64,000 nt of DNA from Cafeteria roenbergensis (Eukaryota; Sar; Bigyra; Bicosoecida; Cafeteriaceae), in contig VLTN01000011.1 in the NCBI GenBank assembly GCA_008330645.1, forward strand, positions 248,001 to 312,000, given 5' to 3'. Position numbers and translations under genes: made by a program. Shown piece by piece: positions 1 through 64,000 of the stretch (position 1 is its first letter; each line of letters opens with the position of its first letter). The notes beneath the pieces are model-generated. The model saw only the letters and a program-made list of their open reading frames with translations, was not told the DNA's origin and did not search any database.

Positions 1-142
1 GCCTCACACGAGCGCTCGCGGTGGAAGGCGGCCATCCCGGGGGGGATGGGGGGCGAGCCGGGGGGCGGAGGCTGACGCACGCTGCGGCAGAGCGACAACT
101 GCCCGCAACGCAACCACCCGAGGCACAGCGCCCTCCGGATGC

Positions 143-3100
143 ATGGCCGCCAGAAGCAGTGAGAGTCGCCGAAAGCGCCCCTCCCCCCGTCCGCCCACTG
201 CGCTGGAGGGAGGGCCACGGGTCAGGCCTTGCAGGCTGGGAGCAACGCGCAAATCGAGTCGCAATGTGCTGTTCGAAATGCCGCAGGCGCGCGCCGGCGA
301 AGGGACTCGCCGGACAGCGACGTGGGCGACGGGGCTGCGTCTCCGCAATCAGCCGTCGTGGGAACTGTGCGGAAATCAGCCCGGCGAAGAGCCCAGGCGA
401 GGTCGGTGGCCGCGCTTGAGCTCGACGACAGCAATGGTTTCAGTTCCTCGCCGCGTTCCGCCCAAAGCGATGCCGCATCGGACGAAGGGGACTGGTCAGA
501 CGGCCCGCGGCCAGCCCGGTCGCGCTTCCGGCGCGCAGCTTCCAGCGGGGGACTGGGGGACAATGGGTGCTTCGCAGCGCCGCAGCTGCCGCGCGCGGAA
601 AGCGCTGCCCCCTCGCACGGGCAGCTGGGACCAGGCGCCGTCGCCGCGAGGGTCGCATCTGCCGCACACGTTGCCGGAAGCAGCGCTTCCGCGGAGTGGA
701 CCCTGCAGCTGGAGCGGGATTTTGAGGCGCACCACAGGCGCATGGCGCTGGAGGGGCGGGCCGACAGCGTGGCCATCTCTACAAGCGGGGCAGCTCCCGC
801 TGCGGCTGTGATGGCAAGCACTGGAGGCGTCGTGGGCGGGCCATCAGCAGCCAGGGCAGGCCCGGCTGGGGCGCCGTCCAAAGCAGGAGCAGGCGCCGGG
901 GCCGCCGATGGCCTTCGGACGTACAGGCGCAAGGACCGGCAGACCGCAGCTGGCGCGGTGGCCGCATACCAGAGGCGTGCTGCGCGACCTCTCGCGGACG
1001 TCGATGTGCTGGCCCGGTCTAGCGGGTCGGTGCGACGGCCGGACGAGGCGCCTGCGTCTGTGGGTGCGGCCAAACGCGCACGGAGGGCGGAGCGGGCGGC
1101 ACACGAGGCCGCGCAGGCTGCTATGCTGGAGGCAGTCGCGCCTCCCAGTCGCAGGCGGAAACGCGCCAGGGATGCGCCCGGGGCAGCCCGAGGTGTGGGG
1201 GACCCCTTTGACTCGCACCTGGCCAAGTGGGAGCAGCAGACGGCCCAGCAGCAGGCCTCCCTCGACGACGGCAACGGCAACGGCGACGGCACAGGCACAG
1301 GCACGGGCACAGGCAGCCCGGCCCCGACGGGAGGCAATGCCGGCAGGCTCGGCGGCCGCGACGCTGGCCGAGGGCCCGCGTCCTCGAGCCCCAGCTGCGG
1401 GCGGCCAAGCTCTCCCCGGCCCGATCGGGCACACGACACGGGCACGGGCACCACCCCCCGTGGGCCATGGAGCGGTGTGTCGCTCGGCAGAGCCTCGGAG
1501 GGGCCCTGGGGCGGGGGCGGCGGGGGCGGCGGGGGCGGGCCGCCCCCCACGATTGAGAAGTGGCCGGCAGACCTGCCGGCCGAGCGCCCGCGGCCGGCTG
1601 GGGCGACGGCGAGTGGCGGCGCCGCAGGCGCGGACGCAGGCAAGGCGAGACGCGCTGCGGGCCGCCTTGTGCCCGCCAGGCGGATATCGGACATTGTTGG
1701 GCCGGAGGCGCCGCTAGCCTGGCGGGACGACTCTCCCGTCCGCGCGTCGCCGCCACAGAGGCCGCGCCGCGCCGCGGCGTGCGCGTCTTCAGCGGCGCGT
1801 GCTGGGCCCCAAAGTGCGGCCCGACAAGAACCAGAGGGCCCAGGGTCGAAGGGCGAGGGGGAGGGCGACCGCGGCGAGAGCGACAGTGACGAGGCAGGCC
1901 CCCGAGAGGGCGGCAGTCAGCCATCGTCGCCGTCGCTGCACGTGGACGACGAGGCGCTGTTCCAGGACAGCAGGGGGCGCCGCTTGCCGGGATCGAAGTC
2001 GTCGCCATCGTCGTCGTCGGCATCATTTTCAGATGGCGACGACGAGGCCGGAGGCCGGCGCAGCAGCCCGGGGCTGGACACGACATGGGAGTCGTCGAGG
2101 CCGGCTCGTCCTGCGGTGCCAGCGGACTCGGTGGAGCGGACGGGGCCGGAGCACCCGGAGGCGGCGGCGCTGCTTGGAGAGCTATCGGCTGTGATGAGCC
2201 GGCTCGACCGCGACAGGGGCGCCAGCCCGGCCGCAGCGGCTGCCCCGCCCCCGCGGAAGCCCCGCACGCCGCTCAAGATGGGTCCTCCGCAGCGAAGGAG
2301 GTCGATGGCGGACGCGCGCGCAGCGCGGGCCGCTGGCGAGACTCCGTCGCGCCTCCGGGTGCTGCGCGGCGTGCCGGGCCAAGGCATGCGCACCCTGGGA
2401 TCATTCATCACCACGGGCCGCCCCGGGGCGGCAGTCCAGTCGAGACAGGGCGCTGCTCCCAAGGCCGAGGTGCTCACGCCAGGGCTTTTGCCCAGCGCAA
2501 GGGTCAGCAGCTTGCGACGGCGGAGGAGCCAGGGCGGGACGACACCTGGGGTCGAGAGCGCTCTCCAGCAAGCGCGAACAGGCCCGGCATGGCTCGCCCG
2601 AGCCGGCGTGGACAAGCGCTCCGCGTTTGACGCGCCTGCGGTCGACCTGTCTGCCCGCCTCGCCTCCGAGGCAGCGGAGGGCTTTGGGGCAAAGCGGTCG
2701 CGCGACGCTCCGGCAAGCGGCGTTGCCATGGTGCTCAAGGCGCTAGACGACGACCCGGATAGCGGCGCCTTTGCTGGTGACGATGGGCCAGACGCGACGT
2801 CGCGCTGCGCTGTGGGCCTGTTCGGCCTCTCTCCCGCCGGGCCCATGAGTGAGTGTTTGGCCATCACGTGGCCTCGAGCCCGCATGCGCTGCTGCTATTG
2901 CCGCCGTTGCTGGTGTTGGCTCCCGTGTGCGCTTGAGCGCGCGTCTGCTGGCTCTCCCCTGCGAGCCTGTGCACGGTGTCGCAGGTCGGCGCGAGCTGCG
3001 GGATGCCGAGCTCGCCGCATCGGCAGCCCGTCGCGCGTCAATGCCGTCCTTGTCGCTCTTCCCTGGCGAGAAGTCTGGAGCCCGTAGCAATGGCGCTGCG

Positions 3101-3185
3101 AAGCCGCGGACTCGGCTTCTGGCCAGGCTGGCCGGCCTGCGGCGCAGCCTTGCCCGCGACGAGGCGGAGCTTGCAGGTTCCACGG
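143..3185 (+). CDS. Unrecognised disordered protein, three-exon model
   Basis: No family is recognised. The long exon (287-2848) has no ATG near its start, so I join it to a short first exon, 143-158, through an intron with a GTGAGA donor and a CCGCAG acceptor; both phases are 1. A third exon, 2985-3185, follows a GTGAGTG donor and a GTCGCAG acceptor, again in phase 1, and ends at a possible donor at 3186. The protein is Arg/Ala/Ser/Gly-rich and mostly low complexity: an acidic Ser-Asp segment near the start, a basic KRARR patch, a Gly-Thr run (about 1290-1320), a run of ten glycines (about 1510-1540) and Arg-Arg-Ser phospho-site-like motifs. The last exon looks helical (RRELRDAELAASAARR). 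The true 3' end is unresolved because the frame stays open past 3186. A nuclear or cytoskeletal disordered protein is possible but only a guess. Confidence 0.4.
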
Positions 3186-3823
3186 GTGAGCATTGCGGCG
3201 CGTCCCAGGGCTTGGAGTCACGAGCGAGCTGTGCGCCGTTTCATGCAGCTCAAGCGGCTGAGCTCCCGCGCGCGGCACTCGCAGAGAGGGCGCAAAGCGG
3301 CTCGCGCGCCGGGATCCGGGAGGAGCCGGTGGTTGTGCTTCGCATTTTGGCGCATCAGCTGGCTGGCAAGCACGTGCACGCCCGCTGCCGCGTAGCGGGC
3401 GGGCTCGAGGCGCTTGAGGAGCACGTAGGGTACACAGCGGGAGCCAGCCGGCTGCGTGAGGGCGGCCCTGGCAGCGGCGAAGATCTGGGCGCGCTGTTCG
3501 CAGCACGTTTGTGGGGCCGGCTGACGGAGGCAGGTGCACTTCAGCACGGAGTGGAGTGCCGTGCGTCAGCCCTGGTGATTACCGCTGCCTCGTTCCCAGC
3601 CTCGGGCACCCTGCGTTCGCTTCCCCTGCTGCTTTGCACTGGGGCGTGTCGCGTTCCTGTCCCGCCAGGCTGTGCTTGACGCTCTCGGCTGCTTCCCGTG
3701 TGAGTCGGTCAGCTGCACTGTCCAATCGAAACGAGGCAGAGGCCGTCATTCGTTGTCCCCCCCCCCTCCTCCCTCACACAATCCGGAGCACTCTGCACTT
3801 CGCTCGGCACAGGAGCGCCCGCC
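3186..3823. other. Interval with no settled gene; FAXC-like promoter side
   Basis: This stretch may hold the last exon or 3' UTR of the upstream gene: the + frame stays open to 3679, and a GCAG acceptor at 3248 is in phase with the upstream donor. The - strand of 3218-3547 has a frame with markedly higher third-position GC but no ATG. Neither reading matches a known protein. A C-run and pyrimidine tract near 3758-3776 lies just before the FAXC-like start codon and may belong to its promoter or 5' UTR. Confidence 0.3.
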
Positions 3824-4963
3824 ATGGACACTTTTGCTGCCGGGGCGCTGTCCGCAGTCGTGAACGACCCGTGGGCGATGGCCGCGCTCGGGGCCTCGGT
3901 GCCCGCAATTGCCATGGGCGGCTTCCTGGTTGCGCGGTTCATGCGGCTGCCGCACAGCAACCCCAAGGCATCGCCCTTGCGCGCTGCGCCTGGGGAAGAG
4001 GGCGAGATGTTCGTCCTCTATCAGAGCGAGGTGCCCATTGGCGGGCCGTCGGCGTCCATGTCCATGTTTTGCATCAAGGTGGAGGCTTTCCTGCGCGCGG
4101 CCAAGATCCCGTTTTGCACAAAACCCGGTGAGATGAACGGGGTGCAGCCTCGGTGGGTTGGTTGAGGTGCGCGGCGGGTTTCGCTGAAATGTTGTGGCTC
4201 CGTTTCAAGCGGGCAATTTCGCTTCCAGCTGCCCGAGTCCGCAGCGATGGCATTCCAAGGCCCCAAGGGCAAGCTTCCCTTCGCAAAGCACGGCTCCACG
4301 ACCACCTGCGACTCCCACTACATGCTCGAGTACCTCCTCAACACGTTCTCCAAAAAGGGCACCTCGCGAGAGCACGCCGAGTCGACCCGCAAGGGCGACG
4401 CCGCCGGCATGCTCGGCGACCTGGCGCTTCCCGGGACCATGGACGCGCGCCAGCTGGCCGTGGCCAAGGCCATCGAGGTGGTGATCGAGCACCGGCTGTA
4501 CTACAACAGCATGATGCACCGATGGATCGACGACAGCGGCTTCGGCATCCTGCTCAAGGGCGTGTTCAGCGCCATCCCGGCCGCAATGCGGATGGTGATG
4601 CCGTACATCGCGCGCCGCAAGACGTGGGACGCCATGGTCGCCCAGGGCGTCGCGACCCACCACGTCAGCGACGTGGACAGGCGCGAGATCGAGGACTGGG
4701 ACACAGTCGCCACCCTCTTTGAGACGTCCGGCACCCCCTTCCTCGGCGGCGACGCCCCCTGCCCTCAGGACTGCACGCTGTTCGCGGCCCTCGACAGCCT
4801 GCTGAACACGCCCTTCCCGAGCAAGGCCAAGGACCACGTGATCGCGAAGCACCCGGCGCTGGTGGAGTACGCGGACGCGTTCCGCGCTCGCTTCTTCCCG
4901 GACGCGGGTCCGGTGGACATGGCGGTCCGTCGCGAGAGCAAGTTTGTGCTGACCAAGCCGTGA
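3824..4963 (+). CDS. FAXC-like / metaxin-type GST-fold protein, copy 1
   Basis: Failed-axon-connections (FAXC) family, a branch of the metaxin/GST fold. Exon 1 is 3824-4127 and exon 2 is 4245-4963 (GTGAGA donor, CCGCAG acceptor, phase 1), giving 340 residues. Residues about 14-38 form a hydrophobic segment ending in RFM, a likely N-terminal membrane anchor. The thioredoxin-like half follows: FVLYQ, SMFCIKVEAFLR, KIPF, then across the splice GPKGKLPFAKHG, the usual family order. The helical C-terminal half carries HRLYYN and the hallmark TPFLGGDAPCPQDCTLFAAL, where GST_C-type metaxin domains place their conserved Asp. Family members are mitochondrial, membrane-linked or poorly characterised; no substrate can be assigned. 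A tandem partner lies 139 bp downstream with near-identical flanks in exon 2. The start is the first ATG of the frame, in a GCCATGG context. Confidence 0.85.
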
Positions 4964-5102
4964 CGGTGCGAGTCGCGTTTTTGTGCCCCACGCGCGCAAG
5001 GTCGGCACGGCTGAATTGCAGAGCCGCTGGGAGGCGCCCGGGCGCGCTCACGCGACGCACTCGGTTTGTGCAATCGGGGACCCAGGCGAACATTTGCTGG
5101 CC

Positions 5103-6250
5103 ATGGCCTCCTTTTTCAGCGACCCGTGGGCTCTTGCCGCCGTCGGCATTGCAGTCCCAGCCGTGCTGATGGGAAAGTTTCTCGTCACGCGCTTTTTCAC
5201 GCTGCCCCACTCCGAGCCGGAGCCCTCGCCCAAGCGCGCCGTCCCTGGGGAGGAAGACGAGGTCTTCGTGCTTTACCAGGGGAAGCAGTCGATCGCGGGG
5301 CCGTCGGGCTCGCTCTCGATCTTTTGCCTCAAGGTCGAGACTTTCCTGAGAGTTGCCAAAATTCCGTTCAGCGTCAAGGGCGGTGAGTGACGTGGCCACG
5401 AGCGCGCGAGGCGTGTGTAGCTGCTTGCTGGTGCGTTGTGGCATGTTCTTCTAGTGGGGTGGCTGGCTGCATGCCGTATCCTTTGCCCGTGCGCTACGGA
5501 TCGTTGGTGTCAGGCCGACCTTTGCCGTCATCCGCAGCGCTGCCGTCGACTGCCCCCAAGGGCAAGATTCCCTTCGCAAAGCACGGCTCAACGACCACCT
5601 GTGACTCCCACTACATGCTCGAGTACCTCCTCAACACGTTCTCCAAGGAGGGCACCTCGCGAGAGCACGCCGAGTCGACCCGCAAGGGTGACGCCGCCGG
5701 CATGCTCGGCGACCTGGCGCTTCCCGGGACCATGGACGCGCGCCAGCTGGCCGTGGCCAAGGCCATCGAGGTGGTGATCGAGCACCGGCTGTACTACAAC
5801 GGCATGATGCTCCGATGGGGGCACGACGACGGGTTTGCCAAGATTACGAAGATTTTCTTCGGGGCAGTCCCAGCCATTATCAAGCCCTTCATCCTCCGCA
5901 TGGTCCGCCGCAACGTGTGGGACACGATGCGCGCCCAGGGCGTCGCGACCCACCACGTCAGCGACGTGGACAGGCGCGAGATCGAGGACTGGGACACAGT
6001 CGCCACCCTCTTTGAGACGTCCGGCACCCCCTTCCTCGGCGGCGACGCCCCCTGCCCTCAGGACTGCACGCTGTTCGCGGCCCTCGACAACCTGCTGAAC
6101 ACGCCCTTCCCGAGCAAGGCCAAGGACCACGTGATCGCGAAGCACCCGGCGCTGGTGGAGTACGCGGACGCGTTCCGCGCTCGCTTCTTCCCGGACGCGG
6201 GCCCGGTGGACATGGCGGTCCGTCGCGAGAGCAAGCTTGTGATGCTTTGA
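5103..6250 (+). CDS. FAXC-like / metaxin-type GST-fold protein, copy 2
   Basis: Tandem paralogue of the upstream gene, with the same structure: exon 1 is 5103-5382, exon 2 is 5538-6250, and the single phase-1 intron sits at the same codon. It encodes 330 residues. It has the same hydrophobic N-terminal anchor, FVLYQ and SIFCLKVETFLR of the thioredoxin-like half, and TPFLGGDAPCPQDCTLFAAL of the C-terminal half. Exon 1 has diverged from copy 1, while both ends of exon 2 are almost base-for-base identical. A central block of about 45 codons (about 5800-5935) is strongly different, with GHDDGFAKITKIFFGAVPAI here against IDDSGFGILLKGVFSAIPAA in copy 1. This pattern implies recent conversion or duplication with a divergent core. 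Both copies look intact. Only 139 bp separates the copies, so copy 2 may depend on the short spacer, or on read-through, for its promoter. Confidence 0.85.
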
Positions 6251-6255
6251 ACGAC

Positions 6256-6287
6256 GTGTGCGTGTGCGTGTGCGTGTGCGTGTGTGC
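6256..6287. repeat. GTGTGC hexanucleotide microsatellite
   Basis: Five near-perfect copies of GTGTGC follow directly after the stop codon of FAXC-like copy 2, so they probably lie in its 3' UTR. The tract is alternating purine-pyrimidine. Confidence 0.9.
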
Positions 6288-6382
6288 CTGACGCGGCAGA
6301 GCGCACCGGCGAGGAAACGCCGTGCAGCGAGTCAATGCTGGCCATTGCGACACTCGCGCAGCCCCCCCCCCCCCCCTGCCTG

Positions 6383-6968
6383 ATGGACGAGGCAATCCCT
6401 GCGGCGTGTCTGGTCCATGTGAGCTGCGCCCAGGCGAGCAGGCTGAGGCAATGCCAGCTCGCGCCGGCGCAACTGCCGCTTGAGGCACCCCGGTGCTTGC
6501 CGACGTGTTGGTTCCTGCTGGCGCGTCTGTGTCCCCCACGCGCAGGTCGCGACGTTCTTGGACCTGCGCGATCTCCCCGCCTTCGCGCTCGTGTCTCGGC
6601 GCTTGCGAGACGCAGCGCGGCACGAGTTCGTCTTCGAGACGCTGGCTCGGGGCATGGGGCTGACGCTAGTCAGCGCAGCGGCGTCCAGGGGCAGCAGGGA
6701 GTCCCAAGGCGACGGGGACGGCTCGCGGCAGTGGTTCGAGCTGCTTCGGCACGTTGTGCCCTCGCGGCGGGAGGCCCGGCTCATCCTGAACCGCTTCGAG
6801 CGCGAAGCCATGCGGCTGCAGCTTCGGCGGCGGCAGGCTCAGCTGGCTCATCGGGCGGAGCTTCGACGACGCCGTTTGCGGCGACTCGCGCGCCTGAGCG
6901 GCAGCACCTCGCCTGCCGCAAGCACCCCCCCATGGGCAACTGGCTTCGCGGATGACACGGGAGAGTGA
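6383..6968 (+). CDS. Small F-box protein
   Basis: Two exons, 6383-6418 and 6546-6968 (GTGAGC donor, GCGCAG acceptor, phase 0), encode 152 residues. The splice joins the two halves of an F-box: IPAACLVH from exon 1 to VATFLDLRDLPAFALVSRRLR from exon 2, matching the family pattern in which a short helix is followed by FLDLRDL and the Ser-Arg-Arg-Leu helix. F-box proteins bind SKP1 and bring substrates to SCF ubiquitin ligases. The F-box fills roughly residues 5-45. The rest is a short Arg-rich helical region (residues about 95-130) and a Ser/Pro tail, with no LRR, WD40 or kelch substrate-binding domain, so the target is unknown. A 15-C run precedes the start codon. The stop codon is 13 bp from the stop codon of the opposing HemK gene. 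Confidence 0.65.
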
Positions 6969-6981
6969 GATGGGGGTTGGG

Positions 6982-8632
6982 TCAGGGCGCTTCGACCACC
7001 TGCAACCACACAAACCGCGGCCGGCCCAAGACGTCCCGCTGCCCGGTCAGCCACCGCAGCCGCCGCCTGGGTGAGCACCCGGCTGCCCCGCCAAGCCCGC
7101 GCTCGTCCCCGCGGCGTTGTACCTCGCCGCCTTTCGCCGGCGGGCCGCCGACCGCGGCGCCTCGGTCTCCGGCGCTCTGCCGTTCTCCGCACACTGCGTC
7201 CGCTCCAACAGACGCAGGTGCGGCATGGCCTTCCCACAGGCCGCCCGGAGACGCGATCGTCGACGAAGAGGCTTCCCTGCTCATCCGCCACAGGGCTTCG
7301 GGGTGCGATTCGTCCAGCTCCATCCCAACCAGCGCGCCTGTGGGGACGGACCGCTCGCTGCGAAGCAGCGCCTCCAGCCACCGCAGCGGCTCCCGCAGCC
7401 CGTCTGCCCCGCCACCGGCGAGGCACCGGCGGGCCTCGCCCCTGGCCACGTGCGGCGCGATTTGGCGCATCGCTGCTGCTGGGAGGTAGGGCGGGTTCGC
7501 GAGCACCACGGTGGCCGCCCGACCTCCCAACGCGCTCAGCGCTGGCTGCAGCAGCTCATCAAGGGCCCCGCCCGCGTCCCCCTGCACGGCGGCCACCGCG
7601 CCTCCCATGCCCAGCCTGGCCGCGTTGGCTGCTGCCAGCCGCACGCTGTCTCGGTCGACGTCCAGCAGCACGGCGCTGCAGCTGCCCATCCCCCCGAGCC
7701 GCGCACGGGCCAGGGCTGCCAGTCCGACCACGCCGGTGCCCGACCCCAAATCGAGCAGGGGTGCCGGGGGCGCTGCGCTGGAGCCAGCGCCCTCACTCGT
7801 CGTCCCGGCGCCGCTGAAGCCTCCGCTGCCGGCGGCGGTGGTCGTTCTGGCGCCGCCAACCCTTTGGCGGCGACTAGCTTGCCCCCGCTGGGCGCTTGCT
7901 GTCCCGGCCAGCGCCGCGGCGAGGGCCCCGCAAGGGCTGATCAGGCTCCCCCAGGGCGCGCTCTGGCCGAACGGGGAGGCTCTGCACAGCGCCTCGGCCA
8001 GGCGCTGAACCGGAGAGGAGCCCGGAGAGCGGTGCCCAGCAAGCAGCAGCTCGCCGCCTACGGCTGCAAGGTCCTCCGTCTCCGGCCGCGGGCTGAGCAC
8101 GCCGCGCCAGAGCAGCACGTCCCGCAGCGGGCCAAAGTCCCACGTGCCGAGAGTGTGCTGCACGCTCAGGTGGTCCACGCGAATGCGCCGCGACGCCCGC
8201 AAAGCCGCGCGAAGCACACGCACGGGCACACGCCGAGGCCCAGCGCACAAGTCTTGGACCGCGCCGGGGCCGGGCGTTTGCTGGTTGCAGGCGCGATGCA
8301 GCAGCGCTTCATCGGCCGTCCACTGCGAAGGCGGGGTGGATCGCCGCAGTGCCCCTCCGAGGACATTCCTGCGCCAGGTGCAGCACAAGCAGCGCGCGCT
8401 CGAGTTTCGGAACAGCCAGGGGCGCGCAGGCCGGCAAGCAGCAGCGCTGCAAGCCTGACGGGACGCACGACACTGCGCTTTTTGGCGGCCGCTTGCGCCG
8501 CCCCGCCGCGCAGACCACTCACAGCGGCACGGAGAGCCCCCCGCCGGATGCCTGTGCGGCCGGGGAGCCGCGCACCCACTCGGCGCTCAGCCTGAGCAGA
8601 CTTGCAAGCGCCACGCTCCGCTTGCCCCGCAT
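6982..8632 (-). CDS. HemK/PrmC-type release-factor glutamine methyltransferase, organellar
   Basis: Transfers a methyl group from S-adenosylmethionine to the Gln of the GGQ motif in translation release factors. Exon 1 is 8632-8523 and exon 2 is 8446-6982 (GTGAGT donor, CTTGCAG acceptor, phase 2), giving 524 residues. In order: an Arg/Ala/Ser-rich N-terminus like a mitochondrial or plastid transit peptide; RRIRVDHLSVQHTLGTWDFG, matching the family's RR...PVQYILG.WDF; LSPRPETE (about 151-158); the AdoMet loop LDLGSGTG (about 266-273); the acidic LLDVD; the catalytic NPPY (354-357); and LAGGGADGLREPL. The gap between RPETE and the AdoMet loop is about 110 residues, much longer than in bacterial PrmC, and is low-complexity Ala/Gly/Ser. 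It may be an insertion or hold an undetected in-frame intron. The Arg/Pro-rich tail after the catalytic domain is also unusual. It converges on the F-box gene. Confidence 0.8.
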
Positions 8633-8995
8633 CCCTGCAGCCGCGGTCGCGGGCCGACCCACAGCACTGCTGCCGCTTCCGCTTCCGATGCCGCTGCCGC
8701 ACACGGTGGCCAAGGGCGCCAACGTTTCCCCCAAGCACGAGTGGCGGGACAGGCGGAGCAGGCGTGTGCAAGGCCTCGTGAGCTGCTCTGCCTTGGCGTG
8801 CCGAGGTTTCGCTCTGGACGCCAGGGACAGCCCGAGTGGCGGCAGCGGCGCTGTTGGAGCCCCGCAGGAGGGCCGCTTGTGGGCGCGCGACAGGGCAGAG
8901 GTGGGCAACAACGCATCTCACCACCCACTGTGGCGAGGCCAATCTGTGGCCACTCCCAATGCGGCGGCCGACGCGCGCTGACGTCAGCGGCCGCG
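8633..8995. other. Spacer between two minus-strand genes
   Basis: Holds the presumed HemK promoter and the 3' UTR of the next upstream gene. Several frames are open here, but none has a start, a domain or a splice-consistent extension that I can support. Confidence 0.5.
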
Positions 8996-11086
8996 TCATG
9001 GCAAGGCGACTCCTGCAACGCGTGAGAGGCGCTCTCGGAGTGCTCTCATAGCCTCGAGCTGCTTGGACACGCCCCTCGAGGGCGAGGCCTCGCGCTCTGA
9101 CTCGGCCTGCGACCCCATCCTCGCTGGGCCGCGGGCGCTCGGCGACTGGCTCGAGGCCACTTGCCCTTGCAGCTTGGACGCCCACGACGCGAGACCCGAG
9201 TCCTGGGCCATCTCGGCCTCGAGAGACGCGATGCGGTCCTGCGCTGCCGCGTCCGAGGGCGCGAGCGGCGCCGGGTTGGCGGCCGCAGCGCCGGCATGTG
9301 CGGGCAGCGGCCCTGCGTCGCCGCCCGGGTGCCCTCCCGGCGCAGCTGGGTCGCTGATCGGCCTCAGCGCAGCTCTGGACGCCGCATGCGCGTCGGCCCT
9401 GCTGGGAAAGTGGTCTGCCTCGGCCATTGAGACGCTGCGGCTGGGGGGGTGGCGGCCAAGGCCGAGGCTGGGCAACTGCCCGCCCTGCGACGACCGCCGG
9501 GCGGCGGCCCGCCCGCCGATTGCAAGCGGCGGCACACCGCTGCCTCCCGGCCCAAGCCGCATCGCCATCGCCTTGGCCGCTGGCGCAGCGCCAGCAGCGC
9601 CGACGGGCCCGTGGCTGGTGGCGGGGAGGCGGCCTTGGGTCGGCGGGGCTGCAGCCCCGCCGTATCCGCCTCCACCCGCCTCGCCCCCCCCGGCGGCCGG
9701 ACCCCCGACCAGGTCCAGCGTGCCTGCCCGAATGGCCTCGGCGGCGTGCGACGCCGCGGCCCGGGAGGCGTGCAGCTGCTGGCGCAGCCGCGCAGCCTCG
9801 TCGCCCCTCGCCACGGCCGAGAGCATGTCATCCATAGCACGGGCACGGTCAGACGCGCCAGCGTGACCACCCGCCGCCCCGTCGTCGCCCGGTCCGCCGC
9901 CGTCCAGTCTTCCGTCTCTCGTCTCCGCCCCCGCCGGCCCGGGCACCCCCGAGCCCCCCGCGCTCGCGTCCCACCCGGCAGGCCCGCCCCCGCTGCCCGG
10001 CCGCACCAGCCCCGCCGCCACTAGCCTGGTGCGAAAGCGCGGCTCCGGCTCGTAGTCGTAGTCGGCCTCGTCCAGCCCCTCCCCAAACGCGCTGAGGCCC
10101 TCAAAGTCGTCCCGCGCTTGCCGCCGATTCGCCGTCAGCTGCGTGTCACGCGTGCGAGCCCTGCCCCGGCCGCTGCCGCCACCCCGCCCCCGCCGCTTCG
10201 TCCCAGTCCTGGACGCGGCTCGCCGCCTGGACGCGGCAACAGCCCCGGCAGGAGCGGCCCGGCCAGCAAGCGGGTTGGCCGACAGCGCGCCCCCAACTCC
10301 GCCAGCACGACCCCGCCGCGACGCCGACCTCACAAGCGACGCAGCAGAGCCCGTCATGGTAGAACTGCGAACAGATCCGCGAAACCGCCCGTCGGGCCCG
10401 GTGCTGGTGCCGGAGCGAGTGCGGTGCAACCCAGGAGCAAGCCGGCTGCCGCCGCCAGCCCCGTCGCCGGCAGCTCCCCCCAGCTCCGCATAGGCAGGCC
10501 CCGGGGCGGAAAGGCCTAGGCTGCCACGGCTGGATCCAGCCCCGGCGCGAGGCGGCGCGCCGCGATGCAAGGCGAGACCGGCCAGATCGCCGTCAGGGCC
10601 GGCGCTGCGCAGCCGCTCCCTGGACCCAGCGCCGGAGCCCGGGCCAGCGCCGCTCGCTGCCCGGTGGCTCCGCTCGGGCGCCAGGCCCTGGTGGGGCGGG
10701 CAGCCGGCTCGCAGCCCGGCGCCGGAGCCCGGGGCGGCCTCCATCGGGGACACTGCCCGCCAGTCGTCTGTGAAGGAGGAGGAGCCAGGCCGTGGCGGGG
10801 CGGCAGCTGTTGCTGCTGAGCCTGAGCCTGGCGGGTGGCCGCCCCAGCCTCGGCTTGCGCCGTCGGCCCTGCTGCTGCCTCTGCTGGCGCTGCTGCTGCT
10901 GGTGCTGCTCTTGCCGCCCGCCCGAGTCCTGGCGCCGGATGTTTCGGTCCCAGCTTTGGACCCGAGTCGGGGCAAGCTCGGCCCTCCTGAGGTAGCCGGC
11001 GCCAGTTGAGAGCGCTGTGGCGCCCCCGCAGGGGTGCCTGACGCCCTCGCCAGGGTGGCTTGCAAGAATGACTCTGCGTCTGCCAT
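8996..11086 (-). CDS. Unrecognised Ala/Gly/Ser-rich protein
   Basis: A 696-residue frame beginning at the ATG at 11086 (MADAESFLQATLARASG). The frame is open further upstream to about 11329, so an extra 5' exon cannot be excluded. No family is recognised. Most of it is disordered Gly/Ala/Ser/Arg. Ordered islands are an N-terminal helix; an acidic, aromatic patch, DDFEGLSAFGEGLDEADYDY, in the middle, followed by RFRTRLVAAGLV; a helix DDMLSAVARGDEAARLRQQL; and a C-terminal coiled-coil-like end (DRIASLEAEMAQ and KQLEAMRALRERLSRVAG). This layout resembles scaffold or centrosome-type disordered proteins, but that is inference only. Confidence 0.55.
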   Translation of the reverse strand: MADAESFLQATLARASGTPAGAPQRSQLAPATSGGPSLPRLGSKAGTETSGARTRAGGKSSTSSSSASRGSSRADGASRGWGGHPPGSGSAATAAAPPRPGSSSFTDDWRAVSPMEAAPGSGAGLRAGCPPHQGLAPERSHRAASGAGPGSGAGSRERLRSAGPDGDLAGLALHRGAPPRAGAGSSRGSLGLSAPGPAYAELGGAAGDGAGGGSRLAPGLHRTRSGTSTGPDGRFRGSVRSSTMTGSAASLVRSASRRGRAGGVGGALSANPLAGRAAPAGAVAASRRRAASRTGTKRRGRGGGSGRGRARTRDTQLTANRRQARDDFEGLSAFGEGLDEADYDYEPEPRFRTRLVAAGLVRPGSGGGPAGWDASAGGSGVPGPAGAETRDGRLDGGGPGDDGAAGGHAGASDRARAMDDMLSAVARGDEAARLRQQLHASRAAASHAAEAIRAGTLDLVGGPAAGGGEAGGGGYGGAAAPPTQGRLPATSHGPVGAAGAAPAAKAMAMRLGPGGSGVPPLAIGGRAAARRSSQGGQLPSLGLGRHPPSRSVSMAEADHFPSRADAHAASRAALRPISDPAAPGGHPGGDAGPLPAHAGAAAANPAPLAPSDAAAQDRIASLEAEMAQDSGLASWASKLQGQVASSQSPSARGPARMGSQAESEREASPSRGVSKQLEAMRALRERLSRVAGVALP

Positions 11087-12063
11087 TGTCGCGGCGCTCC
11101 ACTGCCCAGCTCCCGAGGCGCTCTCCGCAGGCGGCAGAGAAGCCGAGGTTGCACGCAGCGGCGCTCGGGCGCGTGGGCCGGAAGGCTCGCCCCCGGCGCC
11201 CAACGCCGGTTGCGCGCGGTCAAGTCTCAAGGCCGTGCGTTGCTGCCGGAGCGTGTTCAGGCTCGGGCCCGCCCGCGAGGTCGACGACAAAAAGCTGCGG
11301 GGGGCGAGCGGGAACGGACACCGGGGCACGCCACAGCGTGCGCAAGGTGGGGCGTGCTCTCGCGGAGCGGGAGGGGGCGCGCGGGCCGCTGCCTGGAAGC
11401 CCGGGCGTGTGCGACTGGCTCGGGAATCGCGGCCTCACTTGGGGGGCGCGGCCGACAGGAAGGCATCAAGCCCCTCCAGCTCCTCGCTCATGGGGGCAAT
11501 GCTAGCGAGGGTGCGTGGGCCTCTCGAGCGCCCGCGCCTGCAAAGCAGACGCGCCTCCAGCTTTCGCCTGCCGTCGCTGCAGCGCATGCAGAGCTCGTGC
11601 CAACGGACGACGACGAGAAAGCGTCTCGCCGCAAAGCCGGTCGCAGGCCAGCCGCGCCCCGAAAGCGGCCGCTGAGCGACGGCAGGTGCCTCGCCCCCAA
11701 GACAAACCATTGGCAGCAACGTTTGCTGGCGGCGAGCGGGTTCGCAGACTCGCCGCGTTGTCGAGCTGCCTCGCCTCCACAGCGCGAGTGTTCGACGGAG
11801 TTGCAGCGGAGGCGAGTGACTCTGGCCGCCAAGGCTGGCTGCGCCGCGGCTGACTGCAGGGAGGGGGGCAGGCTAGCGCTCATGGCTTGTCGCTCCTTGC
11901 GCTGCCGGCGCAGTTTGCCAGATGCCTGGGCCCGTTGTTCACGCGCGCTGCCGGCGCCGCGCGAGCCCGTCAGGGCAGCGGCAGCCGAGCAGAGCCGTGG
12001 GTCAACAACCAGCGTCAGAATCCGAACCCGTGGCAGCACTCTCGTTCCCGCACGCCGACAGCA
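11087..12063. other. Divergent interval, with a possible small minus-strand gene at 11882-11435
   Basis: Lies between two divergent start codons. On the - strand, 11882 begins ATG AGC GCT AGC CTG (MSASLPPSLQ), and a codon-biased terminal stretch ending at 11435 reads MSEELEGLDAFLSAAPPK before a stop, just after a CTCGCTAG acceptor-like site. These may be the first and last exons of a short spliced gene, but the middle exons could not be connected in phase and no family is recognised. The remainder is likely promoter for the aldo-keto reductase. Confidence 0.25.
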
Positions 12064-13933
12064 ATGGCCGCTTCAGCGCCTGCCGCTTCAGCGCCTGCAA
12101 AGATGCCGCGCAAGACGATCCCGGGCACCGACATTGAAGTTTCCGTCATGTGCCTCGGCACGTGGCAGTTCGGTGACCCCAGCGGTGAGTTTCTCGGCGG
12201 CTCGCCTCGTCCTCCCTCCCGACCACGCGCAACTAGCGAAAAGCGCTGCACACGTGTGCGTCGGTGCTGAGGTGCCGGCTCGGTCTGGACACCGGCGGGT
12301 TGCTGCACGGCCTGCTGATGCGCGCGATCGGAGTTGAAGCGCGTGACTGCATCCCGTGCTCACACGCAATCCTCCGCGCGCGCGGGCCGCAGGGACTTAC
12401 ACCAAGCAGTCCGAAGAGGTCGAGGCTGAGATCGTGCGCCAGGCCGTGGCGGCGGGAGTCAACTTCATCGACACCGCTGAAGGCTACGGCGGCGGCGAGT
12501 CCGAGCGCTCCATCGCCAAGGCGCTGGCTGCCGCTGGCGTCAAGCGCGAGGACGTGGTTCTCGCAAGCAAGGTATCCCCCGAGAACCTCGAGCCCTCGGC
12601 GCTCCGTGCTGCTGTTGAGCGGTCGCTGGCCAACTTGAAGACAGAGTTCATCGACTTGTACCAGATCCACTGGCCCGTCCGCGGCGACGGGTGGGACGTC
12701 GCCGCCACGTTTGGAGAGCTCAAGAAGCTGCAGGTGCGGCCCCGGGGATTCGTTGCCGCCTGCCGCCTGCCGCCTGCCGCCTGCCGCCTGCCGCCTGCCG
12801 CCTGCCGCCTGCCGCCTGCCGCCTGCCGCCTGCCGCCTGCCGCCTGCCGCCTGCCGCCTGCCGCCTGCCGCCTGCCTCCTGCCGCCTGCCGCCTGCCGCC
12901 TGCCGCCTGCCGCCTGCCGCCTGCCGCCTGCCGCCTGCCGCCTGCCGCCTGCCGCCTGCCGCCTGCCGCCTGCCTCCTGCCGCCTGCCGCCTGCCGCCTG
13001 CCGCCTGCCGCCTGCCGCCTGCCGCCTGCCGCCTGCCGCCTGCCGCCTGCCGCCTGCCGCCTGCCGCCTGCCGCCCGCCGCCTGCCCCTCCACTGCTGCG
13101 CCCGCCCCCCTCCCGCCGTCGACGACGTCGCGCCTGGCTGCTTGCCACCCGCAGGAGGAGGGCAAGATCCGCGCCATCGGAGTGTCCAACTTCGGGCCTG
13201 CCGACCTCGCCGCCGCTGTGGCCACGGGCGCTCGCATCTCGACCAACCAGCTGCCGTACTCTCTCGCATGGCGGGCCATCGAGCACGAGGTGACCGCCGC
13301 CTGCAGCAAGGCGGACGTCGGCGTGATGGGGTACTCGCCGCTGGCCCAGGGGCTGCTCAGCGGCAAGTACGCCGCCACCGCGGACGTCTCGCCGGCGATC
13401 TCGCGCTCGCGGCTCTTCCACAGAGACACGTCCCCGCGGGCGAGGCACGAGGAGGAGGGCTGCGAAGAGGAGTTGTGGTCGCTCGTGGCAGAGCTCCGCA
13501 GCGTGGCTGAGGAGGTGAGCCCTGTTCAGCCAGCAAATCCATTGGCCGGCGCTGGTGCCGTCAGCGCCGGACTGCCGCCACCGATAACCGCCGAGCGTGA
13601 GGTGCCGAGTGAAGCCGGTTGCTGCAGTGCTTGCGCGACGGTACTTCTGCCTGGTCCCCCCTCCTCTTCCCACCTCTGCTCCACAATCTTCCGCAGTCCG
13701 GCATGCCTGTCGCACAAATCGCTCTGGCATGGGTGCTCGCCCAGCCAAACGTCACGAGCGTGGTGTTTGGCGCGTCCAAGCCGGAACACGTGGCCCGCAA
13801 TACGGCGGCAGCCCTCGCTCCTCTCCCGGCGTCTGTGCTGGGCAGGCTGTCAGCCGCTTCGGACCCGGTCAAGGCCAAGATCGGCGCCAACTGCGACGTT
13901 TGGAACTCCAAGGACGGCGGTCGCTTCCGGTGA
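12064..13933 (+). CDS. Aldo-keto reductase family protein
   Basis: NAD(P)H-dependent oxidoreductase of the AKR TIM-barrel family, probably acting on carbonyl substrates; the specific substrate cannot be read. Four exons: 12064-12184, 12393-12733, 13155-13514 and 13697-13933 (phases 1, 0, 0), giving 352 residues, the usual family size. The catalytic tetrad is complete: Asp67 and Tyr72 in FIDTAEGYG, Lys100 in VVLASK and His133 in YQIHWP. IRAIGVSNFG (about 159-168) and the C-terminal cofactor strand (VVFGASKPEHV) are also present. The N-terminal GTDIEVSVMCLGTWQFG matches the barrel's first strand. The chosen ATG gives a short Ala-rich leader; the frame is open further upstream but only from non-ATG codons. 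Intron 2 contains a 46-copy 7-bp minisatellite. The related KCNAB-type and plant plastid AKRs are alternatives within the same superfamily. Confidence 0.9.
12754..13075 (+). repeat. (TGCCGCC)46 minisatellite inside intron 2 of the aldo-keto reductase gene
   Basis: Forty-six tandem copies of a 7-bp unit, followed by a few degenerate ones up to about 13089. Two copies carry the same G-to-T change (TGCCTCC, at 12873 and 12971), exactly 98 bp or 14 units apart, suggesting a block duplication. Because 7 is not a multiple of 3 and no register makes a stop, all frames are open here and translate as a 7-residue repeat. Those long frames are artefacts. The array begins 20 bp after the donor and ends about 65 bp before the acceptor. 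Confidence 0.95.
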
Positions 13934-14135
13934 TGCCTGTCAGGCGGGTCCTTCCAGCGTGTGGGACTGTTTGCGTGCCGCGCGCATGACCAACGTGCGG
14001 GAGAGCTGCGTCAGGCGAGGGCGGTTGCCGCAATGTCGAGCCCAACTCTGCTCACTCTGCGCTGTGCCTGGGCACAAGATTCCACTCGAGCGCGTGCACG
14101 CGCCGCAGCGCCAACTCTCGTGCTGGTTGGCGGCC

Positions 14136-17099
14136 ATGCACCCCCGTGCGCTCGCAACCCGCGAGAGCATCGGCTCGCTGTACCCGGTCCGGTGCTCACG
14201 CGCGGTGGCGGAAGGAGCAATCGTGTCGTTGGTTCTCGGCCTGTCGCTGGTGGCAACATTCATCTTGGTCTCGGACCCCGAGATCCCTGACGAGAACAGG
14301 CTGTGAGGCAGCAGGGCGGGCGACCTGGGCTAGTTTGCGCGGCCCGCTCGGGTGTCTTCAGTTGCCGAAACACTGCCAGCGGCTGAGCTCGTCGCTGCGC
14401 GAGCTTGCTCCTTGCGCAGGCTGGCAGTTGAAGGCGCATCCGGGCTGTTCGTCGCGGCGGTTGCGGGCATCGCGTACCTTCTGACCGCGTGCATGGTGCG
14501 GTGCGTGACAGCGTCGGCAGTGTCATTGGGCTGGGCCGCATGCTCACAGACTGTGCGAGCCAGACTCGTCTCTGCAACTATTGGCTTCACCGTCATCGCG
14601 CGAGTTTACGCGCGTGAAGGCCACCTGGATGACGCCCAAGGGCAAGGAGACGACACAGAGGACGGCACCGGCGACATGGGCCCATGGGTTGCCGTCGTGG
14701 AGCCACACAACGAGGAGCAGGTGTGGGCCACCGGCTGCCGGCGTGATCTGACTTCGGGCGCGCTTCGGGGGCGGCTCGGGGGTCTTGCAGCAGCTGCACC
14801 TGCCTACCCCATCGACTACCACACGCTCGATGGGGAAGCGGCGGTCCGGCGCGCGGCAGTAGCGCAGCGCACTGTGCGGCCAGCATCGGCCGTCGGGGCT
14901 GTTGCAGGTCGGGGCGGAGTCGCCGCCGCTCCACACGCCCACGTCGACGACGGCGACAGCGAGGACGGCCGCAGACGCCGGTTGTGGCCCGGGCACGGAT
15001 TCCTCCGCAGCGACGCCCTTCGCGTTGTTTGGGAGGTGTCGCCTGTGACCCGCCTCCACGCGCTGGTACCAGCCTCCAGCGCGCACGGTGGCTTCGCGCG
15101 CAGGTGCCTCGTCCGCGGCGGCTGCGCCCACCCCCAGACCCGGCAGTCCGCCTCCAGGTCGGTCGCGTCCGCGGCGGCTGGCTCGCGGCGCGTCGGGCCG
15201 CCCACGTGCCCCGTTCTTGTGGCCGCAGACGCGCTTGCCGCCCCCGGCGAGGGCGCAGCCTACAGCTCTGCTGACGTCCGCGCGGCGCCCGGAGGCGAGG
15301 CCGCTGCCGGGACCGCTCCAGCGGAGGCGGCCTTCTCCTCGTTCGGCTACTGGGGCGCCAGGGCTGTCGACGCGGGACGCTCCCTCGGACGCGCTGCCAT
15401 CACGCTCAGGCCGCTGCCGGCTGAGGCCAGCGCCGCAGATGCGGCCAAGCGATCCTTGCTGCCGGGGGGCAGTCCTCCCGTGTCCGCAGAGCTGTCCATC
15501 GCACTTCACGCTTCGCTGATGGCGGCGCTGCGGCCGACACCCGGCCTGTCGCCCGGACAAGCGGGCTCGCCGGCCGGCTCTGCGGCCCCGGCTCTTGGGC
15601 CTGACAGCACCGCAAGCACGGACGAGGGAAGCAGGATCCTGGCCGCGCCGGAGACCGTGTCCTGGGTGGGAGCGGCTCCGCGGGCCGCGGGGGCGTCGAC
15701 CGGAGCTGGCAGCGTGGGCTTCCAGGTTCGGCACTTCGTGACGTACCCCGTGGTAGAGCCCGCGACGCTGCTCCAGGCAGTGGACGAAGTTTCAGCTGCC
15801 GGTGCGGAGGAGGTGGAGGCGCGAGTGGCGGGGCTGGCGGAGCGGGCCGAGGCGGCGGCGCTGCTGCGGGGGCGCAGGGACCCGGCGGCGACCCCACCAG
15901 CCGACGGGCCTGGGCCGGCTCTCGGGGCAGTGAGGAGCGACGGCAGCGTCGGGGAGGCGGCGGCAGAGCTGTGTGACTCGCTGCACGAGCGGTTTCACCA
16001 CCCGTGCGTTAGCTTCCTGGCTCGGCCCGTGGTCGGCGCCTCGCGCGCCGGTGGTGGCGCCGGTGGTGGCGGCGTTGGCGCCGAGGAGTTCTTCGTGGTG
16101 GTGCCGCTGTCGGACGCGGAGGACGAGGAGGGCGTCGCTGGGCTGACGGCGGGAGCGAGCGACGAGGAACTTGGCCGCAGCGCGGGCAGGCGGGACGGCG
16201 GGCGCGCCGCTGCGGCCCTCGGCTCGCCGCTGCTGCTCCGGGGGGCGGAGGCGCCAGCAGGCGGCACAGTAGAGGTGCGCGTTCCGGCTTGTTGCGGGAG
16301 CGTGTCGGTCGGTGGGTGGCTCTGCCCAGTGACGTCGGCAAGTCTGGCCCCGGGCCGGCAGCGCGTTCGCACGTGGACGGGACCCCTGTGTCCCGTCGTG
16401 TGCTGGGGAGAGCGAGTGAGCCCCGAGTGGCGCACGTCCGGTGCCCGCCAGGGTGCGCTCTGGGGCTGGGCGCTGCTCGCGGTGCTGGTGCTGCTCGCGG
16501 CCGCCGCGGCCGCGGTGCAGGCCGACCCGTACGCGGCAGAGGCTGGCCGGGGCGGATCGGTCGACAGCGGCAGCGGCGAGCTCGCGGCGCTGTCCGCCCT
16601 GGAGAGCGGCGGTGGCGACGCTGCAATGCCACCGGGGCGCGCACCGCGACCGTCAGGCCGCGCTTGGCGGCCGAGAGTGGATCCGCCCGAGGTTCCAGCG
16701 CAAAGTCGCCGTGTTTTGATCGCGTCGCCGTCCCCTGCGCCCAAGTTCCGGCCCACGATGGACGCGTACGACGCGTTTGCAGTGGCGCTGCCGCTGACAG
16801 TGATTGCCTTTGCGACGCTGCGACTAGCTTGCCGGGCAGCTGGCGTGGACACGGTGGCGTCTGGCGGCACGCCGGCGGGGGCCACGTGCCTCGGGCTCGC
16901 GCGGTTCGGGGAGGAGCCCGCGGAGCCATGGTCTGCGCTGCTGGGGCAGGAGCGGGCGGCGGAGGACGAGCTCCCAGTCGCGCTGGAGGACATGAAGCGT
17001 GTGTTGGAGTCGCGCCTTCTCGACGTGGCGCGAGCCCCTCTCATCGGCCGCGGCACTCGCCGCCGACTGCCCGTGCAGGGCGACGAAGACGGCGCGTAG
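14136..17099 (+). CDS. Unrecognised multi-pass membrane protein
   Basis: The large frame has no ATG ahead of its first hydrophobic segment. I join a short first exon, 14136-14302 (starting MHPRALATRESIGSLYP), through a GTGAGG donor and a CTTGCGCAG acceptor with a good pyrimidine tract, to exon 2, 14420-17099; phase 2 agrees on both sides. The result is 948 residues. Hydrophobic segments are at about 27-48 (GAIVSLVLGLSLVATFILV), 62-84 (GLFVAAVAGIAYLLTACMV), one near nt 16460-16515 (GWALLAVLVLLAAAAAAV) and one near 16775-16830 (FAVALPLTVIAFATLRLA). Between the pairs is a long hydrophilic, partly Gly/Ala-rich region with WVGAAPRAAG, VRHFVTYPVVEPATLLQAVDEV and a Cys/Trp-rich stretch before the third segment. 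A two-plus-two topology with a large loop is likely. No family is recognised; a TMEM43-like layout was considered but no shared motif was found. Confidence 0.5.
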
Positions 17100-17300
17100 T
17101 TGCATGCGTCGGAGTCTGTCGCTTTCCAAGTGCTGGCGTGCAGGGCGCTGCGTGATCTTGGTGTGCGACAAGCAATTGGGTGCCGTTCGCGCAGCGCTGC
17201 GAAACACCTCTCACTGCCGCCACACTGTGCCTCGCCCCGCGCCGCTGCAGCTCCTTGCTCCTCGAGGCCCGTCAGCGCTGGAGGGCAGGGGTGGTCGGGG

Positions 17301-20300
17301 ATGCCGCCAAAGCGCGGTCACCTGCCGCCAGTGCGCAACGGGTCGAGCCGCGCATCTGCCCGTCCCGGCACGGCCGAGTCCTCGCAGTCTCGCGTTTCAG
17401 CAAGCAGCCGCTTCGGCGCGGATAGCCGCCCCGGGACGCCGGCATGGGCGCGGGACGCGGCCCGGGTGCAAGCGTTCGACCAGGGCGGTATGGACAGCTT
17501 GCGGCAAGCATTCGCGCGCATCGAGCGGCCTAGCGGCGACACCATCACCATGGCCGACGCCCGCAGGCTAGCCGTCGCCAAGGCCGCTGCGTTGCAGGAA
17601 GAGGTTGACTTGGTAAACAGGCGCATCGCCCAGGACCTGCGGGAGGTCGGCATCAAGTGGCGGGCGGACGACCTCGACGACCAGCCCCAGGACGGTGACG
17701 AGGACGGAGACGCCGACGGCGACGACGGGGAGCTCGGTGGCGTCGGCCTGCCCAGTCAGGGAAGCGTTGCTGCCGGCAGCGAGGTGTCTGACAGGCAGGC
17801 CGCCCCTCGCGCCAGCCCGCAGCCGGCGTCGCCAGTCAGCGTGCGTGGTCCTGCAAGCGCGGCCGCCAGGCCAGAGTCGTCGGCCTCCCAGCGCAGCCTC
17901 GCGCCCAGTGTCAGCAATCCCGAGGCCGCTGCCCTGCTGCGGCTGCCCGTGACCCGGAAGCGCGACCAGCTGGAGCGCGACCGTGCGAATCTCGACAAGC
18001 TGCTTGAGGCTGCTGAGGCGCGCTCCGCCAAGCGCGCCTCCCGCCTGCAGTCCGTCACCGAGGCCGTGGAGCGGTCGCGGGCGCGCCAGCAGGCCGAGGC
18101 GCGGGACAGGCTGCGAGAGCAGCGGGCGGAACAATCCGGGAAATTGGCCCGAACGGCGGGGAAGAAGCCGGTCACGTCAAGCGGGGACTTCCCAGATGGC
18201 GTTCCGGCCGAAGTTATGGTGGACGCGCGAGCTCCAGGCAGCGCCGTTCACGGAGTGAGGCGCCTCCTGATGACGCACGAGGAGCGCGAGGAGGACAGCG
18301 CAGCGATGCGCGAGGAGGCGCTGGACCACTGGCAGGGGGCCGCCGGCGGCGCCGGCCGGATCGCCTCCGGCGCCAGGAAGCCCCGGCCCCTCTCTGCCGA
18401 CGAGGAGTCCAAGGCGAACCTCAGCGGCGTGGACATTAGCGCGTTCGGGGACGGGCTTGCCGCGCTGGAGAGCGGCGTGTCCGCTGCGCGCAAGACGTTC
18501 AAGACGCTTCTCGGAAAGCTCCGCACGGCGTTCGACAAGAAGGGCCAGGCGCAGCTCGCGGTGCTCCGGGCGGAAGTGGAGGCGGCAGAGGCGCGCATGG
18601 TGGAGTTGCAGAAGAAGCTGGGGCGGACGCGGCGGCAGGGCGAGGCGCTGGCCGCAGAGCTGCAGCGCCAGCGCACCGTCGCGGAGAACACACTGAAGCG
18701 GCTCAGGGCGGCGGTCGAGGCGTGCCAGGAGGCCGAGGCCGCCGCGCGGGAGGCCAAGGAGCTGCGGTTCGTGGCGGAGAGGGAGGCCGCGAGCGCCAAG
18801 GCGGACCTCACGGGGTCCATGGCGGAGACGGCGCGGCTGGAGGTCATGCTCAAGGGGGCGCAGGGGGAGGCGGAGCGGCTGCGGGAGATGGTCGCGGAGG
18901 CCGAGACGTCGGCGGCCGGCCGGCCGGGGAAGGAGGAGTGGGCGGCGTCGCAGCTGGAGGCGGCGCGGAACGAGGCGCGCACGCAGCGGCTGGAGGACGA
19001 CTTGAAGGAGGCGGCCAAGGCCAGGGCCGAGCTGGAGCGTACCGCCGTGGCCGAGAGACAGGAGGCCGCCCTCACCAAATCCAGGCTCGAGGGGCGCCTC
19101 AAGGACCTGCAGGACGATCTGCGGGAGGCGCGGGGCAGGGCGGAACAGGCGGTCACGGGCGGCGCTGGCGAGGTGCGCAAGGCCAAGGAGGCGGCAGAGC
19201 TGGCGGCGAAGGAGGCCAAGGAGGCGATTGCGAGGGCTGAGGCGGCCGAGGGCCAGACGGCAAAGCTCGCGCTCGCGCAGGCTGAGGCGGCCAAGGCGGC
19301 GCGGGAAGCGGCGGCCGCGCAGGAGGCGGCCAAGGCGGCCGAGGAGCGCGCCGAGGCGGCGACCCAGCGCGCGCTGGCGGCGGAGGAGAGGGCGGAGCTA
19401 GCCGGATCGCGGGCGCAGACGGCTGAGTCCAAGGCGCGGTCGGCTGACGAGGAGGCGGGGCGGCTGCGGTCGAGGCTGGGGGTGTCGGCTGCTGCTGCAG
19501 CTGAGGCGGAGGCGCTGCGCGAGGGCCTCCGCACGGCCGAGAAGGAGGCCGCGGAGGCCAAGGCCAGGGCGGCGCAGGCGGAGGCCCTCAGCAGCGAGGC
19601 CACCAGCGCGCGGGAGGAGGCTGCCGCGGAGCTTGCCAGGGCGGCAGAGCGCGCCGCGGCGGAGACGAGCCGTGTGAGCGCGGCGCTTCAGGCGGCGGAG
19701 GAGGCGGCGGCGGAGGCCGTGAGGGGGCAGGAGCGGGCTGCCAGGCGGGCGGAGGAGGCGGAGGCCAAGGCAGCTGCGGCGGAGCAGCGGGCCCAGACGG
19801 CGGTGGCTGAGGCGAGGCACGAGGCCGAGGCCAAGGCTGCGGCTGAGGCCAGGGCTGAGCAGGCGGAGGCTGCTGTCTCGGCGGCTCGGGAGCAGGCTGA
19901 TGCTGCCGCCGCCGCCGCTGCTGCTGCTACTGCTGCTTCATCGGCGACAGCCACCACGGAAGATACTTCAGCAGGGCGGAGCTCCGCCGAGCCAGCGACG
20001 GACGAGGCAGAGTCTCGGGCCGCTGCCTCACAGGGAGGGATGACGGGCGCCGCACGGTCCAGCGCGGAGTTCCAAGCGCGGCTCGTGGAGATCGACGAGC
20101 TGAAGGCAAGCTTGGCTGCGGCACAAGCGGCCGAGCACGCGAGCAAGGACGCGGCCGCGAAGCTGGAGTCCGCGCTGGCGGAGGCCGTGGCCGCCCGGGG
20201 GCAGGCCGAGGATGCCGCCAAGGAGGAGGAGCGGCTGCGACGGGAGGCCGAGGCAGCGCGGCGCCTCGATGCGGAGGCCGCGGCGGCGAGGGCCGAGGAG

Positions 20301-23300
20301 TCTGCTGCCGCCGGGCGGAAGGAGGCGACGGCAGCGGTCGTTGCAGAGGCGGCGAGTCTTCGGGCCAAGCTTGAGCTCGCGGAGGAGGGGGCGGGCGCCC
20401 TGCGGGCGCAGCTGGAGAGCGCCCAGGCGGCCGAGCGGCAGGCCGCTGACAGAGCGGCTCAGGCGGCGGCAGCAGCGACGCGCGCGGAGGACGAGGCCGC
20501 GGCGCTGCGGGACGAGGCTGAGGCGGCGCGGGCGGCGGAGGCTGCGGCCAAGGCGGCTGTCGACGCTGTCGCAGCGGGAAGCGACGGGTCCGGAGCGACG
20601 GGGGCCGCCAAGGCGCTTGTGAGGGCGCAGCGAGCAGCAGCGTCGGCGGCTCAGGCGGCGAGCTCTCGCGCGATTGCGGCTGCCAAGCGGGCCGACCAGG
20701 CCCGCGCCGACGCGGAGGAGGCAACCGCTGCTCTCACGGCGGCCAACGACGAGGCCAGGAAGCTGCGGGCGCGCCTCAGCCGCGTCGCGGCCGACCTCAG
20801 GCGGGCCGGGGAGGAGGCCCAGGCGGCCGCTGCGGAGCGGGACGCTGCCGAGCACGAGGTGAAGCACTGGCGACGGGAGGCCAGCGCGGCGCTGGCAGAG
20901 GCGGAGAGGCTCAAGATCGAGGTCAGCATCAATGCCGCCGCCGTGGCAGAGGCGGCCGCGGCCCGGGCCGCGCTTCGAGACGCGCGGCACAGGCTCGCTG
21001 CGGCGCAGTGGGCCGTTTCGCAGGAGCGAGTCGCGGAGCGCCGCGCGCGCGCCCAGTCTGCCTTCATGGGGCAGCAGCTGGCGCAGGCGCAGGAGGAGCT
21101 GCAGGCCACGCTCGAGGCCCTGGACGCCTCGCGGGAGCGAGGGGCGGCCCGAGAAGCCATGCTCGCCGACACGGCGGCCCGGTCGCGCGCCCTCGTGAGC
21201 AGGCTGAAGGACATGCTGGTCACCTCCATGACGAGCGCGGTGCACGCCGACGCTCGCGTGAGGGCGCTTGAGCAGGCCAGCGGCGGCTGGGAGGACGGCC
21301 CTCCGCAGGGGGTGCGGGGCACGCAACTGGTGGTGGTGGGCGACACGCCGCGGTCGCCCGTCAGGGCCGAGTCGCGCAACTCTCGCACCTGGAGGGCGCT
21401 GCACGCCGTGGCCGAGGCAGAGGCGGCGGCCATCCCCATGGGGGCGACCGTGCCACGCGTCGGCTCGTCCCGGGCAGGAGGGCGAGCCGCGGAGGCGCTG
21501 GTGGCAGCGTCACCCAGCCGCCCCTTGTCGCGCACTGCCCCAGCCGGCGCTGTGGCGTCGCTTGGCGCTGACGCGGCGCTGAGTGGCCGCCGGCCATCGA
21601 GCGCTGCGTCGGCGGCCGGCATGTCCTCTGCTGCCGCGCCCTGGGGAGACGCTCAGCCTGAGCCCGGCGCCGGCGGCTCGGCCACGGCCACGTCGCGGGG
21701 CGAGCTGGACCAGCAGCCGGCGGCGCGGCGCAGAGCACATGCAGCCGGGGCCAGCTCCTCAGCCAGGGCCCTCCGCTTCGGCGACGACGGCTTCGACGCC
21801 CCCGGCGCGGTGCTCCCCGTCGACGAGCCAGCAGCGGCATGCCGCCCATCGGACGGGGAGCGGTCCCAGGGTGCCGGCGGCAGGATCCCATCCAGCCCGC
21901 TCCGCGTGCCCGCCCCAGGCGACGGCTCCTCCGACGGTGGGCCGCGGTCTCCTGCGGAGACGCTGGAGCGGACGCCAGCGAGGCAGACGGGGCTGGGCGG
22001 TCGGGGCCGCGACGCCAACGCTGGGGCCGTGAGCACAGCCAGCCTGATGCGGGTCACGCATCGCCTGGGTGCCGGTGGGGGTGGCGGAAAGCAGGAGCGG
22101 TTTGGCAGAGCTGGGCGGAGCGCTGGGGTCGGAGCAATGCCCCGGCGCGGGCTGCAGCCCGCGGATGAGGCCGCTGTTAGCGACGCGGGCAGCGGCGCAG
22201 AAAGGGCCGACCCTCTGCCCGGCGGCTCAACGCGGCAGGGCCGGGCGGGCGCGACGTCGACGCCGCAGCTGTTTCCGCCGGCCAACCGCCGGGCGGGCGG
22301 CGAGTCCCGCATGTTTGCGGGGCTCGCAGCTGCAGCTGCCGCGGCAGCAGCTGCAACAGGTGCTGCTGCCGGAGAGGCAGGGGCAGGGGCAGAGGCGCGG
22401 GAGGGCGGTTCGGACACGGGAATCGCTCGCGGCCCGGCCGCAACGGGAGGAGCTTGGGGAGGCGGCTCCTTTGCCGCATCGCCAAGCAGGCTCCCAAGCC
22501 CTGCGCTGGTGTGGCCGGACGACCACCGCTACCCCAGCCGGGAAGCGGGACCGCTGTCCTCCTCGGCATCGCTCGAGCCTGCCTTGGATGACGTGGCGCT
22601 TGCACAGGAGGCGGCAGGGCTGGCGGCAGCCGCCACCGAGGGCGACAGGACCGCGATTCTCCAGCTGGTGGCGGCCCTCAGAGCGCAGGCGGTGGCAGCA
22701 GCGCGCCGTTCGGCGGAGCGGGGCCCGCGGCAGCGCCGGGCACAGGACGCCAGCGTCGGCCGGCCGGCAACGGCGGGGTCGCGGCCTGGCTCTGCCAGCT
22801 CCTCACGTCGAAGTGTCCAGCAGGCCAGGGAGGGACGGCACGGACTGGCGCGGCAAGGCGCTGCGGATGGGACGTTGAGGACCCTGCCGATGAACGGCGG
22901 GGCCAGCGACGAGCTGGCCCTGCGCTCCGCGGCGGAGCTCCGCGGTGCGCGGCAGGAGCTGGCCGCGATGCACAGCGTGGCGGCCATTGCGGCGGGGATG
23001 GGGGCTCCCCTCGTCGCAGGGGAGGCGGTGTTGGCCTCTCGCGCGAGGACGAGCGCCGCTGGCGGCGGCGGCGGCGGCGGCAGCGGTGGCGGCGGGAGCG
23101 TCGGGCTCGGTGGCGGGGCTACAGGCGCAGGGGCAGGGCCGGGAGCAGGGGATTCAGGGGCGCCGCTTCGGGCCATTGCCGCGGCGGAGGCCGTGACGCT
23201 ATCGCTGGACGGGGCAATTGCGTCCCTTGAGGCCAACCTGGGCGTGCTGCGCGCGGCTGACTCAGCGGCAGACAGCCGCCACGTCAGCTGGGGCGAGATG

Positions 23301-23918
23301 CGACGCAGGCTGGACGAGATGGCTACCAGAGGGCTGGTGCCGCTGCTACGGCTGCAAGCGCGCGCGCGGGGGGCCTCAGCCGCCGTGCTCGGCGCGTTCG
23401 TGCCGCTGCGCAGGCCCAAAGCGGCGTGGGCCCAGGCGGCCACAGCCGGAGCAACCGCAGACGCGGACGAGGCCATGGTCCTTGCGGACGCCGTGGCGAG
23501 CCGCCCGCCCGGCGCCCCCATCCCGCTTGCCGAGGCCCGCTCGGACACTGCCGACCCGCTGTGGGCGGCGGCTGGCGGCCGCGGCGCGGCAGGCCGTGGC
23601 GCGGCAGGCGGCGCCGCCGGCCGCGTGTTGGAGGGGAGCGACGACGATGAGCCAAGGGAGCGCGGGGCGGCGGAGGCTGCCCTCAGGCAAGCCGCCGCGG
23701 GCATCGGCCGCTCGGGCCCCTCGCTGTCCGGTCGGCGCGCAGGCGCGGTGCCGGCGTCGCTGCTGCGCAACCCAGAGCGCGGCACGGCAGCGGCCACAGC
23801 CGGGGCCAAGCCTGAGGCGCGCCCCTCCTCTGGGCGGCGCGTTCCGGCGAGCGTGGCCACTCCTCAGGCTGGGGGGGGAGCAGTGGCAAAGCGAAAGCCG
23901 ATTCGGTTCATCGAGTGA
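17301..23918 (+). CDS. Giant Ala/Glu-rich coiled-coil protein
   Basis: A single uninterrupted frame of 2,205 residues from the ATG at 17301 (MPPKRGHLPPV). The frame is open upstream as far as the preceding gene's stop but offers no ATG there. The N-terminal 220 residues are basic/Ser-rich and then acidic (DQPQDGDEDGDADGDD). From about residue 230 to 1310 nearly everything is heptad-like Ala/Glu/Arg/Lys, predicted long coiled coil, with ordered-looking stretches such as SGVSAARKTFKTLLGKLRTA near residue 400. The C-terminal 900 residues are disordered Ser/Gly/Ala/Pro with a Gly run and end in KRKPIRFIE. It lies 201 bp after the membrane-protein gene. No family can be named; cytoskeletal, centrosomal or flagellar scaffolds have this build. 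Such composition also arises from GCG/GAG repeats, so similarity to the other coiled-coil genes here need not mean common descent. Confidence 0.7.
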   Translation: MPPKRGHLPPVRNGSSRASARPGTAESSQSRVSASSRFGADSRPGTPAWARDAARVQAFDQGGMDSLRQAFARIERPSGDTITMADARRLAVAKAAALQEEVDLVNRRIAQDLREVGIKWRADDLDDQPQDGDEDGDADGDDGELGGVGLPSQGSVAAGSEVSDRQAAPRASPQPASPVSVRGPASAAARPESSASQRSLAPSVSNPEAAALLRLPVTRKRDQLERDRANLDKLLEAAEARSAKRASRLQSVTEAVERSRARQQAEARDRLREQRAEQSGKLARTAGKKPVTSSGDFPDGVPAEVMVDARAPGSAVHGVRRLLMTHEEREEDSAAMREEALDHWQGAAGGAGRIASGARKPRPLSADEESKANLSGVDISAFGDGLAALESGVSAARKTFKTLLGKLRTAFDKKGQAQLAVLRAEVEAAEARMVELQKKLGRTRRQGEALAAELQRQRTVAENTLKRLRAAVEACQEAEAAAREAKELRFVAEREAASAKADLTGSMAETARLEVMLKGAQGEAERLREMVAEAETSAAGRPGKEEWAASQLEAARNEARTQRLEDDLKEAAKARAELERTAVAERQEAALTKSRLEGRLKDLQDDLREARGRAEQAVTGGAGEVRKAKEAAELAAKEAKEAIARAEAAEGQTAKLALAQAEAAKAAREAAAAQEAAKAAEERAEAATQRALAAEERAELAGSRAQTAESKARSADEEAGRLRSRLGVSAAAAAEAEALREGLRTAEKEAAEAKARAAQAEALSSEATSAREEAAAELARAAERAAAETSRVSAALQAAEEAAAEAVRGQERAARRAEEAEAKAAAAEQRAQTAVAEARHEAEAKAAAEARAEQAEAAVSAAREQADAAAAAAAAATAASSATATTEDTSAGRSSAEPATDEAESRAAASQGGMTGAARSSAEFQARLVEIDELKASLAAAQAAEHASKDAAAKLESALAEAVAARGQAEDAAKEEERLRREAEAARRLDAEAAAARAEESAAAGRKEATAAVVAEAASLRAKLELAEEGAGALRAQLESAQAAERQAADRAAQAAAAATRAEDEAAALRDEAEAARAAEAAAKAAVDAVAAGSDGSGATGAAKALVRAQRAAASAAQAASSRAIAAAKRADQARADAEEATAALTAANDEARKLRARLSRVAADLRRAGEEAQAAAAERDAAEHEVKHWRREASAALAEAERLKIEVSINAAAVAEAAAARAALRDARHRLAAAQWAVSQERVAERRARAQSAFMGQQLAQAQEELQATLEALDASRERGAAREAMLADTAARSRALVSRLKDMLVTSMTSAVHADARVRALEQASGGWEDGPPQGVRGTQLVVVGDTPRSPVRAESRNSRTWRALHAVAEAEAAAIPMGATVPRVGSSRAGGRAAEALVAASPSRPLSRTAPAGAVASLGADAALSGRRPSSAASAAGMSSAAAPWGDAQPEPGAGGSATATSRGELDQQPAARRRAHAAGASSSARALRFGDDGFDAPGAVLPVDEPAAACRPSDGERSQGAGGRIPSSPLRVPAPGDGSSDGGPRSPAETLERTPARQTGLGGRGRDANAGAVSTASLMRVTHRLGAGGGGGKQERFGRAGRSAGVGAMPRRGLQPADEAAVSDAGSGAERADPLPGGSTRQGRAGATSTPQLFPPANRRAGGESRMFAGLAAAAAAAAAATGAAAGEAGAGAEAREGGSDTGIARGPAATGGAWGGGSFAASPSRLPSPALVWPDDHRYPSREAGPLSSSASLEPALDDVALAQEAAGLAAAATEGDRTAILQLVAALRAQAVAAARRSAERGPRQRRAQDASVGRPATAGSRPGSASSSRRSVQQAREGRHGLARQGAADGTLRTLPMNGGASDELALRSAAELRGARQELAAMHSVAAIAAGMGAPLVAGEAVLASRARTSAAGGGGGGGSGGGGSVGLGGGATGAGAGPGAGDSGAPLRAIAAAEAVTLSLDGAIASLEANLGVLRAADSAADSRHVSWGEMRRRLDEMATRGLVPLLRLQARARGASAAVLGAFVPLRRPKAAWAQAATAGATADADEAMVLADAVASRPPGAPIPLAEARSDTADPLWAAAGGRGAAGRGAAGGAAGRVLEGSDDDEPRERGAAEAALRQAAAGIGRSGPSLSGRRAGAVPASLLRNPERGTAAATAGAKPEARPSSGRRVPASVATPQAGGGAVAKRKPIRFIE

Positions 23919-24848
23919 GGCCGTGGTGCAGCGGCCCCGCGGCCTGCGCGCAGGCGTCGACATCGCGGGGGGGGTCGGCCCTTGCCCGCGCGAGTCGGCT
24001 CGCCGTTGGTGTTGTTGTTTGTCATGTTGTGTTTGCGCTGCTTGCGCGTGACGGTCGTTGCAGCGGCGAATGGAAAATGCGCCGAGCTGCAACCGGAGTC
24101 GCCGCAGACACGCGGCACGCCGTGGCCGCCGCAGGCGAGCGCCTCGTGCGCCATCAACGCCACGGGCCGGAGCGCGCGCTTGAGAGGGGGTGGGCGCGCT
24201 GCGCGCCAAGGACAGCCGTGCCCAGGGCACGGGATTGCGGCAAGCGGGGGGCGAATCACGACTGGCTTCCCAGCAGAGTCTCACAACTCACGGCTCCGCC
24301 TCGCCTGGGGTCCGTGTCACGGCGCGTGGCGCTCGCCCACTTGCCTCGGCTGCAGCCGTCTGCGCGCGCCCTGCGCTCAGGTGAGTCGCAGCCGGCCCTG
24401 CAAGCACGCGCGCCAAAGCCAGCGGGGGACGACGCGGCGGCTGTGCTGCTCCGGCGGGGCTGGGGCGGGGAAGCGCAACTGTCCGACGGGGCAGCACAGG
24501 CCTCGCCAGCGGCGACAAGCGCGGTGGCACGTCAGCCAATGCCGCAGCAGGCTCGCCCCACAGTCGCTTGCGCGCGCTGCGACAAGAGGCGCATGGCAAG
24601 CACCTGAGCCGCTGCCCCGCAAGTGGCGCAGGCCGGCGCCCGAGCCCTCACCTCTCGACCCACAGCCTCGCTACCTCCGAGGGGGCCGCCCGCTACGGCC
24701 CTGCAGGCTATCGGTCCTCGAGCGCGCAGCCCGTATTCGCCAGCGGCTCGAGACGCGCCCGCGAGACCGGACTGTCAGGGCAAGCAACGCTTGCCAAATT
24801 GACGTTTGCTGTTTTCCCTCCGTGTTCGCCTGAACCCCGCCCGCACCC
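23919..24848. other. Intergenic interval, no gene supported
   Basis: Holds the 3' end of the coiled-coil gene and the promoter and 5' UTR of the PX gene. Frames are open on both strands but lack starts, domains or codon-biased blocks. The last 60 bases are less GC-rich and pyrimidine-rich (TTGCTGTTTTCCCTCC), as expected just upstream of a start codon. Confidence 0.5.
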
Positions 24849-27800
24849 ATGTCAAGCGGCCCACGAAACGACTCCGCTGTGGAGGGCGTCTCCAGCAGCG
24901 ATTCGGCCCCTCGCCTGAGCCTGGGATCACCCTCGGGCAGCCGCGACGGGCGGGCGCTGTCGGCTTCTCTTCGGAGCAACCCGGACGTGACCAGCGATAA
25001 CGCAGCAAGCGAGGCCTTTGTCGACGAGCTTTTCGCCGGAGCCAGTATGGCTCTCAGTGAGGCCGGCCTCCTTGACCGCCCTGCGGGCTTTCCGGCTCCT
25101 GCAACCGACGACCACGCCATGCGCGGCCGCAGCATGGACGACCTGCCGTCCCACCGCTTGCGCACCGGCAACTCGTCCACCGGGCGCCCCACTGCCGCCA
25201 GCATGAGCGGCGTGCTCCACGGGGCGGGCGCCGGCCGCGTTTCGGCTGACCACCTGGCCCCGCCTGGGCTGGGCTTCTCCCCGCACAGCCGGCCGCAGCA
25301 GGGAGCCGACCAGCGCTGGGCCGGCGGCTCCCTTGACGCCCTCCCAACCTCCGCGTCGCCCTCGATTCAGGGCGCAATGGGCAGCTCCTCATTCACGGCG
25401 GGAGCCACGGCTGCGCGGTCCGGCTCCATGGCCGCAGGCATGGAGCGGCGAGCGAGCAATGTGGCCGCCCTCGGCCCGCGCGCCTCCGTGTCGAAGGCGT
25501 ACGCCGTTCTGGGCATGCAGATGCCGTCCCCCAAGGTCGTGCAAGCTCCCGACCAGACGGATGCCCAAATCCGAGCGTCGCTCGGGATTGAGCGACGCTC
25601 GCCCCGCTCGGGCCCCGTGGACAGCCGCCACTCCCCCAAAGGCCCGCGCAGCCCCGAGGCATCTCGGCCCTCCGCCCCCCTCGTGCACCCCCACGTGCGG
25701 GCCTGGGGCTCCGCTGCCAAGTCCGCCCTCGGCCGGCCCTCCTCCGCCAGCTGGGCGGGGTCGGGGGGCGCCGGCCGCTCCCCCCACGCCGCGTCCACCC
25801 CCCGTATGTCCAGCGACGTTGCTTCGCGCTTCGCGTCGCTCTCGTCGGTGCCAGAGGCCGAAGGCCCCGAGGGCGCCGCCGCTGCCGAGGCAGCCGACGC
25901 GGCCGCCGCCGCCGCCGCTGCCGGCGGCTTCTCGGAACGCCAGCAGCCCGTGGACGCGCCGCCGCAGCCCGTGATAGCGTCCTCCCACTCCCCGCGCTCG
26001 TCGGGGCACGCGCCCGTAGGCCGGCCCGGGGACTCCTGGCGCCACCACCGCCAGTCGGCCTCCAGCGCCGTGGACGGCGCCACCCGCGCGGGCCGCCTCC
26101 CGGGCGGCAGGGCATCCGTCGCCGCCTCTGAGCTGCCCCCCTCCCGGGACTACGGCGCTTCCCCAGACACCGCCTCCCCTGCTCCGGGCTCCAGCATGTC
26201 CTGGCGCCACGGCGCCGTGCCCGGCGTTCCCCGCTCCGCCAGCGCCGCTCCGGTTCTGGGCGTGTCCGCAGCGGGTGCCACGCTTCCCCGCTGGTCCATG
26301 GGGGGAGACTCGTCCTCCCGCGGCGATGGCAGCGGTGGCGACCACGAAGCCGGCGCCGCCTCTCAGCGCGTGAGCGACGCTGCCGGAGCCGGTCACGCAG
26401 TTGCGCGGGCGGTGGACGCTGCGCTTGGCGGCTTGCTCGCCCACCGCGGCGGCCAGCCCAGCCTCCGGCGCCAGGCTGCCCCCCCCGAGGAGCCAGACCT
26501 GCCGCTGTCCTCGCCCATCGGCGTGCAAATCGTGGACGTCGGCTGGCGGGCAACTGGAACCGGCACCTCGGGCCACGTCGTCTTCCTCCTCGAAGTGACC
26601 ACTGGCGTGCGCGCTTGGCACCTCCAGCGCCGCTTCAGCGAGTTCGCGGCGCTGCACCGCTGCCTGGAAGCTGCGGTTGCGGCTGACGCGGCCATTGCCT
26701 CCCGCATCGAGCTGCCCCGCTTCCCGTCCCGAGAGGTCGTCCGGACTGCCGTTCAGGGCGCGGCAGCCCTCGGTCACGAGCGCAAATCCCTTCTCCAGGC
26801 GTACCTCAACAGCGTGGTGCGACGCCCAGAGCTGTGGGCCGCGTGCGATGAGCTGGTGTTCTTCCTCGACGACCGCAGGCGCACGCTGTCCCTGCAGGTG
26901 GCGCTCCGCCGCCTCCTCCGCACGCTTGGCGCCGTGACCGACGTGCTCGAGCAAGCCACCGAGGCGTGGGAGGAGGTCCAGGCTGCCAAGCGCGCTGGCA
27001 GGTCGGCCAACCTGGACGCTCACGACGAGGAGACGATGCAGCAGCGCGTGGTTGCGGCCGACAAGGAGCGCACGCGGATCCTCGTGCGGGTCAAGGCCGT
27101 GTCGGAGGCCATCGCAGCGCAGGCCCTCGTCACGCTGGGTGGCCCGGCCAGGCACGCCGTGCCCCCGCCGGCTGACGGCGGCAAGCAGCACTCCTCCGGC
27201 TCGGCTGCGGCTGCGGCTGCGGCTGCCGGCGGCGGGTCCGCAGCGCCTGCTCCAGCTGCCGCCTCGGCGAAAGGCAAGTCGTCGGCTGGCAAGGGCGGCG
27301 CTGGCCAGGACGACGCCAGTGCCGGGGCCGAAGCAGCCCCAGATGCGGAGGGTGCATCCAAGACGGCATCGCCCTCGCGGCCCAAGGGGGCGACGGCCGC
27401 AGCGCTGGAGCTCCGCAGCGATCAGACTGCCGGTGGGTGGGGAGCCAAAACCGACTCGGGCGCCGCGTCTGGCCACAGCGGCGGCGGGGGCGGCGCCTCG
27501 CTCGCCAACGCATCTGTGGCCCTTCGCCGGGCGGTCTTGACGGTGGAGCGGCAGGCACTGGTGGCAGCAGGCCGCTCTGCAGAGGGCACATCGGCGGTCC
27601 TGTCGCCAGAGACCCTTCGCGACATCTCGGCCTCGGCCCGCCTCCTTGTCCGCACGGCGCGCCACCTCGCGCTGCGCTGCGGCATGGATGCGCCGGCAGC
27701 CGGGGCAGCCGCCGGTCCCGCCGAGGAGAGCTCTGCCCCCAACGGTGCCAAGCGGCTCTCCGACCGGTCCAACGGGGCTGTGCCCAGCGCCGCATCTGCG

Positions 27801-30800
27801 CAGCACGCAGCAGCAGCAGCGTCAGCAGCAGCCGCTGCGGCGCCGGCGGGCTCTGTCCCCGGCTCCGGCTCCGGGGGCGATTTGCCTGAGCGGCAGAAGC
27901 AGCGGCAGCTTCTCAACGAGCTGCTGCGGATGGACGGGGCTTCCTCGCGCATGGGGCCCGGGTCGCCGTTCAGGCAGCTGCTCGACGCCTCGGACGAGCT
28001 CGCGTCGGCGCTGGTCACAACAGGCGCGGCCCGGGCTCGCAGGGCCGAGATCATGCTCCTCACACGGCGACTGGTGCGGGACGCAATCGGGTGCGAGGCG
28101 GCTGCGACAGCCTCGTCGGCGTCGCTCACGTACGGGCCGAGCTCGCCGATTGAAATGACTGCGGTTGTGCCGTCAACGTCCTCGCTGTCCTCTGCCTGGT
28201 TCACCTCCCTCACCGAGTACACCGCCCGCGTCGCAGCCACCCACCAGCGCGTCGCGCGCTCGGTGGCCCGGGAGGAGCACAGGACGCAGCGGCGGGTCGC
28301 GGCAGAGCGCGCCTCTGAGCGCATGGCAGGGCGGCTGTCCGTCCCGGTGGAAGGCTCCGAGGGCGACTCCGACGACGGTGCCCCCACGCCCAAGCCCGCG
28401 CGCCAGGCCCCCTCGCTTGCCAACATGGGGGCCCAGCCCCGCACGTACGCGTCCGGCGTTCCGTCGTACTTGATGGGCCCGGACGAGCCCAGGCAGGGCC
28501 GCAGTGCGGCGGCGCCCCACCGCCCAAGGGGCGCGATCGGAAAGGACTCCAAGCTGGCTGGCGCCGGAGCGCCGAGTGGCGAGCACGACTCGCAGCTGGC
28601 GCTGCTGGCACTGCAGCGCGCGGCTGTTCGGCGGAAGGAAACGCCGCAGGACTTGCTGGCGCGCGCACCCTTGTCCAGATCCGACGCGCCCGATGGCGAC
28701 GGCGACGAGAGCGCCGCCCCCAGCCTAGCAACCAGCGCAGACGACAGGCCCGACGTGACGTGGGAGTCGGGTCGGGACGGCCCTCCCGGCGGGGCCTTTG
28801 CGTCGCGGCAGGCGCTCACCGCAGGAGTAGCGGCAGCCAGCGAGGCCTCGAGCGGCAGCGTGGGATTGGGCATGGGCAGCCGCTCGAAGCGGCCGTCCCT
28901 GCGCTCCGAGCGGGGCAGCTACTCGTCCCGCGGCGGGGGCATGTACGACGGCGATGGCAGCAGCAGCGCGGGCGGCGGGTTTGACGCCGGCGCCCGCCTT
29001 GGCGCGCGCTCCATCGACAGCGACGGGCTGGCCGGGTTCGGGCTCGATGCGGCCTCCTCCACTGCCACCAGCGGCGCCGGGGACGGCGCAGCGGCGGACA
29101 TCGGGTCGCTCCCCGGGTGGATGTTCGCCCGTGATGGACACCTGATGCTCATCCGAAACGCGGGCTTCGTTCCGGAGGTGTCCTTGCGGCTGGCCGGGGA
29201 GCCGGACGGCGAGGGCGAAACGCCTCGCGAGGGCGAGGCAGCGGCCGGCCGCAGCGGCGGGCGGTCTCCCAGCGCTGGATCGCTCAGGTCACGCGGCAGC
29301 GCTGGGTCCAGGTGGCGGCGGAGCCAGCGCCGCTCCCTGGGCAGCTCCCCGGACCTCTCAGTGCTCGCCACCGCCGAGGATGCCATCCTGGCGGCGGTGA
29401 CCGGCCCTGTCGTGCGCTGGCGCGTGGACAACACCCTGGTCGAGCTTCGCGCCAACGACTGGCACGGCGTGGCCATGGCTCGCTGGGTTGAGCACATGGA
29501 CCGCCAGACAGACTCGGCGGTCATGGCACTCTGGGAGGCCAAGGCCAGCGAGGCGCGCATGGGAGCGACGATCAATGCCAAGAAACGCGCCGCCGAGGCC
29601 CGCGCCGCCGCTCGGCGCGAGGGCCGGGACCCGGCGGCGGCAGCGGCGGCGGTGCTCTCCGGAGCCGACGCAGACGAGTACTTGCCCGGCCTGCCCCCGC
29701 GGCCGCAGGCGCACCTGCTCAAGCGGTCGTTCGTCCTGCTCCGCTCGTGGCTGGAAATCGACACCCGGGGTCTGGAGGAGGACGGCACTCCCGCTCCGTC
29801 GGCTGCGCAGCCGAGCCCTCCGGACCAGCCTGAGCGCCGGCCTCGGCGCGGCCCGATGCTCGGCGCTCAGGCCACGTGCGTCCCCCACGACGTCCTTGCC
29901 GTCATGATCGCGGGCATCTTGGCCGAGAGCATGCAGCAGGTCCGGGACGACGAGGAGGCCAGGCAGGAGCGCCGCCGCTCCACCTCCTTCTCCGCGGGCG
30001 GCGGTGGCGACAAGCGGCCCGCCGCGCAGGCCGTCCCTCGCCGCGTGGGCGGCCTCGGCCTGCTCACCCACCCCCTGCAGGTGGTGGCCGCCGTGGCGAC
30101 CCGATTCGGCCGCGGCTTGGCGGCCGCCTTGCTCACTGGCTCTGCAGTGGTGACGGCGGACGGCCCCGTCGACCTTGGCACGTACCGTGCCTGGCTGCGC
30201 GGCACTCCCGTGGCGCGCCAGCCGCCCGACGTTGACGCGTGGTCGGCGCACTTGCGCGAGTTTTCCGCCGGCTGCGACCTGGCAGAGCGGCGCGCCAGGC
30301 AGGCTGCGCAGGCAGCCAGCGACGGGCTCGCCCCTCGCGCCGTTCTCCCCACTGGCGTGGGCGTGCCCACCGCGGCCCAGCCCCGCGACGGCCTGGTCCC
30401 CGACGACCTGCTTCGCGACGCCTTGGACGCCTTCCGCCCTCCCCCGCCGCCGCCCCCGGGGGCGGACCCCAACGAGGATGCCACGCTCCTGGTCGTGTCG
30501 CCGGTGGCCCCGTGGCGCAACCTCTCCGCGGCCGCGAGCCCGCTGCTGGCAACGTCCTTCTTGCTCTGCCTAAGGGGCGCCGCCCGGCGCATCGTGCTGG
30601 GCCTGGAGCGCGCAGAGGCCAGGCACACGGCACAGACCGCCTCAGCGCCGGACCTCGGAGAACCCCCCGCGTCGGATGACCCCGTGGTCGCGGCTGGGTC
30701 GGGCGACGCCGACTCCGTTGCCTCGCCCAGCGTGCCGCCGACCGCCTCCCCGGGAGTCTCCTCAGCCGGCGCCAGCCCGGCGCTCAACGCCTCGGCCGTG

Positions 30801-33560
30801 GCCAGCAAGGCCCTGTCCCCCGCCAGCACCGGCGACTCTCCCCCGCCCAGCCCCGGGATCCTGCCCAGGCTTGACGCCGACGCCACGTCCGCCCGCGCTG
30901 GCAGCGGGTCCCGCCTCGCTCGCCACTCGTCGGCCTCCTCCATGTCTGCGGGCGCTCGGCGGGACCTGGCACGGAGCCTGTTTGGCCCCCGGCTTGTCGA
31001 GTCGACCCCGCTGGACGAGACGAGGCGGCCAGATCTGCGCACCCACCCGCTGCAGCGGCGCGCTGCCGTGGCCTTTGAGACCTTCAGCCCGTCTGCCTCA
31101 ACCTGCCCGCGCCCGGATGTGCCCGACGACGCAGACGACATCGCACCCGCGGACAAGCGGCCGAGGCCAGCCCCTGTCAAGGACCTGCCGCTGCTGGCCC
31201 TCACGGGCATCCACCACGACGGCCGCTCCCTCCACCCGCTCACGCACATCCCGCAGTTCCCAGCCGACCACCCGTTCCACGCCTACCGCAGCGCCGCGCT
31301 GGAGGCACGCGAGGCGGAATCGATGCTGGACCAGATGCGAGCGTCTGGCGAGCCAATTGCCGACGACGGCTCAGCAGTCACTGCCGTGTTCGGCGGCCGC
31401 ACCGCTGCAGCCCTCTCGCTCATCCGGCAGGTCAAGGTCCGCGTGGCGGCGATGCCCCCCACGCCGCTTCCCGCCTCGCTCCTTGACCCGCAATGCCGCT
31501 CCGCGCTCCATGACGACTCGCCCGACTTCATCACCCTCACCGTGGCACAAGCCATCGCTGCCACGATGATGAGGGGGCCCCGCTCCGCGCTAACCCACCC
31601 CGTGTTCGGGGACGGCCTGCGCGCCAGCGCGGAGGAGGCGCTCCGGACGGACGCAGACGAGCCGGGCGCCGGGCCTTCCAAGGGCCGCTCGTCGCGGTCG
31701 CGCCGCCGGCCGGCGCAGGCCACCAAGGGCCGCGCCGCCGTGCTCAACCCGGAGGCTGACTGGTGGCGCACGCACGAGGACGCCGCTGGCGTAGGCGTGC
31801 GCCTCTTCCTGCTCTCCCACGCCTCCGCGATCGATGCTCTCTCCAAGGGGGTGGCTCTGCCGACTCCCTCCCCGCTGCCAGCGAGACCGCTGCAGGCCAC
31901 GGACTCGCTCATCGACAGCGACATCGACATGCTCTGGACAGTTATGACTGGCAGGCTCACGGTGGGAGGCATCATCTCCATCCTCTACCGGGAGCTCCGC
32001 TGGACAGGCCACCTCAGCATTGCCCAGCTCGGGAAGGCGCTTCGCACCGCCTCAGGCTGGTCCCATCTCCCTGACAAGGTCAAGGACCGCTTGGGGGGCC
32101 TCAAGCGCTTCATCACGCGCTTCCCCGCCGCCTTCCACGTCGGCTTCAACCACCCTTTCAACCCCCAGGTGTGCCTGCGCGACAGCGTGGGCGTCTTCCT
32201 CTGGATCTCCATGGAGCCAGACGAGGCCACTGCCGTCGGCTTGGCCAAGGTCACCTCCAAGAAGAAGAGCCGAGGCAAGGGGAAGAACAAGGGCCACGCC
32301 GGGGCCGCTGATGCGGGATCCGTCCACACGGGCTCGGGCTTTGCTGGCGGGCGGGACACCCCCAGCTCGCGTGACACCTCGGCTGACCACGGCCCGCCAC
32401 AGCGCTACGCTGGGCCAGACTCGGCTGCCGGGCGCTTCGGATTCGGTCCGGGCCCCGCGCCCTTCACCGGACGAAGCCCCGCGCCTGGCATGTCAATCCG
32501 CGTGCCAGCATCCGCGCGCCCCGGCCAGCCCGCGGCGGCGCCGTATGCAGGGCCAGGGGGCGACGCAAGGGCGGGATATCCCGGGCGCCAGGGGGCGCCG
32601 CCAGCGTACCGCCCCGGGGGTTATTTGCCCCCGGGTGCCCGTGAACAGCAGCAGCAGCAGCAGCAGCAGCAGCCTCCGCCACAGTATTATGGCGAGGGCG
32701 GCTCTGCTCACTCCGGGCACCGCGGCTACGCTCCTGGCGGCTTCGTCCCGCCGCACGGCCGTTCAGACTACGGCCCGCCGCCGGACGGCGGCTTTGCGCC
32801 CCACCGCGGCCCACATGGCCACGACCCCCGCGCGGCTGTCCGCTACCCGCATCACGACCCGTACGCCGGCCCTGCTCGCGGGCCGGGCCCAGAGCCGAGG
32901 GCGTCGGCTCAGCACTATGGCAGGGCGGGCTACTCCAACTACGGCCCCGCGGCACCCCACGGGCACCCCCCCCAACACCCCCAGGCACAGCAGCGCCCCC
33001 ACCACCACCCGATGGACGCAGCCGAATACCGTGGCGGCAGGCCAGAGGCCGCCCACGCCGCTGCGCCGCCGCACAGTCCAGCGTACGGTGCTGCGCAGCC
33101 CGCCTACGGCTTCGCCTCCGCCGTGTACTCTGTGCCCCATTCCGCCGCCTACGGGGCCTCCGACGTCATCGTCGTCCCGTCCCCTGACGATGTGGTCAGC
33201 CCGCTGCCTGCGCCGTTGCCCCCCCCGCACCATGGCGAGCAGCAGCCCTTCTCCCCGCCGACGCCGCTTCCCCCCACTCCGCGCCTGGACCCCCACGGCG
33301 GAGGCGAGTTTGCTCTCCCGCAGGCTGCCGTCTCTGCGCACCAGCAAGCCATGCCCCCCGCTTCGGCGGCGCCTTCCTACCACTACATGGCTGCGCCGAC
33401 GTCCGCTGCGCCGGCTTCTGCGGCGCAGCCGGCGGGGCCAACGTCCAACCTCCCACCAGCCCCCCCTGGGTCTGTGTACCTGTACACGGCCGACGGCACG
33501 CCGCTCTTGGTCAGCGCAGCGGCCCTCACGGCGCTTGCGACTGGCCAGCGGCCTGGGTGA
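24849..33560 (+). CDS. Giant protein with PX, nucleotidyltransferase-like and LOTUS-like regions
   Basis: One 8.7-kb open frame, 2,903 residues, starting at ATG 24849. Residues 1-540 are Ser/Pro/Arg-rich and disordered. A PX phosphoinositide-binding domain spans about 555-676: VVFLLEVTTG, WHLQRRFSEFAALHRCL, then LPRFPS and LLQAYLNSVV, with the Arg-Arg-Phe-Ser-Glu-Phe core intact. At about 1515-1785 the pattern VDNTLVEL, HLLKRSFVLLRSWLEIDTRG, VPHDVLAVMIAGIL, HPLQVVAAVATRFG and ADGPVDLGTY matches the PAP/OAS1 substrate-binding half of nucleotidyltransferases; no catalytic Gly-Ser/Asp-x-Asp motif is visible before it. At about 2370-2455, GGIISILYRELRWTGHLSIA, then GGLKRFITRFPAAFHVG and HPFNPQV, resembles a LOTUS/OST-HTH RNA-binding fold. 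A Lys/Arg patch follows, then a Gly/Pro/Tyr/Gln tail with nine Gln, like RNA-granule proteins. A role linking membranes to RNA is inference. Confidence 0.7.
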   Translation: MSSGPRNDSAVEGVSSSDSAPRLSLGSPSGSRDGRALSASLRSNPDVTSDNAASEAFVDELFAGASMALSEAGLLDRPAGFPAPATDDHAMRGRSMDDLPSHRLRTGNSSTGRPTAASMSGVLHGAGAGRVSADHLAPPGLGFSPHSRPQQGADQRWAGGSLDALPTSASPSIQGAMGSSSFTAGATAARSGSMAAGMERRASNVAALGPRASVSKAYAVLGMQMPSPKVVQAPDQTDAQIRASLGIERRSPRSGPVDSRHSPKGPRSPEASRPSAPLVHPHVRAWGSAAKSALGRPSSASWAGSGGAGRSPHAASTPRMSSDVASRFASLSSVPEAEGPEGAAAAEAADAAAAAAAAGGFSERQQPVDAPPQPVIASSHSPRSSGHAPVGRPGDSWRHHRQSASSAVDGATRAGRLPGGRASVAASELPPSRDYGASPDTASPAPGSSMSWRHGAVPGVPRSASAAPVLGVSAAGATLPRWSMGGDSSSRGDGSGGDHEAGAASQRVSDAAGAGHAVARAVDAALGGLLAHRGGQPSLRRQAAPPEEPDLPLSSPIGVQIVDVGWRATGTGTSGHVVFLLEVTTGVRAWHLQRRFSEFAALHRCLEAAVAADAAIASRIELPRFPSREVVRTAVQGAAALGHERKSLLQAYLNSVVRRPELWAACDELVFFLDDRRRTLSLQVALRRLLRTLGAVTDVLEQATEAWEEVQAAKRAGRSANLDAHDEETMQQRVVAADKERTRILVRVKAVSEAIAAQALVTLGGPARHAVPPPADGGKQHSSGSAAAAAAAAGGGSAAPAPAAASAKGKSSAGKGGAGQDDASAGAEAAPDAEGASKTASPSRPKGATAAALELRSDQTAGGWGAKTDSGAASGHSGGGGGASLANASVALRRAVLTVERQALVAAGRSAEGTSAVLSPETLRDISASARLLVRTARHLALRCGMDAPAAGAAAGPAEESSAPNGAKRLSDRSNGAVPSAASAQHAAAAASAAAAAAPAGSVPGSGSGGDLPERQKQRQLLNELLRMDGASSRMGPGSPFRQLLDASDELASALVTTGAARARRAEIMLLTRRLVRDAIGCEAAATASSASLTYGPSSPIEMTAVVPSTSSLSSAWFTSLTEYTARVAATHQRVARSVAREEHRTQRRVAAERASERMAGRLSVPVEGSEGDSDDGAPTPKPARQAPSLANMGAQPRTYASGVPSYLMGPDEPRQGRSAAAPHRPRGAIGKDSKLAGAGAPSGEHDSQLALLALQRAAVRRKETPQDLLARAPLSRSDAPDGDGDESAAPSLATSADDRPDVTWESGRDGPPGGAFASRQALTAGVAAASEASSGSVGLGMGSRSKRPSLRSERGSYSSRGGGMYDGDGSSSAGGGFDAGARLGARSIDSDGLAGFGLDAASSTATSGAGDGAAADIGSLPGWMFARDGHLMLIRNAGFVPEVSLRLAGEPDGEGETPREGEAAAGRSGGRSPSAGSLRSRGSAGSRWRRSQRRSLGSSPDLSVLATAEDAILAAVTGPVVRWRVDNTLVELRANDWHGVAMARWVEHMDRQTDSAVMALWEAKASEARMGATINAKKRAAEARAAARREGRDPAAAAAAVLSGADADEYLPGLPPRPQAHLLKRSFVLLRSWLEIDTRGLEEDGTPAPSAAQPSPPDQPERRPRRGPMLGAQATCVPHDVLAVMIAGILAESMQQVRDDEEARQERRRSTSFSAGGGGDKRPAAQAVPRRVGGLGLLTHPLQVVAAVATRFGRGLAAALLTGSAVVTADGPVDLGTYRAWLRGTPVARQPPDVDAWSAHLREFSAGCDLAERRARQAAQAASDGLAPRAVLPTGVGVPTAAQPRDGLVPDDLLRDALDAFRPPPPPPPGADPNEDATLLVVSPVAPWRNLSAAASPLLATSFLLCLRGAARRIVLGLERAEARHTAQTASAPDLGEPPASDDPVVAAGSGDADSVASPSVPPTASPGVSSAGASPALNASAVASKALSPASTGDSPPPSPGILPRLDADATSARAGSGSRLARHSSASSMSAGARRDLARSLFGPRLVESTPLDETRRPDLRTHPLQRRAAVAFETFSPSASTCPRPDVPDDADDIAPADKRPRPAPVKDLPLLALTGIHHDGRSLHPLTHIPQFPADHPFHAYRSAALEAREAESMLDQMRASGEPIADDGSAVTAVFGGRTAAALSLIRQVKVRVAAMPPTPLPASLLDPQCRSALHDDSPDFITLTVAQAIAATMMRGPRSALTHPVFGDGLRASAEEALRTDADEPGAGPSKGRSSRSRRRPAQATKGRAAVLNPEADWWRTHEDAAGVGVRLFLLSHASAIDALSKGVALPTPSPLPARPLQATDSLIDSDIDMLWTVMTGRLTVGGIISILYRELRWTGHLSIAQLGKALRTASGWSHLPDKVKDRLGGLKRFITRFPAAFHVGFNHPFNPQVCLRDSVGVFLWISMEPDEATAVGLAKVTSKKKSRGKGKNKGHAGAADAGSVHTGSGFAGGRDTPSSRDTSADHGPPQRYAGPDSAAGRFGFGPGPAPFTGRSPAPGMSIRVPASARPGQPAAAPYAGPGGDARAGYPGRQGAPPAYRPGGYLPPGAREQQQQQQQQQPPPQYYGEGGSAHSGHRGYAPGGFVPPHGRSDYGPPPDGGFAPHRGPHGHDPRAAVRYPHHDPYAGPARGPGPEPRASAQHYGRAGYSNYGPAAPHGHPPQHPQAQQRPHHHPMDAAEYRGGRPEAAHAAAPPHSPAYGAAQPAYGFASAVYSVPHSAAYGASDVIVVPSPDDVVSPLPAPLPPPHHGEQQPFSPPTPLPPTPRLDPHGGGEFALPQAAVSAHQQAMPPASAAPSYHYMAAPTSAAPASAAQPAGPTSNLPPAPPGSVYLYTADGTPLLVSAAALTALATGQRPG
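32646..32672 (+). repeat. CAG trinucleotide run encoding nine glutamines
   Basis: Nine perfect CAG codons within the disordered C-terminal tail of the PX gene, followed by Pro-Pro-Pro-Gln-Tyr-Tyr. Confidence 0.95.
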
Positions 33561-33820
33561 ACCGCTTGCCCTCTGCATTCCTTCGACTGGTGCGTCTGAG
33601 TTTTGGGTCTGCGATACCATCAGCCGCCTGGGTAGCTGCAGCCTTGCGCGCCTCGGTCACTGATGCGCGCTCCGCGCACCTTGCTGGCTTGCTCTGGCAG
33701 GCCGCCTGTGTGACCTGCGCGACCGGCCTCGATTGCGCACCACAACATGCTTGCTCCGACCACATATGCCGGCGATTGCGACACGCAGACCCGAATCAAA
33801 CCGGGAAGCAATCGGGCGAG

Positions 33821-35707
33821 TCAGTCATCCATTGGATCCATATTCGGTCGCCTGTCCATGTCGCCCAACGGCGGCCCAACGCCCAGGTGGACCGCCGCCT
33901 GGATCAAGTCGTCACGGCAGACGAGATGCTCCCGAATCGCCTTTGCCGTGAGCCCGGCGAGAGGCAACTCGCGCTCGTACTCCAGAAGCAAGGTCGCGAG
34001 TTCGCCGGATGTGAGGTCTGTGATGGCCTTGCGCTGGTGGCGCTGCTCGAATGCCTCCATCTCCTTGCGCTCGTGCTGGCCCATGTCCGCGGACGACAAG
34101 CGAAGCGGACTTGCCAGTGAGCCGCCGGCCTCAAACAAAGCCCCTGACGAGTCGGATCTCGTTCTGGTGGTTGCGGCCGACGTCCATGGCCTCGACCCTG
34201 CAGCGACTTCCGCCTTGCTCGCCCTCATTGCGCTGCTTCGCCGGGATGCGGTTGACGGCACGCCTCCACCACGCCGAGACGACAAGTTCAGTTGCGAGGC
34301 GCCGAGCGCAACATCGCCTCGAGAGCTCTCTGCGTCGTAGAACGTTCCCTGCCGGAGAGTGGGGCTGTCTCGGAGCGGGCTGAAAGGCAGGCCGTGGTTG
34401 GACGCTTGCTCCCAGCCGCCGTGCACGAAGAACGCCGGTCCGAGGTCCATCGAGTGCGCCTCGGAGCCGAGCCTGGCCGCCAGCCTGGACTGCAGAAGGG
34501 CCCGCGCGACGTGGCAGCGCCCGAGCTGCCGGGCACGCGGGTCCGGGAGTTCCTCGTTGCGTCGCCAGAGCGTATCGCGCGTTGGCGCGGCCGCACCTGC
34601 GCGGAGCACTTGGCCAGGCCGGATGCGTCCCGCCCGGACTTGCTCAGTCACCGGCGTGACAGCGTCACGCACGAACACAAGGCCCTGGGCTGGCAGCCGC
34701 ACGAGCGGCCCGCGGCTGCCCGGGGGCCTTTCGACGCGGAGGTGCGGCGATGTCTCCGCCCTCGCCCTGCCCAGCAGGATACTGGCCGGCTTGGGTGCCT
34801 GCAACCGGAGCTGCTGCGCTGAGGCAGACTGGCGCGCTTGCGTTCCCCGCGCAGCTGCGCTGCCCTCGGCCAGCACGCCGGCCGCGCTGCTTCGCCAGTT
34901 AAAGCCATTCGTGCGGCTCGGAGAGCCAGGCGGCTCTTGACCGCGGCCGTCGCTTGTGCGCTGGCCATCGATCAGATACCGGTCGCTCGACCCAGCTGGC
35001 GGGTCAAGGAAGCGTGGCTGTGGGTCGAACAGCGCTCCGGTACCCCGCGACTGGAGGAGCTTCGTCGACGCTGCCTGCGTGTCGTGCCTCCGACGGGTTC
35101 CGGCAGTCGGCCGGCCCAGCGAGTCTTCCTGACAACCCCCTGCGGGCATTCTCGTGGGCTCAGCTGCCAGTGCTCGCAGCATCTGAACCCTCTCTTCCTC
35201 GGCTGCCCACGTGCGAAGGTCGCCCCTGACGGGGCTACCCAGCTGTGAGGATTGGGAGCGAGGGCGGCGCTGCTGCGCGCGTGTTGCTGGCCTGCCGCCC
35301 GGCAGCGCGTCTGCCAGCGCAGACAGGCGCATGCCAGACGGAGAGCTCGCAATCATCTCCACTGTGGACGCTCTTGCTGCTGCTTCGCGCTGCGCCGGCC
35401 CCGCGAGCCGCCGGAACCCGGAGGCGCTTGCAGCCATCGCCCGCGCGTGGCGGCTCTCGAAGCTTCCTGGGATGCGAAGCCGAGACATCGAGCCCCGCGT
35501 CAGACTGTGCTCGGACGAGGGGGGGCGCTTGCCACTGGCGCGCAAGCAAAACTCGGCTTCTTTTGCGCTGCTGATTTCGAGAGCGCCTCCGCCGTGAAGG
35601 GACCCCATGGCCATCAAAGTGGTCTCTGGCCCTCGCACGGGGCTGGCTTGGCGAGCATCGCAAGCGCGACGCAAAATTGGCACTTGAGGAGCCTGCGAGT
35701 CCGTCAT
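33821..35707 (-). CDS. Unrecognised Arg/Ser/Ala-rich protein
   Basis: A 628-residue frame from the ATG at 35707 (MTDSQAPQVPILRRACD). The frame extends 21 bases further without an ATG. No family is recognised. The N-terminal two-thirds is basic and disordered with many Ser-Arg motifs. Ordered-looking parts are LGRCHVARALLQSRLAARLG in the middle, then an aromatic/Gly patch (LGPAFFVHGGWEQASNHGLPF) preceding it towards the C-terminus. A clearly helical, codon-biased C-terminal segment follows, HERKEMEAFEQRHQRKAITD, then LATLLLEYERELPLAGLTAKAIREHLVC in two blocks, ending in an acidic Met/Asp tail. Its stop is 260 bp from the PX gene's stop (convergent). The C-terminal helical block is the best part for homology searching. 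Confidence 0.55.
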   Translation of the reverse strand: MTDSQAPQVPILRRACDARQASPVRGPETTLMAMGSLHGGGALEISSAKEAEFCLRASGKRPPSSEHSLTRGSMSRLRIPGSFESRHARAMAASASGFRRLAGPAQREAAARASTVEMIASSPSGMRLSALADALPGGRPATRAQQRRPRSQSSQLGSPVRGDLRTWAAEEERVQMLRALAAEPTRMPAGGCQEDSLGRPTAGTRRRHDTQAASTKLLQSRGTGALFDPQPRFLDPPAGSSDRYLIDGQRTSDGRGQEPPGSPSRTNGFNWRSSAAGVLAEGSAAARGTQARQSASAQQLRLQAPKPASILLGRARAETSPHLRVERPPGSRGPLVRLPAQGLVFVRDAVTPVTEQVRAGRIRPGQVLRAGAAAPTRDTLWRRNEELPDPRARQLGRCHVARALLQSRLAARLGSEAHSMDLGPAFFVHGGWEQASNHGLPFSPLRDSPTLRQGTFYDAESSRGDVALGASQLNLSSRRGGGVPSTASRRSSAMRASKAEVAAGSRPWTSAATTRTRSDSSGALFEAGGSLASPLRLSSADMGQHERKEMEAFEQRHQRKAITDLTSGELATLLLEYERELPLAGLTAKAIREHLVCRDDLIQAAVHLGVGPPLGDMDRRPNMDPMDD

Positions 35708-35872
35708 GCAGGCGGAGGTGGACAGCACCCCAGCTCGAGCCGCGACCGCAGCGGCCAGCCTCTAACATGCTCCGCACGAACAGTGCCACTCTGCAGGGCG
35801 GTTGCGAGTCCGTGTTTTCCACGTGCTGGGGGTAGCACCAGATGGGTCGCGTTGCAAGCAAAACTCGGCTTC
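35542..35872. repeat. Pair of 19-bp direct repeats
   Basis: The 19-mer GCAAGCAAAACTCGGCTTC occurs at 35542-35560, inside the gene that ends at 33821, and again at 35854-35872, in its upstream region. Read on the - strand both would encode Glu-Ala-Glu-Phe-Cys-Leu. It could be a duplicated exon end, a regulatory motif or chance. Confidence 0.6.
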
Positions 35873-36220
35873 ACGCAACGAGCTCACGTGAAACAGCTCG
35901 GGGGCGTCGGAGGACACTGCAGTGCACTGAGGCCTTGCAACTGCACGCATCGAATCGCGCCGCAATGCCCCTGCGGCCTGCGCGGCCAACGGGCGGTCGG
36001 CCAGTGATCGCAATGCTTGCAACGCGGCTGAGGCCGGCGCCGCTGCTCTGCCGCGGCGACCGCAAAACGCTCTGCCCTCGCCGGCCAGCGCGTGGACGCG
36101 TGATTGAGGCGACATTGCCGGCAGCTGGACCTGGCGTCCTGGGCGCGAGCGCGTTTTGGCTGCGCCCTTGGCTTGCACGTCGCGCACCAATTCGGGTTGC
36201 CCAAGCAGCACTCGCACGGC
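35708..36220. other. Spacer between two minus-strand genes
   Basis: Contains the 3' UTR of the GDT1 gene and the promoter of the gene ending at 33821. An open - frame with an ATG near 36120 (MSPQSRVHALAGEG) runs to a GTGAGC donor-like site at about 35892 and could be a 5' exon of the downstream gene, but no in-phase acceptor was found. Confidence 0.35.
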
Positions 36221-37799
36221 CTACGCGTCCGGACCGGCCCAGAGCGAATGCACCGCGAACGCGAGGAAGAGCACGCCGCCGACGATCAGCACGGCCCGCT
36301 CGCTGATACGCGTGGCGAGAAGCTTGCCACCCAGCACGGCAAGGCCAGTGCAGAGGGCATGGCCAATGAGGCCGCCGACGCAGACGCCAAGCGGGTCCTT
36401 GGCTGCGCCCATGGCAATCGTGGCGATTTGCGAGCGGTCCCCCCACTCGGCCACGAATGTCATGGTGAAGGTCGTCGCCAGAACGGCAAAGGCAGACATA
36501 GGCACGGCCGAGCGTGTCTGGCTGGCTCCAGCGGTGCCCTGTGAAGAGCTGAAGGCGCGCCGCTGCACGGTGCTCGGAGACACCATGCCAGTCTCTTCGT
36601 CGTCGTCGTCGGGGCTGCGAAAAAGCTTCAATGCGGACAGAATCGCAAGCAGCGCAGCTGGAGCCGCGCAGAGCACGGGCGAGAGGCGCAGAGAGGGATG
36701 CGGCGGCAGCGCGCAGCGAGAGGCCCCTCTGCCGCGCGAGCATGGCATGCAATGGGCCAAGGTGAATGCAGTGCCCCAACGCACCTGGCAGCGTCCTCCT
36801 TCTTGTCGTTGTCCTTCGAAAGCTCCTCCTCGGCCTCCTCCAGGCCCTCCGACGCGTCAGAGCCGGCGGTGCGCGCGTCCCACAGCAGCTGGACGCCGAA
36901 GAACAGAAACTGCGGCGCGAGGGGCGGGCGGACGGCGGGGCCGCCGCACCAGCGAGAGTAGCGGGAGGGGGGTGGACGAAGGCGCGAGCGCCACGGGGAG
37001 CGACGCGACGCGGCGACGCGCGCACAGCGCTGCGGGAGGGGGGCCTCACCATCGCAATGGCTGCGTAGTGGGTGTAGATGCGGGGCAGCAGCGACGGCAG
37101 GGCAAAGCCGATGCCGACTGACAACACGTGCATGAGGCCGAGCGCCCCAATTGCAGCGATAAACACGGTGGAACGCGGGTGGCGCATGGCCATCAGCGCG
37201 GCCAGGAAGAACGTCTTGTCGCCAAGCTCGGTCACAATGATCATGACGAGGCTGTGAACAAACGCGCCCCAGAACGTATGGCCCGAACCGAGCTTGGACA
37301 CGCCCGCCTGCGACCACAGAAACGGGAGCGTCCGCCTCTCGGGGCGTGCACACTCGAACTGGGAATGCGAGCGCTGCGGCAGGCCTTCGGTTCAACGACT
37401 GCAGTGTGTGGCCACAGCAGCGGGTGTGGAGCGAATGCAGCAGCGCATCCTCACCATGATGCCGTCCACCCCGGCTGTGTGCTCGATGCTCGCGAACTCC
37501 TGGCGGTTCAACAAGCCGTCGTGGTTCTTGTCGAGCTTGTCAAAGGCGGCCGTGACTTCGGGCTCGGGGGCTTTGCCGGCGCTCCCATCGCGGCCGTGCG
37601 CCACAGCAGGCGCAGAGGTCGAGGCCGCCTTCTTGGGAAGCGCGAGAACGCCCGGGGGGCTGCTCGACTTGCTCGCGCCGCGCGGAGGGGTGCGCCGCTC
37701 ATCGGGAACCTCGCTTGGCGAGTTGTGCCATGGCCATTCCGCTGAGGCTCCGGCCACAAGGGCCGCTGCTGCCAGCACGAACAAAGGTCCGACCCGCAT
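36221..37799 (-). CDS. GDT1/TMEM165 (UPF0016) cation transporter with an N-terminal EF hand
   Basis: GDT1-family proteins move Ca2+/Mn2+ (with H+ exchange proposed) across Golgi or plastid membranes. Four exons: 37799-37455, 37307-37050, 36909-36785 and 36614-36221 (phases 0, 0, 2), giving 373 residues. A signal peptide, MRVGPLFVLAAAALVAGASA, is followed by a disordered linker and a canonical EF-hand loop, D90-K-N92-H-D94-G-L-L-N-R-Q-E101. The transporter has both signature repeats, ELGDKT at 142-147 and EWGDRS at 299-304. About six hydrophobic segments are arranged three and three around an acidic linker (EEAEEELSKDNDKKED, then SPDDDDEETG). The last acceptor, CTTTTTCGCAG, fits phase and places that linker correctly. 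TMEM165 and yeast Gdt1 lack an EF hand; a calcium-sensing lumenal domain is inferred. It is divergent from the UBAC2-like gene, with 250 bp between start codons. Confidence 0.88.
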
Positions 37800-38049
37800 C
37801 CTTGCTCGCCACGGCGCTCACAGCGGCCGCCCTGGCTGTGCGGCCCCGGCCAGTTTGTTTGCCGCCGGCGACCAATGGACTGGCAGAGCCCTCTCGGAAA
37901 CGCGCCGGGGCGCCCACCCGCGCAGGTCGCATGGCCAATCAGCCAGACCCTCCCCAGGGAGAGGGCCAGACAAACTGGTGAGAGACGCGGACATCGCGCT
38001 GCTCCTTTGGTGGCACACCCTGCTCGCACAGCGTCCAGAGTCGCGCGAC
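37800..38049. promoter_or_regulatory. Short head-to-head promoter between the GDT1 and UBAC2-like genes
   Basis: Only 250 bp separates the two divergent start codons, so it must carry both promoters and both 5' UTRs. No TATA-like box is visible. Confidence 0.6.
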
Positions 38050-39666
38050 ATGGCTAGGCGAGCTTTCGCCACCGGTTGCGTTCCGCGGGGCTGCCCGATT
38101 CTCGCGCGCAGGTTCCAGGACTGGTCTGCCCGGACGCCCATCGTCTCGCGATCTTTGCTCATTGCCATTGTGGGAGGCGCACTCCTCGCCTTCCTCGCTG
38201 GGATCGCTGATGTGTTCAGCAACGTCCCTATCCTGGTTCTCGGGTCGTTCCAGGTGTGGCGCCTGTTCACATACCCGCTCTTTGAGAGCAGCTTCTTCAC
38301 CCTGCTCTTCACATTGCTTTCGTTCTCTACCCAGGGCCCCAAGCTCGAGTTGCGCATGGGCAGCGCCGCCATGGCAGCGTCCGTCGCGTGAGACCGGCAG
38401 GTGATGATGCCCCGCTCCGCGAGGCCTGCCCCCCCCACCCAATGCCCACTGGATAGCTCAAACGCTACCCGGAGCCAGCGCGCCCTGACCAGTCGGAAGG
38501 CGCGGCAATCCGGCCTCGCTGGTGAGAGAGCTGCCACCGCTGCCAGCCGCGAGCCCCTGCCTCCTTCCCCTCGCGTCGCAGCGCCCTCACCGTCTTGGCC
38601 GGACTCGCGTACATCCTGTTCGCCGTCGTGCTGGCCTTCAACCCCCTCGTGCCCATGCCCGACTACCTACAGACCGGGTCGTCGGGGTTCTGGCCCATTC
38701 TCATCGGCCTCATCACTCTGGACTGCTGGGCCCAGCCGGAAGGCACCCGCCGCCTGCTGTGTTTCCCGTGTCAGATTGCCAACCGGTACTTCCCTCTCGC
38801 CTTCATCGGCCTCTTCGCCGTGATTGGGGGCGGGGTGCCTTTTGACCTCCTCGCTGGCTTTGCCGTGGCGGCCGTCAGTGAGCGAGTGCGCTGCAGCGCG
38901 CCCCCGATCGCACATCGCCTCGCCTCGCCTCGCCCATGCCGCGACGACCACCAGCCGGCAGCAGGCCCCACGCCCTCAACGGCGTTTCTCGCCAGCCCGA
39001 TACCGCGCGCTCCCCCGGTCTTGCCTCGCAGTGAGCACGTCGCGCGCCCCCTTCCCCTGCGCCGTTCCGACGGACGCCGTCGCGGCGCGTCTCGAGAACG
39101 GCCTGCTGCGCTCCCTAGCCGCCTCGCCTGGATTCGTATCGCGCGCTGCCGCAGCAGAGGCGCCTGCCTTTCACGCCCAGGCGCCGACTGGCGGCGGGGG
39201 GGGCGGGCAGCCTGCCGGGGCAGGCGCGGCCACGCCCGCGGGGAGCGGCAGACCTGCCGCCCCCCGCCCTGGCCGCAGCAACATCGCCACGCTCGGTAGC
39301 GTCTCGCGCGGAGCAGCTGCGCCGGCCCCAGCTTCCAACGCACCGTCGACCAAGGGCGCATCCAGTTTCGCGGGAGCGGGCAGGTCGCTCGGAGGCAGCG
39401 GCGGCGGGAAAACTACCACGGTGCTCCCCCCGTCGAGCGGCGCAGCGGCGGGCGGGATGACGGACAAGGAGGCTGCGCGCCAGGCGCGCTTGGCTGCAAT
39501 GGGCGGAGCCCCTGCAGCTGCACCCGCCTCCGCGTCGGGCATTCGCGACAACGTTGGGGTGCTCGAGGCCATGGGTTTTGATGCAGAGCGCGCTCGTGAT
39601 GCACTCGTGGCTTGCGATGGCGATGTGTCGCGGGCTGCGGCCTTGCTTACCCAGTCGGCTGTGTAA
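38050..39666 (+). CDS. UBAC2-like rhomboid pseudoprotease with UBA domain
   Basis: Multi-pass ER membrane protein of the UBAC2 type, which links rhomboid-like membrane domains to ubiquitin in ER-associated degradation and lipid-droplet control. Three exons: 38050-38387, 38582-38877 and 39032-39666 (phases 2, 1), giving 422 residues. Membrane segments: LLIAIVGGALLAFLAGIADV, SFFTLLFTLLSF, TVLAGLAYILFAVVLAF, FWPILIGLITLDCW, FPLAFIGLFAVIGG and LLAGFAVA. FQVWRLFTYPLFESSFFTLL is the typical rhomboid L1 region. Residues 145-148 read GSSG, the rhomboid catalytic G-x-S-G, but the later helix has FDLLAG where active proteases have His. A disordered Gly/Ala linker leads to a UBA domain at about 385-421 (VGVLEAMGFDAERARDALVA). 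Human UBAC2 is somewhat shorter. The first ATG of the frame was used. Confidence 0.87.
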
Positions 39667-40101
39667 ATGCGTGCGTGCGTGTGAATGCGCGTCTGCGGCT
39701 CTCCTGCGCCATCAATGCACTCCTGCTTGCCTCGCCCATTCTCCGGCATTGCAATTGCGCGCGGACCCCCCGGGCAGGGCACCAACGGTTGCTTGCGCAT
39801 GCACGCGCGTGCATGCGCGCGCGTGCGTGTCAGCGGTGGCTCGTCTCGAGTGACGAGGTGGCGAAAGGCTGGTAGACGTCCGGGGGGTTTCAACAAGCGC
39901 AGCAGCAGACGGCGCAAAACTCAAGGGCTGACACGAGCGCGAGCCCGTCTCGGCAACGAAATCAAAACGCACTGTGAACCCTCGGGGGGTGGAGGGGGGG
40001 TGAAGCCCATCATGAGCTGGCTGCCGCCCCTTGGTGATAATTTGGCCGAGCCACGTCACCAGCGAGCCGTGTGCAACGGTCAAATCTTGCTGGCTGCGCG
40101 C
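39667..40101. other. Convergent 3' interval
   Basis: Lies between two stop codons and holds 3' UTR sequence for both genes. It includes TGCGTGCGTGTG-type runs and a purine-pyrimidine alternating tract. No gene is supported. Confidence 0.6.
39797..39833. repeat. Alternating purine-pyrimidine (Z-DNA-prone) tract
   Basis: GCGCATGCACGCGCGTGCAT and the bases that follow alternate purine and pyrimidine with hardly a break, rich in CG/TG steps. It lies between two convergent genes, where transcription-driven supercoiling is expected. Confidence 0.7.
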
Positions 40102-43100
40102 TCACTCGTCGTCACCTCCCTGACCTTCGCCAAAGGGGTCGCTGTCCGCGCCGTCGCGGCCACGAAAGGCGGGGTGGTGCCTGGCAACCTGGGGCGAGGC
40201 CGGCGCCTCCCGCCTGCTGCCAGGCGAGCGAGACACGTTGCTTCGCGCGGACCTGCTGCTGGCCGACATGGGCGAGCGGGCGCCGGAGCTGCGGGCAGAG
40301 CCGAGCCCGAGGCGACGCCGCCGACTCGCCTCCAACGCTTCGCGGCGTCGGCGGCGCGCCTCCAGCGCAGCGGATCCCGTGGGGCTGCCTGCCCCAGACG
40401 CGGACGGCGGCCTGGCACCGGCGGACGAAGCCGGACTGGGGGGGCGCCCGCTGCCAGCGCTCTCGCGGGAGCGACTCAAGGCCGCCGCTGGCGAGAGCGC
40501 CCGGCTGCGGAGCGCGGCAGCCGCAGCTGCCGAGGCCAGGCGCGCGTCGCGGTGAAGCGGCGCCCGGCCGCTCCGCTGCCTGGAAGGGGTGAGCGCTGGC
40601 GACGCCGAGCGGGCCGGCCGCCGTGGGGGCGGGGAGCTCGACTCCTCGCGAGGCACGCGCCCCGCAGTCAGGGCGCGAGCAGATCGGCTGCTTGCTCTGC
40701 CCGGGTTCATGGGACGACGCAGACTGCCGGGAGCGCGCGCCCTTCCGGCCCCTCGTCGGCCGTCGCCACCGCCTGCCCCTCCCATGAAGTCAGCCAGCGA
40801 TGGCATGGCTCTGTGAGGCAGGGCCTCTGACTCGGACGCTGCGACGGACGCGCTGCGCGGCTCCTTTCCGGGGGAGGCGCCAGTGACGGCCTGCCGCGGG
40901 CCGCGGCGGGACCCTCCCACAAGACTGGCAGGGTCCAGCCCTACCCGGGGCGTCGTCGCGCCCTCTGCCGCCGTGACCCCCCCCTGGTCTCCCCCCTCGA
41001 GCTCGGAGCGACTGGTGTCGCTTCCCCAGCGGCGGCGGCGGCGGCGGCGGCGCGGAACGGTGGGCGCGGCCTGCTCGTCCGTCTGGCCCGCGGGCCCGGC
41101 ACCTCGAGGGGACGCAGGCACGGCATCGGCTGCGGAGTTGGGGGGCGTGGTTGGCCCTGCCGGACTGGCGCTGGCCCCGTGTGTGGGGGCGGACCCGGAC
41201 GACGCACCGGCGCTGGCAGGGCTGACCGGGGAGACAGGGCCCACGGGCGCGCCGCCTCGCGAATCTGTCTCAGCCGCCGCGCCGGCTGCACGCGCGACCT
41301 GGTTCACCGCGCTGCGTGGAGCGACATCGGGTAGGTCTCCGCGGCTGCTCTGGGGGCTCTGCGGCGCCGATGCTGCTGCCGCATCGCCAGGCGACGCGCC
41401 CGGGCTTTGCAGCCGGCCGAGCGGCCGGCTGTAGGGCGACGTCCGTGCCTGGTGCAGTGGGAGGTGCGGTGGGGGGGGAGGGGCGGTGAAGGCAGGGGGC
41501 GAAGCCCGCTGGTCTGCGGGGCGGCCACGAGGGGCAGTCTCGTCGCCGTCCCGCTCTGGAAGTGTTGGGGAGGGCGGAGATCCGGTGCTTGGGCCGCTGG
41601 AGTCTGCAATCGGAGACGCGGCCACGCCGTGTGGCTCTGCCAGGCGCTCTGCGGGCGGGCTGGGAGGAGGGAACGAGCCATCGCTTGATGGGGACTTCGG
41701 AGCAACCGCCACCGCAGCGTCCGGCAGAGCCTCAGGGGTGGTTGCCGTGCTAAATTTTGCGTCGGCCTCGCCGGTGACAGCGTTGGGGCCCTCCTCGCTG
41801 TCATCCCCATCGCTCCCCATATCGTGTCCGTCGCTTGCTGCTGCAGCAGCAGCTGCTGCTACAACAGGTGGCTCAGGCGCTTCGGCCGGTGGCGAGGGCT
41901 GCCCCGACGACTGGGCATCCCGAGGGGAGTCACCCTGCCCTGCCCCCGTGGGGCCAAGCCCCATGGAGTCACGATCGAGGCGGCCTCCACTCTCGACCAC
42001 GCTCAGAGGAAGCGGCAAGTCCGCCGACTGCTCGCCCTCAATCGGCGAATAGGAGCTTGAAGCCGCGCTTGCGCTTCGAGACTCGCGATCCCAGGCATGC
42101 TCAGCCCGGGGGGGGCTCTCAGGCCACTCTTCCCCCCCGTCGGAACCCTCCTGCGCGTCGGTGCCGTGCATCGCTGCGGCGTGGTTTCGCCACTCGTCAG
42201 CGGTCGCTCTCGCTTCGTCACGCTCTGCCGCTGCGCTCTCTGCCGCAGCGCGCCACTCCAGCGCTCTGTCTGTGGCCAAGTCTCTTGCCTCCTCTGCTGC
42301 TTGCAGCGCTGCCGCTGCCGCCTCGACGTCGGCCTCGAGCTGAGCGACTCGCGCGCCCGCGTCCGCCGCCTCCTGCATAGCGGCCTCTGCCTGCGCAGCA
42401 GACGCCTCCAGGTCTGCTTGCACGCGCTCCAACTCTGACCGCACTTTCTCCAGCGCTGCTTCCGCCAAGGCTGCCTTCTCTGACGCAGCCTTCGCCCCGG
42501 CTTCCAGCTCTGCCGTCCGCGAGGCCGCCTCGCTGGCGTCTTGTCGCGCTTGTTTGAGCTGCGCCTCCGCCGCTGCAGCCGCCCGGGCTGCAGCTGTCGC
42601 CGCCTCAGAGCCCTGCCCGACTCTGTCCACGATGCAGCGGACGAGCCGCTCCGCCTCCGATGCCAAGGCCTCCTCTGAAGCAGCTGGAGCCGACCCCTCG
42701 TCGCTGGAGTGGGAGCGATCCCCGTGCCCCCCCGCAGCCACGTCCGCTCCCGATGCTGCCGCCTGCCGCGGGGATTCCCCAACTCCCCGAGGCGCAAAGC
42801 GGGTGCGGGAGGCGCCCTCGGCACAGCCGTCCGGCCAGAAGACGCTTGTCTCGCCGTGCTCGGCCCCTGCTGGTCCCGAAGGCGCCGCAAGCCGCGCAGC
42901 GCCGTCCGGGGCCGACGACAAGGTGCTCGACTCGCAGGGCCGCCCGTCGCCTGCCTCTGCACCAGCCATGCCCGAGGCACCAGAGCCGGCAGCCAAGTCA
43001 CCGGCTGAGCGTGACGCGTCGAATGCGTAGTACCAGCCCGCTCGCGCAGCGCCCTGGGCTTCGTCAGCGGCGTCTACATCGCTCGCACCGGCGCCGCGTG

Positions 43101-46100
43101 CGATGTCAGAGCGGTCGCGCGGAGCGTCGCTGGCGCTGCCGAGCGCCTCTTCCGCTGTGCTACCCAGCGGCACGAGCACCCATCCCTGGTGCAGAGCCAT
43201 CGGCCGATTGGTCCAGCGGGTCTCCCCCGTGTAAGGGTGACGGAAACACCAGCTCTGCGCCTCCTCCTCCCAGACCTCCTCCCACCCGTCTGGCAGGGGC
43301 CACCAGCCGTCCGCGCCTTCCTCCGTCCCGGGCGGCGCGCCCGCACTCGCCGGCTCGCGCGCATTGGCTGCAGCGCCCTCCTCTGCAGCGGACTCGCCTC
43401 TGGCACCAGAGCCGGCGCCCGCCGCCGCTCGGCTGCCCAGGGCAGGCACCTGCTGGGGCGTGAAGGCGGCGCCCTCTTCCCATGCCTCGAGCGCACCCCT
43501 CTGGCGGTGCTCCGGCTGGCCACGGAACGCTGCCATTCCCGCGGGGCCCGCCTCGTCCCGCAGCGCCTCCACCACCTGCTCCAGCGCGAGCCTCGCAGCG
43601 CCCCCCCTTCGCCTTGCTTCCGCTAGCTGCTGCGCCGCCGCGTCGCTCTCCCGCCTGGCCGCCTCTGCCTCGGACTCTGCCTCGGCCCGTCGTTGCTCTG
43701 CCGTACGCAGCGCCGCCTCCAGCCCCGCTGCACGCGCACCAGCGGTGGACGACGCGGCCTTGGCCCGCTCGGCTGTGAGGCGCTCCTGGAGGCTGTCGGC
43801 GGCCGCCTCGGCAGCCGCGAGCCGAGTTCGCACCGCCTCCGCCTCGGCACGAGCCCGCACCAGCTCGGCCTCAACCACTTCGGTGCGCAGTCTCGCTTCC
43901 GCTTCCCTGTGTGAGGCGCGCTGGGCGGCAGCTTGAGCCGCCTCTGCCGCTTCGCGGGCAGCTCGAAGCCCCTCCATCTCGCCCGCAGCGCCTCGGCTGC
44001 CTGCACCGGTGCTGCCCGGCTCACCGCTGCCGGAGACCAGTTGCCGCCGCCGCCTCCCTCGCCGCGCGGCGCTGGCATCTGTGTCAGGGTTGCCAGCCCA
44101 GCCGCTCGCCCCCGTGCCGTCGCGCTCCTCGTCCGACTCGGCCGTGGAGGAAGAGTCTGCCGTGGACGAGGAGTCTGCGTCGTCCATAAGCAGCTGCCTG
44201 GCGACCGGGCGCTGTCCCGTTGAGTCCTCGAAGGACCCCACTGGTGCCCCGTCTCGGCCCTCACCCGGCTCTGCTGCCACGGGGCTGGCAGCGGCCGACT
44301 CTCGGGCCGAGAGTCGCGCTCGAAGCGAGTCAGCCTCGGTCTCTGCCTGAGCTGCCCGCCGCTCCGCTTGGTCGGCTCTGCGCTCTGCCTCCGCCACAGA
44401 CGTCAGCGCAGTCGCTGCTGCCTCCCTGCGCTGCGCAGCTGACTCTGCCAGGCTGTCCTCGAGCTCGGCCACCTTGGCCTCCAGCTCTGCCTGGTGTGCC
44501 TTCCACCGGTCCGAGGCGGCCGAGAGCGCTTCCGAGAGCGTCCTTTCCTCCTCCGCTGCCTCCTCGGCACGCCTCACAGAGGCTTCGAGCTCGGCTCTGC
44601 CGGAGCGGGCCTCTTCTGCCTCCAGCTCTGCGGCCTCGGCCCTGGCCAGCAGGTCCGCCCTCGCTGCCGCCATGTCTGCCGCCTCGCTGCGAGCCGCTGC
44701 GGCCTCCTCCGCCGCCTCCGTCGCCATCGCTCGAGCTGCCGCCGCCTCCGCCTCTGCCCGGTGCACTGCCTCCTCCGCCTCGGCCAGCCGCTCGTCCGCC
44801 TCCCCGAGCGACGCCTCCAGCCAGGCCACGCGCTTCGCCTGGCCGTCGTCCGTTGCCTCTGCAGCGCTGAGGGCGTCTCTCAGCTTCGCGGCCTCGCGCT
44901 CGGCCTCCTGAGCGCGCTGCTCTGCGTCCGCCCGTGCTGCCTCGGCCGCCCGCAGCGACTCGGACCACTGCTCCACGATGGCAGCGTTGGCCGCCTCCGT
45001 TCTGCTTGCCAGGTCTGCCCGGCGCTCTGCCTCGGCAGCCCTAGCCTCAGCCTCGGCCTCGCGCTCTGCTGCCTGCGCCGCCGCCCTCTCGGCCTCCTCC
45101 GCGCGCGCCTCGCTGGCAGCGGCCTCCGCTCGGGCTGCCTCCAACGCCGGCTGGCCCAGCCTCGCCTCCTCCTCCCGCGCGGCCCGGAGCGCCTCGAGCG
45201 CCTCTGCGGTTTCGCCGAGACTTGCCTGGGCTTCCGTCAGCTCCGCGGAGAGCCTCTCCGCGTCCTGCTGTGCGGTCTCTGCGCGGAGCTCTGCAGCGTC
45301 GAGATCTTTTCGAAGCTCTGCCAGCTCTTGTGCCTGGGCCTGGAGACGGCCCCGGCCCGCGCCCTGGTCCTCCTCGCCGTTGTCGCTCCCGGCGAACCGA
45401 CCCTCGGACCTTGCCTCGTGCTGGCGCAAAGCGTGCGCATCGGGGGCGGCTCCGGCGCTCTCGCTGCCGGGCTTGCAAGTGCCCGTGCGAATCGCTTCTG
45501 CGAGCTCTGCCTCGGCTGCGTCGCGGGCGGCCTCAAGCTCAGCCACGTACGCAGAGCCGGGCCCCGCCTTGGCCGCCTCGTCCGCCTCTGCGGCACGCCT
45601 CTCAGCGGCGGCGGCTCGCCTGCGGAGGTCGCCCCGCTCCTCCTCCCAGCGCTGAAGCTCGCCCAGCAGGGCGGACTGGCTTGTGCTCAGGGCCTGGCGC
45701 AGCGCGGCAACCTGGCGGCGGAGGGAGAGGACGTCGGCGGCAGAGCCAGGGGTGGATCCCAGCTGACTGGCCGGTGACGGCCCGGCGCTGGGAGCCTTGT
45801 CGTGCTCGTCGCCGCCTCCGGGGGTGCGAAGCACATGGCCTGGGTGGGCGATGCTGCCGGCGGCAGATGCTGGCGATGCCGGTCCGCTGGCAGGATCTGC
45901 AGAGCCGAAGCGCCGCATCGTCGCCGGACTGAGCGGCAAAGCGCCGCCGCTGCCGCGCTCGGGCTCATCCCGGATACCTCCCGTTGACAGCGAGAACCGC
46001 TCTGGCGAGGCAGCTGCGTGCGCCACGGCGCCGCCGCGGCCGGGGGTCGACCGTCCAGTGGGTTCCTGGTGGCGGGGCCCGCTGCTGCTGGCGAGGGTCC

Positions 46101-48468
46101 CGCCGTCGGCAGCCGCGGAGGCAGCGGAGCGTGGTGCGGCCGCGGCCTGGCGGTCGGCTGGCGGTCGGAGGGCCTCGAAGTCCGCGCTGGGCCATCGACC
46201 GGCGCCCGGCTCTGCCAGTGCCGGGGAGTCAGGCGGGGAACTTGCCCCGAGCGAGCGAAGGGCCCGCGTCGTCAGCGGCACCGAGGGGCGCTGCTGCTGC
46301 TGCTGCTGCTGTGCGTGGCTGGCCGGGAGGGCGGAGCTGGCATGAAGACCAGCAGAGCTCGCGCCAATCGCAGCGCCTGCTGGTGCCCGACGAGCGTCCG
46401 CAGCGACAGACGGCTGCCTGGCCTTGGACGGAGCGGCACCGCCACGAGCATGCCTCGCGGGCGCTTCTGCCCCCACTGGGAGCGACACCCTCGCTCGTCG
46501 GGCAGTCGGGCCGGAGGCGGCTGCCCAGCCACTGCTGCCGAGACCCCCCGTCCCCGGAAGGCTCGCCAGCGGCCCGCCCGCCTGCCAGGCGTGGTCCTCA
46601 GAGGCCCCACCGATGCCGGTTGCAGAGGCCAGCGGGCCGCCACTCGCGATCATGCTCCGAGCCGCTTCCGGCCTCCCCTGGCGACCGCCTGCGCCCCCCA
46701 CCGACGGGCTCCTGAGGCCAGCGAACGCGTGAGGCGTGCTCCAGTGACGGCCACGCGGGCCCCCCGCGATAGGAGAGGGCACTCCAGCGGGCAGGGCCGC
46801 CCAGGACTGCGGGCCGTGACCGATCGCTGCCGCTGTGGCGCCTTCGGACTCTGACCCGCTGGAAGGATCGGGCGCTCCCCCTCCCGCCCCGTGCGCTGCT
46901 GACCCGACGCCCGCAGCAGCCTCTGCCCCTGCGCCCGACGCGGCAGGGCGGGCTCGCGCCCCTGACAGGCTCCTCACCGGTCGGGCTGGCTTCGGCTGCC
47001 CCGCCACAGACGACGGAAGGGCCGCTGATGACGACGACGACGAGAGCGCTGCTGCCGCCAGCGGAGCCGCCGCCGCCCCCCTCCTGGCCTCGTTGTCCGC
47101 CGCCCGGCGCACCCTTCCAGGCGTGCGCCCCGAAGCACTCAACGCTCCCCCAACTCGGGGCGCGCGATTGGCCGCCGGCGTCGACAACTGCTGCCACCCG
47201 CTCAGCGCCTGCGACTGCGAGCGGCGAGGCTCTCCGGCTCTGCCAGGATACTCAAGTGACAGATCGAGCCGGGAAGGACTGGATTCGCCCCCGCGCAGCT
47301 GCTCAGGCGACGCCGACCTGTTCCCCGCTCGCCTCCCACGACGCTGCCTCCGGTCCCAGCTGCCGCGGCGACGGCTGCCGCCGCTGGCAACACGCTCGTC
47401 CTCGTCGTCATCCGACCCCGCTTCCGCCTGGCGGCGTCGACGGCTGCTTCGCCTCGACCGGCGCGCCTCCCCGCGCAGCGGCGACGAGCGCGGCCGTTCA
47501 GGGTGCCCCCATCCGACGGAGCCGTCGCTGGGGCCGTCGCCGTCGCCGGAGCCGCGGCTGTCGGCGCTCGAAGCTCGGGCGGTGCTCCGCGTGCCGCGGA
47601 ACGAGTCTTGGGCCACGTTCTCGCCGCCGTCCAGCCGGTCGCTCATACCGGACGGCACTTTGCTGCCGGTGGTGGGGCGTCGCTGCGACGCTGAAGCGTC
47701 GCGGCCGCGAATGGGCGACTCGCGGCCGCGGTCGGCGCCGCCACCGCCTCTGGCGTGCCGGCGCGTGCTGCGTCGCTCCCCGTCGTCACGGTCCGCTGCT
47801 CTGCCTCGCTCCTGCCTTCGGTTCCCACTGCTCTTCCGCAAAGGGGACTCGGCCCTGGAGCGCCCGTGGCGGGCTCGGCCGGTGCCAGAAGACGCCCGAC
47901 GCGGCTCCGATGCGTCCGCTCGAGCGCGGTGACGGCTGCGGCTGCCGCGGGTCGATTGTCTTCTGGACTCATGCCTCTCCCACGACCTGTCGCTGGTGCT
48001 GTTGTGGTCCGACGAGCTGCCGTCCCAGTCGCTGGGGCGGGTCACGGACCGGTCGGGGTCGACGGGGCGGCGGCTGGCTTGCTGCGGCGCCCTGGCCTGG
48101 GCTCGGTGCGCTCTGCCGGAGCTTCCGCTTCGTCCCTCGGCCCCGCTGGAGTCCGACCCGTCCGATGTCTCAGCCGCTGTCGAGGCGCGGGCTGCCGCCT
48201 GGCGGCCGGGGGCGGCGCTGCTGACCGAACGGGCTGTCGCGGCTGGCGCCGATGGCGCTTCGAGGGGCAGCAGCTGGTCCCGCGACGGGTGCTCCCTGGG
48301 ACGGTGTGCCGGGGCCTGCGTGCGCCCTTGAGCTGCGGCCTCCTCACCAGCGGCTAGGAAGTCCGCCAGGGTTGGTGCTGTGCCGCTCTCGGCGTCCGGG
48401 CTGAACAAGCCGCCCGACGGTCCTGGAGGGGACTGGGCCAGCGCCTTGAGACGAGAGCGCACGCGCAT
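40102..48468 (-). CDS. Giant coiled-coil protein with an internal WW domain
   Basis: A single 8.4-kb frame, 2,788 residues, from the ATG at 48468 (MRVRSRLKALAQSPPGP). Residues 1-400 are Ser/Arg-rich with RS and SR pairs; 400-900 are Gly/Ala/Ser with a seven-Gln run (CTG repeat at 46291-46311). A long Ala/Glu coiled coil spans about 905-1620. A WW domain lies at about 1720-1760: LPDGWEEVWEEEAQSWCF, then HPYTGETRWTNRP, with both Trp residues and the final Pro. A second coiled coil spans about 1940-2105. The tail is Ser/Pro-rich and contains SLADFM, echoing TLADFL near the start. WW domains bind Pro-rich motifs. Large WW/coiled-coil proteins include CEP164 of the ciliary transition zone, where the WW is N-terminal. 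Splicing factors also pair WW with SR sequence, but no FF domain is seen. Function is not assigned. Confidence 0.72.
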   Translation of the reverse strand: MRVRSRLKALAQSPPGPSGGLFSPDAESGTAPTLADFLAAGEEAAAQGRTQAPAHRPREHPSRDQLLPLEAPSAPAATARSVSSAAPGRQAAARASTAAETSDGSDSSGAEGRSGSSGRAHRAQARAPQQASRRPVDPDRSVTRPSDWDGSSSDHNSTSDRSWERHESRRQSTRGSRSRHRARADASEPRRASSGTGRARHGRSRAESPLRKSSGNRRQERGRAADRDDGERRSTRRHARGGGGADRGRESPIRGRDASASQRRPTTGSKVPSGMSDRLDGGENVAQDSFRGTRSTARASSADSRGSGDGDGPSDGSVGWGHPERPRSSPLRGEARRSRRSSRRRRQAEAGSDDDEDERVASGGSRRRGSWDRRQRRGRRAGNRSASPEQLRGGESSPSRLDLSLEYPGRAGEPRRSQSQALSGWQQLSTPAANRAPRVGGALSASGRTPGRVRRAADNEARRGAAAAPLAAAALSSSSSSAALPSSVAGQPKPARPVRSLSGARARPAASGAGAEAAAGVGSAAHGAGGGAPDPSSGSESEGATAAAIGHGPQSWAALPAGVPSPIAGGPRGRHWSTPHAFAGLRSPSVGGAGGRQGRPEAARSMIASGGPLASATGIGGASEDHAWQAGGPLASLPGTGGLGSSGWAAASGPTARRARVSLPVGAEAPARHARGGAAPSKARQPSVAADARRAPAGAAIGASSAGLHASSALPASHAQQQQQQQRPSVPLTTRALRSLGASSPPDSPALAEPGAGRWPSADFEALRPPADRQAAAAPRSAASAAADGGTLASSSGPRHQEPTGRSTPGRGGAVAHAAASPERFSLSTGGIRDEPERGSGGALPLSPATMRRFGSADPASGPASPASAAGSIAHPGHVLRTPGGGDEHDKAPSAGPSPASQLGSTPGSAADVLSLRRQVAALRQALSTSQSALLGELQRWEEERGDLRRRAAAAERRAAEADEAAKAGPGSAYVAELEAARDAAEAELAEAIRTGTCKPGSESAGAAPDAHALRQHEARSEGRFAGSDNGEEDQGAGRGRLQAQAQELAELRKDLDAAELRAETAQQDAERLSAELTEAQASLGETAEALEALRAAREEEARLGQPALEAARAEAAASEARAEEAERAAAQAAEREAEAEARAAEAERRADLASRTEAANAAIVEQWSESLRAAEAARADAEQRAQEAEREAAKLRDALSAAEATDDGQAKRVAWLEASLGEADERLAEAEEAVHRAEAEAAAARAMATEAAEEAAAARSEAADMAAARADLLARAEAAELEAEEARSGRAELEASVRRAEEAAEEERTLSEALSAASDRWKAHQAELEAKVAELEDSLAESAAQRREAAATALTSVAEAERRADQAERRAAQAETEADSLRARLSARESAAASPVAAEPGEGRDGAPVGSFEDSTGQRPVARQLLMDDADSSSTADSSSTAESDEERDGTGASGWAGNPDTDASAARRGRRRRQLVSGSGEPGSTGAGSRGAAGEMEGLRAAREAAEAAQAAAQRASHREAEARLRTEVVEAELVRARAEAEAVRTRLAAAEAAADSLQERLTAERAKAASSTAGARAAGLEAALRTAEQRRAEAESEAEAARRESDAAAQQLAEARRRGGAARLALEQVVEALRDEAGPAGMAAFRGQPEHRQRGALEAWEEGAAFTPQQVPALGSRAAAGAGSGARGESAAEEGAAANAREPASAGAPPGTEEGADGWWPLPDGWEEVWEEEAQSWCFRHPYTGETRWTNRPMALHQGWVLVPLGSTAEEALGSASDAPRDRSDIARGAGASDVDAADEAQGAARAGWYYAFDASRSAGDLAAGSGASGMAGAEAGDGRPCESSTLSSAPDGAARLAAPSGPAGAEHGETSVFWPDGCAEGASRTRFAPRGVGESPRQAAASGADVAAGGHGDRSHSSDEGSAPAASEEALASEAERLVRCIVDRVGQGSEAATAAARAAAAAEAQLKQARQDASEAASRTAELEAGAKAASEKAALAEAALEKVRSELERVQADLEASAAQAEAAMQEAADAGARVAQLEADVEAAAAALQAAEEARDLATDRALEWRAAAESAAAERDEARATADEWRNHAAAMHGTDAQEGSDGGEEWPESPPRAEHAWDRESRSASAASSSYSPIEGEQSADLPLPLSVVESGGRLDRDSMGLGPTGAGQGDSPRDAQSSGQPSPPAEAPEPPVVAAAAAAAASDGHDMGSDGDDSEEGPNAVTGEADAKFSTATTPEALPDAAVAVAPKSPSSDGSFPPPSPPAERLAEPHGVAASPIADSSGPSTGSPPSPTLPERDGDETAPRGRPADQRASPPAFTAPPPPPHLPLHQARTSPYSRPLGRLQSPGASPGDAAAASAPQSPQSSRGDLPDVAPRSAVNQVARAAGAAAETDSRGGAPVGPVSPVSPASAGASSGSAPTHGASASPAGPTTPPNSAADAVPASPRGAGPAGQTDEQAAPTVPRRRRRRRRWGSDTSRSELEGGDQGGVTAAEGATTPRVGLDPASLVGGSRRGPRQAVTGASPGKEPRSASVAASESEALPHRAMPSLADFMGGAGGGDGRRGAGRARAPGSLRRPMNPGRASSRSARALTAGRVPREESSSPPPRRPARSASPALTPSRQRSGRAPLHRDARLASAAAAAALRSRALSPAAALSRSRESAGSGRPPSPASSAGARPPSASGAGSPTGSAALEARRRRREALEASRRRRLGLGSARSSGARSPMSASSRSARSNVSRSPGSRREAPASPQVARHHPAFRGRDGADSDPFGEGQGGDDE

Positions 48469-49140
48469 TCGCGCTTCGACGGATCGCTGCGGTGCAAGTC
48501 AAGCGCCGCGCAGTCACTGGACCGAGTTGGGTCGGGCTGGGGAGCTCGGCGCCTGCAGCGCGCGGGCAAGCATGACAGCAGTGCACGAGGACCACAGCAG
48601 CTCACCATCCGACCTGAGGGCCCCATTGATCGATTCAGAGCATCGCTGGATTTGCCCGGTGTTGCATCGCTCGGGTGCGGGGCGCGGGGCGGCTCCTGCA
48701 ACGGCGGCGCGACCGAGAAGCGAACGGCGGAAAGCGTGGCGGCAGCAGTCGCAGCCCGCTCAGCCACACCGCGGCGCCAGCGCACACCACTCTGCCCATT
48801 TGGTTTGCGGGAGCTCGCCTCTCACCGGGGACTGAAACGGCGCGACTGGCGGGCTGCCGGCGCCGTCGCTTGAGAGCAAGTCAGCAACTCGGCGCCGGGC
48901 CCGAGCGCTGCCGGAGCGGCCGAGCGGGTCCGAAGCGCCATCCATTGTGCGCAAGCACGGCCTGGAGATCGGCCCGAGGGCGCGACCGCTCAGGCGGGCG
49001 CGTGCGGTCCGCGCGGGCGCTCCGCCAACAGTCGGCAACAGCCAAACCGCCGGCCAACAGGCGGCCACAGGCCAGCTCGCGCTCCGACTCTGCTCGGCCT
49101 CGAGCCACTGCGCCCCCCACCCTGCGGCTAGCTGAGGACC
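48469..49140. promoter_or_regulatory. Divergent promoter interval between the WW/coiled-coil gene and LSM4
   Basis: 672 bp between two divergent start codons. No additional gene, TATA box or obvious repeat is seen. Confidence 0.55.
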
Positions 49141-50130
49141 ATGGTGAGCGCGGAACCCGCCTCGGGGTCGCGTCTTGCTGCGCTGCGCTGGACTCGGCTC
49201 GGCTTCCTCAAGGGCGCGGCGCCTGGCGGCGCCTGGCCGCGTCCGGGCGGGCATGCAAATTCGGACCTCGGACCACGCAGCCTCGCGAGCCGCCCTGCCC
49301 TCCCTGCCGTGCCAACGCCACTAGCCCCCTGCCGCGCTCATGCTCGTGTGCCGCAGTTCCCTCTTTCGCTGCTGAACGCGGCGACGGACAACCAGATCGT
49401 GAGTTGCGTGGCAGCCAGCAGGCCACCGTCGTTTGCTTCGCCCGGCACTGCCCCACGAGCGCCCGCCCCTCGCGTGGTCCCTCCCGCCCCCCACCACACC
49501 CCCGACTCCGTGCCGCAGCTCATCGAGTTGAAGAATGGCTTCTGCTACAACGGCCTGCTGGTCAACTGCGACAAGTTCATGAATGTGAACCTCAAGGACG
49601 TGACCCTCACCTCCAAGGTGAGCTCGAGCGCGCAGCCGTGCGCCGATCGGCACGTGCGCAGGACCTCGAACGGTTGCCGCCCCCGCGGCTTCCCTCGATT
49701 GCCGGGCGAAGGTGGCTAGCCTGCTCGCCTCCTTGTGCGCGTCTGCTCGCAGAACGGGCAAGAGTTTTGGAAGCTGAACAGCTGCTACATCAGAGGGGCC
49801 ACCATCAAGTACTTCCAGGTCGAGCCGGAGCTGGCGGACCGCGTCAAGGACGACGACGGCTTCTCTGGGGGGTATGCCGGGCGCGGGCGCGGGCGCGGTC
49901 GTGGACGCGGCGGCGGCCGTGGGCGCGGGGGCAGCGAGCGCAGCGGCGGGCGCGGCGGCGGCCGTGGCGGCGGCCGTGGTGGCGGCGGGCGCGGAGGAGG
50001 CGGCCGGGGCGGCGGTGGCCGCAGTGGTGGTGGCGGCGGCGGTGGCGGCGGTGGCCGTGGTGGCGGTGGCCGCAGTGGTGGTGGTCGCGGCGGCAGGGGC
50101 GGCGGTCGCGGCGGTGCCGCCCGGGCTTGA
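49141..50130 (+). CDS. LSM4: U6 snRNA-associated Sm-like protein LSm4
   Basis: Subunit of the LSm2-8 ring that binds the U6 snRNA 3' end and of the cytoplasmic LSm1-7 ring in mRNA decapping. Four exons: 49141-49143, 49357-49398, 49519-49617 and 49753-50130, all phase 0, giving 173 residues. The first coding exon is only ATG, followed directly by GTGAGC; joining it to TTCCCTCTTTCGCTGCTGAA gives [15 protein letters not shown], matching the LSm4 N-terminus [10 protein letters not shown]. Sm1: [20 protein letters not shown] and MNVNLKDV. Sm2: [15 protein letters not shown]. The C-terminal tail of about 80 residues is RGG/GRG-rich, as in animal and plant LSm4, where it is methylated by PRMT5 and helps P-body assembly. 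It is divergent from the WW/coiled-coil gene and convergent with the kelch gene. Confidence 0.95.
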
Positions 50131-50443
50131 GCCGCCTTCGCACCAACAGCGGCTGCCGCTGCTGCTGTCGGCCCGCTGTTCATGTGAACGGTTTTGCGTG
50201 AGCCTTTCTGTGTCTGCGTTCGTGTGTCGCCTGCCCGCCAGGACGACGCCGGTCCCAACCAACCGCTTTCGTCAAGCCGCGCCGGCAGCCGGCAGCGACC
50301 AGCCAGCCTCGCGCTTCACACCATAGCAGAGTGTTGGGGAAACCGTGTCATCTGCACACTCGACTCCACGGCTTTGCAAGCAAGCAAGACGTCGACCGGC
50401 AGGGCATTGCTCGCGCAGCCACGATGCAGAGCGACCCGGTGCC
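50131..50443. other. Convergent 3' interval between LSM4 and the kelch gene
   Basis: Holds the 3' UTRs of both genes, beginning with a GT-rich stretch (TGTGTCTGCGTTCGTGTG). Nothing else is supported. Confidence 0.6.
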
Positions 50444-52453
50444 TCAGGCGGGCCCCCTTCTGCGCAGAGCAGTGTCCAGGTCGGCCCCCCCACTCAGCGT
50501 GCGGGGCCGGGCCGCGGCCGCGGCCGCCCTGCGGCCTCGCTCCCTGTCCGCCCGAGCGTCCTTGGAACGGCGCTTGCAGGACTCGGCCATCTCCGTGCAC
50601 CCCACCAGCCACACCGCGGCGTAGGCTACGCTGCTGAGGAGGCCAAGGCACGAGCAGCGGCTTGCGTCGCGGCAGCAGCGGCGGGCCGTGGCGAAGCAGC
50701 CCCCTGCCTTGGCGACGCGCTGCACGCAGCCCACGGCCTGGTTGCCGAGCGCTCCCAGCACCGCTGCCCCAGCGATCACGACCAGCACCCACTCGTCCAT
50801 GCCTCCCTCCGAGTATCCAACGCCTGTCAGCGTGACGGCCACGGCGCCGGACTCTGCCGGCGAGTCGGACCGCCCTCCCTGCCGCATCCCCCCCAGCGTC
50901 GCGAGGCAGGGCGCCCCCCCGCTGGCGCTGCAGTCCTGCCCAGGCGGCCACAGCTCCAAAACAGTCGGGAGCATCCGGCCCCTGGGAGGCTGCCCCTGCG
51001 CCGCCGGCGCAAACCACATCCGCCTGTCAACGTCCAGCGCGTCCAGCGCGTCGCCAGCCCCGTGCTCGTGGTGCAGGCCGCCCAGCGTGAGGAACAGGGC
51101 CCGCCTTGCGGCAGGCACAGCGGCCTCGTTGCCCGCAGAGCCCGACAGCCAGGACGTGGTCAGCTGCGCAGAGGCGCTCGCGGCACGTAGCGCCACCGCT
51201 GCCGCCCCGTACTGGCGCAGCGAGCCCCCGTGCGTTGCATCCAGGATCGACCACACCACCGACGTTGCCACCCCAGAGCGATTGCCCGACGCGCCCCCGC
51301 CCTCCACCACGCCCAGCCACGCGTCAGAGAAGAGCGTGACGCCGTCGAACCCGCCATACATCAGCACGAACTGTGACGCGTCGCGAGAGGCCGCCGAACG
51401 GGACGCTCCTCCGGCAGCCGCCCGGGACGAGCCGCTGCCTCCCTGCCGCGGGCCGCGGGCCTGTGGAAGCGGCGCTCGGGGCAGCAGGGCCATGGCGTGG
51501 CCGAAGCGCGCGCGCGGACAGCCGTCCGTCCTGGCGCCGGCAGGAGGACGCTGCCCAGCGGGCAGGGGCGAGCACACAACGCCAGGCCGCTCCCACGACA
51601 GCCCGCCAGCGGGGTCCTGGTCAACGCCTCCAGTGGCCTGTCCCGCCCTCGGCAGCCGCTCAGCTGCCCCGCGCGAGGGTCCGCCGCCCACTCCATCCCC
51701 CGCCCCAAAGTCGTCGCACACAGACCATGCGTCCCCCCGCGGAGCCTCTCCTGGCGGGGCCTCTTCTGGCAGAGCCGCGAGGGGCTCCGCCGCCGGAGAG
51801 GGCACCCAGAGGAGCCAGTGCTCCCCGCTCGCCTGCGCGTCGGCCCGGTCCGGGTGGGAGGCGCGCCTGCCGAAGACCACCAGCCACACCGTCCACTGGG
51901 TCGCTGCGGAGGCTGCCGGTCCGGCCGGGGGCGCGCTGACGACGGCAGAGCCGAACAGGGCCAAGCCGCGGGGTCGGTGGCCGTCGCGCGCGGAGGCGGG
52001 GCGCAGGGTCCGCCAGCCTCCGACGCGAGCGGGGCACGCGCCGTCGCCCGTGCGGATCTCGACCACAGTGGCCAAGGCGCCGTTCTCGTCGTCGTTGGGG
52101 CCGGCGCCGCCCCACAGAATGACCCTCGTGTCGTTGCAGGCGGCGATGGCGCCGCCCGCAAAGCGCCGGGGCCCGAGGCTGTCGGCCCAGCTGCACCACG
52201 ACCACGCGGATGTGTCGAGGATGCTCGCGTCCGAGCGCGGGGATTCCTCCGCTGCGACGCTTTCAGCGCCACCGTGGATGAACTGGACGCCCGGCGCGAG
52301 GAGCCGCGCCGACGCGGCCCCGTAAAACGGCGAGCTGCCATGCGTGGAATCGTTCACGGCATGCGTCGTCGGGGCCCTGCCCCATCGCCAGCAGCACGCG
52401 GGCGGGAGCCCCGCTGCGGCCAGCACGGCGAGAAGCGCGACACTTGCCCTCAT
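50444..52453 (-). CDS. Kelch-repeat single-pass membrane protein
   Basis: 669 residues from the ATG at 52453. A signal peptide, MRASVALLAVLAAAGLPPAC, is followed by an extracellular or lumenal region with kelch-type beta-propeller blades: RRFAGGAIAACNDTRVILWG, RARFGHAMALL paired with FVLMYGGFDGVTLFSDAWLG, and RQYGAAAVAL paired with ALFLTLGGLHHE. Gly-Gly doublets, spaced aromatics and Trp residues are as expected for kelch. A transmembrane helix near the C-terminus, WVLVVIAGAAVLGALGN, is followed by a Cys-rich juxtamembrane stretch (CFATARRCCRDASRCSC), a second hydrophobic patch (LLSSVAYAAVWLVG) and an Arg-rich tail. Cys residues beside the membrane could be palmitoylated. Similar type I kelch proteins occur in many protists with unknown ligands. 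It is convergent with LSM4 and divergent from the next gene. Confidence 0.65.
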   Translation of the reverse strand: MRASVALLAVLAAAGLPPACCWRWGRAPTTHAVNDSTHGSSPFYGAASARLLAPGVQFIHGGAESVAAEESPRSDASILDTSAWSWCSWADSLGPRRFAGGAIAACNDTRVILWGGAGPNDDENGALATVVEIRTGDGACPARVGGWRTLRPASARDGHRPRGLALFGSAVVSAPPAGPAASAATQWTVWLVVFGRRASHPDRADAQASGEHWLLWVPSPAAEPLAALPEEAPPGEAPRGDAWSVCDDFGAGDGVGGGPSRGAAERLPRAGQATGGVDQDPAGGLSWERPGVVCSPLPAGQRPPAGARTDGCPRARFGHAMALLPRAPLPQARGPRQGGSGSSRAAAGGASRSAASRDASQFVLMYGGFDGVTLFSDAWLGVVEGGGASGNRSGVATSVVWSILDATHGGSLRQYGAAAVALRAASASAQLTTSWLSGSAGNEAAVPAARRALFLTLGGLHHEHGAGDALDALDVDRRMWFAPAAQGQPPRGRMLPTVLELWPPGQDCSASGGAPCLATLGGMRQGGRSDSPAESGAVAVTLTGVGYSEGGMDEWVLVVIAGAAVLGALGNQAVGCVQRVAKAGGCFATARRCCRDASRCSCLGLLSSVAYAAVWLVGCTEMAESCKRRSKDARADRERGRRAAAAAARPRTLSGGADLDTALRRRGPA

Positions 52454-52839
52454 GCGGGGCAACAGCGGCGCGCCGCCGGCAAGCCCTCAGCCGCACGCCA
52501 CCTGGCACAGAGGGGGCGGAAAAGGCGGTGCGGGGAGCAGCCTCCCTCGCTGGTGCTGGCCCCGCGCTGCGAGCGTGCAGCCAGTGGGCTGGCGAGGGGC
52601 GGCGCGTGCGCCCTGCAGGGCGGTGTCTGCCTGCGGGCAAAGATTGCGCCTGGGCTCGGCCGACCGCCCAGCTTGGAGAGCCGCGCGTCGGCCCCACTCG
52701 ACGACCTAGCGTCCCAGAGGTGCGCCAGTTCCCGGCTGGTTGGGTGCGCTCGCTCGCTTGCGCCCCAATTTGGCATCAGAGGCTTGCGACGCTCGCACCC
52801 AGCGGACCGGCAGCGCACCAACGCCAGTCCCAGTTTGCC
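52454..52839. promoter_or_regulatory. Divergent promoter interval between the kelch and coiled-coil genes
   Basis: 386 bp between start codons. The + frame is open across it and would extend the coiled-coil protein, but it has no ATG there, so I treat it as promoter and 5' UTR. Confidence 0.5.
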
Positions 52840-55800
52840 ATGCAAAGCAGCAGCCGGCCCCCTCCGCCCGCTTGGACGAGCTCCCGCGGCTCTGGACCGA
52901 GCTGGACGGCTGATGACCACGACGCGTTCCTGCAGCGCTCCTCAGCTGCCGGTCGCGCCCGCTCCCGGGGTGGCAGCGGCCGTCCGCTGCAGCAAACGGC
53001 TGCATCTCACTCCTCGTCGTACCAGCCGCAAGCGGCGCCCGCAGTGCGCCGCGTGCCCACCCTTGGGGCGAACCCGGTGTTTGTCCGCGACCTCGCTGCT
53101 CGGGCTCCTGCTCGTGCGCCGCTCGCGAGCGGTGACGTGTCCCGCGCCCATTTGCGGCCCGAGGGCGCCATGGCGCTGGGGGCAACTTCCCGCGACAGCG
53201 GCGTGGGGGGGGTGAACCTCCCTGGCTGGGGAACCTTCCACCTGCCCGCGTCCAGCGGCGCCAGTCCCCCCGCGCCCCCGACAGCTGCCCGCCGCCGTCG
53301 CCCGTTCGACGGCAACCGCAGCGCCGACAGCCTCGAACGCCTCGACGACTCGGTGGCAGCGGTCTCACCGCCCGACGCCGACCGCCGCGGCGGTGGAGCC
53401 GCCGCACCCATCGACGGGGCGGGACCGCCTGCCCAAGCCGGCGGTGGCGGTGGCGGTGTCGGTGGCGGTGGCGGCACCGGCAGCTGGGCCGCCCGTGCCG
53501 GCGCTGCGCACCTCCGCAAGCGCCACGGCCAGGGTACCGCTGGTGGCCCGCAGTCGTCGGGCGAAGCTGGGGGTGGCGCTGCAGGCAGGACCGGGCACGC
53601 CGGGCGATCCCCCGCGGCAAGCCCCTCCCGCTCTCCAAGCGGGGACCGTAGCCAGCGGGGCGGATCTGCCTCCGCGTCTGCTGATAGCTCTCCCCAGGTC
53701 CGGCGCTCGGCCTCCCCCATGGGCCGCGAGGTGCAGATGCACCGCCGAGGGGACGAGGCGTCCCTCAGATGGCGCAAGTCGCCCACTTCCGGCGCCCCAA
53801 TGACAGCATCGGCGGCGGCGGCGGGGGCGGCGGCTCGGCAAGACTCACGGGAGGTCATGACCAGCTCCACCGCTGCCGTTGCAGGCCCTGACAGTGGGGA
53901 GCCCTTCCAGCGGCTGGGTCGCACTGCCCCAGGCCGCGGAACGCTCCGCCAGCCGTGGGTCGGCGGCGACGGCGACGGTACCGACGGCAACGGAGCGGGC
54001 GGGCGCGGGGCCCGCGGAGCACGCGCTGGCGACCGCAGGGCAGATCCTTCCACTGGCCCTCCCCGAGGCCACCGCGACCAGGCGGGAACGGGCCACGCGC
54101 TGGCAGAGCTGGGCGAAGCGGGCGCGGACGAGCTTCGGGAGAGGGTCCGTGCGGCGCTGCGGCGGGCGAGCGAGACGCGAGTCGCGTTGGATGGCGCGCT
54201 GGCGGACGCGGCTGCTGCCAGGCGATCCGCGGCTCGCGCAGAGGCGGAGGCGGAGGAGGCCAGGGCCGAGGCGGCGGCGCTGCGTCGCGCGAGCGCGGCA
54301 AAGTTGAGAGACGCTGCGTCGCTCGGCGACGCTGCCGCCCGCGCTGCTCGGGACGATGCGGCTGAGGCGGCGGAGGAGGCGGCTCGGCTCCGCTTCGACC
54401 TGCGCGCTGCCAGAAGCGACGCCGCCAAGGCGCGGCGGGCAGAGGAGGCAGCTGCTGCGCGGGCCGCAGCGGCATCCGGGGAGGCCGCGGCGGAGCGCGA
54501 ACGGGCGGAGGCGCTTGCGGAGGAGGTGGCGGAAGAGCGGGCCCGAGCCGCCGAGGCGCTGAAAATCGCCACCAGGGCTTCCCGTGCGGCGGCGCAGGCG
54601 CAGGCGGAGGCAGCAGAGGCCGTGGCAGCGGCCACTGCGGCGGGCTCAGGGAGGGGCGCTGCCGGGACGGCAGGGGAGGCAGCGGAAGCGGCAGCCGAGG
54701 CGGAGGAGCGGGCCGTGGCCGCGGAGGGCCGTGCGGCCGAGGCGGAGGCGGGTCTGAGGGCTGCCACCGAGCGGGCGGAGCGCCTTCGGGGCCTGCTGCT
54801 GGCAGCGGAGCAGCAGGTCGCCAGGGCATGGCGCGCGGCGGAGGCGAGCGAGGCGCGCGCTGACGAGATGCAGGCGTCGCTAGGGGCTGCGCTGGCGGCG
54901 GAGGCACGGGCGGCAGCAAGCAGGGCCGGCCTCGAGAGCTCCAGGGAGCGGGCGGAGGCGCGGGCGGCAGAGGCCTGCAGGGCGCTCGGGGCGGCGCAGG
55001 GCCGAGCCGAGGAGGCGGAGGCGGCGCTGGCAGAGGCGGAGGCGGCCAAGGGCTTCGCTGAGACCCGCACCGCCGAGGCGGAGGAGCGGCTGCGGTCGGC
55101 GCTGGGCTCGCTTCGGGAGGCGCACGCGCGTCACGCTGTGGACGAGGAGGCGCTTGAGGCGGCGCAGTCGGACGCAGCGGCCGAGGCGCGAGCCGCCGAG
55201 GCCAGGGCGAGGTCCGCGGAGGCGGCTGCTCGCGCTGCGGAGGCGGCCCTGGAGGACGCGAGGCGGCGCCTTGCTGCCGTGGAGGCGGAACGCAACACCG
55301 CGGAGGAGGCCGCCGCGAGGGGGGAGGCCGAGCGGGTGGCGGCCACCCGCCGCGCGGAGGCAGCAGAGAGCGACGCGTCGGCGCTTCGGGGGGCGCTAGG
55401 ACAGGCGAGGGAGCTTGCCGCTGCCGCGAGGGAGGCGGAGGCGGAGGCGAGGGAGGCTGCTGACGACGCGGCCAGACGGGAGCGCACTGCGCTGGCGGCG
55501 GCAGAGGCCGCTCGTCGCCTGGGCGCCGAGGCAGAGGCCGAGGCTGCGGAGCTGCGCACCCGGGTGCAGCAGGCCCGGGCAGACGCTGCCGCCGCGGTGT
55601 CCGGCCGCGAGCTCGCGGAGGCTGATGCCGCAGACGCGAAGCAAGAGGCGGCGCAGGCAGAGAGGCGCCTGGCCGAGGCCAAAGCGGCCGCGCTGGAGCG
55701 CGTGCAGGCGGCGGAAGAGGGCGCGAGGGTTGCCGCCGAGCGAGCGGAGGCCAGGGTGGCAGAGGCGGTGCGCCAGGCGGAAGCGCGAGTGGAGCAGGCG

Positions 55801-58320
55801 GCTGCGGAAGCCGAAGGGGCGCGATCGGCCGTGGAGGCGGACATTGCGAGGCTTGAGCAGAGGGCCGAGGCGGCAGAGGCGGCGCTGGCTGCGGCAAAGG
55901 GCGAAACTGCCGACGCGGCAAGGGCAGCCAGGGAGGCGGCGCTGGCCGAGGGGGCGGCTGCGGCCAGAGCGGAGGCGGAGGCGCGGGCGGCAGAGGCGAT
56001 GGAGGCCGCCCAGCAGCGGGAACTCAGCGCGGCGGAGGCGCATCGCTCTGCCGCGGCCCAGCTGCGGGAGGCCAAGGAGGAGGCCGAGGCGCGAATGGGC
56101 GCCGCCGAGCGGGCGGCGGAGGCTGCCAGGGAGGCCGCTCGCCGCGCGGAGGCGCGAATGGACGCTGCGGTGGCGGAGCTGAGCGGGATGCGCACCACGC
56201 TGGCGGAGCGGGGACTGCAGGTGACCAAGGCCGAACAGGCGGCGGAGAGGGCCGAGGCCGCGAGGCAAGAGGCGGCCGGCCAGCTGAGCGACGCGGACGC
56301 AAGGGCGGAGGCTGCCGAGGCGGAGGCGGCCGCGGCCGCGGCGCGGGCGGCGGCGGCGGAGGCCGAAGCGCGAGAGTCGGCGGCGGAGCGCCGTGCGTTC
56401 GAAGCGAGGGCCCTGGCGGCGGAGGCGGACGCGGAGCGCGCGCGGAGGCAGGGCGGCGACGACAGCCACTCAGCGCGGGAGGAGGCAGTGGCCGCTCGCT
56501 CACGCGCGGCGAGGGCCGAGACCGCGTCCCGCCAGGCGGCGGCGGAGGCAGACGACCTTCGCAGGCGACTGGCCGAGGCGGAGGCGGAGCTGCAGTCGAG
56601 CGCGGAGCAGGGCCAGGAAGCCGCGCGGGAGGCGGCCGAGGCCAAGGCGGCGGCCGCAGCTGCGGGTGAGGCCAGGGCCGAGGCGGCAGAGCTTGCGTCT
56701 CGGCTGTCTGCTGCCGAGGCCAGGGCCAGCTCTGCCGCGCAAGCCGCCGAGCAGGCGGAGGCCTCGCTCGCACAGCTGCGCGGCACCGCCACCATGAACG
56801 AGGCCAGGAGCAGGAGCCTGCGGGCCCAGCTCGAGACCGCGCGCCGGGAGGCGGACGACGCCGCCGAGGAGGCGGCCTCTCTCCGGGCCGGGGCGGCCGA
56901 GGCGCGAGTGGTGGCGACGCAGCGGGAGGAGGAGGTGGGCAGCCTTCGCCGCCTGCTGGGAAGCCTGCGCGCCGGCCGCAGGCAGCGCGAGGCGGAGGCG
57001 CGCGCTCTCCGCCGAGCCCTTGCCGCGGTGGCGGCCCGCATCGGGGTGAGCGCGGTGATGGAGGCGGCGGCCTCCGTTGCGCCGGCTAAGTCGGCCAGCG
57101 GCGCGCCAGCGCCTCTCCCAGCTGGCGTTGCCCCTGCCGGTGGTGCGGAGCATGAGGTGCCTGCCCCGGCCCCCAGCGCCGACCGCGACGAACCGGAGCT
57201 TGGCGACGAGCCGACCAGCGGCGTGTCGGCATCCCCGCTGCGTGCCGTGTCGGCCGTCCGCACGCCGCCGGCCACGCTGCCGGTGCGCAGGCGGGCCGGT
57301 CATGCCGGGATCGTCGCGCTCTCTGGGGCGGAGGGGGCGGGCAGAGGGGCAGCAGCCGGCGAGAACAGCGCCGAGCGCGCAACCCGGGCGGGCGGCCCCG
57401 CCGCTTCCGTAGGCGCACATCCTCCCGCGTCCGCGAGCCGCGCAGAGGCGGCCGCCCAGCGGCGGCGCCGCGAGATGCAGGAGGGCGAGGAGGGTGGCGC
57501 GCCGGGTGAGGGGGCCGCGTGGCTGACGCCGGACCCGCAGGCAGCCGTGCGCGAGGCCTTGAGGATGGCAGGGGTGACGGAGCCGGAGCTCGAGGACCCC
57601 GCGCCGGGCAGCGCGGCGCGGAGGCTGGAATTTGGCAGGGGCCCGGAGCGGTCTGGCAGGGGGGCTCGTGGTGCTGGCAGCGACAGCGGCGACGCCGACG
57701 ACGGCGCTGACGCTGGCAGGGACTGCGATGAGCACGAAGACGACGGCCGGAGCGAGCTGTCGGCGAGGCCCGGCGATGCCGCTGCCGTGGACGACGCAGG
57801 CGACAGAGCGGGCGGCGACGACGCGGACCGCGTGGCGGGATCCAGGCCAGGCGGGGCTGACTGGCGCCTGGTGGCCACAATGCAGCGGGCGAGGGCAGCC
57901 CGAGCTCAGCAGGACCTCGAAGCGACGCGAGAGCAAGCCGATGCCCTAGCTGGACAGCACAACTCCCGTCAGCGCATCCAGTACGTTTCGGGCTTGCGAG
58001 AGAGCGTGCGCCAGCTGAAGCTGGACAACGCGCAGCTCTGGGCGGTGCTTACGAGCGAGCAGCGGAAGGCGCTGGCAGCAAACAAGAGCAAGTCTGCAGC
58101 CGCAGCCGCAAAGGCCGCCTCCAAGGCGAGCGCTGCAGGTGCCGTCGCAGGGCCTCCTGCTGCCGGGAAGGGCCGAAGGTCGCTGGACAAGGCCGGCGGA
58201 GCACCCGGTGGCAAGTCCAAGGCTGGGGCGGCGCCCAGGCCAGGGTCCTCGAGGAGCTCGACGACCGGCGCAAGCAAGCCGGGCGCTGGCCGGCAACAGG
58301 CAAGCTCAGGTGCCCGTTAG
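52840..58320 (+). CDS. Giant Ala/Glu-rich coiled-coil protein with an HMMR-C-like motif
   Basis: A single frame of 1,826 residues from the ATG at 52840 (MQSSSRPPPPAWTSSRG), the first in frame. Residues 1-410 are Ser/Gly/Arg-rich and disordered, with a Gly-rich run. From about 415 to 1400 there is almost unbroken Ala/Glu/Arg heptad sequence, predicted long coiled coil. Residues 1400-1680 are low complexity and acidic. At about 1690-1745, DALAGQHNSRQRIQYVSGLR leads into a further helix (QLKLDNAQL). This resembles the C-terminal motif of HMMR and kinesin-12 tails (L-A-G-H-x-N-x-x-Q-K-I-x-H-V), which binds TPX2/spindle-pole partners; the order GQHN instead of GHQN is a difference. The end is basic, Lys/Ala/Ser. 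There is no motor domain. A spindle-pole or basal-body role is inference. Confidence 0.7.
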   Translation: MQSSSRPPPPAWTSSRGSGPSWTADDHDAFLQRSSAAGRARSRGGSGRPLQQTAASHSSSYQPQAAPAVRRVPTLGANPVFVRDLAARAPARAPLASGDVSRAHLRPEGAMALGATSRDSGVGGVNLPGWGTFHLPASSGASPPAPPTAARRRRPFDGNRSADSLERLDDSVAAVSPPDADRRGGGAAAPIDGAGPPAQAGGGGGGVGGGGGTGSWAARAGAAHLRKRHGQGTAGGPQSSGEAGGGAAGRTGHAGRSPAASPSRSPSGDRSQRGGSASASADSSPQVRRSASPMGREVQMHRRGDEASLRWRKSPTSGAPMTASAAAAGAAARQDSREVMTSSTAAVAGPDSGEPFQRLGRTAPGRGTLRQPWVGGDGDGTDGNGAGGRGARGARAGDRRADPSTGPPRGHRDQAGTGHALAELGEAGADELRERVRAALRRASETRVALDGALADAAAARRSAARAEAEAEEARAEAAALRRASAAKLRDAASLGDAAARAARDDAAEAAEEAARLRFDLRAARSDAAKARRAEEAAAARAAAASGEAAAERERAEALAEEVAEERARAAEALKIATRASRAAAQAQAEAAEAVAAATAAGSGRGAAGTAGEAAEAAAEAEERAVAAEGRAAEAEAGLRAATERAERLRGLLLAAEQQVARAWRAAEASEARADEMQASLGAALAAEARAAASRAGLESSRERAEARAAEACRALGAAQGRAEEAEAALAEAEAAKGFAETRTAEAEERLRSALGSLREAHARHAVDEEALEAAQSDAAAEARAAEARARSAEAAARAAEAALEDARRRLAAVEAERNTAEEAAARGEAERVAATRRAEAAESDASALRGALGQARELAAAAREAEAEAREAADDAARRERTALAAAEAARRLGAEAEAEAAELRTRVQQARADAAAAVSGRELAEADAADAKQEAAQAERRLAEAKAAALERVQAAEEGARVAAERAEARVAEAVRQAEARVEQAAAEAEGARSAVEADIARLEQRAEAAEAALAAAKGETADAARAAREAALAEGAAAARAEAEARAAEAMEAAQQRELSAAEAHRSAAAQLREAKEEAEARMGAAERAAEAAREAARRAEARMDAAVAELSGMRTTLAERGLQVTKAEQAAERAEAARQEAAGQLSDADARAEAAEAEAAAAAARAAAAEAEARESAAERRAFEARALAAEADAERARRQGGDDSHSAREEAVAARSRAARAETASRQAAAEADDLRRRLAEAEAELQSSAEQGQEAAREAAEAKAAAAAAGEARAEAAELASRLSAAEARASSAAQAAEQAEASLAQLRGTATMNEARSRSLRAQLETARREADDAAEEAASLRAGAAEARVVATQREEEVGSLRRLLGSLRAGRRQREAEARALRRALAAVAARIGVSAVMEAAASVAPAKSASGAPAPLPAGVAPAGGAEHEVPAPAPSADRDEPELGDEPTSGVSASPLRAVSAVRTPPATLPVRRRAGHAGIVALSGAEGAGRGAAAGENSAERATRAGGPAASVGAHPPASASRAEAAAQRRRREMQEGEEGGAPGEGAAWLTPDPQAAVREALRMAGVTEPELEDPAPGSAARRLEFGRGPERSGRGARGAGSDSGDADDGADAGRDCDEHEDDGRSELSARPGDAAAVDDAGDRAGGDDADRVAGSRPGGADWRLVATMQRARAARAQQDLEATREQADALAGQHNSRQRIQYVSGLRESVRQLKLDNAQLWAVLTSEQRKALAANKSKSAAAAAKAASKASAAGAVAGPPAAGKGRRSLDKAGGAPGGKSKAGAAPRPGSSRSSTTGASKPGAGRQQASSGAR

Positions 58321-58998
58321 GCGTGCGTTGGCCCGCTGCTGGTGGCGGCAGTTGCTTCCGCGAAGCCATCGACTCGAATTCCACAGCTCGGTTGGCGAAT
58401 CACGTGGCTCGGTTTCCGTTTGAACTTTCAGCTTTGACCCAGAACCAGGTTCTTGTGCGATTTGGCGCCCACTTGGCACAGCCTGAATTACTCTGATGCA
58501 TGATCGTGGTGGGTGGGCCGGCAAGCCCGCGAGCATCACACAGCTCGAAGGCGCAAGCATTGGACCTGCCAGCTTTCGCTTGCCGACGCGGGGGGGGTCG
58601 GTCATCAGCTCGCCGACTGCAGAACGAGTTCACGAATCGGGTCTGGCTGCACGCGCGTGGCTGCAATTGACAGCCCGTACTTCCGGATGGCCAACAGTTC
58701 GCAGGTCCCATCGAGGCAAAGACTCTTAAACTAGTGGCAGTAGCAGAAGTCTCGCCAACTTCTGGCATTGTTCAACAAGCAGCCTCCGTGCACTGACAAA
58801 AACAAACGGTTGGAGCCTGTTGTCCAAAACTATCCCAGCATGCGGACCGCTGGTGCGTGAGGAGCCGGTGTGTGAGTTCGCGCCCCAGGCTGGTCGAATT
58901 CCGGCTGATGCCAGCGCTGCCTGGGCTCTCCTTGGTTTCAGCCGGTCAACTCAGCGGCCAGGCTCGCAACACCGTCCCAAGTGAGGGGCAGCTGCGCC
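58321..58998. other. Low-GC convergent interval, no gene supported
   Basis: A 678-bp stretch between two stop codons. GC falls to about one half, far below its surroundings, with A-rich words such as AAAAACAAACGG near 58797. Open frames are short and lack coding bias. It may be plain 3' UTR and spacer or a decayed insertion; no terminal repeats were found by eye. Confidence 0.5.
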
Positions 58999-59691
58999 TC
59001 ACTTCGAAGATGCCCGCATGCTGGGCAGGACGATCCACTCAACTGCCAAAAGGTTCACCACCCACGACATCCACGTGGTGGCGTCGTACACGTCGGCGAA
59101 GGGGAAGCCCATCTTTACCCCGGTCAAGAAGTACAGGCGGAGGGTGAGAGCGCTCATGGTCAGGGCGAATGAGCGAGTCATCCACTCCCGGTGGCTTCGG
59201 TAGTTGCGCTGGAACGCCGCGCGCATTCCCATGGCTGTTGTGCCAAGCCAGACGACAGCAAGGGCGCCGAACGACACCTTGGCCGCGCTTCCTGCAAAGG
59301 CCGACCCTGCCAGGTAGAGCCCAGTTGCGCCGCCGACGACGACGGAAGCGACGTAAACGCGACCGAGGACGCGGTGGGCAAGCGGGCTTGCCTTTCGGAC
59401 CGCCTTGCTGAGCTGGGGCACGCCAAGAACCGGGGCCAAGGATGCCCCCAGGATGTGCGTGTACAACGGAACTGCCGAAGACGAGAGCATGTCCTTAAAG
59501 TGCTGCACGCGGGCGCCGTTGCGAGCAAAGTACACTGCCGTGCCGATCGCCCCCGCAGACAGCGCAAGCGCCCCGACGCCCAGCGAGGCCCACGCAGCCC
59601 GCTCGGAGATCCCGAGGGGGGGTTGCGCTTTGCGCGGCGTGGCCACAGATGGGTCGGCGGTGGCTGCCTGGGCGGTGCTCGGGGAAGGCAT
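58999..59691 (-). CDS. DUF2306-family membrane protein
   Basis: 230 residues from the ATG at 59691 (MPSPSTAQAATADPS); an in-frame ATG at 59760 would add 23 residues. Six hydrophobic segments, including LGVGALALSAGAIGTAVYFA, THILGASLAPVLGVPQL, VYVASVVVGGATGLYLAG, FGALAVVWLGTTAMGMRAA, FALTMSALTLRLYFLTG and WMSWVVNLLAVEWIVLP. The block YRSHREWMTRSFALT with LRLY, and the final WMSWVVNLLAVEW, are the hallmarks of DUF2306 (predicted membrane proteins common in bacteria and found in fungi and algae). The conserved His residues might bind heme or metal, but the biochemical role is unknown. It has no introns. The next gene in the same direction lies about 324-393 bp upstream. Confidence 0.8.
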   Translation of the reverse strand: MPSPSTAQAATADPSVATPRKAQPPLGISERAAWASLGVGALALSAGAIGTAVYFARNGARVQHFKDMLSSSAVPLYTHILGASLAPVLGVPQLSKAVRKASPLAHRVLGRVYVASVVVGGATGLYLAGSAFAGSAAKVSFGALAVVWLGTTAMGMRAAFQRNYRSHREWMTRSFALTMSALTLRLYFLTGVKMGFPFADVYDATTWMSWVVNLLAVEWIVLPSMRASSK

Positions 59692-59760
59692 CGCTCGGAG
59701 TCTGCAACCAGTCAAGGTGGGCACAACGACGGCTCCCAACGGTTGCCGTCCCGAGCGCAT

Positions 59761-60084
59761 GGCAAACCATCCGGGGCACGCGCCCCGCGCGCAACTCGCG
59801 AGTTTTGCGGCACTGGCAGCGCCCCATGCGCACGAGCCGGAGCTGCCAGTGTTGCTCCGGACCCAAAAGGGAAGCTGGCGACCAGCTCGCCGAGCAGTTG
59901 CGCTTGCCCTTCTGGGCCGGGGGACGGAGTGCACCCTCGCTCACCGAGGCGCGGCCCGAGGGCAGCAGAACAAGGTGAGGCCCTGAACCGTGTGCGTTGG
60001 TCACGGTCCTCAGGCCGCCACGGGGGGGGCGTTGCCCCACGGGGCCAAGATTTTCGGCTCTGCCCCGGACAGGCACCGAGCTGG
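59761..60084. other. Spacer between POP4 and the DUF2306 gene
   Basis: Holds the POP4 3' UTR and the DUF2306 promoter; nothing further is recognised. Confidence 0.5.
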
Positions 60085-61212
60085 CTAGCTGCGGACTTGC
60101 CATGCCGGGCTGCCGCCGCGCTGCAGCATGCAGGACCCGTTGCACTCCAGCACAGCAACGTTTTCTTCCACCGCCACGGGGCCCTTTGCCGCGTCGGCTC
60201 CGTGGAGCCTCCGCGAGCGAGGCAGGGGCACTGCCAACCATGTGCCCTGCTTGGGGAGCACCACGCGGCGGGACGTGGGGGTGACGCACTGGAATGTCGA
60301 CCGGGTCTCGTTGACCACAATCACTGCAGCGCCTGCCAGCTCCGGGCATCGCGCGCATCGGGTCACTGCGGCGTAGGCGAAGGTTAAATCCAGGGCCTCC
60401 GTCGCCGACGTCAGCAGGTCACCGCACCCGTGGGCAGTCGTCGCCAGGTATTTTGCGGCAAAGTCCCTCCATCGGGAGTGCATCTCCAGCGCGTCGCGCC
60501 ACGAAATGCGCTGGCTGGCGCCGGGTCTTGACGCTGCGCTGCCGGCCGAGCGCCCCCCTCCGGCGGCCGCCGAAGCAGCTGCCGCAGTCGCAGACGTGCT
60601 GCTGGACACCGGCTCGCGCTTCTCCCCACCGCTCTTGCCCACGCCGGTGGTGCTGCTGGACGCGGCGCCGGGCGACGGAAGCGCCTCTGGCGCGCGAGGC
60701 GGCGCACCCGCCGGCAAGCGCCCGGCAGGGGAGACGGCGGCCGCTGGGCCGGCCCACCCGCTTCCGCGTCCTGAAACCGCGTCGACCAAGTCCTCGCGTT
60801 CCTCTGCGAAGCGGGCTGCGCGGGCCAGCGCGAAGCGGCGACCGCGTCGGGGTCCTCTGCGACTGGCGGCCGCGGCGGCCACGGCCTCGGGCTGCTTGGC
60901 CGCTGGAGGCGCGTTGTCAACCTGATACGGCTTGGCCAGCTTGGTAGCCACCACACCAGCCACGTTGCCGATTTCGGGCGCGCTGGCGGCGACGAACGAG
61001 GTCAGGCGCCCAACGAGCGCCTCTCGCTCCTTCCTTCCCGCGGGAGCCACGTCCAGCGCCCCGCGTGGCCCCGTGCCGACGGCAGCTGCGGCGCCTCCAG
61101 ACCTGGAGCTGGCGCCTGCCCTTGGCCCGCCTGGGCGGCTCTTTCGAGCGGGAGCGGGAGCTCCGCTCGCGGCTGCCTGGTCGCGCTTGGCGCGCTTGTT
61201 GCGCCTGCCCAT
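60085..61212 (-). CDS. POP4: RNase P/MRP protein subunit POP4 (Rpp29)
   Basis: POP4/Rpp29 binds the RNA of RNase P (tRNA 5' processing) and RNase MRP (rRNA processing) in the nucleus. A single frame, 375 residues, begins at the ATG at 61212 with a basic nuclear/nucleolar-type start (MGRRNKRAKRDQ). The family domain lies at about 240-375: a helix WRDALEMHSRWRDFAAKYL, matching the LHxLWxxYI helix of Rpp29, then the Sm-like barrel with CPELAGAAVIVVNETRSTFQ, CVTPTSRRVVLPKQGTWLAV and VLECNGSCMLQRGG, matching the family's L.G..GIVV.ETKNTF..I and the I.PK.N..F strand. Human POP4 has 220 residues. The extra 150 are a low-complexity Ala/Ser/Gly insertion between an N-terminal helical block (LTSFVAASAPEIGNVAGVVA) and the barrel. 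It is head to head with the next gene. Confidence 0.8.
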   Translation of the reverse strand: MGRRNKRAKRDQAAASGAPAPARKSRPGGPRAGASSRSGGAAAAVGTGPRGALDVAPAGRKEREALVGRLTSFVAASAPEIGNVAGVVATKLAKPYQVDNAPPAAKQPEAVAAAAASRRGPRRGRRFALARAARFAEEREDLVDAVSGRGSGWAGPAAAVSPAGRLPAGAPPRAPEALPSPGAASSSTTGVGKSGGEKREPVSSSTSATAAAASAAAGGGRSAGSAASRPGASQRISWRDALEMHSRWRDFAAKYLATTAHGCGDLLTSATEALDLTFAYAAVTRCARCPELAGAAVIVVNETRSTFQCVTPTSRRVVLPKQGTWLAVPLPRSRRLHGADAAKGPVAVEENVAVLECNGSCMLQRGGSPAWQVRS

Positions 61213-61424
61213 CCTGCGCGGCACGGGGAGCCTCCGAGAACAATGTGCCGGCTTTCGCCACGTGCCAATGCGGCTGCCGGCCTGCTTGTCCTGCCGCGGC
61301 GCGCCGCGGCAGAGCTCGTGCGGCTTTGCTCGTCGTCCGTCGCCCAAGTCGCTGGCCAGCAGCCGCGTGATTGAGCATCGCACGCCCTCTCCGGCGCCGA
61401 GACGTGTGGTCGGCGGGAAGGGCC
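61213..61424. promoter_or_regulatory. 212-bp head-to-head promoter
   Basis: Separates the POP4 start codon from that of the coiled-coil gene leaving the window. It must serve both; no TATA-like element is seen. Confidence 0.55.
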
Positions 61425-64000
61425 ATGGACGAGGGCGAGTCCTCGCTCTACCTCGAGTTGGCCCAGCATCTGGCTGATGTGAAGCGGGAGCACGGAGGTG
61501 AGAGGCGGCAGCGGCGGTGGCGGCACTGGGGCGAACTGAGTCGACCGCCCCTCGCTTTCGGGCATGCATCTCGGCGCACCGGGTCCAGTCCGCGCTACCG
61601 CGACCCGCTCGCGGCTGCCTTGCGAACGCCGGTGCCGGCGCACCCCAGGCGGGCGGCGCTGCAGCAAGGGGGGCGGCTGCGTGGCCGTCGTTTGCGTCAA
61701 CAAGAGTTGGCACGTGGTGCAAGGATTTGGACGCATGGCCCGGCCCGTGCCGCCCGCTGCACCCCGCAGCCCCAGACCGGGCAAGCGGCCTGGGCCAGCC
61801 TGCAGCAACGCGCTTGGGTGGGGTGCGTTTGATTGCTGCGCTTCGCGCTGTTCGCAGAGGAGGTGTATGCCTTGCGGCAGGAGCTAAGCGCGCTGCGGCA
61901 GGCCAACCAGGACTTGGAGGAGGAATTGGACGAGCTGGTGAGACTCCCGTCGCACCGGCCGCTGTCTGGGAGCGTCCTCGCGGGTCTGCCGCTGTCGCGT
62001 CGTGCCGGCCATGCGCTGGCAGTCGCCCCGGCTTGAACGGCGCCAGTTGGAGCTCGCCTTGGCTCGCCCTGCGCCCGGTGCCCCGAGACTGGGCTGACTT
62101 GCTGGTGCTTGCGTTGCCGTGGAAGCTGCTGCATCCCTCGCAGGCCGAGTCCGGAGCGGCAGGGGCGTCTTCGCGTGGCTCGGGGGTGGTGGGCGAATCG
62201 AAATCCCCAAGGTCAAGCAGCGCACGCGCTGCCACGGAGGAGAAGCTCAAGGCCAGCCTCGAGGCCCTTCGGAGCGAAAACGAAGCTCTGAAAGCAGACC
62301 TGGAACGTGCTAGCGCTCGGGCCGTCGCCAATGGCGGCACGGACGAGGAGCAGGCCTCTCGCGAGGCGCAGCTTCGCGCGGAGCTCGAGCAGTCCCAGGC
62401 GGCCCAGGAGCTGGCCAAGGCCCAGACAGTCGTCGCTCGCGAAGCCGAGGCCGAGGCCCGTGCCGCGGCCGAGGAGGCCGCGCTCGAAGCAGCGCGCAAG
62501 GCGGAGGCGGCAGAAGCGAGCGCTGCCGAGAAGATTCGGGCACTGCAGCGCAGGGCAGAGGCGGCCGAGGCCGCGCTGGCAGAGGGGGCAGGCGACGCAT
62601 CGGCGCAAGTCGCCCGCCTCCAGCAGCAGGCGCAGGCCCTCCAGCAGGAGCTCCGCGACCAGGAGGCGGACAGCGACGCAATGCGCGCAGAGCTGGAGGA
62701 CGCGCGCGCTTCGGCAGAGCGGGAGGCGCACCGCGCCACGCGCGCAGAGCAGGAGGCGCATGAGGCGTCCGCCAAGGCCGCGGCCCAGCTGCAGGACCTG
62801 CTCAGCTCGAGCGCCGAGTTGCAAGCAGAGCTGGCAAAGAGTCAGCGGCAGAGCGAGTCCCTGGCTGCAGAGCTGGACCGCGCCAACGCCAAGGCGGAGG
62901 ACGAGCGCGCGAGCCTCGAAGCCGCCGTCTCGGACCTGCAGCGCGAGCTGGAGTCCGCCCGCGAGTCGGCAGACGCCTCGCTCAAGGGTCGGGACGCTCA
63001 GCTGGCTGCCAGGCTGCGGGACGCTGAGCACGAGGTGTCCGCGGCGCGGGAGGAGGCCGCCCACGCCACGAGGAATGCCAAGGCCGCCGAGGAGGAGGCT
63101 GCATCGCAGCGCGCAGCGGCGGCGGCTTCGCAAGCGGAGGCAGAGCAGCTGCGCGAGCGGCTCGCGGCCGAGGGCGCCTCGCGCTCATCCGAGGCGCAGC
63201 GCCTCGCCGACGAGCTGCGGGCAGCTAGGTCCACGATCACAGAGCTCGAGGAGGAGGCGGCAGAGGCGGCCCAGCGCATTGAGGCTGCTGAGGCCTCCGC
63301 CAAGCGCGCCAGGGACGCGCTGCGAGCCGAGCGGGCCTCGGCGACGCACGGGGAGGCTCGGAGCGCGGAGGCCTCGGCCCAGGCGGAGTCGGCAGCGAAG
63401 CGGCTCGCCGCGGCCCAGGCGCAGGAAGCTGCCGCCAAGACGGCCGCCCAGCGGCTTGAGCAAGAGGTCGCGTCGCTCCGTGCCCAGCTTGCGGCCAAGG
63501 CGGCCAGCAGGCCGCCTCGCGACCCCGCGGCTCCGAGCGCCGCAGCTGGTGTTCAGCCGAACGGCCGGGCGCCAGCTGCCGTCGAGGCCGGGCGCGGCAA
63601 CGCGCTCTCTCGCATGGTCGCGCGTGCCAGCCGCGGCCGGGCTGCGAGTGCCGGCAGGGCCCGTCGGTCGGCAGAGTCCTCCGTTGTTGATGGCCACAGC
63701 TCCATGCCGGCCGGGGACTTCGCCGCCCCGCCGCCGGGCGCCGGAGCCGAGAGCCTGAGTGCCAGCTTCAGCGCCGCGCTCGGGCTCGGCTCGGACTCGG
63801 GCGCGGACATGCTGGCGCGGGCGCGGGAGCGCTTGTCTATTGTGCGCGGGGCTGAGGCTGGGGCCGTGGCCCGTGCAGAGGCGGCCCAGGCGGAAGCGCA
63901 GCGCGTGCGGGAGACGGCCCAACGGGACGTCGCGGCTGCCGTCGCTCGCGCTGAAGCAGCCGAACAGCAGGCCGCAGAGGCCCGCCGGCTGGCCGAGGAC
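61425..64000 (+). CDS. Coiled-coil protein, 3' partial
   Basis: Exons 61425-61497, 61858-61937 and 62144 to beyond the window end (phases 1, 0; donors GTGAGA, acceptors TTCGCAG and CCTCGCAG). The first two exons give MDEGESSLYLELAQHLADVK, REHGEEVYALRQELSALRQA and NQDLEEELDEL, a helical start rich in Glu and Leu. Exon 3 begins with a Ser/Gly-rich linker (AESGAAGASSRGSG) and continues as Ala/Glu/Gln/Arg coiled coil (ALRSENEALKADLERASA) up to about 63490. A less helical Pro/Ser/Gly segment at about 63510-63800 is followed by renewed coiled coil to the window edge. No stop occurs in frame, so the protein is at least about 670 residues. No family is recognised; golgin-like, centrosomal or flagellar scaffolds are possible. 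The conserved short first exons distinguish it from the other coiled-coil genes here, which have none. Confidence 0.7.

Follow-up and report, generated by a model that had tools for sequence, protein, structure and literature searches.

Locus and reading frame

The window, a 64-kb stretch at C11:248001-312000 of the Cafeteria roenbergensis genome (36,303,456 bases searched, 167 contigs), has a G + C content of 72.7%. A giant open reading frame on the forward strand encodes, in order, a PX domain, a nucleotidyltransferase-like region, a LOTUS-like winged helix, a basic stretch and a low-complexity tail (Table 1). The frame is open from ATG to stop without interruption, and the single 2,903-residue protein read in the initial annotation is upheld. 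When codon usage is learnt from five further long frames of the same genome, the C6 paralog described below included, frame +0 ranks top of the six frames in 27 of the 29 windows of 100 codons and is favoured in all 25 up to residue 2500; the two misses cover residues 2501-2700, in the tail. With synonymous codons alone, compared in the three forward frames from residue 2300, frame +0 is top in 6 of 8 seventy-five-codon windows and frame +1 in the other two, both in the tail (starts 2525 and 2675). By both tests, the reading frame is less certain in the first half of the tail. An open +1 frame of 547 codons, 32020-33663 (+), overlaps the tail and is the one ahead in those two windows.

Table 1. 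Features of the open reading frame (positions in the window).
Feature	Position	Strand	Residues	Basis and remarks
Open reading frame	24849..33560	+		2,903 codons; codon usage best in 27/29 windows
PX domain	26604..26870	+	586-674	Pfam PF00787, PDB CISK-PX
First hairpin (IGSLPGWMFARDGHLMLI..)	29100..29186	+	1418-1446	Local alignment; GS kept, DxD position is H1431-L-M1433
Palm end (VVRWRVDNTLVELRAND..)	29361..29507	+	1505-1553	Paralog E 0.022, hhalign; third acid position is E1532
Substrate-binding-like helices	29700..30218	+	1618-1790	KRSFVLLRSWLE, HDVLAVMIAGIL, HPLQVVAAV, DGPVDL
Possible last PAP-associated block (TLLVVSPVAPWRNL..LRGAARRIVLGL)	30474..30626	+	1876-1926	By eye
LOTUS-like winged helix	31953..32183	+	2369-2445	Paralog E 1.7e-7, model pLDDT 70
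Basic stretch behind the LOTUS-like domain (KKKSRGKGKNKGH)	32238..32309	+	2464-2487	Net +8
Pro/Ala/Gly/Tyr/Gln-rich tail	32316..33557	+	2490-2903	Composition, codon tests

Large neighbouring frames at 17100-23918 (+), 2,272 codons, and 40102-48468 (-), 2,788 codons, have no Pfam match at E 0.01 and could be either genes or a by-product of high GC content. Near its end, the frame 60085-62775 (-) has a stretch resembling RNase P/MRP p29 (26.9 bits, just below the cut-off of 27). A single GDT1 repeat is found in the frame 35871-37301 (-) at 59.6 bits, and part of an aldo/keto reductase in the frame 12711-14306 (+) at 66.6 bits; introns are likely in the latter, since only profile positions 128-235 of 291 are covered. 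Scans of the window for Rfam families, tRNAs and telomere repeats gave no match.

PX domain

The PX core recognised in the initial annotation is borne out by Pfam PF00787, at 41 bits over a curated cut-off of 21.6 (E 2.9e-10). Identity as PX is held with high confidence. Among PDB sequences it matches a designed CISK-PX (E 1.4e-4). Genome search with PF00787 lists 15 PX places, among them the window gene (45.5 bits) and the paralog (56.1 bits). RRF (594-596), FPSR (625-628) and ER (644-645) are retained; we take these to be the usual basic and arginine residues with a role in lipid contact. Binding of phosphoinositide is predicted. No second nexin-type domain is found in a full-length Pfam scan (E up to 1). 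Besides PX, Pfam returns only matches below cut-off, whether the full-length protein (E up to 1) or segments (E up to 10) are searched. AIMA-like_N, Phage_TAC_11, AlkZ-like (paralog) and IFRD (spliced paralog) are such matches and were rejected.

Paralogous gene

Genome search with the LOTUS-like segment finds itself and one other place, C6:492888-493136 (E 1.7e-7). The gene there, C6:489435-501140, lies in a frame that is open over 3,925 codons, has 3,901 residues from the first M (codon 25), and carries its PX match at C6:499449-499697 in the same frame as the LOTUS-like match. By blastp, the window protein and the paralog share three collinear blocks: PX (E 4.9e-7), nucleotidyltransferase-like (E 0.022) and LOTUS-like (E 4.6e-9). 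The second of these is 31 residues long (VVRWRVDNTLVELRAND.. in the window protein, VLRLRVDGIAVTVTAND.. in the paralog). A fourth match, out of order and at E 8.7, is treated as noise. Since two separate genes keep this order of blocks, a chance frame or a fusion of genes is less likely; that the architecture is common to both is held with high confidence. Genome search with the middle region alone finds only itself and does not recover the paralog, so the middle is the most diverged part.

With the LOTUS-like segment as query, five other large frames, with PX (C20, C5) or a nucleotidyltransferase (C9, C41, C8), are not found at E up to 10. The C9 frame, of 3,924 residues, carries a nucleotidyltransferase palm stretch at C9:89162-89356 (PF22600, 27.7 bits, cut-off 27) within very long sequence rich in Ala, Gly and Ser; giant frames with many insertions are found elsewhere in the genome too.

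Nucleotidyltransferase-like region

The comparison sequence is a hand-written plant PAP/OAS1-type consensus, not a database record. Judged by its matches to PAP_assoc in Pfam (25.6 bits, cut-off 22.6) and to Cid1 structures in the PDB (E 1.7e-5), it acts like a sequence of that fold. In gap-tolerant local alignment with this consensus, unspliced, the window protein scores 68.1 and the paralog 66.3. None of 2000 shuffles reaches the score of either gene (highest 62.9 for the window protein, with mean 35.3 and sd 5.2, and 62.1 for the paralog). In a background of 423 windows from 258 other frames and both strands of the loci compared, one window exceeds both genes (78.7) and belongs to a frame with PF22600 and PF03828; the next scores 54.8. 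The alignment of the window protein runs from the first hairpin through the palm end to the KRSF helix. For hhalign, the pair was spliced at points picked by hand in the knowledge of the motif order expected; aligned to the consensus over 85 columns, from the palm end to the HDVL helix, it gives P 3.5e-6. A repeat gave P 3.3e-6; the best of 200 shuffles was 0.097, the reversed sequence 0.28.

The palm end and the first two substrate-binding helices align in order with the consensus. The KRSF helix is in both the local and the hhalign alignments, the HDVL helix in the hhalign alignment; HPLQ.. and DGPVDL are weaker because they are seen only in a MAFFT alignment of the spliced pieces. The possible last PAP-associated block is the weakest: it was aligned with the plant sequence by eye and also aligns with the paralog, but the MAFFT alignment does not place it on the plant end. 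The motifs quoted in the initial annotation start at residues 1625, 1680, 1741 and (in the LOTUS-like domain) 2416. Their agreement with the plant type in order stands; the claimed agreement in spacing does not, with 55 and 61 residues here against about 27 and about 20 in the consensus, by eye.

Other searches are negative. PF22600 and PF03828 do not match the middle segments or the spliced pieces at E up to 10, and the 7 and 3 places they find in the genome include neither the window gene nor the paralog. The spliced-pair profile is not significant against three nucleotidyltransferases of the same genome (P 0.69, 0.35 and 0.40). Nothing relevant is found in PDB sequences with the single middle region or the spliced pair. 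The consensus has no match in the genome at E up to 10; whole or in part, it has none in scans of viral contigs and genome contigs or in a phage tblastn; scans of viral contigs with the domains found no relative. The fold model of residues 1415-1934 is of low confidence (pLDDT 47.5, pTM 0.29) and shows the first hairpin as two strands. Its alignment is almost without depth because MAFFT placed the paralog fragments poorly on the gapped middle region. Fold comparison of this model gives a best E of 5.4 and nothing at E 0.001. The PAP/OAS1 likeness proposed earlier is carried by the significant alignment to the hand-written consensus and by the block in the paralog, but not by Pfam, the PDB or the low-confidence fold model.

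The plant GS..DGDIDL hairpin lies opposite GSLPGWMFARDGHLML of the window protein in the local alignment. In the MAFFT alignment of spliced pieces, the paralog reads LPGDGVSL, so that G and S stand at DxD; it has T for the third acid. The signature of DxD plus a third acidic residue is absent from both genes. With the positions changed in both, both copies look inactive. The earlier suspicion of a dead nucleotidyltransferase gains ground: compared with the hand-written consensus, the likeness reaches the catalytic half, and none of the three acid positions appears as in the plant type. Nucleotidyltransferase origin and loss of the catalytic acids are supported by the significant alignment to that sequence, and a dead enzyme is proposed with moderate confidence.

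LOTUS-like winged helix and tail

AlphaFold2, given the window segment with the paralog as second row, predicts a winged helix. The best of five models has pLDDT 70.2, the others 56.2, 52.9, 41.6 and 39.8. The order of elements is a low-confidence first helix, then helix, strand, helix, helix, helix, strand, strand, with an additional helix before the recognition helix. Egl domains have an additional helix relative to canonical winged helices (PMC13186709). Foldseek returns nothing below E 0.001; among the 50 matches listed, the LOTUS domain of TDRD7 has the top probability (0.93, rmsd 2.4, E 0.32) and that of Tejas the top TM-score by target (0.73, E 1.2). VIA-align on the Foldseek candidates scores TDRD5 9.4, Tejas 9.3, an uncultured marine protein 9.2, TDRD7 8.9 and Egalitarian 8.4; outside LOTUS, RosR and an African swine fever virus protein score 8.3 each and forkhead 8.1. 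Of the top 10 rows, 7 are LOTUS-type or Egalitarian chains, so that this group is ahead, though not cleanly separated from other winged helices. OST-HTH (PF12872) does not match the window or paralog segment at E up to 10; in the genome it finds one weak place elsewhere (14.8 bits, cut-off 23.8). The paralog segment has a weak AlkZ-like match (16.1 bits, cut-off 25.9). PDB sequence search with the LOTUS-like pair gives nothing relevant. The LOTUS resemblance suggested at the outset is supported by the predicted fold and its mostly LOTUS-type best matches, but not by the OST-HTH profile. Confidence in a LOTUS-like fold, as modelled, is fair. Binding of RNA or of a Vasa-type helicase is predicted.

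The basic stretch is one of three tied most basic 24-residue stretches of the window protein and starts about 20 residues behind the LOTUS-like domain. The most basic 24 residues of the paralog (net +13, residue 2931) lie about 180 residues behind its own. The tail is probably disordered. Described earlier as a Gln/Tyr/Gly tail, residues 2450-2903 have Pro at 18%, Ala at 17%, Gly at 14%, Gln at 5.7% and Tyr at 5.1%, with Tyr at 0.5% in the rest of the protein. The tail of the paralog is not Tyr-rich (0.3%).

Comparison with known proteins

Sorting nexins and CISK share the PX core with the usual arginines. The window protein differs in having RNA-type blocks where a second nexin-type domain would stand. 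Plant PAP/OAS1 nucleotidyltransferases, compared through the hand-written consensus, share the order hairpin, palm end, KRSxxLxxxW helix and next helix; the window protein differs in large insertions, other spacing, apparent loss of the catalytic acids and fusion to PX and a winged helix. Oskar, an RNA-granule scaffold, likewise pairs a winged helix of LOTUS type with an inactive enzyme domain for which lipid binding has been proposed (PMC2848206). In the window protein, the lipid module is PX, the apparently dead enzyme is nucleotidyltransferase-like, no OST-HTH profile is matched and the source is a protist. Egalitarian joins LOTUS-like Egl domains to an exonuclease-homology domain and acts in mRNA localisation; it differs in having three winged helices, in its exonuclease-type fold and in its link to dynein, and a PX domain is not mentioned in the part of PMC13186709 consulted.

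OST-HTH proteins are fused to lipid-associated modules, namely an inactive SGNH hydrolase (Oskar) and MORN repeats (stramenopiles), and to many RNA modules; the abstract and sections 4 and 5 of the same review do not mention PX among the partners (PMC2848206). No report of PX with LOTUS, with OST-HTH, with a nucleotidyltransferase plus LOTUS or with noncanonical poly A polymerase was found in the open-licence literature searched. The combination of PX, apparently dead nucleotidyltransferase-like and LOTUS-like parts is not found in the sources searched.

Interpretation

The two paralogous giant proteins of this bacterivorous flagellate may be non-catalytic RNA scaffolds on phosphoinositide membranes, a reading given slightly less than an even chance. 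The PX domain would dock on a PI3P-type endosomal or phagosomal membrane, which we presume from knowledge of the family. The divergent plant-type nucleotidyltransferase module, its metal-binding acids apparently lost, would at most bind RNA, a nucleotide or some partner. RNA or an RNA helicase would be bound by the LOTUS-like winged helix and the basic stretch behind it, and the long low-complexity segments may make condensate-type contacts. The analysis establishes the frame, the PX domain and the order of three blocks common to the two genes, whereas membrane recruitment by lipid binding, RNA handling and the role as a scaffold are predicted; confidence in the proposed function is low to moderate.

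The strongest competitor, itself unlikely, is a membrane-sorting protein in which PX and a generic winged helix for protein contacts, as in ESCRT-II, have no RNA role and the nucleotidyltransferase remnant is merely structural. The preponderance of LOTUS-type and Egalitarian chains in the structural ranking speaks against it, as does the additional helix, placed as in Egl domains (PMC13186709), and the nucleotidyltransferase remnant, if real, points to RNA. Somewhat less probable still is a middle region that is no nucleotidyltransferase, its likeness arising by chance in Ala/Leu/Val-rich helices, which would leave a PX and winged-helix scaffold. Pfam, PDB and fold searches give no support for a nucleotidyltransferase, the comparison sequence is no database record, and the hhalign segments were spliced with the expected order in mind; against this stand the unspliced alignment, equalled by no shuffle in either gene, a sole higher background window that lies in a frame with Pfam nucleotidyltransferase hits, and the palm block common to the paralogs.

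It is very improbable that the frame fuses two or more genes or contains introns, with the domains not in one protein. The species has a mean of 1.67-1.89 introns per gene (PMC6972860) and the tail is partly ambiguous between frames +0 and +1, but the same domain order stands in one open frame of a second gene and codon usage prefers a single frame throughout the first 2500 residues. Least probable of all is a terminal nucleotidyltransferase that is catalytically active in spite of an unusual active site. The window gene does retain GS and an acidic residue, E1532, but DxD aligns with H-L-M here and G-V-S in the paralog, whose third acid is T. An active enzyme was dropped because the acids appear lost in both genes.

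Taken as membrane-bound RNA scaffolds, the two proteins might found a new bicosoecid family that joins PX, a dead plant-type terminal nucleotidyltransferase and a LOTUS-like domain in giant, largely disordered chains and tethers RNP granules to endosomes or phagosomes; this fuller claim is put forward more tentatively, at about one chance in three. If true, membrane-anchored RNA localisation would have arisen here independently of animal germ granules and of fungal endosomal mRNA transport. In animals, proteins that pair a LOTUS-type domain with an enzyme-like one serve to organise or carry RNA (Oskar, Egalitarian). If a free-living stramenopile follows this recipe and adds a domain that binds lipid directly, the recipe would seem to be older or to have arisen repeatedly; the finding would also offer a two-gene system in a cultured protist for testing RNA on membranes.
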